Part shown: positions 1-29,751 of the stretch, in pieces | Position numbering within the stretch: the first letter of the stretch is position 1 | Layout of the letters: each line of letters starts with the position of its first letter | Virus record (IMG/VR): IMGVR_UViG_3300012931_000497 | Span: 1 to 29,751 of that record | Direction: 5' to 3' (one strand) | Source: a virus | DNA length: 29,751 nucleotides | The notes under the pieces: model-generated | Database searches by the model: none | Seen by the model: only the letters and a program-made list of their open reading frames with translations | What the model was told of the DNA's origin: nothing | Position numbers and translations under genes: made by a program

Positions 1-98
1 ATTAAAAAACTCCGCACTTCCCCAGTATTAGATACTTCATATAAACCTTCATATCCTTTAATAGGTTTCCATATTACATCGGCATTAAAAATCTCCAT
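1..98 (-). CDS. NUMOD4-type HNH homing endonuclease, N-terminal fragment
   Basis: Only the first 32 codons are in the window; the gene runs off the left edge. The start is the ATG at 98, preceded by a clear AGGAG ribosome site at about 105-109. The translated fragment contains the typical NUMOD4 signature: a Trp-Lys-Pro-Ile, then Gly-Tyr-Glu-Gly-Leu-Tyr-Glu-Val-Ser-Asn-Thr-Gly and a Val-Arg-Ser. NUMOD4 is a DNA-binding module found at the N terminus of many phage HNH homing endonucleases, so an HNH domain is expected beyond the edge, but it cannot be seen here. The start overlaps the 3' end of the sugar epimerase gene by 14 bases. This module differs from the zinc-finger HNH genes elsewhere in the window, so it is probably a separate homing lineage. 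Confidence 0.8.
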   Translation of the reverse strand, partial: MEIFNADVIWKPIKGYEGLYEVSNTGEVRSFL

Positions 99-1029
99 TT
101 GGTTTCTCCTTTAAGTAATTAGCGTTTGAATAGACTGGGTCATTAGTATCTACTATTCTTCCTTCTAGTATGGTCTTATGAATTTCTTTTATACCATCTT
201 CCAATGTAAACCAAGGTGTCCATCCGGTTGCAGCCATTCTGTCTGTCTTAACTTTATAATTTCTAAGATCCTCAAACTTCATGTCCTTGCAAACCACATT
301 TGATCCCGGCACCACATCCTGTATAGTTTCAGCTATTTCTTTTATAGTATAATTCTTATAGGCTAAATTATACAAACCAACCATATCTTTTTTTAGGCCA
401 TATTCAACTGCTGTAGATACATCCCTAACATGTAATAGGGGGCGCCATTGTTCGCCACCAGTAACAACAAGATCATGCTTATTGGTTGCTTTCAGAGTGA
501 GAATATTTGCTACCAAATCTAATCGCAATCTTGAAAACTCATCCCCCAGTCCAAATAAGGTTCCAAGTCTAAACACCAAATAGTCATCATGATTATTGAC
601 TATATATTGCTCAGCTTTTAGTTTGGTCTCCGCATATTTAGATTGTGGATTAGGTATCGCATCTTCATCTATTAATTCATGGTTTATTCCATAAACAGAA
701 CAGGTGGACATAAATACTATCTTACCATAATAGTTATCCACTAGCCACTTAGGGCATTCATAGTTTATTAGTTCTGTGAGTGGCGGATTGATAGCGCAAG
801 CCCCATCCCCAACTAAGGCCGCTAGCCATATAACTACATCATAATCATGCACTATTTTATTTAACTTTTCAAAATCCCTTATATCTCCGCGAATAAATTT
901 TACTTTTTTCAAAAAGCGCGTTTCATACATTAGATTATCATATACAGTGACATCATATCCCAACGCCCCTAAAAAGTCAGTCATATGACCACCTACGTAA
1001 CCACATCCACCTACTATTAATATCTTCAT
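85..1029 (-). CDS. NAD-dependent nucleotide-sugar epimerase/dehydratase (extended SDR)
   Basis: This is a 314-residue extended short-chain dehydrogenase/reductase of the GalE/RmlB type. Such enzymes act on sugar nucleotides in the cytoplasm (4-epimerisation, 4,6-dehydration or related oxidations). Visible signs are the N-terminal Rossmann glycine motif GGCGYVGG at residues 7-14, a Ser-rich STCSVYG strand at 108-114, and the catalytic YxxxK pair (Tyr132, Lys136). The length fits the family. The ATG at 1029 is preferred because it forms an ATGA overlap with the stop of the upstream glycosyltransferase and has AAAGG(TGG) upstream; an in-frame GTG at 1044 sits on that ribosome site and is less likely. 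It is the last complete gene of the sugar cassette. The exact substrate cannot be read from the sequence. Confidence 0.9.
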   Translation of the reverse strand: MKILIVGGCGYVGGHMTDFLGALGYDVTVYDNLMYETRFLKKVKFIRGDIRDFEKLNKIVHDYDVVIWLAALVGDGACAINPPLTELINYECPKWLVDNYYGKIVFMSTCSVYGINHELIDEDAIPNPQSKYAETKLKAEQYIVNNHDDYLVFRLGTLFGLGDEFSRLRLDLVANILTLKATNKHDLVVTGGEQWRPLLHVRDVSTAVEYGLKKDMVGLYNLAYKNYTIKEIAETIQDVVPGSNVVCKDMKFEDLRNYKVKTDRMAATGWTPWFTLEDGIKEIHKTILEGRIVDTNDPVYSNANYLKEKPNGDF

Positions 1030-1928
1030 ATTATACTTAGCCACCTTTCTTTACATGAATCTCTATCAAATTTACTATCTAACAAAAATTGGCGCGGAGA
1101 AAATTTCTCCTTATTATTTTTTACATACTCAATGCATTCTTCATAGTTGTTATTTTTTATTTTAAGACCCCATTCTCCACTGGGTATACCATATAATATA
1201 CCCACGTCGGTAGTGATTATTGGAAGTCCACAAGCGCCTGCTTCCACAGAAACCAGATGTAAAGTCTCAACCACTGAAGTGCATAACAACATGTCGCAAC
1301 TATTATATATTTTAACCAATGTTTTATGATCAATTTTATTAAATACCCTAACTCTAGGATGATCCATACTAAAATTATCCTTCATTACTAAACAAAAATT
1401 ATAATTTGTAGTATTTATTAAATCTTGTATGATATTAAATCCTTTAGGATAATTATTAGCGGCCCCTACAAATAAAATACTATTAGGTAATACATCAGGA
1501 TGATTCTCATTTGAGTGTTTAAATAACTCAAAATCAGATCCTATTGGAATAATTTCAATTTGACATTCAGTTATTTTGTTTTTATATTTTTGATATGTAT
1601 AATTAGAATTAAATACCGTAAGAGTACTATTATTACACACATCTATTTGTTGTTGATCACTCTCATAATAGTCTTGTAACAATGATATCTGCTTGCATGG
1701 TAAATGCATTGGTCTAAAAAATGTCGCATTTCTTATTATATACCTTGGGCGTTGTTTTGGAAGTAATTGCCAAAAATTTTGCTCTATTCTATCCGCCAAT
1801 ACATTATAATTTGTATATCCACCCATCTTATCTTCTAAATCAGGTAACCATTCCAATAGATCGTGCCAAAAAGTTTTAGTACCTGGGATACAAGTTAAAC
1901 AATCATTTACTAACCAACCAGTTTTCAT
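1026..1928 (-). CDS. GT4-like glycosyltransferase
   Basis: A 300-residue protein with a GT-B type C-terminal half. The segment around residues 150-165 (ILFVGAAN..PKG) resembles the start of the nucleotide-sugar binding domain. Residues 221-238 carry an E-x7-E motif (Glu221, Glu229) followed by Ala-Gly-Ala-Cys-Gly-Leu-Pro-Ile-Ile, which is typical of GT4 retaining glycosyltransferases. The protein is shorter than most GT4 enzymes (350-400 residues) and the N-terminal domain is reduced. The start forms an ATGA overlap with the stop of the methyltransferase gene, and its own stop overlaps the epimerase start in the same way, so the three are likely translationally coupled. Sugar donor and acceptor are unknown. 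Confidence 0.85.
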   Translation of the reverse strand: MKTGWLVNDCLTCIPGTKTFWHDLLEWLPDLEDKMGGYTNYNVLADRIEQNFWQLLPKQRPRYIIRNATFFRPMHLPCKQISLLQDYYESDQQQIDVCNNSTLTVFNSNYTYQKYKNKITECQIEIIPIGSDFELFKHSNENHPDVLPNSILFVGAANNYPKGFNIIQDLINTTNYNFCLVMKDNFSMDHPRVRVFNKIDHKTLVKIYNSCDMLLCTSVVETLHLVSVEAGACGLPIITTDVGILYGIPSGEWGLKIKNNNYEECIEYVKNNKEKFSPRQFLLDSKFDRDSCKERWLSII

Positions 1929-2422
1929 ATAAAGTTAACCACCCTTCTATTATTAAATTTCCTAACAAGTGTCAATCCCTCCGTCCCTATAGGCAAAGTA
2001 ATAAACATTGTATCAGTTCTACTTTTTAGATAATCATTTATACGATAACAATCACTGCAATAACCATCTTGTAAATACACTCTATCGGTTGGATCAGTAT
2101 CATGCAAAACTATTGTACCATTTCTATTAAGAATTTTGATAGTATTGTCTAAATCTCTTCTTACACTTTCATATCTATGATCAGCATCTATAAAAATTAT
2201 ATCAAAAGTCATACTATTCCTAGAAAAGAATTCATCAGTAGTCATTTGATAAAAAGTACCTACTTGTTTATCTCTTAGATCTTTTATATCTACCCCCACA
2301 CAATTTATTACATGTGGATATACTTGTTCAAATGTTTCTCCTACATATAAACCTAACTCTAAGTACGAAATACAACTAGTAGATTTGACTAACTGTACTA
2401 TGAAGGGGGTATGATTACTCAT
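1925..2422 (-). CDS. Class I SAM methyltransferase (Methyltransf_24-like)
   Basis: A 165-residue Rossmann-fold methyltransferase. Motif I is ELGLYVGET at residues 22-30, an acidic end of strand 2 is GVD at 43-45, and the sequence FIDADHRYE at 77-85 with HDTDP at 107-111 is characteristic of the Methyltransf_24 group. Members of this group are often found in sugar and polysaccharide gene clusters. It probably methylates a sugar or an oligosaccharide made by the neighbouring enzymes, but the acceptor is inferred only from context. The start overlaps the radical SAM stop (ATGA) and the stop overlaps the next glycosyltransferase start, so it sits inside a tightly coupled four-gene set. Confidence 0.85.
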   Translation of the reverse strand: MSNHTPFIVQLVKSTSCISYLELGLYVGETFEQVYPHVINCVGVDIKDLRDKQVGTFYQMTTDEFFSRNSMTFDIIFIDADHRYESVRRDLDNTIKILNRNGTIVLHDTDPTDRVYLQDGYCSDCYRINDYLKSRTDTMFITLPIGTEGLTLVRKFNNRRVVNFI

Positions 2423-3417
2423 ATAATTTCAAACACCTTTCCATTATTTTTTCTATAATAAAATATATCTGATAAATCCTCATTATTACAAATAATATTA
2501 TCTGTTTGTGTATAATTAGTAAAAATATCGTACTGCTTATTTATACCACCGCATATTCTTTTTATACCACAAGAAGCACAGACACCGACTTTGGATTCAA
2601 TTGTATTACTTATAGTCTCACCATGCGATTTATATGTAGCAATTGTTTTTGGAGTAATTGAATAATCCCACTCATATGGATCAAACATTACCTGCAAATC
2701 ATTACATACATTTTTACGCAGATCTTCTCTGATTCTACACATTGGGTAATACCTAACATTTACTCCTATACCATATTTTTCTAATATATCAATAGCATCA
2801 TTCAACAATGGTTCAACTATTCGCAAATTAGTTACAAAATTTAACGAATTCTCATTACCCGACCATTCACCATGAGGATTGAAATTAATAAAATTAACAA
2901 TTCTTGCTGGAAGATTGGATAGATAAGACGCTAACTCAGGAAGTTCAAAATAGTTCTGATTATTTATAACTGTATTAGTTCTAAAAGTCTTTCCATAAGA
3001 AAGAATACATTTAATACTTTTCTCCTGCACTTTTCTCGCGCCTTCTAAATCAACTGTAGTATCATGTGTTTTTTCTAACCCATGGAAAGATATCAAAAAA
3101 TCATCTATTCCAGCCTCCAAAATATCAGTTAATTTTCTTTCAGAGATAATGGCATTTGTATTTAAGCAAACCCTCATATCTTGTTGTTTAATATATTTAA
3201 TGATTTCTACGATACTAAGATGCATACTAGGCTCACCAGGACCTACTAAATCCACATAATTATTCCCAGCAGCTTTTGCAGACAAAATTGAATTTTTTAT
3301 ATCTTCTAATAGTAAATCATGTTTCTGTGGTTTATATTTATGATAACAAAAATTACAATGTATGTTACAATTCCACGTCACATCTATTCCACGTCTATGT
3401 GTAGGTATTAACTCCAT
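2419..3417 (-). CDS. Radical SAM enzyme with SPASM/twitch-like C-terminal cysteines
   Basis: A 332-residue radical S-adenosylmethionine protein. The [4Fe-4S]-SAM motif CxxxCxxC is at Cys17, Cys21 and Cys24, and the GPGEPS segment at 59-64 matches the SAM-binding GGE-type motif. A second set of cysteines (Cys227, Cys238, Cys280, Cys283, Cys289) near the C terminus resembles the auxiliary iron-sulfur cluster regions of SPASM or twitch proteins. Such enzymes start radical chemistry on peptides, sugars or cofactors; here the neighbours are glycosyltransferases, a methyltransferase and a sugar epimerase, so a sugar substrate is the simplest guess, but a peptide substrate is possible. The ribosome site AAGGAG lies six bases before the ATG. 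Radical SAM enzymes are uncommon inside phage sugar cassettes. Confidence 0.9.
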   Translation of the reverse strand: MELIPTHRRGIDVTWNCNIHCNFCYHKYKPQKHDLLLEDIKNSILSAKAAGNNYVDLVGPGEPSMHLSIVEIIKYIKQQDMRVCLNTNAIISERKLTDILEAGIDDFLISFHGLEKTHDTTVDLEGARKVQEKSIKCILSYGKTFRTNTVINNQNYFELPELASYLSNLPARIVNFINFNPHGEWSGNENSLNFVTNLRIVEPLLNDAIDILEKYGIGVNVRYYPMCRIREDLRKNVCNDLQVMFDPYEWDYSITPKTIATYKSHGETISNTIESKVGVCASCGIKRICGGINKQYDIFTNYTQTDNIICNNEDLSDIFYYRKNNGKVFEII

Positions 3418-3429
3418 TTATTTCTCCTT

Positions 3430-4116
3430 TTAATCAATATATTTATCATAATTACAAAACGTATTGCCGATATTATTAAATCCCGGTAACTGCTTAGCTA
3501 TAGCAGGTCTTATACAAAAAGAATTAAATTCTCTATATACTTTATATCCCCAAAAATTATCTATGGATCTATATGACTGCAAAGCATTATCTAATACGAA
3601 ATCATACACAGTATTTTTCACTAAGTAAGCATGCAAACAATACATAACCTCTATTTTAGAAAGATTATTTGTATAAGGAATTAATCCATCCTTTACATTT
3701 GGATATTCTAAATCGTTTGGATCTAAAAATCTATGATTACCACCAAAGTTAATAACATCCCAAGATACACTTTTCAACTGATCATAAGCAAATTCACACA
3801 TCACATCAAAATTATCAATAAAATATACGTCATCTTCAAATATCAAAACTGATTTTAGACCTTGTGTTTTAGCTTCTTCTATGACACCATAATGGCTAAA
3901 TTTATTACCATACCAACCAGTCATTTTAAAATTATCGGTGGATAATTTGTTTATATACCTAATTGGTATTTCAGAATCTACACCATAGGCTTCAAACACC
4001 TCATAATTATTATAACCAATAAGATCCATCTGATGTTTAAAACTATTCAATCTATCAAGTCTGGATGCTAAATTTATAACATATGATTTTTCAGCCAATT
4101 CTAAGAGCCTATTCAT
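3430..4116 (-). CDS. Glycosyltransferase family 25 (LPS galactosyltransferase/procollagen GT type)
   Basis: A 228-residue protein with the hallmarks of GT25: the N-terminal YVINLASRLDRL segment (residues 12-23) and SHYGVIEEA...SVLIFEDDVYF (74-99), where Glu94-Asp95-Asp96 is the metal/nucleotide-sugar motif. GT25 enzymes transfer galactose or glucose to oligosaccharides or to hydroxylysine in proteins. The ATG at 4116 is chosen because a perfect AGGAGG lies nine bases upstream; an in-frame GTG at 4125 has no room for a ribosome site. The start overlaps the 3' end of the upstream glycosyltransferase gene by 8 bases. Substrate not determinable. Confidence 0.88.
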   Translation of the reverse strand: MNRLLELAEKSYVINLASRLDRLNSFKHQMDLIGYNNYEVFEAYGVDSEIPIRYINKLSTDNFKMTGWYGNKFSHYGVIEEAKTQGLKSVLIFEDDVYFIDNFDVMCEFAYDQLKSVSWDVINFGGNHRFLDPNDLEYPNVKDGLIPYTNNLSKIEVMYCLHAYLVKNTVYDFVLDNALQSYRSIDNFWGYKVYREFNSFCIRPAIAKQLPGFNNIGNTFCNYDKYID

Positions 4117-4843
4117 CCTTCTCACCCTCCTGAATATGATATACTATAGAATCAAATACGGTTATATGTTTCATATTATATCGATCCTGTAATAACTGAA
4201 AATACCATGCATCACCGCTCATCACCACGCCACCCCTTAAAGATCCAGCGCATCCATCTGCGTAAATATTTCCCTCTGGATACATACCACTTTCTAAAAA
4301 TCTTTCTTTCTCAAACACGCAAGGCATAAATAGACCACCATCATTCCATGATTGTACTTTATTGGTATCTACGTAATCATACCAATCTACATAATTAATT
4401 TCTTTTGCAGTTTTACCAAAATTTTTATTACCAATAGCATATTTTCCGCTTAATAATTTACCACTTTCCACCAACCTACTGCATGGGATATTAATACCAT
4501 CGTGCGCTTTAAGTAGATTAGATAGCCAATCATCGCTAAACACCATATCCGAATTTACAAAGCAAATGTTATCATACGCACTTGTTTGACCAGCGTAATT
4601 CCAACATCTATACACTTTATTAAGATAATAATCCATTGGATTTTTATCATTATAAACCAAATACGGAATATTATAAGCTTTTAAAGCATCTAATACTTTT
4701 GGAGTGGCATCATTTGCCACAATACGAATACCTATATCCCAATTTTTTACTTTACAATAGTCCTTCTTTAATTCACTGACTATTAGATCTAAATAAGCTA
4801 CTGATTTATATATCAAAGATATTATTTCTATATTTTTTTTCAT
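4109..4843 (-). CDS. GT-A fold glycosyltransferase (GT2-like)
   Basis: A 244-residue protein that resembles family 2 (GT-A) glycosyltransferases: an N-terminal beta strand IEIISLIYKS, a nucleotide-binding IVANDAT at 41-47, and NICFVNSDMVFSDDWL at 92-107, where Ser98-Asp99 takes the place of the usual DxD and is followed by a second acidic pair. The C-terminal part has GG(V)VMSGDAWYFQLL, similar to the acceptor-side region in the family. A ribosome site AGGGGG precedes the ATG. It sits between the GT17 and GT25 genes, with 2 bases between it and the former. It is unclear which sugar it transfers. Confidence 0.8.
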   Translation of the reverse strand: MKKNIEIISLIYKSVAYLDLIVSELKKDYCKVKNWDIGIRIVANDATPKVLDALKAYNIPYLVYNDKNPMDYYLNKVYRCWNYAGQTSAYDNICFVNSDMVFSDDWLSNLLKAHDGINIPCSRLVESGKLLSGKYAIGNKNFGKTAKEINYVDWYDYVDTNKVQSWNDGGLFMPCVFEKERFLESGMYPEGNIYADGCAGSLRGGVVMSGDAWYFQLLQDRYNMKHITVFDSIVYHIQEGEKDE

Positions 4844-4845
4844 AG

Positions 4846-5631
4846 CTACCCCCTAAAATAAAAATCAGGATACTTATTGATAAACCAATTAAGGCAAGTT
4901 GGAGCCAAACCAGGCTGAGTTATATCTATAATACGCTTCTGTGCGTAAATATCTTTTCTATTCCACAAATCTTTTTGTGATACCATTTTCCTCTCAATTT
5001 CTTCCACGCTACCTACGTTATCTATTATCAAATGAGATTCAGCAATACTTTCTACCTTCTGGCGCACTCTTTCAGCGCCACCCATAAAACTATAGTGCCA
5101 CCCACCAGGTCTTAAGGGATTATATTCTGTACGAGCAAGATTACGTAAACTTTGTGGAGAGTCATATTGACCATAGGTGGCTATTATAGAACCAAACCAC
5201 AACGAATTCTGTATACAATTTACATAATAATAAAATAAATATTGATACATAGTCACTGGTTTATTTGAATCTAACACAGATCTAATAGTAGATGGATTAG
5301 GTATCTCATCTATATCAGATACAATAATTTTATCTCCATTTTTTGCGGCATGCAATCCCCGTGAAATACAATTTCTCTGAAAGTTTTCTGCTAACCATAT
5401 ATCATCACGTGAGTAGTCTGGTAAATCCTCAACCTTTACATAAACAATTCTATCTAAATAATCTTTAAATTTATCCTTGTGATGCTCAAATATAAATTCC
5501 TTTTTCTTACCAGTATGGGTTTTATTAGCCTCTACCAAAATAAAATAATCTACTAAATCGCCAAGTACATGAAGACGCAGATCTAATAATTCAATCTCAT
5601 TAAAAAATTTAAAGCAATCAAATATTTTCAT
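4846..5631 (-). CDS. Glycosyltransferase family 17 (beta-1,4-GlcNAc transferase type)
   Basis: A 261-residue protein matching the GT17 family. Key features are the N-terminal FFNEIELLDLRLHVLGDLVD segment (residues 9-28), LVEANKTHTGK (32-42), and VSDIDEIPNP (104-113) with the Asp106-Ile-Asp108 metal motif, followed by a Trp/Tyr-rich acceptor region and WHYSFMGG. Known GT17 members add a beta-1,4-linked GlcNAc (bisecting GlcNAc in eukaryotes); bacterial and phage members occur in polysaccharide clusters. It follows a WecB-type epimerase gene that would work on UDP-GlcNAc, which fits an N-acetylhexosamine-containing product. It is separated from the epimerase stop by one base and has AAAGGAAG upstream of the ATG. 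Confidence 0.9.
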   Translation of the reverse strand: MKIFDCFKFFNEIELLDLRLHVLGDLVDYFILVEANKTHTGKKKEFIFEHHKDKFKDYLDRIVYVKVEDLPDYSRDDIWLAENFQRNCISRGLHAAKNGDKIIVSDIDEIPNPSTIRSVLDSNKPVTMYQYLFYYYVNCIQNSLWFGSIIATYGQYDSPQSLRNLARTEYNPLRPGGWHYSFMGGAERVRQKVESIAESHLIIDNVGSVEEIERKMVSQKDLWNRKDIYAQKRIIDITQPGLAPTCLNWFINKYPDFYFRG

Positions 5632-5632
5632 A

Positions 5633-6697
5633 CTATAATTCTTCCTTTAGAATTTTTATAATTTGATCAGATGTAGTACCATCACCTAACCATGAAGGAT
5701 CAATATTAGGAGCATTCATTAACCAATTACGGGCATCCTCAATTGAATTACCATCCATTATATTGACCATATAAGAACAATTAGCCCAAACAGACTCAGG
5801 TCTTTCTGTATAGTCTCTAGGGACTAATACCGGCGTATTTAATAAAGCAGGTTCTTCCTGGGCAGTGCCACTATCTGATATCATAAATAAACAATCATAT
5901 TGAGCCTTCAAGAAATCTCTATAAGACATTAGATCTATAAACTCTACGTCATAAGTATTGATTCCAAACTCTTTAATAGCGGACATAGTTCTACCAAATT
6001 TAAGCATTCTTACTGGAACATTTGTTAGTCCCGACCATAAATTTGCTAGCACAAATAGATTAGTCATCCTCTCTTTGTATTTAAAATTCTCTGGTCTATG
6101 AATATCCATCAGAATAAAATCCAAGGTCTTAGGTACCATCTTAAGATAAGGCACAAACATACTACAAACTTCGACTATTGTATTTCCAACTACATAAATA
6201 TTTTCAGGTGGAAGATTCTCTTCAACCAAATTGAGCTTATAATTCTCATGATAAACAAAATGTAAATCTGTGCAATGATCGCATACAGTTCTATTTATTT
6301 CTTCAAGCATACGCTTATCATGACTTCGCATCCCAGCTTCAATATGTCCGACGCAGTACCCCTCTTTCTTCAGAACCGGAGCTGCCATAACTGAATTAGA
6401 ATCTCCGAGAAATAAAACTATATCAGGTTTGATATTTTTTTTTCTAAATAATTCTATGGTTTTTATAGATACCTCAGCGGTCTGATGAAAGTGTTCTTTT
6501 CCCACACCACCTATACCTAAATTATAATCAGGTTTTCTTATCTCCAATTCTTTAAAAAATACATCAGACATCATTTCATCATAATGTTGACCTGTGTGAA
6601 TAAGAATATGATTAAACTCTTTATCAAGTTTCTTAAATATTTCAGACATGCGAATAAAATCAGGACGAATTCCGGTAATTGTAACTACTGTTTTCAT
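5633..6697 (-). CDS. wecB: UDP-N-acetylglucosamine 2-epimerase (non-hydrolysing)
   Basis: A 354-residue WecB/MnaA-type enzyme, interconverting UDP-GlcNAc and UDP-ManNAc. Family motifs appear in order: TGIRPDF (8-14), HTGQHYD (34-40), GDSNS (98-102), HIEAGMRS (118-125), HRPEN (200-204), SDSGTAQEE (274-282) and TERPE (298-302). The family consensus SDSGGxQEE is SDSGTAQEE here, so the second glycine is replaced by threonine; otherwise catalytic positions look intact. The ATG at 6697 is preferred over an in-frame GTG at 6709, because it gives an ATGA overlap with the upstream GT gene and GGGGGA serves as its ribosome site. It would provide ManNAc for the glycan made by the surrounding transferases. 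Length is normal (about 375 in bacteria). Confidence 0.95.
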   Translation of the reverse strand: MKTVVTITGIRPDFIRMSEIFKKLDKEFNHILIHTGQHYDEMMSDVFFKELEIRKPDYNLGIGGVGKEHFHQTAEVSIKTIELFRKKNIKPDIVLFLGDSNSVMAAPVLKKEGYCVGHIEAGMRSHDKRMLEEINRTVCDHCTDLHFVYHENYKLNLVEENLPPENIYVVGNTIVEVCSMFVPYLKMVPKTLDFILMDIHRPENFKYKERMTNLFVLANLWSGLTNVPVRMLKFGRTMSAIKEFGINTYDVEFIDLMSYRDFLKAQYDCLFMISDSGTAQEEPALLNTPVLVPRDYTERPESVWANCSYMVNIMDGNSIEDARNWLMNAPNIDPSWLGDGTTSDQIIKILKEEL

Positions 6698-7455
6698 AAA
6701 ATCCCCCACTCTCTTCCAACATTTCTAACTATTATATTCTCTCGATCGTTGTATAACTTCTGATTGTAATCATATCTCGGTTTTCTCTCAGCAGACATAG
6801 GTAATCTTGGATGCCATAAATGAACCACCATTGCATTTGTCTCTTTATATTCACAACCATTATGAACTAGTCGCCTAACAAAATCAGTATCATCAAAGTC
6901 CGTTCCTGTGAAGTCCTCATCGTACCCTCCGATATCTATGAACGATTCCCTACGCATAGCCATAAAAAATGGAAACCTCACATTATCAAGTTTTGGTTGT
7001 CGCACATAATCCAATGTGCCAACACTTTCACAATCTGATTCTAAATGGCGCAAAAATAAACCATTATCGTCTTTTGCTTGTGGAATAGAGATAATTTTAT
7101 CTGAGTCATCCTGTTCAAAAATTGCGCTAATTAATTGGATACTGTTATTCATATGAAACATTTCAGCGCAACATAAAATAATAATATCGCCATCACTTTG
7201 CTTAACACCAATATTTATAGCATAACCAGGAATTCGCCATACCAGTCCATTTCTGTTTCGCTGACCAGTAAAAAAATACTTTATATTTAATTTCTCTTTG
7301 TACGAACTACAAAGTTTTGTAGTATCATCTTCAATACCATCATTTAGTATTATAATCTCATATGCATGCGGAATAACCTGCCTTGACAAAGACCATAAAT
7401 TCCATCTCAATAAATGGCTTCGCATATACGAAGGCACAATAATAGAAACCTTCAT
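6694..7455 (-). CDS. GT2-family glycosyltransferase with atypical metal motif
   Basis: A 253-residue GT-A enzyme: N-terminal MKVSIIVPSYMR, nucleotide-binding ILNDGIEDDT (36-45), and a C-terminal GGYDEDFTGTDFDDTDFVRRL-like stretch (split here only by description; it spans roughly residues 176-196) that matches the acceptor/catalytic region of GT2 and GT27-like enzymes. Where a DxD is expected after Ser-Asp-Gly-Asp-Ile-Ile, the protein has ILCCAEMFH (93-101), so the classical second aspartate is missing and a Glu98 followed by His101 is found. Related sugar transferases with an 'xxE..H' form at this position exist, so it need not be inactive. Ribosome site GGAGG lies five bases before the ATG, which directly follows the upstream gene's TAA. 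Confidence 0.85.
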   Translation of the reverse strand: MKVSIIVPSYMRSHLLRWNLWSLSRQVIPHAYEIIILNDGIEDDTTKLCSSYKEKLNIKYFFTGQRNRNGLVWRIPGYAINIGVKQSDGDIIILCCAEMFHMNNSIQLISAIFEQDDSDKIISIPQAKDDNGLFLRHLESDCESVGTLDYVRQPKLDNVRFPFFMAMRRESFIDIGGYDEDFTGTDFDDTDFVRRLVHNGCEYKETNAMVVHLWHPRLPMSAERKPRYDYNQKLYNDRENIIVRNVGREWGIL

Positions 7456-8337
7456 TTATACCTCCAATTTTAAAGATCCATCCCAACCATCCAAGCGCGG
7501 ATCAAAATTAAAATAGTCAGTATAAGTTCCATCCAGCTTTGTCAGAGTCTCAGGATCAAATATATGCGACTCTAAAAAATCTATTCGCTTATCAAAAGTA
7601 TCTATACCCGATGGATAATGTCCTCGACGATTAAATCCATAAAATCCTATATGCAAAAGTCTATAGCATAAAGATACATAAGAGGATATGCCGTGATTAA
7701 ATGAATTATAATCAATAAGTCTGCGCATCAACCCATCCCAGTCTAAATGTGCATGTTGATTTCCTTTTTTTATTGAGTAAGTGGCATTGGGATTATCGGC
7801 ATTCATTGAATTAACTTTATCAATGGTTGGTATCCAATTTTGATAATATGAAGGAGTTGCATAAGCACTCATATAATTAATAAAAAAATCTTTATTTATT
7901 ATAATTCCTGGGCCACAACTGTAATCAGTTTTTTTAAGAATATCCGGGTCGCCCATAGCAGAATAACCCCAAGGAGCTATTACGGAATATCCACCATCTT
8001 TAACCAAATCATTTGCCTTTTTAACAAATTCAAAAAAAGTTTTATGTAAAATTATATCATCTTCCATATTAATAATATAATTTTCAGCTTTCTCACTAGA
8101 AAATTTAAGACCCTCCATTATATTAGCACATACAAAATGGCGGATACCTCTTTTTATTGCCATAAATTTATATGGATAATCTTTGATCACATCAAGGCAT
8201 TTAGGATTATGACCTACATCTATAACAAAAATAGTAAGATAGTCATCATCAAAATATTCTCTCGCTTTTTGCTCATATTTAAGGGATAAATAAAGCATTT
8301 CCGGTTTGTCAAATACAGTTCTTAATAAGATATTCAT
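7456..8337 (-). CDS. GT-A type glycosyltransferase with EDD motif
   Basis: A 293-residue protein. It starts MNILLRTVFDKPE, and has IINMEDDIIL at 88-97, where Glu92-Asp93-Asp94 is a DxD-like metal motif as in GT2/GT13-like GT-A enzymes. The middle part has CGPGIIINKDFF and a Trp-rich stretch HLDWDGLMRR, with a final aromatic-rich C terminus. No closer family can be assigned from the sequence alone. It is the first gene after the promoter-like element and 15-bp tandem repeat at 8352-8406, with GAGGAG close to the ATG, so it may head the distal sugar operon. It is not certain that it is a glycosyltransferase of known type, but the fold signs and neighbours agree. Confidence 0.75.
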   Translation of the reverse strand: MNILLRTVFDKPEMLYLSLKYEQKAREYFDDDYLTIFVIDVGHNPKCLDVIKDYPYKFMAIKRGIRHFVCANIMEGLKFSSEKAENYIINMEDDIILHKTFFEFVKKANDLVKDGGYSVIAPWGYSAMGDPDILKKTDYSCGPGIIINKDFFINYMSAYATPSYYQNWIPTIDKVNSMNADNPNATYSIKKGNQHAHLDWDGLMRRLIDYNSFNHGISSYVSLCYRLLHIGFYGFNRRGHYPSGIDTFDKRIDFLESHIFDPETLTKLDGTYTDYFNFDPRLDGWDGSLKLEV

Positions 8338-8351
8338 AATAACTCCTCAAA

Positions 8352-8381
8352 GTAGATATTTATATTGTAGATATTTATATT
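8352..8381. repeat. Perfect 15-bp tandem duplication
   Basis: On the minus strand AATATAAATATCTAC occurs twice, back to back (positions 8381-8367 and 8366-8352), with no mismatch. Each copy contains TATAAATA, the form of the T4 late-promoter -10 element. The first copy overlaps the TATAAT hexamer at 8379-8384. It lies in the 66-base gap between two glycosyltransferase genes, where a transcript leader would be. It could be a protein-binding site or a doubled promoter element; this is inference. Confidence 0.9.
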
Positions 8382-8406
8382 ATAGAATAAAACATAGACT
8401 TTGCTA
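8379..8406 (-). promoter_or_regulatory. Promoter-like element TAGCAA-N16-TATAAT (copy 1)
   Basis: On the minus strand TATCTAGCAA ends at 8401; after 16 bases the perfect -10 hexamer TATAAT is at 8384-8379. The same arrangement, with the same 16-base spacer and further matches (ATTC before the -10 and ATA after), is found before the clamp operon at 22206-22233. The -35-like TAGCAA overlaps the TAG stop codon of the upstream glycosyltransferase gene. The -35 is far from the TTGACA consensus, so an activator or a phage-modified polymerase may be needed. Strength and start site are not known. Confidence 0.6.
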
Positions 8407-9519
8407 GATAGATTTTATAACATCTATCATCTTTCTACCAACAGCCTCTATGGACAACTCAGTAGATATAAATTCTCTTAGTTTAATACCTTTTTCCGCA
8501 GCTTCTTGTCTATTATTATACACATGTTTCATTTTATTGATAGCATCCAAACAGTCCGGTTCAGCCCACATTTGGTCTACTCTATACCACGGACTCCAAG
8601 GCATACCAGATACGGGAGCCCACGTATAATTAACCGTGTACCCTCTATCGTCATTTAAATACTCTAATACACCACCCATACCGGTAGTTATAACCGGCTT
8701 ACCACAGGCACCGGCTTCAAATGAAGTCAATCCAAAACCTTCGCCCCTATTCAAATTTATAAAGCAATCACCAAATTTATGTAAACCGAAAATATCCTTA
8801 CGACTCGGCATATCTAATAATAAATAAAGCGGTGGATACCAATCTGCAGGAGACACCTCTTTTAATTTCTTAATAGTAGATCTAATAGCTTCTTTTTCGC
8901 TATCCGAAAAATTAGATCTGTAGGTCTGCAAAATAAGTGCCACATTCTCTTTATTTGGAAAAGCATGCCAGTATGATTTTATTAAAGCCATTGGATTCTT
9001 GCGCTCAGTAAATTGAAATATAGAGTAAAACTTATACGCATCAGGCTTAACCCCTTGAATTTCACTCACACTAAGCGCATCTATTTCATCTATATCTATT
9101 CCATGTGGGACACAATAAACAGGTTTTGTAACCCCCGAATCTTTAAAAACATCTACATTCCATTGACAACTACACATCACGGCATCTGCCTGATTTATCC
9201 AGCCAGGCCAACTTGGGTGAAGTCTACTTGTCTCCCATACAGTATAACCAATGTTGAATTTTCCAGGCTCAAACTTTTGAGCCCAAAATTCTGGTGTAAG
9301 TTCTGTTATGACTATGTTATAATCAATGTCTTTATTTATAAGACTCATTAAAATTTCACCATTTTTACCAAGGTCAGGACCGTCTTTTTCGAAAGCAACC
9401 GGAGCTAACGTAATAGGTATGCCTATTTTATGCAAAGCCAATACATAAGAACGAGCGGCTTGTGCATAACCACTTGAATCAAAAAATGGACCAACATATT
9501 TTATTCCTCGTATCTCCAT
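8404..9519 (-). CDS. GT4-like glycosyltransferase (GT-B fold)
   Basis: A 371-residue glycosyltransferase with the GT4 C-terminal domain: PHGIDIDE (138-145) after the linker, a phosphate-region FQFTERKNP (168-176), and E-x7-E in RGEGFGLTSFEAGACGKPVITT (Glu260, Glu268). The N-terminal GPFFDSSGYAQAARSYV is the usual glycine-rich acceptor-side start of such proteins. Length fits the family. The ribosome site AAGGAGG is four bases before the ATG. It shows the same family signature as the adjacent 423-residue protein, and the two may be old duplicates that diverged. The gene ends with TAG, which lies in the promoter-like element of the next unit. Substrate unknown. Confidence 0.9.
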   Translation of the reverse strand: MEIRGIKYVGPFFDSSGYAQAARSYVLALHKIGIPITLAPVAFEKDGPDLGKNGEILMSLINKDIDYNIVITELTPEFWAQKFEPGKFNIGYTVWETSRLHPSWPGWINQADAVMCSCQWNVDVFKDSGVTKPVYCVPHGIDIDEIDALSVSEIQGVKPDAYKFYSIFQFTERKNPMALIKSYWHAFPNKENVALILQTYRSNFSDSEKEAIRSTIKKLKEVSPADWYPPLYLLLDMPSRKDIFGLHKFGDCFINLNRGEGFGLTSFEAGACGKPVITTGMGGVLEYLNDDRGYTVNYTWAPVSGMPWSPWYRVDQMWAEPDCLDAINKMKHVYNNRQEAAEKGIKLREFISTELSIEAVGRKMIDVIKSI

Positions 9520-9528
9520 AACCCCTCC

Positions 9529-10800
9529 TTAAAATTCTTCGGCAGTAACTTTGTTGATGCCCATATCTAAAACAGTATCTTTACCTAAAGTCACTACAGT
9601 TTCATCAAATAGCTTAATCCACATATTACCTATAGCACCATCCCAACCCATGCTCCTAGTAACCCATTTATAAGCATTCTCAGCCTTTTGTTTTGCTTCT
9701 TGTGGATTGTTATAAATATGAACAAGTTTTGCTACCATATCATCTACATCCACTAATGGGCGCATAACCTCGTTATCATGAGGAAGTGTTGTCCAAAGAC
9801 TCGGGCTACTACCGCTATTCATCAAATAACCAATATCATCAGTTATAAACTCCTCCATCGCAGTATTTCGTGGCATCAATGTGGGTGCCTTGGCAGCCAT
9901 AGCTTCTATCCAATGTAAACCAAAACCCTCACCTAAAGTCGTACTTACCACAACGTCGCTTGCATTATACAAAGCGTTGACTATCTCCCTTGGATATCCC
10001 CGATTTGGTCCAAAATTTTGAGGGAATATAACATCCTTCGTAATATCCAAATCCATCTGTCTACAAAGTTCTGGCAAATCCCATCCTTGATCTTTCATAG
10101 CCATAAGTAGAAATAGAATTGAGTCGGGTACTTGCTTTCTAAATTCTTTAAAAGCTTGAAGCGTTCTTGGAATATCTTTTCTTTGTTGATTTCTATTAAA
10201 ATTAGAAATAATAAATTTATCAGATTGACCCCTAAAAAAATCTCGTCTGAAAGCATCTATTTCAGCTTTAGGTAAAGGATAAAATTCTTTCAAGTTAACA
10301 CCATGAGGAATAATTTTCATATCAGTTCTTTCCGGAAGAACTTTCAGCGCAATCTCTTTTGCAAATTCAGCATAAGCCACCAAAACATCAGCGTCATTTA
10401 TATTTTTTCCCCATGCAGGCTTAAGTGTAGAGTCTACAGGAAAGTAAAGAATTGATTTAAATGGTTTCATTCGCTGTGTTTTCAAATGTGGTAATAACGT
10501 AGGTAAAAAGTCCATAATAAATGAATCTTGTAGAAGAAATAAAATATCAAAATCCATTTTTGGAATCATGTTTACTGCCTTTTGGCGTCCATATGGATCT
10601 TGGCTTCCAGTACCGGCTGGCCAAATCCTATAAGGATAGTTGTGTGGATCTCCCCAGTAATTTATACCAAAAACATCAATATCATATCTACCTGTATTAT
10701 ATAGTGCTGCAAATATATTCCTTGAAACCATGGCAAATCCTGTTGCACAACTCGGAGAATCACAGTATGCCATAACTTTTATCTTCTTTGAATCTTTCAT
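9529..10800 (-). CDS. GT4-like glycosyltransferase (GT-B fold)
   Basis: A 423-residue GT-B protein. N-terminal VMAYCDSPSCATGFAMVSRN (residues 9-28) is the glycine-containing acceptor domain start; IIPHGVNLKEFYP (163-175) marks the domain linker; SNFNRNQQRKDIPR (199-212) is the donor-phosphate region; and LGEGFGLHWIEAMAAKAPTL contains E-x7-E (Glu291, Glu299). All are hallmarks of GT4 retaining enzymes. The ATG overlaps the stop of the HNH gene upstream (ATGA), with AAGGAG eight bases before, so the start is secure. It is the first sugar gene after the replication block and is probably on the same transcript. The last ~30 residues extend beyond the common GT4 core. Confidence 0.9.
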   Translation of the reverse strand: MKDSKKIKVMAYCDSPSCATGFAMVSRNIFAALYNTGRYDIDVFGINYWGDPHNYPYRIWPAGTGSQDPYGRQKAVNMIPKMDFDILFLLQDSFIMDFLPTLLPHLKTQRMKPFKSILYFPVDSTLKPAWGKNINDADVLVAYAEFAKEIALKVLPERTDMKIIPHGVNLKEFYPLPKAEIDAFRRDFFRGQSDKFIISNFNRNQQRKDIPRTLQAFKEFRKQVPDSILFLLMAMKDQGWDLPELCRQMDLDITKDVIFPQNFGPNRGYPREIVNALYNASDVVVSTTLGEGFGLHWIEAMAAKAPTLMPRNTAMEEFITDDIGYLMNSGSSPSLWTTLPHDNEVMRPLVDVDDMVAKLVHIYNNPQEAKQKAENAYKWVTRSMGWDGAIGNMWIKLFDETVVTLGKDTVLDMGINKVTAEEF

Positions 10801-11510
10801 AAATTAATCTCCTTTTTATTATAATTATATCCATACTTATTACTCATAATAGTTCTATACAGATCAATGTAGTAATCAGTATTTTTATTAGATCTTGCGT
10901 TACAACTTCTACATAAAGTAATTAAATTATCTTCACCACAATTCTTTTTGTTATAATCAATATGATGAACAGTTAATTGACTGGCCAAACCATCTCCATG
11001 CCAACAACTTGGGTTTTGACAGATATACCCATCTCGTTCTTTTATAGACTTTCTAATATCAGTGGTCTTCCATACAACATCATATGGCTCAAAAGAAACC
11101 CCACCCCTCCATTGATGATTTCCACTTCTACGCATTTTAATCCCTTTACAAATTGAGCATCTACAATTACCATAATACCAATCAGACCACATGATTACAT
11201 TCCTATGCCCTTCTGGACAAATATATCCTAATTTCTGTTTTTGATTAATATATTCTTTCGTAATAAGGGTATATCCTTCTTTCCTAAACTGCTCTTTTAT
11301 AAAATCTATATCAAATTTAACATTTCTTGCACACCTACCGCACCTACATCCACTTTGCCAATGGTCCCATGTCGAATAGTGTATATGACCATTTGGACAA
11401 ATAAAATCTAATCTCCCCTTACTATTAATGTATTTTTTAGAAAGTAACTTATACCCCTCTTTTTCAAATTGGCTTTTTACAAAACCATATGAATGTCTAA
11501 CGCCTATCAT
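10797..11510 (-). CDS. HNH homing endonuclease with two zinc-finger repeats (HNH-1)
   Basis: A 237-residue free-standing endonuclease. Residues 10-60 and 70-121 are two related modules with a CPxGH..., W..G.C.C..C pattern, which look like zinc-binding DNA-recognition fingers. Then NHQWRGGVSFEPYD (131-144) leads into the HNH nuclease at about 157-210: ERDGYICQNPSCW, LTVHHIDYNKKNCGEDNLITLCRSCN, with Cys164/Cys169/Cys200/Cys203 as structural zinc ligands and His182-His183 as the catalytic pair. The C-terminal half is very close to HNH-2 and HNH-3 in this window. Its start directly follows the nuclease gene stop and its stop overlaps the next start (ATGA), so it is inserted at a gene junction without breaking either neighbour. 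Confidence 0.93.
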   Translation of the reverse strand: MIGVRHSYGFVKSQFEKEGYKLLSKKYINSKGRLDFICPNGHIHYSTWDHWQSGCRCGRCARNVKFDIDFIKEQFRKEGYTLITKEYINQKQKLGYICPEGHRNVIMWSDWYYGNCRCSICKGIKMRRSGNHQWRGGVSFEPYDVVWKTTDIRKSIKERDGYICQNPSCWHGDGLASQLTVHHIDYNKKNCGEDNLITLCRSCNARSNKNTDYYIDLYRTIMSNKYGYNYNKKEINL

Positions 11511-11511
11511 A

Positions 11512-12693
11512 TTATTTTCCTTTGATAGTTTTATATGCCAAAAAAGGCGATGTATATCCTTTTTGAGCAGTGCTCATTATTATAGGTTTTATTTCAGGAT
11601 GCTCGCGCATATATTCATCCACAGATTTCTTTCCCATGCTCACCATATTAAGAAAATCCTGTTTGGGTACATGTTCAAATATAGTCCTGGCATCATAAGA
11701 AGTCATAGGCGTCTGCTTAATGTATATCTGCTTATTATCCCCGACCAAATCTTTTTCCTCTGTTCTTATCTTTTCCAATATATGAGTTTTCAATTGAGTT
11801 TCATACTCATAAAGAATTCTGGATCTATTTTTAACATTAACATACTCTTGAACCAATTCTTCATCGGTGTATTCGTTTAAGTTTTTTTTAAAGATGCTCC
11901 TCTCCAACACAGAATCTTTATACGCATTACAAACATCCCTATGGTCGCACCAATTACACATATCATTGATAGTAGGAACAGCCTTATTCTCCTCCAGTTT
12001 CATCATCTCGGTATAAACTGCAAGTAAATATTTTGCAAAGGTACGTCTTTCTTTTAAAGTTCTATAGGTGTAAAGTGGTTCATTACGTAAATAATCTAAT
12101 GATAATATTATTCTTTTATAATCAGGAAATTTAATACTTGCCACCAAATCATACATTGAAAGCTGAGTATCTGATTTCAACTCACTTGATGTCATCTGAT
12201 ATTTAGATGTCTTATAGTCAACTACTAGTAAAGTTTCAGGATTAAGTTCTATTACTTTATCCATAGCACCTATAACAGTAACGCCATCAGGTGTAGTAGT
12301 TCTAAAATTAGTCTCGATACTAATTATCTTCCCACTCCCAAATTCATTAATTCTACTCAAAACCATCTCAATACCATCATCATATATTGACATGTTCTGA
12401 ATACCCTCTTGTGCCGCTATTTTGCGATATTCTTCTTTAACTTTCTTAATATCGTTAGCTGTTAGCATTTCTTTGTCTTTATAAATTTCTCCTGCTTTAG
12501 CTAATGCGCCATGCACGGCAATACCGAGCTTGAACGAAACATTAGATTTACGAGGATATTTTAATACGTATGTACACCAATACTTATATTTACAAGTTAA
12601 GTATGTAGACATTCTAGTGGCGGACATCAAAATCTCTTTTTGAGCTTTTGGTAATTCTTCTGCTTCTATTGCTAATTCTATTTCTTCACTCAT
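11512..12693 (-). CDS. RecB/Cas4-type PD-(D/E)XK exonuclease with probable Fe-S cluster
   Basis: A 393-residue nuclease of the PDDEXK_1 group. Motifs in order: LGIAVHGAL (His61), GAMDKV (Asp145), VVDYKTSK (Asp159, Lys161), and QLSMYDL (Gln177, Tyr181). Cys34 together with Cys246, Cys249 and Cys255 (CNWCDHRDVC) matches the AddB/Cas4 four-cysteine iron-sulfur arrangement. In phages such proteins resect or process DNA ends during replication and recombination. The C-terminal ~110 residues after the cluster are not recognised. The ATG overlaps the RuvC-type gene by 8 bases (ATGAGTGA) and has AAGGAG upstream, suggesting coupling with that junction-resolving enzyme. Confidence 0.9.
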   Translation of the reverse strand: MSEEIELAIEAEELPKAQKEILMSATRMSTYLTCKYKYWCTYVLKYPRKSNVSFKLGIAVHGALAKAGEIYKDKEMLTANDIKKVKEEYRKIAAQEGIQNMSIYDDGIEMVLSRINEFGSGKIISIETNFRTTTPDGVTVIGAMDKVIELNPETLLVVDYKTSKYQMTSSELKSDTQLSMYDLVASIKFPDYKRIILSLDYLRNEPLYTYRTLKERRTFAKYLLAVYTEMMKLEENKAVPTINDMCNWCDHRDVCNAYKDSVLERSIFKKNLNEYTDEELVQEYVNVKNRSRILYEYETQLKTHILEKIRTEEKDLVGDNKQIYIKQTPMTSYDARTIFEHVPKQDFLNMVSMGKKSVDEYMREHPEIKPIIMSTAQKGYTSPFLAYKTIKGK

Positions 12694-13171
12694 TAGACTT
12701 CTCCTTTTCTAAAAAATATAATCCTTGCAAAATCGAATCTGTTATATCGTTATCCTTCTCAAAAGTACTATTTTTAAATTTTGATTTATATCTATTCACT
12801 ACATATTTGTAGGCATCTTCTTTTTTCTTTACTTCAAAATAACTGCGCACTGTATTAGGACTTATAAATATTGGCTCTACACTTAGAAAAAGGTAAGAAC
12901 CTATCTGTAGTATCCCTATTAGTTGCGAAAGCATCTTCAGTGTCTTAACATTTTTCATATACGTTTCTTCTATAATCACAACTGACGGTTTATATTTAGT
13001 CAGCAATTGCTCAACATCTTTCTTAAAGATAAGTAATTTTTGACAAGTAGAATAATCTTTTATAGAATTGCGTGTTATGAGTCCAAACTTCTTTAACTTA
13101 CCATCTTCAAAATAAGCCCATCCGGTTGATACAGAAGATACATCAAACGACAATACCTTATTCATCGGCAT
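12686..13171 (-). CDS. RuvC-like Holliday-junction endonuclease
   Basis: A 161-residue RNase H-fold nuclease. The acidic residues expected for RuvC are visible: Asp10 in VLSFDVSS, Glu68/Glu69 in VVIIEETY, and Asp140/Asp142/Asp145 in EKDNDITDSILQGL. The length (about 160-175) fits RuvC and phage resolvases. It would cut branched DNA during recombination-dependent replication and packaging. The start overlaps the zinc-ribbon gene by 14 bases. A GGGAG lies four bases before the ATG at 13171 and ten before the in-frame ATG at 13165 (MNKVLSFD), so either start is possible and the true protein may be two residues shorter. Confidence 0.88.
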   Translation of the reverse strand: MPMNKVLSFDVSSVSTGWAYFEDGKLKKFGLITRNSIKDYSTCQKLLIFKKDVEQLLTKYKPSVVIIEETYMKNVKTLKMLSQLIGILQIGSYLFLSVEPIFISPNTVRSYFEVKKKEDAYKYVVNRYKSKFKNSTFEKDNDITDSILQGLYFLEKEKSNE

Positions 13172-13550
13172 CTATCTCCCATGAAAATCCACAAACAGTG
13201 CATTCATATTTGCCTGGCGTAAGTTCTACTGCTAATTCTTCGCACTTCAAACATTTATGTATCAGGCTTTCCATTGGCTTACCTATATCCTTAGGCTCAA
13301 ATAAATTATGCTCATCAAAAAATTGTGTGATATCCTCTAGTAAAGAAGAAACCTCCTCAATATTTATTTTATTGCCATCTAAAAATAAATCCCCAGCCAT
13401 TCTATAAGAATATCCACATGTACATGAAATATATTTAACCCGAATTATTTCGCCACAAGAACACGGAATCTCATCCACAGTTATAATGGATGCTGTTTTC
13501 TTACCACAATCTCTACAAACTATCAAATCATCTAAACCTTCTAATTCCAT
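13158..13550 (-). CDS. Multi-zinc-ribbon protein of unknown function
   Basis: A 130-residue small protein with ten cysteines in paired form: Cys12/Cys15, Cys30/Cys32, Cys43/Cys45, and Cys100/Cys103 with Cys117/Cys120. The last four make a convincing C-terminal zinc ribbon (CLKC...ECTVCGFSWE). The first six suggest one or two more metal sites. I do not recognise the family. It could be a nucleic-acid-binding replication or transcription factor, by position between the primase-linked gene and the resolvase, but that is inference. AAGGAG lies seven bases before the ATG, which overlaps no gene and directly follows the previous stop. Confidence 0.75.
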   Translation of the reverse strand: MELEGLDDLIVCRDCGKKTASIITVDEIPCSCGEIIRVKYISCTCGYSYRMAGDLFLDGNKINIEEVSSLLEDITQFFDEHNLFEPKDIGKPMESLIHKCLKCEELAVELTPGKYECTVCGFSWEIDADE

Positions 13551-13551
13551 A

Positions 13552-13926
13552 TTAAGACTCCTTTTCTTCTTTAATCATTTGAATAATATTACCAACTATC
13601 TCTACCACATCTTCCTTCACAATAAATACAACAGGTACAAAAGCTTGATCGTTTGCCAAATCTGGATATTGTGCTGTCGCAAATAAAATCTTGGACAAAG
13701 AAGGTATATACAACACATCACCCCTCTCTTCTTCAACATACTTTAATACTTCAAACTCTCCGTCAGTGTCTTTAAAGAATTTTGGATCCAAATCTTTGTA
13801 ACTACCCCTACGTGGTATAGTGATTACAAAATCTTCTTTAAACACTTTGAATGCATAGTGACGTGCTGGTAGCATCATCATCGTAGGAGTCCCTACTACT
13901 TTTACAAATTCGCTATTTATTTCCAT
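13552..13926 (-). CDS. Unidentified small protein in the replication operon
   Basis: A 124-residue protein (from the ATG at 13926) with no family I recognise. The sequence is mixed alpha/beta in appearance, has no Cys, no signal peptide and no membrane segment; it has a run of three Met near residue 16 (TPTMMMLPAR), a central acidic stretch and an acidic C-terminal helix (IIQMIKEEKES). A strong GGAGG five bases before this ATG makes it the better start; an ATG at 13938 has the GGAGG inside its own coding sequence and would need another site. It is between primase and the zinc-ribbon gene with only single-base gaps or short overlaps, so it probably acts in DNA replication or its control. Confidence 0.7.
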   Translation of the reverse strand: MEINSEFVKVVGTPTMMMLPARHYAFKVFKEDFVITIPRRGSYKDLDPKFFKDTDGEFEVLKYVEEERGDVLYIPSLSKILFATAQYPDLANDQAFVPVVFIVKEDVVEIVGNIIQMIKEEKES

Positions 13927-13939
13927 AATGTCCTCCATT

Positions 13940-14965
13940 TTATTTTATAACGCCTATCAAATCTTGCAGTTCTGCTATAGATCTATCGGCTGGATCTCGT
14001 TCATCAGGAAGAAATATTGGCATTATATTTATTTTACCCCGCATATCTTTTAAGGCTTTCAAAGTACCAGTCATACCAGCCTCATCTCCATCAAATATAG
14101 TGATAACATTGAATGCGGTGCTATATAATAACTTTTGTTGACCATGTGTTATAGTCCTACCCATACATGCAGCTACATTCTTATACCCAGCCATATATAA
14201 CTTCCATACAGATTTAAAACCTTCTACTACTATTATTGTTTTACTTTCCCCCATAAAATTTTTTGCGCAGAAAAGATTATACAATACTTTATCTTTATCG
14301 AATCCCTCGGTTAATAAATATTTATAAGCATAATCCGCCTTACCAGTTATATCTCTACAACTAAGTGCCACTAATTTTCTGTCCTTATCTCTTATAGGAA
14401 TAACATCACGCTGAAACCCAAACTTATCAACGTAACCACCACCTACTTCAAATTCATCCAATACCTCTTTTGAGAACCCACCATTTTCTGGATTTTCAAA
14501 ATACTCGGATCTAAACTTCTTAAAACTTTTCAAATAAATTTCTTCGGAGAGTAGTGCAGGAACCTTATAATTATCAGATTGCCTTATAGCATCTTGTCTA
14601 TCTCGAAGCCGCCTATATTCAACGTAGCTTGACTCGTCATAAATATTCACACCAGTGATGCTCTCTAAATATTCTATAGCGCCTTTGAAAGATAAATGCA
14701 ACAGATGCCTAACCAAACTAATGACATCATACCCAACAGTTTCATGACATCCATGAGAAAAGCATATCCAATTCTTGGTATGCTTATCCATACGGAACGA
14801 TGTTCTATTATCCCCACCATGCACCTTACATTTAGCACGTACTTCATCATGCGTTGTATTAGTGATATCAAATCCCAATGCCCTGAGTAATTGATCAGCA
14901 TCAATAGCTTCTTTGAGTCTTTCTACTCTATAACGTTGCTCTTCTTTAGAAGTTTGCAAATTCAT
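13940..14965 (-). CDS. dnaG: DnaG-type DNA primase (short phage form)
   Basis: A 341-residue primase. N-terminal CHC2-type zinc finger: Cys46, His49, Cys68 and Cys73 (CKVHGG...ICFSHGC). A Toprim domain follows, with IIVVEGFKSVWKLYMAG giving the catalytic Glu and ITIFDGDEAG the DxD metal site. It is shorter than bacterial DnaG (about 600 residues) because the C-terminal helicase-interacting domain is not apparent. It makes RNA primers for lagging-strand synthesis. The ATG at 14965 is chosen because AGAGGA is five or six bases upstream; an in-frame ATG at 15016 would lie 71 bases inside the helicase gene with a poorly spaced site. The two genes overlap by 20 bases and the products likely work together. 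Confidence 0.93.
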   Translation of the reverse strand: MNLQTSKEEQRYRVERLKEAIDADQLLRALGFDITNTTHDEVRAKCKVHGGDNRTSFRMDKHTKNWICFSHGCHETVGYDVISLVRHLLHLSFKGAIEYLESITGVNIYDESSYVEYRRLRDRQDAIRQSDNYKVPALLSEEIYLKSFKKFRSEYFENPENGGFSKEVLDEFEVGGGYVDKFGFQRDVIPIRDKDRKLVALSCRDITGKADYAYKYLLTEGFDKDKVLYNLFCAKNFMGESKTIIVVEGFKSVWKLYMAGYKNVAACMGRTITHGQQKLLYSTAFNVITIFDGDEAGMTGTLKALKDMRGKINIMPIFLPDERDPADRSIAELQDLIGVIK

Positions 14966-16400
14966 TTGATTCCTCTGATGCGTCTGACTTTGGAGTTGCC
15001 TTTGGTGTATCGTCATCTTCTATCTCATCCTTTTTACTATATTCTACACTATCATAATCCACTAATTGTCTTTTAGCTTCATGAATTGTCAAGGTTTTCT
15101 TCTTGAACATAAAGCATATCCCTTCCTGTGGTGTCACGCCGCCTCTGCGGCTTTCCCTTATCATCAGTTTGTGCGTCCCATAATCATTATGAAATGGTCT
15201 GTAAGTACTTTCTATATGCTCTAATTCTTCAGGAGTTCTTCTACTAAAAAATGCTAACACATCTGTATAACGTAATATCCTATCACTATCAGCTACATCA
15301 TCTTGTCTATTTATCTGATTAGCTGCTAAAAATGGAATACCCAACTCCCCCGAAAGATCTTTCAATATAGTTGCCACATCTCCCAATAATTGATATTCTT
15401 TTCTATTTGGATTATTACTCTGCGGCTCTTTAATATAATCAAACACGGCAAATCCTATATTCTCTTTTGACTTATATTTTTTATACACAGATACCAATTT
15501 ATCTACACTATACCCTGGCATGAATTCGTGAAATAACTTACCTTTCTTAACTAACGCAATTGCTTTCTTTATTCTGTCATACTCATCGTCAGAGTATCCA
15601 CCATGTTTGATGCGACGTTCCTCAACGCCAGAAAGATTAGCAATAATTCTATCGCGCCATTGATCAAAAGGCATTTCAGTATCAACATAGAGTACAGGCT
15701 TTCGTACATTATAAGCCACATAAGTAGCGATATTTGAAAGTAGTGTACTCTTACCCACCTTTGGTCTAGCGCATATAACAGTTAATGTACCTGGTGGCAT
15801 CCCATCCATTAGTTTATCCATAATTGGATACCCACTATTTATTCCACAAATTGTCACAGGATTCTTATGCCTTTTATCTATCGACTCTTCAAGTCCATCA
15901 GAAATATCTCTGGGCTCTCTAATAAATTTTGAAGTCATAGATAAATCTAATACATCCGCTTCAACCGCACCCATCATATCTGCAGAAGTAACATCTTCGG
16001 TTTGAGCATTCTTTTCCAGCATACGGCGATGTGTATCTAATCTTATATGCAATTTGTATTTAGTACTAGCATCTAAGACCCTATGCATATAATATGTAAT
16101 ATTTTCTATGCCTATCTCCATATCAATAATGGCATCAATATATTCGTAGCCACCTATTTGTTGTAATATGCCATCTTTTTTTGCTTCATCTACTATCAAA
16201 GGTGCGTCAAAGTGGTGCACTTTTCTTTTTAGCAAAGTATCAAACATCATATATACTAAACGATGTTCAGGTCGCAGAAAATCCTCAGCCGAAACCATAG
16301 CAGCTATATCATAGTAATTATCAATTGATTTGAAACAATATGAAAGTAGCGCCCGTTCATATACAGGCTGGCAAAATAATTCCTTAGTTTTTTCGCTCAC
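14946..16400 (-). CDS. dnaB: DnaB-type replicative DNA helicase
   Basis: A 484-residue hexameric helicase. An N-terminal DnaB_N-like helical domain covers about 10-115 (PVYERALLSYCF...). The RecA-fold motor has Walker A ARPKVGKST (211-219), YVDTEM (238-243, equivalent to the DnaB SLEM motif), Walker B FAVFDYIKEP (317-326), AANQINRQ (the NQ sensor), and a C-terminal arginine-finger region. The C-terminal ~30 residues are acidic and low complexity. It unwinds DNA at the fork. The start codon is GTG at 16400, forming TAGTG with the stop of HNH-2, and GGAG eight bases upstream lies within the HNH-2 coding end. So translation of the helicase depends on sequence supplied by the endonuclease gene. 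Confidence 0.95.
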   Translation of the reverse strand: MSEKTKELFCQPVYERALLSYCFKSIDNYYDIAAMVSAEDFLRPEHRLVYMMFDTLLKRKVHHFDAPLIVDEAKKDGILQQIGGYEYIDAIIDMEIGIENITYYMHRVLDASTKYKLHIRLDTHRRMLEKNAQTEDVTSADMMGAVEADVLDLSMTSKFIREPRDISDGLEESIDKRHKNPVTICGINSGYPIMDKLMDGMPPGTLTVICARPKVGKSTLLSNIATYVAYNVRKPVLYVDTEMPFDQWRDRIIANLSGVEERRIKHGGYSDDEYDRIKKAIALVKKGKLFHEFMPGYSVDKLVSVYKKYKSKENIGFAVFDYIKEPQSNNPNRKEYQLLGDVATILKDLSGELGIPFLAANQINRQDDVADSDRILRYTDVLAFFSRRTPEELEHIESTYRPFHNDYGTHKLMIRESRRGGVTPQEGICFMFKKKTLTIHEAKRQLVDYDSVEYSKKDEIEDDDTPKATPKSDASEESNEFANF

Positions 16401-17302
16401 TATTTATTCTCCATATTTTTATCTAAAATATTTTTATAAAATTTAGTATGAGACACTCTATCCGCATTAGCACGCGCATTGCAGCTACCACACAATGTTA
16501 TTAAATTATCTTCATTACAATTTTTCTTATCATAATCAATATGATGCACATGAAGTTTAATAGATGTGTGCCAACAAGCTGGATTTTGGCATTTATATCC
16601 ATCTCGTTGTTTTATTGAATTTTTATATGCTTTATCACCCCATATATTGCAATAGGGTTCATAAGATATTCCACCTTTCCACTGTGGATGATTTTCCCCA
16701 CTCATACGAATAGCTCTACAAGAAGGACATCTATTTCCGGCATACCAACCATTATATGTAGTAGTATGAATATGCCCTTCTGGGCAGCAATACTCGAATT
16801 TAGTAGTACTATTAACATACTCATCTGATAGTAAAATATAATTTTCTGCCAAAAGAATGCCCCTTAAAACATCTATACCTAATCTTTTTGTTATGGCGTA
16901 TGCTTGTAATCTACATAAACGGCATCTTCTACCCATGGACCAGTTATTCCATGTAACCGTACTCATATGACCATTAGGACATCGATATGTTATTGTATGT
17001 AATTTATTTCCATTACGTGAGACGCCAATCAAATTATAATTTTCTTTGGATAATCTATCCAATATTTCTTTATTTGATATTTTTGATAGTTGTATTATTT
17101 TACGACCTCTTCTATTTTTATCAGCGCACTCTTTACATCTACGACCCATTATCCAGTTTACCCAAGTAACGTTTCTTATATGACCCTGTGGGCATTTATA
17201 TGTTATTTTATATAATTGATTATTACGGTATTGAGTATCTAATAAACTATATCCAGCACACGCCACTTTATTCAAAATATCAGTATATGTCAATCTTGGC
17301 AT
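16400..17302 (-). CDS. HNH homing endonuclease with three zinc-finger repeats (HNH-2)
   Basis: A 300-residue endonuclease. Three related finger modules (residues about 8-59, 78-130 and 145-195) each have a CPxGH then W..G.RC..C pattern. A GENHPQWKGGISYEPYC linker (202-218) leads to the HNH domain at 230-280, with Cys238, Cys243, His253-His254, Cys271 and Cys274. It has one more finger than HNH-1. The gene starts immediately after the TAA of the UvsY-like gene and ends as TAG overlapping the helicase GTG start. No neighbouring gene is broken. The catalytic half is nearly identical in protein and conserved in DNA to HNH-1 and HNH-3. Confidence 0.93.
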   Translation of the reverse strand: MPRLTYTDILNKVACAGYSLLDTQYRNNQLYKITYKCPQGHIRNVTWVNWIMGRRCKECADKNRRGRKIIQLSKISNKEILDRLSKENYNLIGVSRNGNKLHTITYRCPNGHMSTVTWNNWSMGRRCRLCRLQAYAITKRLGIDVLRGILLAENYILLSDEYVNSTTKFEYCCPEGHIHTTTYNGWYAGNRCPSCRAIRMSGENHPQWKGGISYEPYCNIWGDKAYKNSIKQRDGYKCQNPACWHTSIKLHVHHIDYDKKNCNEDNLITLCGSCNARANADRVSHTKFYKNILDKNMENK

Positions 17303-17767
17303 TTATAATCGGCGCTCCTCTTTAAGATACCGCATTTCCTGCTCCCTGCGTGTTAATTCCCGCTTAAAACTTGACAAAAGTTCCAGTAAATACTTCTCTC
17401 TATTCTCAACAAGAGCCAGTTCCTGTTCCAATACTTCTATGCCATGCTCTACTTGTTTCAATTCAGGTAAAGAATCTATTACTTTACGTCGCTTATCATT
17501 TTTTGTTTTGCCTTTTATTTCTGATTTATCTACATATAAATCAACAATATTTCTTTTCTCCATAAGTTCTACGCGTGTCTTATTCACTTGTGAACCAAAG
17601 TATATTAGAAATTGCGAAAGACCTATGATAAATTGACTAATAGTAATAGATGACGTGAATTCAAGATCCCTAACATTGAAAGCAAATATCTCGTCCATAA
17701 TAGATTCATTTTTTGGCATCTTATCCAGCATTAACTCCATTGATCTTTTCTTAAGATATTCTTCCAC
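17303..17767 (-). CDS. Coiled-coil protein, possible UvsY-like recombination mediator
   Basis: A 154-residue charged, helical protein. The N-terminal half has a hydrophobic helical stretch (SITISQFIIGLSQFLIYFGS, about residues 40-59), then a basic segment KSEIKGKTKNDKRRK and a long heptad-like Glu/Leu/Lys coiled coil from about 98 to 150. Size, all-helical character and position between RecA and the helicase are like UvsY, the T4 mediator that loads the RecA homologue UvsX on single-stranded DNA. There is no clear catalytic motif, and I cannot confirm homology by eye. The start is GTG in a TAGTG overlap with HNH-3, with AAGGGGG upstream as ribosome site. Confidence 0.6.
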   Translation of the reverse strand: MEEYLKKRSMELMLDKMPKNESIMDEIFAFNVRDLEFTSSITISQFIIGLSQFLIYFGSQVNKTRVELMEKRNIVDLYVDKSEIKGKTKNDKRRKVIDSLPELKQVEHGIEVLEQELALVENREKYLLELLSSFKRELTRREQEMRYLKEERRL

Positions 17768-18654
17768 TAATGAGCCCCCTTCAATACCAATAGATTATTA
17801 TAAAAATGTTTATGATGATCTCTATTTTTATTGGCTTTTGAATTACAGCATCTACACAACGTTATTAAATTATCTTCACTACAATTTTTCTTATTATAAT
17901 CAATGTGGTGAATGGTTAGTACATTATCGTTACCACTACAAGCTGGATTTTGACATTTGTAGCCATCACGAAATTTTATTTTTTCTTTATAACCAGGCAA
18001 ATACCACATCGAATCATATGGCTCAAAAGAAACGCCGCCTTTCCAATTAGGATTACCCTGCCCAATAAAAGATTTATGCCTACAAATAGGACATCTTTGG
18101 GATAATTTATACCAATTATAAAAAGATATACTACCTATATGACCATGTGGGCATAAATATTCTAATTTAGTATCACAAGATAAATAGGTCGTGCTATTCA
18201 ATAAATATCCTTCTTTTTCAAAAGACCGCTTTACAAAATCATAGGTATATTTAATATGCCCATAACAATGCGGGCATCTATTTTTTCCTGCAGTTCTATT
18301 GTTAATGGTGGATTTCCATGAATGCCCATTATGACATTTCCACCAAACTGATCTATGAGAACCATAAGAAATTGAAGATGGTGACACCCCGATATTTTTA
18401 CAATAATCCCATTCCAACCCCAATTCTGGATATACTGCACTTAAAGTATTATGTCTTGTTAATTTTTTTCCATTACAATAAGGGCATCTATATCCTGTTT
18501 GCCAATTATTAAAAGTTATGTAATGTTCATGCCCATTAGGGCATTTATAATATAATTTAGATTTATTATTATAATACACCGGAGAAATTAAATCATACCC
18601 CTCTTTCTTAAATAAATCTTTAATAACATTATACTCCAATTTAGATTTTCCCAT
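17767..18654 (-). CDS. HNH homing endonuclease with mixed zinc fingers (HNH-3)
   Basis: A 295-residue endonuclease. The order of modules is: a CPNGH-type finger (about 8-60), a DUF4379-like zinc ribbon (66-130; ELGLEWDYCKN, then WWKCHNGHSW and RCPHC), another CPHGH-type finger (138-191), a NPNWKGGVSFEPYD linker, and the HNH nuclease at about 226-275 (Cys234, Cys239, His249-His250, Cys267, Cys270). The extra DUF4379-like unit is absent from HNH-1 and HNH-2, so target recognition parts have been swapped while the nuclease stayed the same. The gene starts with a TAATG overlap and ends in TAGTG with the UvsY-like gene. Confidence 0.93.
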   Translation of the reverse strand: MGKSKLEYNVIKDLFKKEGYDLISPVYYNNKSKLYYKCPNGHEHYITFNNWQTGYRCPYCNGKKLTRHNTLSAVYPELGLEWDYCKNIGVSPSSISYGSHRSVWWKCHNGHSWKSTINNRTAGKNRCPHCYGHIKYTYDFVKRSFEKEGYLLNSTTYLSCDTKLEYLCPHGHIGSISFYNWYKLSQRCPICRHKSFIGQGNPNWKGGVSFEPYDSMWYLPGYKEKIKFRDGYKCQNPACSGNDNVLTIHHIDYNKKNCSEDNLITLCRCCNSKANKNRDHHKHFYNNLLVLKGAH

Positions 18655-18908
18655 TATGTAGCTTTTTCATCCTTATTTATATCTTCCTTCAAAACTTTCT
18701 GACCAGTACATAAATAATCTTGAACTACCACATTACCCTGAATATCAAAAAACTGATAATACTCTGAATAATACCCTACCTGACGACATTCAAAAGAATG
18801 ATCACAATATTTTTTTTCCCCACACAATGTACCATCTTCCATAACTTTAAAATCTGGACAATCTTTTATCAAAATATTTTTACCATTATTTTTTATTATT
18901 ATATCCAT
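18654..18908 (-). CDS. Small cysteine-containing protein, unknown
   Basis: An 84-residue protein with five cysteines (17, 29, 35, 41, 67), an aromatic-rich centre (YYSEYYQFFD) and a charged C terminus. I do not recognise it. The spacing of the cysteines could support a single metal site, but no zinc-ribbon pattern is clear. GGAGG four bases before the ATG gives a strong ribosome site; the ATG overlaps the stop of the Vsr-like gene (TAATG). It is flanked by two homing-type endonucleases, so it may have come along with them, or may be a remaining native phage gene between them. Confidence 0.65.
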   Translation of the reverse strand: MDIIIKNNGKNILIKDCPDFKVMEDGTLCGEKKYCDHSFECRQVGYYSEYYQFFDIQGNVVVQDYLCTGQKVLKEDINKDEKAT

Positions 18909-19252
18909 TATACCTCCAACGCCGCATGTATCTTTGTTAGTAACTGATCTTTATTTTCAATCAACTCATTATAATTTATAATTACCAACGAAAAATTATT
19001 ATCTTCGCAATAAGCCAACTTCATGTTATCTCTTTTTCTGGATTCTACAAAACCTTTTTTATCGCCATGAAAGTGACTTACGTATTCTGAATGTTGCCGT
19101 CCTTGAACCTCTATAAGAATATTATAGTTCTTAATAAAGAAATCAAAAAATAGTTGCTGTCCTTTATATCGCACATAGTATTCTTTACTAATAGTAAGGT
19201 GTGGAAATGTCTGTATCAATAAATCATAGATAGCATCAGCTTGCTTACTCAT
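18908..19252 (-). CDS. Vsr/EDxHD-type PD-(D/E)XK endonuclease next to recA
   Basis: A 114-residue small nuclease. The core is FFDFFIKNYNILIEVQGRQH (residues 35-54), which gives Asp37, Glu48, Gln50 and His54 of a PD-(D/E)XK fold, followed by a basic stretch SRKRDNMKLAYCEDNNFSLVIINYNEL (71-97). This ordering is like very-short-patch-repair (Vsr) and EDxHD homing endonucleases, and also like DUF559-type proteins. Free-standing nucleases of the EDxHD group (I-Bth0305I) are known next to or inside phage recA genes. Here recA is intact and ends three bases before this start. The ribosome site is weak (AGGA, 12 bases before the ATG, in the recA end), so expression may rely on recA translation. Confidence 0.75.
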   Translation of the reverse strand: MSKQADAIYDLLIQTFPHLTISKEYYVRYKGQQLFFDFFIKNYNILIEVQGRQHSEYVSHFHGDKKGFVESRKRDNMKLAYCEDNNFSLVIINYNELIENKDQLLTKIHAALEV

Positions 19253-19255
19253 AGA

Positions 19256-20314
19256 TTATTTCAATCCTAACATTGGTTTCATTTTAGCGCGCATCTCGTC
19301 GTAAAGAGTAATATCCTCTCTAAAAATTTCCTCAAGGCTTTTCATACCTTGAACTTTGCGACCATCCACCTCATACCACTGACCAGTCTGAATAACAAGT
19401 CCTAACTCTACTGACAATCTTGCAACTTCAGCAGAAAAATCATAGCCGCGTCCATAAATCAGATTCACTTTTGCTTCTCTCCAAGGAGCAGCTAACTTAT
19501 TTTTTATGATAGTAAACTCACTTGTATGTCCAATCACTATTCCATCATCATTGAGAATACGAGAAGATTTAGTATCCCCGCCTTCAACTTTTATTCTACC
19601 AGTAGCATAATATGGAATTGCCATGCCACCAGTTGACACATTTTTATCACCATACTTATGAATGTCCGTACGGAATTGATTGATAAATATAAGTAATGTA
19701 TTGGTTCTATTAACTACAGGTATCAATTTAGAACAAGCCTTACTCATAAGTCGTGCCAACTGTCCGATATAATTATCGCCAATCTCACCCTCTTCCATAG
19801 CCTTGGGTAAAAGAGAGGCAACACTATCTATAACCACTACGTCGAGTGCACCAGTAGACATCATCTCTTCTGCTATCTCTAAATTATCATCACCAGTAAA
19901 TGCCTGAGCTAATATAATATTGTTAATACATTCTTCATTGACCCCGGCATTTTCGCCCATCTGCTTTATCAACTTAGGATCTAATGCGTGCTCAGCGTCT
20001 ATGTATAAAACTTTCAATTCGCGTCTAAGAGCCTCAAGTGCTACACTTATAGCTAACGTAGACTTTCCACTACTCTCAGCACCAAGTATCTCATACATTC
20101 GTCCTCTAGCCAACCCACCAATACCTGTCGCAGCATCTAAGGATAGACATCCAGTAGAAATAACATCAATCTTTAAATCAGAATGGTCTTTTAAAATACT
20201 CAGCACTGGACCATATTTTTTCTCTATTGCCTTTTCCGCAATATCAAGAACACTTGGTGTTTTCTTTTCTGAAACTACCGATTTGTCCTCTTCCTTTACT
20301 TTATTCTTCGCCAT
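19256..20314 (-). CDS. recA: RecA recombinase
   Basis: A 352-residue RecA of bacterial length and layout. Walker A is GAESSGKST (78-86), the DAEHALD motif (106-112) and Walker B DVVVIDSVASL (158-168) follow, then the NQFR segment (212-215) and TGG (228-230) of loop L2. It would do strand exchange for recombination-dependent replication and repair. The C terminus is short compared with E. coli RecA, with no acidic tail (ends KPMLGLK). The second of two adjacent ATG codons (20314) is preferred because GGAGG is six bases upstream; the first ATG (20317) has only three. The gene overlaps the preceding 199-residue gene by 14 bases. It is not split by an intron. Confidence 0.96.
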   Translation of the reverse strand: MAKNKVKEEDKSVVSEKKTPSVLDIAEKAIEKKYGPVLSILKDHSDLKIDVISTGCLSLDAATGIGGLARGRMYEILGAESSGKSTLAISVALEALRRELKVLYIDAEHALDPKLIKQMGENAGVNEECINNIILAQAFTGDDNLEIAEEMMSTGALDVVVIDSVASLLPKAMEEGEIGDNYIGQLARLMSKACSKLIPVVNRTNTLLIFINQFRTDIHKYGDKNVSTGGMAIPYYATGRIKVEGGDTKSSRILNDDGIVIGHTSEFTIIKNKLAAPWREAKVNLIYGRGYDFSAEVARLSVELGLVIQTGQWYEVDGRKVQGMKSLEEIFREDITLYDEMRAKMKPMLGLK

Positions 20315-20900
20315 CATTTTCCTCCAATTTTTTCAATAATGCGTCTAAGTTATTTGAAATCTCCGATGAATCCACTTGATAAGCATCTTCTATCGCCTCA
20401 ATTTTTTTCTCAGCATCTTTTTCAAAAGATGCATTGCGTTTACGTGATAATATAGTAAGTGCCTTCGTAGTTATCCATGACAGCTTACCCTGCCCAAAAA
20501 TTCCTATGTCAGTGACAGGATATTTGAAATTGAACTCAGATTCGTAATCAAATAAAACATCTATTATGGATACACATTGTTGAATTGCCGTAGACTCGTT
20601 TGTACCTTCCATTTGAGATTCCACAAACTTTGAAGCGATTGCCATATCAAACCCTGGATTTCTAACTCTACGCCGTTGTCTGTCTGGGTGTTTAGAGTCT
20701 AAACGCATATAAAAATAATTTATCAACTTCTGTTTAGAATCTATCTCACCATTAACTATAAGGGGCGGCAGCACCCTATAACCAGCTTTCATCAATGTTT
20801 CTTTAGCATCCACTATCTGTGCTTCAGATACTGATAAATCTGTAAATACATCTACCGTGTAATCCTCTGTAGAAGATGACTTTTTTTTGCGCCTAATCAC
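20301..20900 (-). CDS. Unidentified protein between clamp and RecA
   Basis: A 199-residue protein that starts with a basic run (GTG start, then Ile-Arg-Arg-Lys-Lys-Lys) and a Ser-rich stretch. A central segment YFYMRLDSKHPDRQRRRVRNPGFDMAIASKFVES is strongly basic and could bind nucleic acid. The C terminus is helical and acidic (SNNLDALLKKLEENDGEE). I do not recognise a family; there is no Walker motif, zinc finger or sigma-factor signature that I can point to. The position directly after the clamp, with a good AAGGAG and a three-base gap, suggests a partner in replication or late transcription, but this is inference from place only. Confidence 0.75.
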   Translation of the reverse strand: MIRRKKKSSSTEDYTVDVFTDLSVSEAQIVDAKETLMKAGYRVLPPLIVNGEIDSKQKLINYFYMRLDSKHPDRQRRRVRNPGFDMAIASKFVESQMEGTNESTAIQQCVSIIDVLFDYESEFNFKYPVTDIGIFGQGKLSWITTKALTILSRKRNASFEKDAEKKIEAIEDAYQVDSSEISNNLDALLKKLEENDGEE

Positions 20901-20903
20901 AAA

Positions 20904-22034
20904 TTATCTCCTTCTAAGCCTTGTTAAAAGAGCTGTGTGGTCAGCGTGTTCCTTTGATTTAAATATAATAGAATTGCTTGTATCAGTAAAACATATCTCC
21001 AACTGCGACCCAATGAAATTAGATATCATTGATAATAAAAACGCCCCATTAACGTCAGTATCTAAATCGTGATCAAACGGTTGCTCAAAGTCATGTGTTA
21101 CCTCTATTCTATCATTTTTTATAGTCAGCACACTTCCCTTAAAATTAATAGTCATCCTAAAATTATCTTCTGAATCCAGAACACTATTAGCCGCCGCAAC
21201 GTTGTCAATAAGAACATTCTTTGGTATTGTTAATACCTTATCATACGCCATAAGAGCATCTTTATAATTCGGATAAGGTTCATTGATTATTAATCCGCCT
21301 GAAAGATAAAGATCATTGCATCTAATATACATATCACGACCTTCAAATCTAATAAATACTTGCGCATCCCTATCAAGCAAAGACTTCAATGCCGATGCCA
21401 TAGCGTACTTAATTACATGGTTTTCCTGTTTGATGTCTGCATTGATTGGTAACTTTGCCTCAGAAAGTTTGACACCATTTGTGCCTGCAAAAACTAATGT
21501 ATCTGCATTTATAGAAACATAAACACCAGACATTGCATGCCTTATTTCATTAGGATCTACGCAAGGTAATATCTTGTTCAATCCTTCTAAAATAATATTA
21601 CTATTAATAATTAGTTGTGCATCTTCGAACTCTTTTATAGGCGGAAGCATGGCGGTATTATATAACTTGAACTTCAAAGTTCTATAGGCAGGCTTACTGT
21701 TTATAAACTCTGTCTTAGTTTTTATAGTACCTTCCTTGTCGTCAGATAAAATTCTAAACTCTTTAGTGCCAAATCCATCAACGAATGGGGCAAATTTAGA
21801 GACGTAATTTTGCACCTCTCTGAGCTGCAATAATATCTTACCTTTTTCTCTAATTTCGCAATTTCTTGCATGAATTACTGCATGCACAGAACCACTTGTA
21901 CCATAGAACTTGACATATTCTTTAGTTGCATCTATCATCATCATAGATGTAACATCATCTGTAGTTAATTTAAGGATACTACCTATCTTACTAGCCACAG
22001 TCTGTAGGGTACCTACTGGAATACTAAAATCCAT
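20904..22034 (-). CDS. dnaN: DNA polymerase sliding clamp (DnaN-type beta clamp)
   Basis: A 376-residue protein of DnaN length (about 366 in bacteria). The mid-section PNEIRHAMSGVYVSINADTLVFAGTNGVKLSE (about 162-193) is the characteristic second-domain strand pattern of beta clamps (GVxxxxxxxxLxxxATDGxRL), with Asp replaced by Asn. Three similar domains are expected and the C-terminal end (HTALLTRLRRR) replaces the usual VMPMRL. The length is far above the T4 gp45 type (about 228), so this is a bacterial-type clamp dimer. It heads the replication operon behind the promoter-like element at 22206. Ribosome site AAGGAG is 11 bases from the ATG. A clamp loader and polymerase are not in this window. 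Confidence 0.85.
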   Translation of the reverse strand: MDFSIPVGTLQTVASKIGSILKLTTDDVTSMMMIDATKEYVKFYGTSGSVHAVIHARNCEIREKGKILLQLREVQNYVSKFAPFVDGFGTKEFRILSDDKEGTIKTKTEFINSKPAYRTLKFKLYNTAMLPPIKEFEDAQLIINSNIILEGLNKILPCVDPNEIRHAMSGVYVSINADTLVFAGTNGVKLSEAKLPINADIKQENHVIKYAMASALKSLLDRDAQVFIRFEGRDMYIRCNDLYLSGGLIINEPYPNYKDALMAYDKVLTIPKNVLIDNVAAANSVLDSEDNFRMTINFKGSVLTIKNDRIEVTHDFEQPFDHDLDTDVNGAFLLSMISNFIGSQLEICFTDTSNSIIFKSKEHADHTALLTRLRRR

Positions 22035-22170
22035 ATTCTATTTTTCTCCTTTGATTTAAATAAATTGTAGAATTTAATGAGGATAAGATTGGATGAGATA
22101 AGAGGCAAGAAATGCCTATGATTATTTGCATAATCTGAATAGGCATAAATTGTAAAACGTTTTTTATCAT
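22024..22170 (-). CDS. Possible 48-residue hydrophobic leader peptide
   Basis: A small reading frame from an ATG at 22170 with GGAG eight bases upstream, an ideal distance. The predicted peptide begins MIKNVLQFMPIQIMQIIIGI and has a hydrophobic middle followed by a basic end (NQRRKIEYGF); its stop overlaps the clamp start, in another frame. The hairpin at 22112-22146 lies inside it, so it could couple leader translation to clamp expression. The peptide is short, has no known relatives I can name, and could be a chance frame in an AT-rich leader. Confidence 0.3.
   Translation of the reverse strand: MIKNVLQFMPIQIMQIIIGISCLLSHPILSSLNSTIYLNQRRKIEYGF
22112..22146. promoter_or_regulatory. Bulged hairpin in the clamp operon leader
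   Basis: An inverted repeat with outer arms ATGCCTAT (22112-22119) and ATAGGCAT (22139-22146), and inner arms GATTAT (22120-22125) and ATAATC (22130-22135), closed by a four-base TTGC loop, with a three-base TGA bulge (22136-22138). That is 14 paired bases, all perfect. It lies in the transcribed leader between promoter and clamp ATG. No U-tract follows in the minus sense, so a simple terminator is unlikely. It may bind a regulator or control translation. Confidence 0.7.
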
Positions 22171-22205
22171 TAGCATCTCTCCTCATCATTTTGTTCTACA
22201 TCTGT

Positions 22206-22233
22206 ATTATAGAATATATTTGAGGTTTTGCTA
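22206..22233 (-). promoter_or_regulatory. Promoter-like element TAGCAA-N16-TATAAT (copy 2)
   Basis: On the minus strand TATCTAGCAA ends at 22228, and the perfect TATAAT follows at 22211-22206 with a 16-base spacer. It is the same arrangement as at 8379-8406, including ATTC just before the -10 and ATA after. It is in the main gap of the window, upstream of the clamp, and directly after the last structural gene. It therefore probably starts the replication operon. The start site would lie around 22200, giving a leader of about 165 bases. Confidence 0.65.
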
Positions 22234-22243
22234 GATAAAAAAT

Positions 22244-23038
22244 TTACAAAACAGTTATAGGAACCACTTTTCCTATTATTTTATCATTAAACCCTGTACC
22301 AGATACATTGTCCAAAGCTACAACAAAATGCTCCCCACTATATGTAGTAGTAACATAGAAATATCCATCTCCACTAGATACAGTAGATTGCATTAATTCA
22401 CCAGAATCCCTATTATAGGCATATAATTGCCTAGATGCAGGTACATCATTTTCATATACAAATCCGGTAAAGTAATAGTACGTTTGAATAAAATCTAGTT
22501 TTTTAAAACCTGTAGGAATAGAATAACTAAAAGCAGTTGCACCAAAATTAGCAGTTTCAGCACTAGTAGAAGAATACGGAGATATCATGGGATAAAAATT
22601 TCCAGATATTCCAGAAAAAGCCTCACCAGTACCTGACGCCGGAACACCACTGTTCTGCCATGTGCCGTTCTTAGAGAACCATAACTTACCATTATCCATA
22701 TCTAATGCCACACCAATAACATCATTCAGTGTGAACGTGTTCCCATAAACCGCTGTAGACCTATTGTGGTATGAATATCCATTATATCCATTATAGCCAT
22801 ACCCATACGAATCAGAGCCACAATAGCTACTGATGCTAGCAATAGAAGTGCCTATCCCAACTATACAATAGTCACTGGCAGCTACATTAATAGTGACTTC
22901 CCAATACCACTTCCCACTAGATTTATATTCCGTTGCTCTAGCCGATTTCCAAGCCGTAGATGTGGCAGTGGTAGTCAGATTACCATTAGACAATGTAATA
23001 TTGGCACTTTTATCTGAAGAATTCCATGTAATAGACAT
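22244..23038 (-). CDS. SPRY-domain virion-associated protein
   Basis: A 264-residue protein. Residues about 1-178 form a SPRY (B30.2-like) beta sandwich: GKWYWEVTINV (42-52), VGIGT (60-64), a Gly/Tyr-rich loop (74-91), TLNDVIGVALDMDNGKLWFSKNG (103-125) and FYPMISPY (148-155). Residues about 190-264 form a second, transthyretin/Ig-like domain (FTGFVYENDVPASRQLYAYNRDSGE...), shared with the C terminus of the 1150-residue protein. SPRY domains usually bind proteins or glycans; in phages they occur in tail-associated, surface-exposed proteins. Start: GGGAG upstream of ATG. It is the last structural gene before the replication promoter. Confidence 0.8.
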   Translation of the reverse strand: MSITWNSSDKSANITLSNGNLTTTATSTAWKSARATEYKSSGKWYWEVTINVAASDYCIVGIGTSIASISSYCGSDSYGYGYNGYNGYSYHNRSTAVYGNTFTLNDVIGVALDMDNGKLWFSKNGTWQNSGVPASGTGEAFSGISGNFYPMISPYSSTSAETANFGATAFSYSIPTGFKKLDFIQTYYYFTGFVYENDVPASRQLYAYNRDSGELMQSTVSSGDGYFYVTTTYSGEHFVVALDNVSGTGFNDKIIGKVVPITVL

Positions 23039-23071
23039 GTTTTATAATACTCCCTTTTATAATATATATTT
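23039..23071 (-). other. Short AT-rich spacer between two structural genes
   Basis: A 33-base gap on the minus strand that contains TATTATAAAA twice, six bases apart, with the GGGAG ribosome site of the SPRY gene between the two copies. It may include a -10-like element, but no matching -35 is visible, so it is not called as a promoter. Confidence 0.4.
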
Positions 23072-25015
23072 TTAAGTGTCCTCGGCAGTCCAATTAATAA
23101 CTATATTATCCGAACTTGGAGGTGTATAAGCACTTCCTGTAAAATTAAACAACAACTCGTCGCCCATAGGCGGATCATATTCAGAAGCAGCATCTCCAAC
23201 TATAGAGGCAGATAAATCCAATGGGTCTCCAGTATAAATTTGGCGTAATCCATCTACAGAAGCTGAAAAATCAGATACTCCTGATTTGAAAACAAACATA
23301 AAAGACCTTAAATTTCGAGACCAGCTGTATTTGGAAATAACGCCAAGTTCAGCCGAAAGGTCTTTATATGGAGGCATACCACCATCAATATACGCTGAAA
23401 GTTCCTTCCAAGAAGGATACGCAGCACGCTCCATAAGTTCACGAATAGCTTCATCTACTGTAGAATATTTTGACACATCAAATATAAACTTCTTTCTAAT
23501 ATTAGCTCTTTCAATCAAACTATCTGAAACTTCGGTGTACCCAGTGGCCCATATAGTCCAATGGCGTTCTCTATCCATCTTATACACTTTTTGTGATCCA
23601 TCTACATAAAAATATTTAAATTGTGATGTACCATCTTTATCAAACATTAATTCTATAAAGCGCCTCCATTGAACTTCTCCACGAGCTAAATTAATAAATA
23701 CCTCATGTGTCTTAGGTCTAACATAATCAGGAAGCTCACTATAATTATAATCAAATGTAGGAGTTATAGATGCCTTCAAATTAATACTTTCTAATATACC
23801 ATTTATACTGGCCTGCAAATTAGCATGATGATAGGTGCCAAAAAATATCTGAAGGATGTCCATTACTTTATAAGCATCAGGCATAGTAGAAGGAGCAAAA
23901 GCAATTTTAAGACGTGCGTAAGTATTTTGAACCAGCGGTAAATATTGAATAGTTATTTTATCCTGTGCAGTTAATGTTTCCGTGTTTATAAAGGCACCAA
24001 GATCATACAGCCTATCAGCACCACTTGAAGAATGCCAACCTATAATATAAGCAGATAGGTCTTTTTTGTATAATGTATACATAGACGCATAAAGATCTTT
24101 ATAAGCAGACCCAAAACAAGCAAAATTAATTATAGCCGAAAGATCTTTCCGCTCCATAAGTGGTATTTGTATCATACGTTTTAATAATATAATGCTAGGT
24201 ATTATAGTAGCAGGTAAATCTATGGTCTTACCTTGTGCAGTTAGAATAGCCCCTAAATCAAATGGGTAAATTGTATCTATCATAGCCATTAGGTCAGATG
24301 TGTTCCATCCTTCTACTGCCGCGGCTAAATTTTTGTAGCCCGTGTATACGCCTTTTAATACACCCTGTAAATTAGAAAAAGGATATACCCTTAGATATGC
24401 TTGTAAATCATACGGACCATAACCACCAATCAATTCAGATGGCAAATCCATAGTATGCCATGCGTGTATTAATCCCTGTAATTCTTTAGAAGGTATTGGA
24501 TAAATAGTAGATATCAAATCGTATAGCCATGTACTTCTAATTTGAGCCGACAAATCAAAAGTATAGAAAGGAATTATAGATGTTCCTAAATCAAAAGTAG
24601 CCCATCCGTGTAACCACGCATTCAAATGAACAGGCAGAATAGGCGCCACAGATGCTCCTAAATTTGATGGCAAGTGACTACCTATAGAAGCCGAAACATC
24701 TGTTTGTGCCCAGCTATGTAAACTTGCCGCAATATCTTTAAAATCATATCCATGTAATAAAGATGCTAAATCAATTGGACGTACCGACGATAATACAGAT
24801 GTCAAATCTAATGTGGCTTTATATTTTAATGGTGTAATCTCAGCCGATAAATCTGACATCGTGAATACACCAATAGCTGCCTGCAAATCAGAGGTCTGCT
24901 GATATGTAGGCAATGACCCAAATTTAAAAGGTATATTATCAAAATCAGGTAATTTATACCCATCATTGGTAAAACTAAATGGTATTCCACTAAATGTAGG
25001 TGTATTATATGACAT
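23072..25015 (-). CDS. Repeat-rich structural protein with 12-residue DLxAxI repeats
   Basis: A 647-residue protein. Residues 43 to about 271 hold 19 successive copies of a 12-residue motif, (D/N)-L-x-(A/S)-x-(I/L)-x6. Successive Asp/Asn positions are 43, 55, 70, 82, 94, 106, 118, 130, 142, 154, 166, 178, 190, 203, 215, 229, 241, 253 and 266, so 13 of the 18 intervals are exactly 12. More copies occur after 280 (KDLSAII, KDLSAYI, YDLGAFI) and near the C terminus (KELSAYI, LDLSASI). Short flanks (YKLPDFDNIPFKF near the N terminus, YTPPSSDNIVINW near the C terminus) look alike. Regular period suggests a solenoid. The place between fibre genes suggests a virion role. Ribosome site AAGGA. Confidence 0.85.
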   Translation of the reverse strand: MSYNTPTFSGIPFSFTNDGYKLPDFDNIPFKFGSLPTYQQTSDLQAAIGVFTMSDLSAEITPLKYKATLDLTSVLSSVRPIDLASLLHGYDFKDIAASLHSWAQTDVSASIGSHLPSNLGASVAPILPVHLNAWLHGWATFDLGTSIIPFYTFDLSAQIRSTWLYDLISTIYPIPSKELQGLIHAWHTMDLPSELIGGYGPYDLQAYLRVYPFSNLQGVLKGVYTGYKNLAAAVEGWNTSDLMAMIDTIYPFDLGAILTAQGKTIDLPATIIPSIILLKRMIQIPLMERKDLSAIINFACFGSAYKDLYASMYTLYKKDLSAYIIGWHSSSGADRLYDLGAFINTETLTAQDKITIQYLPLVQNTYARLKIAFAPSTMPDAYKVMDILQIFFGTYHHANLQASINGILESINLKASITPTFDYNYSELPDYVRPKTHEVFINLARGEVQWRRFIELMFDKDGTSQFKYFYVDGSQKVYKMDRERHWTIWATGYTEVSDSLIERANIRKKFIFDVSKYSTVDEAIRELMERAAYPSWKELSAYIDGGMPPYKDLSAELGVISKYSWSRNLRSFMFVFKSGVSDFSASVDGLRQIYTGDPLDLSASIVGDAASEYDPPMGDELLFNFTGSAYTPPSSDNIVINWTAEDT

Positions 25016-25024
25016 TTTCAGTCC

Positions 25025-28000
25025 TTATGATATAGTAGGAGATAACCAATCGTAAATTAGAGCATTTCTTGTATCATCAGTATATAAGGCAACAGCGTAA
25101 TAGTCGGTATCTTCTTGTACTCCGAAAGAAAAAATTCCGCTGGGGGTAGAAGAAATAGTAGATTCAACTAAATCTCCACTATCCCTCTCGTATAGTCTAA
25201 CCTCTATACCAGAGGCAGGCATATCGTCCACAACTATACTACCCGCACAATCATATGATTTTAACGGCCATTGAACAATAGTGTATCCTCCATAAAAATC
25301 AGCGCTTCCAGGGTTTGGTGTAGTAACGGTTACCTGAGTACCACTATTAACTATCTTACAGGTATAAAATGATTTATCTAAATATCCTGAATTAGTAGTA
25401 TTTAAGGTACCAAATCCATTCATATTTGGATTAAATACTATAGCATTGGCATCAACTGAATCAAATATATCAACTGTAGAAGTATAGGTGGTTCCTGTAA
25501 GTCCCACATATCCTCTATGTTGTACCTCTACATCAGAATCCTCACTGAATGTTATGGCCTGAATAGTATGCACCGCATTATAGTCGTTTGTATTTCGGTC
25601 TAAATAATAATATCCCCAAGGTGGTTGTATTGTAGTGTATCCTCTAAACGTTCCAATGGCTGGAGATTCACTAGTAGAACTTCCGCTCATACTTGTACTA
25701 GATAAAATCATAGACCTATCAGCACGCTGCCTATTACCATCTAAAGCAAAATACGTAGATAATGAGGTTGAACTACTACCAGTTACAGTAGTATGATAGA
25801 CAGACCAATCATTATCTAAAGTCTCTACCACCCAATAGTGTCCAAATATAACATTGGTAGAACTCCCCCTGCTAAAAGTTAACGTACCAGAAGAGGTTAT
25901 TTCTCCACGCACATTGTATTGAGCCCATACTCTAGAAGAAGTAGCATCCATATCATAATTAAAGACTAGAAAAGATTTCGTGGGGTCTACAGATGTAATA
26001 GATGCTATAGTAGAAGTAGATGCATTTAAAACAAAGTCGCCTGATTGAATTCTTACTTTTAGAGGATTAAATTCTACTAAGTATAATACACCATAAGTAT
26101 AATAAACAGAAGTAGTTAAATGAGTAAGTTGATCCACTTTTATTTTTCCGTCTTCAAACCAAATTCTTGGGTGATTATACTTTTGAAACCCACCGGCATT
26201 GCTGGAATAAGCACCATAAAATGGAACACAATTATTTAAATTCTGACCTTTGGTTGGAAATAATATTTCATATCTATTATCACAAATAAAATCAAATTGT
26301 TCTATTGATTTTATCAAACTATCAGAAGTTGTATAAGAAGTTGCTCCAGATGTAGTAGGATAGCCAACAAAATCTATTACTTGTGGCAACATATCAAGTA
26401 TATATCCATTAGTAGGCCTAGTAGCAGTAACCACCCCACTCGTTAAAGTTAAATAAGCAAACGACCCACTATAAGTAGTATTAGCGCTGGCATCGTAATG
26501 TCTACCAGCTGGTAGTGTAGGTGGGTTATTAATAATATAAGTCCCAGAAGTAACTGGAAAATCTAATGTGTATGACCCAGTACCACTATTGGCAGGTATA
26601 GTTAACATTTTATATTGAGTTTGAATATTATTATAAGCCAATGGATTATTTTTAAACGTTATAGCAGTATAAGCATGATAAAGATTACCAGTAGCAGTAG
26701 ACCTAAATTCTTTGATATATGGCTTAGTATACTGAGCCGTCATCATAGTATTGTAAGCTGGATATGCCGTAGCTCCAGCATAAGCATAAGAACCTAGTAG
26801 CATCGTCCTATCTTGACAAACGCCAGAAGTTAAGGCAGCTATATCAGTTGTAGAAGATAAGGTAGATATACCTCGCTGTACAGTAAATTGATCATTCAAT
26901 GCTTCAAAAATATAATAATGCCCACGTAATAAAGTAGTGCCATAATACCTATAAAATTCTAATCCAGATGTAGTTGATATTCTCCCGCGCAAAAAAGCGG
27001 TATAATCAAACACATCAGAGCCTGTCTCGTGATATGCATAATAAAATTTCATAGCCGCTTTAGACATATCCATAGTACCAGTAGTAGTAATAGTAGTAGT
27101 TCCACTTGTGGCTGTATAAAATTCCCCCTGCTGAACCTTAACTTGGGCTGGTTCAAATTCAACTATGTATCCTTTCACATAGGTAGTAGCAGAATTAGTA
27201 CCTGGCATAACTCTTATATAAGCATCTCCTATAAAATAAGCATCAATTAGCACATCAGCAGGCCTATATCCAGTACAGGAATATGTCAAAAACGGAACAC
27301 AATTTGCCGCCACTTGACCTTTAGTTAATGGCATAGAATAATAATCTCCAGTAATAGTACATGAAACTTCCTCTATTGATCTTACCATAGAATTAATTGT
27401 AGATAAAGCCGCTAATTTTGTTGCGGGGGCAGATCCACTATAAGTAGCATAAGATGCCCAATCAACTATCTCTATAGGACAAGTAGCAGTACTACCAGTT
27501 TCTTCGCGTTCAATTACGTAAGTAGTAGAATCAGATATTTTAGCCCGCGTAAAAATTTGCTCATTGTTAGTAACCGTAGTAGTATCTGTCTGATTAATTC
27601 CAAGCATACAGGGATTATGTATAGAAGTAGTATCTAAATTAACGGCGGTCATAGTTCCTGAATAGGTTGTAGTAGTACTACCCAAAGAAATATCATTAGC
27701 CCTTTGAACCATATAAGTAGCTGTAGGTACATTAAATTTTATTATTTGAGCAGAAGTATATAGAGTAGCTTGAGAATTAGTTCTACGTACTCCATAAGAA
27801 AAATCATTATAAGCAAACATTCTACACGATGAATAGCTAGGATTAGTAGTAGTAGATACGTAGTATGATCCCAGACACATTGTGTTATGAATAATGCCGG
27901 GAGGAGATACGTTCCCATAAACTATAGTAGACGTAGAAGTACTATCATGAACAACAGAAAAATTATCACCGAGGTCTTCAAAAACATAGTAATGTCCAGA

Positions 28001-28477
28001 TACAGTGCCAGTAGTTCCTCCTCTTTCAAAAATTATACCACTAGTACTTGTAAACCTACCCCTAACCGCATGATAAGTCATAGTAGTAGAGGTGTCGCTG
28101 GTTTTATAATGAAAAGTAAAAGCTGCTTTACCTGTGCTACTTACACCAGATATAGTGGCACTACCACTAGATGATCCAGAAGCAATACTAAAAGATCCTT
28201 GCTGAACTTTAACTTTAAATGGATTAAACTCAACTATAGAAGTGTTATAGTATTTGGTGCCAGTACTACCAGTCCTAGAATAAGATACAGTTGTGCCTGA
28301 CAATGTTATATCAGTAAAGTGATTATATAAAACACCGGCCATAGTACTGCTATTATAAGAAGTAAAGAATGGCACACAATTGGCAGCTACCTGACTACGT
28401 GTCAATGTATTATTACCCGATGTAGATGTAAAACTACCAGTAAAATTTTCTACACTATAAACTATATTTAAAGACAT
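25025..28477 (-). CDS. Triplicated Ser/Thr-rich fibre-like protein
   Basis: An 1150-residue protein of three homologous modules (about 6-341, 366-704, 723-1071) and a C-terminal domain (about 1073-1150). Marker segments recur in each: NCVPF (Cys34, Cys393, Cys750), VEFNPFKVKVQQG or its variants (82-94, 439-451, 801-813), RGRFTSTSG or variants, GHYYVFE (161-167, 519-525, 879-885) and an aromatic close. The offsets are 359 and 357. Ser and Thr are very frequent; 32 of the first 100 residues. The last ~78 residues share DMPASG...LYERDSG...STISS with the SPRY protein's C terminus. It looks like a long beta-rich tail or fibre component. The start forms TAATG with the upstream gene. Confidence 0.85.
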   Translation of the reverse strand: MSLNIVYSVENFTGSFTSTSGNNTLTRSQVAANCVPFFTSYNSSTMAGVLYNHFTDITLSGTTVSYSRTGSTGTKYYNTSIVEFNPFKVKVQQGSFSIASGSSSGSATISGVSSTGKAAFTFHYKTSDTSTTMTYHAVRGRFTSTSGIIFERGGTTGTVSGHYYVFEDLGDNFSVVHDSTSTSTIVYGNVSPPGIIHNTMCLGSYYVSTTTNPSYSSCRMFAYNDFSYGVRRTNSQATLYTSAQIIKFNVPTATYMVQRANDISLGSTTTTYSGTMTAVNLDTTSIHNPCMLGINQTDTTTVTNNEQIFTRAKISDSTTYVIEREETGSTATCPIEIVDWASYATYSGSAPATKLAALSTINSMVRSIEEVSCTITGDYYSMPLTKGQVAANCVPFLTYSCTGYRPADVLIDAYFIGDAYIRVMPGTNSATTYVKGYIVEFEPAQVKVQQGEFYTATSGTTTITTTGTMDMSKAAMKFYYAYHETGSDVFDYTAFLRGRISTTSGLEFYRYYGTTLLRGHYYIFEALNDQFTVQRGISTLSSTTDIAALTSGVCQDRTMLLGSYAYAGATAYPAYNTMMTAQYTKPYIKEFRSTATGNLYHAYTAITFKNNPLAYNNIQTQYKMLTIPANSGTGSYTLDFPVTSGTYIINNPPTLPAGRHYDASANTTYSGSFAYLTLTSGVVTATRPTNGYILDMLPQVIDFVGYPTTSGATSYTTSDSLIKSIEQFDFICDNRYEILFPTKGQNLNNCVPFYGAYSSNAGGFQKYNHPRIWFEDGKIKVDQLTHLTTSVYYTYGVLYLVEFNPLKVRIQSGDFVLNASTSTIASITSVDPTKSFLVFNYDMDATSSRVWAQYNVRGEITSSGTLTFSRGSSTNVIFGHYWVVETLDNDWSVYHTTVTGSSSTSLSTYFALDGNRQRADRSMILSSTSMSGSSTSESPAIGTFRGYTTIQPPWGYYYLDRNTNDYNAVHTIQAITFSEDSDVEVQHRGYVGLTGTTYTSTVDIFDSVDANAIVFNPNMNGFGTLNTTNSGYLDKSFYTCKIVNSGTQVTVTTPNPGSADFYGGYTIVQWPLKSYDCAGSIVVDDMPASGIEVRLYERDSGDLVESTISSTPSGIFSFGVQEDTDYYAVALYTDDTRNALIYDWLSPTIS

Positions 28478-29751
28478 TATTCATCCACCCCCCACCAAGT
28501 TCTAAGATTGGCTTCATACGATTGAACAGCAGTACCGCTTGGTATATTTGTTTTAACATACATATCGCGACTTTCTCCATACGGTATATCCTCTGTTACT
28601 ATGGTGGGAGCCATTATTACTTTTTCTAGCTGAGCGCCGCCTTGTAATGTTATTTCAGCTTGATGGTATTTCATTTTAGATAAAAAATGCCCATCTTTAG
28701 ATACCTCCTCCCAAGCCAAAGATCCATTATTGCCCCAAACAGGGTCATAATGTATCGGCAACAAAGATTGCTGATATAATATATCATCTTCATATCTATG
28801 GCATATAGCCCCAAAAAAAGAAGTAGTGCTACTAGGCGTAGAATGAGAAACAATAGTTCCTGACATATCAATAAAATACATAAGATTGTCATCAGTAGAA
28901 TACGCAAAACATCCATCTGCGCCTCCTCTTAATTGATCTGAATCAACTATAAGCACAGGTCCCACATCAAATACGCCAGCTTCTGTCATATGATATACGT
29001 AGTCACCATTTCTATACCACAAACCATTATTAAAATCACCAGTCATAGTAGATACTTCATAAGTGTTATAAGTGGTATTATATGGTACAGCTACAGCATT
29101 AGACTGAATTCCACTAGCGGTGTATCTTACGAAAGTGGATACACTGTCAACAATATCCACTACCCAGCAACCATTATCCATCGTAGAGGCTAAAAATGTT
29201 GGGCTAGTTAAATATATAGTTTTTAACTTACTGCAATTACTATTCATGTGTACTAAAGTGTTATCTAAAGAATTTGTATACCAACACCCCCGACCATTTT
29301 TCTCAGTACACATATCATATAAAAAGTCTTGTTGTGATTCAGAATATGATCCAAGCAAACTTAAATCTATATCATAATGTTTAAGTATACGACTATAAGT
29401 CTGATCATAATTTCCATAGCCCCATAATCCATATGCATAATCAAATTCAAACTTATCATTAAACATATACAGATAGCCAGTAGCGCTTCGTATACTTGTG
29501 ATTAAATTACCATACATATCATATATGTACGTACCATGAGATGTCTTATCGTAGTCACCATCGTAATTGCTATATGCCATATATAAAGCGTTTCTACTAA
29601 TGTCTACAGCCAATGGTACATCAGAGTCGGAAGTATAATTATCTCCAAATCTATTTTGCGAAAGGACATAATTAGTATAAGGAATCCATTTATAAGCGTA
29701 AGTATAATCACCACTAGGATAAAGAACATATGATTCATATCTGGGTAATGG
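28477..29751 (-). CDS. Beta-propeller-like tail protein, N-terminus outside the window
   Basis: At least 424 codons. The frame stays open from 28477 to the right edge with no stop, so the true start is beyond 29751; an internal TTG at 29613 is not a start. The middle contains four or more propeller-like blades with NGRGCWYTN, DNGCWVVDI, NNGLWYRNG and GADGCFAYS at similar spacing, each followed by a hydrophobic strand. The C-terminal ~95 residues (LAWEEVSKDG..., then IPYGESRDMYVKTNIPSGT and NLRTWWGVDE) resemble the tail-protein ending found with propellers in large phages. It would sit in the tail or adsorption apparatus. The stop is TAA, shared with the next ATG (TAATG); GGTGG serves as ribosome site for the next gene. 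Confidence 0.8.
   Translation of the reverse strand, partial: PLPRYESYVLYPSGDYTYAYKWIPYTNYVLSQNRFGDNYTSDSDVPLAVDISRNALYMAYSNYDGDYDKTSHGTYIYDMYGNLITSIRSATGYLYMFNDKFEFDYAYGLWGYGNYDQTYSRILKHYDIDLSLLGSYSESQQDFLYDMCTEKNGRGCWYTNSLDNTLVHMNSNCSKLKTIYLTSPTFLASTMDNGCWVVDIVDSVSTFVRYTASGIQSNAVAVPYNTTYNTYEVSTMTGDFNNGLWYRNGDYVYHMTEAGVFDVGPVLIVDSDQLRGGADGCFAYSTDDNLMYFIDMSGTIVSHSTPSSTTSFFGAICHRYEDDILYQQSLLPIHYDPVWGNNGSLAWEEVSKDGHFLSKMKYHQAEITLQGGAQLEKVIMAPTIVTEDIPYGESRDMYVKTNIPSGTAVQSYEANLRTWWGVDE

Follow-up and report, generated by a model that had tools for sequence, protein, structure and literature searches.

Glycans on phage virions are, to our knowledge, known from few cultured phages, and virion glycosylation in mycobacteriophages involves, as far as we know, few glycosyltransferases (GTs) and no large sugar-nucleotide island. 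In mycobacteriophages, phage-encoded GTs, a component also present in the locus described here, are proposed to decorate virion proteins (Freeman 2023, as cited in PMC12619734). In giant viruses, gene clusters that vary by clade combine cytosolic viral GTs, sugar-nucleotide enzymes and methyltransferases, as here; those viruses are eukaryotic, however, with another gene order and with acceptors that have been shown (capsid, fibrils), whereas the acceptor proposed here is a prediction (PMC9614988). The moraphages are metagenomic jumbo phages in which four GT orthogroups belong to the core, genomic islands vary and DnaJ genes occur; the present lineage, likewise of metagenomic jumbo phages, resembles them in its core GTs, variable islands and DnaJ genes. 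One difference is that moraphages are described with a family B polymerase, as against a PolA-type enzyme in the relatives here; the moraphage authors left the island content open (PMC12619734). Bacterial O-antigen and capsule loci follow the serotype-locus pattern that is also seen here, with exchangeable sugar genes at a fixed site between conserved flanks. Here, core GTs and a variable island come together at one locus.

The window, the whole stretch of DNA analysed (29,751 nucleotides), contains twelve adjacent minus-strand genes that fill positions 85-10800 (Table 1). Their junctions range from -19 to +12 bp, with the single exception of a 66-bp gap at 8338-8403 between g11 and g10. Eight of the products are GTs; the other four are an epimerase of the WecB type, an SDR for sugar nucleotides, a methyltransferase and a radical SAM enzyme. 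The original prediction spoke of eleven consecutive genes, its own list naming twelve; its account of GTs of several families together with epimerases, a radical SAM enzyme and a methyltransferase is borne out by the family matches and the GT-A models of g6 and g10. The twelve-gene sugar run at 85-10800 is confirmed as real, chance being excluded by the family E-values and by the fact that other phages conserve these genes. The gene set is probably incomplete, since the contig ends within the locus and the island of the nearest relative continues three genes past the SDR.

Table 1. Features of the sugar locus and its surroundings in the window.
Feature	Position	Strand	Evidence or remark
Cut reading frame ADVIWKPIKGYEGLYEVSNTGEVRSFL, NUMOD4-like homing-endonuclease start	1..84	-	NUMOD4 recognised by eye
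g1, SDR sugar-nucleotide epimerase/dehydrogenase	85..1044	-	Epimerase SDR 7e-31; closest solved structure 6vo6
g2, GT4c glycosyltransferase	1026..1928	-	GT4-like match 6e-11
g3, SAM methyltransferase	1925..2422	-	Methyltransf_24 9e-11
g4, radical SAM enzyme	2419..3417	-	Radical_SAM 7e-14; CxxxCxxC motif; additional Cys cluster at the C terminus
g5, GT25 glycosyltransferase	3430..4125	-	GT25 family match 8e-10
g6, glycosyltransferase of GT-A fold, no Pfam match	4109..4843	-	Predicted fold
g7, GT17 glycosyltransferase	4846..5631	-	GT17 family match 1e-26
g8, non-hydrolysing UDP-GlcNAc 2-epimerase (WecB type)	5633..6709	-	Epimerase_2 3e-68
g9, GT2 glycosyltransferase	6694..7455	-	GT2 family match 4e-15
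g10, glycosyltransferase of GT-A fold that opens the island	7456..8337	-	Predicted fold, no Pfam match
Promoter-like motif CTAGCAAA-N12-TTCTATAAT	8379..8407	-	GT4b/island junction
g11 (GT4b), second core GT4 glycosyltransferase	8404..9519	-	GT4-like match 4e-8
g12 (GT4a), core GT-B/GT4 glycosyltransferase	9529..10800	-	GT4-like match 9e-10; EX7E motif intact (E291, E299)
g13, free-standing HNH endonuclease	10797..11510	-	Inserted between PDDEXK and GT4a; mobile, outside pathway
Left flank: PDDEXK exonuclease, RuvC, primase, DnaB, RecA, sliding clamp, small genes	11512..22034	-	
Promoter-like motif CTAGCAAA-N12-TTCTATAAT, second copy	22206..22234	-	Ahead of clamp/replication operon

Several single assignments call for detail. 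The products of g2, g11 and g12 also match PHROG 2170 'glycosyltransferase'. Because a profile search matched neither g6 nor g10 to any solved structure, these two are assigned from predicted folds: their AlphaFold2 models (mean pLDDT 71 and 91, respectively) resemble GT-A transferases. The g8 protein lies barely above the cut-off of TIGR00236 wecB (212.5 vs 210.15 bits), and its active-site motifs are kept in an alignment with 4neq. This WecB-type enzyme makes the predicted ManNAc plausible. The match of g9 to a GtrB-like PHROG is weak and partial. Two bacterial loci carry g6 as a fusion with GT17, and g6 has no match among cultured phages; g5 has no relative in the loci of related phages fetched for comparison, and the sole viral locus found with a relative of g4 holds no other cassette gene nearby.

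Compared across related contigs, the run divides into two parts: a GT4 pair found throughout the lineage and an exchangeable remainder, g10-g1. GT4a and GT4b (8404-10800) lie behind the replication block in every lineage contig that reaches them, a distribution that places them in the core gene set of a lineage of uncultured jumbo phages. GT4a is present in all eight DnaB-found contigs extending to its position, with GT4b following immediately or after one or two inserted ORFs. The pair carries intein-like insertions at five sites across the lineage. Inteins colonise catalytic motifs of polymerases and ribonucleotide reductases; for glycosyltransferases, the literature, judged by titles and counts, gave only incidental matches. 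The insertions point to unusually strong conservation of both genes. For the profiles of GT4a and GT4b alike, the best solved-structure match is the chlorovirus GT B736L (1e-22 and 3.6e-16), the acceptor of which is itself unresolved (PMC9614988). In the cultured phages TJE1 and S-CBS4, relatives of GT4a adjoin terminase, portal and head genes, whereas in S-EIV1 the relative lies beside a primase; no match to GT4a was found in mycobacteriophages.

The genes g10-g1 (85-8337) form part of a variable island. Eight contigs extend to both of its sides, and in each of them the island sits between GT4b and clamp loader-PolA; the relatives carry a PolA-type polymerase, clamp and clamp loader, and their islands span 6.5-22 kb on a single strand. 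Phages equally near in DnaB (64%) have either eight island genes in common or none, and a distant phage has five in common. This sharing, out of step with DnaB closeness in per-gene identities and the DnaB tree, indicates that islands are exchanged between phages. The original prediction proposed comparing phages to learn if the genes travel together; this check came out positive, with one correction to the single cassette described there: ten genes make up the exchangeable island, and the GT4 pair belongs to the lineage core. The commonest island family is that of g10, which occurs at 12 loci of the lineage. Genes for heptose-kinase-like proteins, aminotransferases, sulfotransferases and acyltransferases are present in other islands. 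Across the islands, sugar-nucleotide, acyl-, sulfo- and methyltransferase families are varied. The cassette was also said to be fused in transcription to the replication genes, which is only partly right, given the promoter-like motif at the GT4b/island junction. The motif likewise separates pair and island in the relative L030, and is absent at this junction in G004 and G021, where the island starts about 10-15 bp behind GT4b. Generic sigma-70 promoter and terminator scans gave a signal no higher than in shuffled sequence.

The best reading of the locus, and one adopted here with modest confidence, is that its enzymes build, in the cytosol, a methylated glycan of variable structure that is carried by a virion component. 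The locus would represent one of several alleles of an island for glycan biosynthesis that keeps a fixed position in this lineage. GT4a and GT4b would add the first sugars to an acceptor common to all these phages, g8 would supply UDP-ManNAc or a related sugar, and g1, perhaps also g4, would remodel nucleotide sugars further. In the host cytosol, the island (g10-g1, probably with genes past the contig end) would extend the chain with soluble GTs and methylate it. The likeliest acceptor is a virion protein, in which case particles would bear a shared linkage and a variable, serotype-like outer glycan that may mask or vary their surface. The gene content, the fixed site, the conservation of the GT4 pair, the exchange of islands and the lack of membrane proteins are shown, while the order of addition, the sugar identities, the acceptor and the role are all inferred. 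In favour of this reading are the fixed island site, the exchange, the B736L match, the TJE1 and S-CBS4 context, the intein-like insertions, the varied sugar families and the combination of phage-encoded GTs with no membrane components, as in virion-protein glycosylation systems. Against it stand the S-EIV1 relative, the open B736L acceptor and the location of the genes on the replication side, with a shared promoter-like motif, rather than among late virion genes.

That location suits a rather unlikely alternative, DNA hypermodification, in which the GT4 pair would add sugar to a hydroxymethylated base of replicated DNA and the island would extend that sugar, evading restriction and CRISPR. 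The neighbours of the sugar genes include primase, DnaB, clamp loader, polymerase, dUTPase and RNR, sugar genes and replication operon have the motif in common, and tandem phage GTs near replication genes recall the alpha- and beta-GT of T4; viral GTs that put diverse glycans on DNA have also been reported (Pyle 2024, as cited in PMC12619734). Many relatives have a thymidylate-synthase-family gene, placed either between the two GT4 genes or where the operon begins. The hydroxymethylase link first appeared strong from the gene between the pair, but was weakened: the same slot is occupied by ThyA, ThyX or ThyX-like genes, a content in keeping with plain dTMP supply, and the window has no gene there. 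The ThyA-like genes of G004, G008 and G009 could be either thymidylate synthase or hydroxymethylase. No PF00303 hydroxymethylase is found in the two longest relatives with the GT4 pair (G001 and G002, 234-238 kb, possibly incomplete contigs), which also counts for the virion reading, and no TET/JBP oxygenase matched in 12 records in a search run without a positive control. The predicted pI of the twelve proteins (5.3-6.4) speaks against a DNA target, and at least ten extra sugar enzymes, with acyl- and sulfotransferases, surpass known DNA sugars and the T4 system. The earlier view that the set exceeds the needs of simple DNA glucosylation and may make a glycan that is complex and probably methylated is supported.

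Modification of host lipopolysaccharide or capsule during infection, blocking superinfection, is improbable. Bacterial polysaccharide loci do share a submodule with the window island (WecB, GT17-g6 and GT4c, the counterparts of g8-g7-g6-g2), and two families characteristic of LPS, heptose kinase and GT9 (heptosyltransferase), occur in other islands. Such loci, however, encode a flippase, polymerase, exporter and lipid-linked initiating transferase, and GtrABC-type O-antigen conversion uses a GtrA flippase, a GtrB-type enzyme and a multi-TM Gtr. In contrast, no TM segment is predicted in the twelve window proteins, and 132 later ORFs of relatives include no multi-TM protein (8/132 have one marginal segment) and, like the twelve, no GtrA/GtrB/Gtr, flippase, polymerase or phosphoglycosyl-transferase-like membrane protein. 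Neither the matches listed for 96 island ORFs (the best 25 per batch) nor the TM scan contains a flippase, polymerase, ABC exporter or initiating phosphoglycosyl transferase. The GT4 pair, moreover, stays constant across phages with differing islands and probably differing hosts, and the sequence-level analysis found no evidence for enzymes that modify the host envelope only. Least probable is a split into two unrelated functions, with one target for the pair (DNA, for instance, or a protein of replication) and another for the island, which would only happen to sit behind it. The motif dividing pair from island in the window and L030 would fit, as would similar sugar genes in phages without detectable GT4a (L002-L009, in a search without positive control), but the island lies directly behind the pair in every contig examined, including those of G004 and G021, which have no motif between the two.

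The virion reading extends, more tentatively and at somewhat less than even confidence, to a true serotype locus. The invariant GT pair would prime one conserved virion protein, and whole ManNAc-, heptose-, aminosugar- and sulfate-type programmes would be swapped at the fixed replication-block site, so that surface chemistry diversifies like O-antigens; the pair would be indispensable enough for inteins to settle in its catalytic motifs. In conclusion, if the reading is true, a lineage that has a fixed, exchangeable glycan locus with conserved starter enzymes would yield a few enzymes with a directly testable acceptor and would mean that phages diversify their sugars through cassette exchange, as bacteria do.

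The twelve sugar genes of the window (g12 to g1), all on the minus strand, run nearly without gaps and comprise eight glycosyltransferases (GTs) and four other enzymes. Along the run they are GT4a (g12), GT4b (g11), g10, GT2 (g9), a WecB-type epimerase (g8), GT17 (g7), g6, GT25 (g5), a radical SAM enzyme (g4), a methyltransferase (g3), GT4c (g2) and an SDR (g1). No Pfam family matches g10 or g6; their predicted structures (mean pLDDT 91.2 and 70.9, respectively) resemble GT-A enzymes, the g10 model being closest to N-acetylglucosaminyltransferases I and II, with a TM of about 0.5 that denotes likeness at the fold level only. The sugar-enzyme run of the original prediction is real. Its enzyme list stands, while its count of eleven genes is replaced by twelve from gene calls, families and models, and the set is probably larger than described there. 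The run is two-part in structure, GT4a and GT4b forming a core pair and g10 to g1 the window's part of a variable island, a split invisible from the window alone. Interruptions of the window's replication/glycan run come from three free-standing genes for HNH endonucleases and from a NUMOD4-like frame cut off at the contig end; in relatives, genes of this type sit at different junctions. No tRNA genes occur in the 29,751-base window.

WecB, DnaB, the radical SAM enzyme and GT4a served as queries against viral contigs and yielded 57 loci (L numbers), some being overlapping pieces of one contig (G numbers). The window's lineage keeps the order clamp-g26-RecA-g24-g23-g21-DnaB-primase-g17-g16-RuvC-PDDEXK-GT4a-GT4b, which holds to about 44% DnaB identity with occasional insertions or losses. 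Among distinct contigs found through DnaB, a sample not chosen for GT4a presence, GT4a is present in 8/8 reaching at least 500 bases beyond PDDEXK, and GT4b in all seven reaching at least 2 kb beyond it. The sequence after GT4b varies between members. The longest members measure 234-238 kb, and the lineage therefore consists of jumbo phages; its major head protein has a single match among cultured phages, the counterpart in Bacillus phage G, at only 22% identity. Relatives share 84-85% identity in the major head protein, the median for their other shared proteins being just 40-46%. A DnaJ-type chaperone gene (family in 24 loci), absent from the window, lies within the replication block of many relatives; DnaJ is also reported from moraphages (PMC12619734).

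The best solved-structure match to the GT4a and GT4b profiles is chlorovirus NY-2A B736L (1e-22 and 3.6e-16), followed by structures at 5e-10 and 9e-8, respectively. B736L is a GDP-mannose-binding enzyme with an as yet unresolved acceptor (PMC9614988). Nine relatives carry 14 in-frame insertions, at two sites in GT4a and three in GT4b; in each protein one of these sites is the catalytic EX7E motif. Each begins with Cys or Ser, has a LAGLIDADG-endonuclease-like middle and ends in HN, GN or SN before C, S or T; from these features, judged by eye, the insertions are putative inteins. Inteins are mostly found in indispensable proteins, which supports an important role for the GT4 pair. In L055, five such insertions are spread over three adjoining genes, with one of the five in a ThyX-like gene. 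The slot between GT4a and GT4b is filled by ThyA-like genes, by ThyX or by divergent genes resembling ThyX, which replace one another; alternatively, thymidylate-synthase function comes from a ThyA-like gene placed where the operon starts.

On its far side the island is bordered in the layout GT4b - island - clamp loader - PolA - (dUTPase) - RNR. G002 and G003 are nearly duplicate, so that the eight contigs measured represent seven independent islands. All listed non-overlapping island ORFs of at least 100 aa lie on one strand, and a gene of 166-173 aa is always last ahead of the clamp loader (6/6 islands with direct coordinates), being KdsC-phosphatase-like in G004 with a score under curated cut-offs.

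Coordinates of features and lengths of islands
Feature	Sequence	Position or length
Sugar-enzyme run	window	85-10800 (-)
HNH endonuclease genes	window	10797-11510; 16400-17302; 17767-18654
NUMOD4-like frame, cut	window	1-84
g30	window	25025-28477
Motif, clamp operon	window	22206-22234 (-)
Motif, GT4b/island junction	window	8379-8407 (-)
Motif	relatives	L030:11921; L101:7519; L103:4938(-); L046:265; L013:1; L016:4451
GT4a with insertions	relatives	L046:10001-12448; L050:9941-12421; L052:9944-12496; L054:9944-12520; L055:9959-12964
GT4b with insertions	relatives	L031:11303-13513; L032:11296-13503; L045:12170-14353; L048:12072-14312; L052:13147-16743; L055:14699-17980
Thymidylate-synthase-function genes	relatives	L048:11275-12072; L040:11504-12325; L022:17553-18131; L043:11335-11955; L046:330-983
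Major head protein	L066 (G001)	2885-3958 (22885-23958)
DnaJ-type chaperone	L043	6106-6867
Island, direct coordinates	relatives	G001 12.0 kb; G002 6.5 kb; G003 7.1 kb; G004 13.7 kb; G018 13.7 kb; G021 21.9 kb
Island, loci combined	relatives	G007 about 15.4 kb; G008 about 9.8 kb

Island content is exchanged between relatives. DnaB of the window is 64% identical to that of both L030/G018 and L046/G004, and GT4a 72% and 77%, respectively; G018 shares 8/10 island genes with the window at 43-72% identity, and G004 none at 40% or more. The DnaB tree groups the window with L030, L029, L046, L031 and L036 (support 97/96) and places L045 far outside; L045/G009 nevertheless has g9, g7, g6, g2 and g3 in common with the window (48-66%). 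Phages L002-L009, in which GT4a is not detectable, carry relatives of g8, g6 and g2 on every piece of sufficient length, with relatives of g7, g3 or g1 added in some, in an order similar to the window's. Two bacterial MAG contigs hold WecB, CapD/PseB-like, RmlD-like, a GT17-g6 fusion and GT4c near one another, and the submodule therefore has an equivalent among the polysaccharide loci of cells.

G018 has the island closest to the window's; behind its GT4c come genes for a hexapeptide acyltransferase, a PIG-L deacetylase, a methyltransferase, an SDR with 70% identity to g1, a cupin of the dTDP_sugar_isom family and a reductase of RmlD type, and a HAD-like gene that no Pfam family matches. The solved structure nearest to g1 is PDB 6vo6, which we take to be C. 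jejuni Cj1427. Cj1427 is the C4-dehydrogenase in GDP-heptose remodelling, after which a C3/C5-epimerase and then a C4-reductase act (PMC10680097); by analogy, the G018 island would work by the same logic. Other islands encode an HldE-type heptose kinase (341.4 bits, slightly under the cut-off of 345, the adenylyltransferase match being weaker), GT9, WecB, deacetylases, NeuD- and LpxD-like acyltransferases, DegT aminotransferases, sulfotransferases and Gfo/Idh/MocA enzymes.

The promoter-like motif CTAGCAAA-N12-TTCTATAAT combines a TATAAT box with an upstream box that departs from the standard, an arrangement reminiscent of activator-dependent middle promoters. It occurs twice in the window, once ahead of the clamp operon and once where GT4b meets the island, compared with 0.15 times on average in shuffled windows. 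It is also found at the L030 junction, ahead of the clamp loader of G018 and of G021, and ahead of the operon-start ThyA-like gene in L046, L013 and, with one mismatch, L016; at the GT4b/island junction of other islands it was not found. This distribution suggests that the island is probably expressed together with the replication genes, in the window not by read-through alone.

A virion component is somewhat favoured as the target of the enzymes, since GT4a relatives in Tetrasphaera phage TJE1 and Synechococcus phage S-CBS4 adjoin terminase, portal and head genes, the GT4 pair resembles a virus GT, and the variability fits the expectation for an exposed structure; the S-EIV1 relative adjoins primase instead. 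Modification of DNA is unlikely, as no PF00303 enzyme was found in G001 or G002 although both have the GT4 pair, and ThyA-, ThyX- and ThyX-like genes take turns in the thymidylate-synthase slot. Conversion of the host envelope is less probable still: the 12 proteins have no predicted TM segments, and among ORFs after GT4b in relatives 8/132 have one and 0/132 more. That the GT4 pair and the island serve two separate functions appears the least probable reading. Protein g30, encoded upstream of the replication operon, has 1150 aa and 25.9% Ser+Thr; together with g28 (SPRY; 23.9%) it is a candidate O-glycan acceptor.

There are precedents for phage GTs, for glycan clusters in large viruses and for core GTs in jumbo phages; as far as searched, a fixed, exchangeable glycan island behind a GT pair invaded by putative inteins in the replication block is new.
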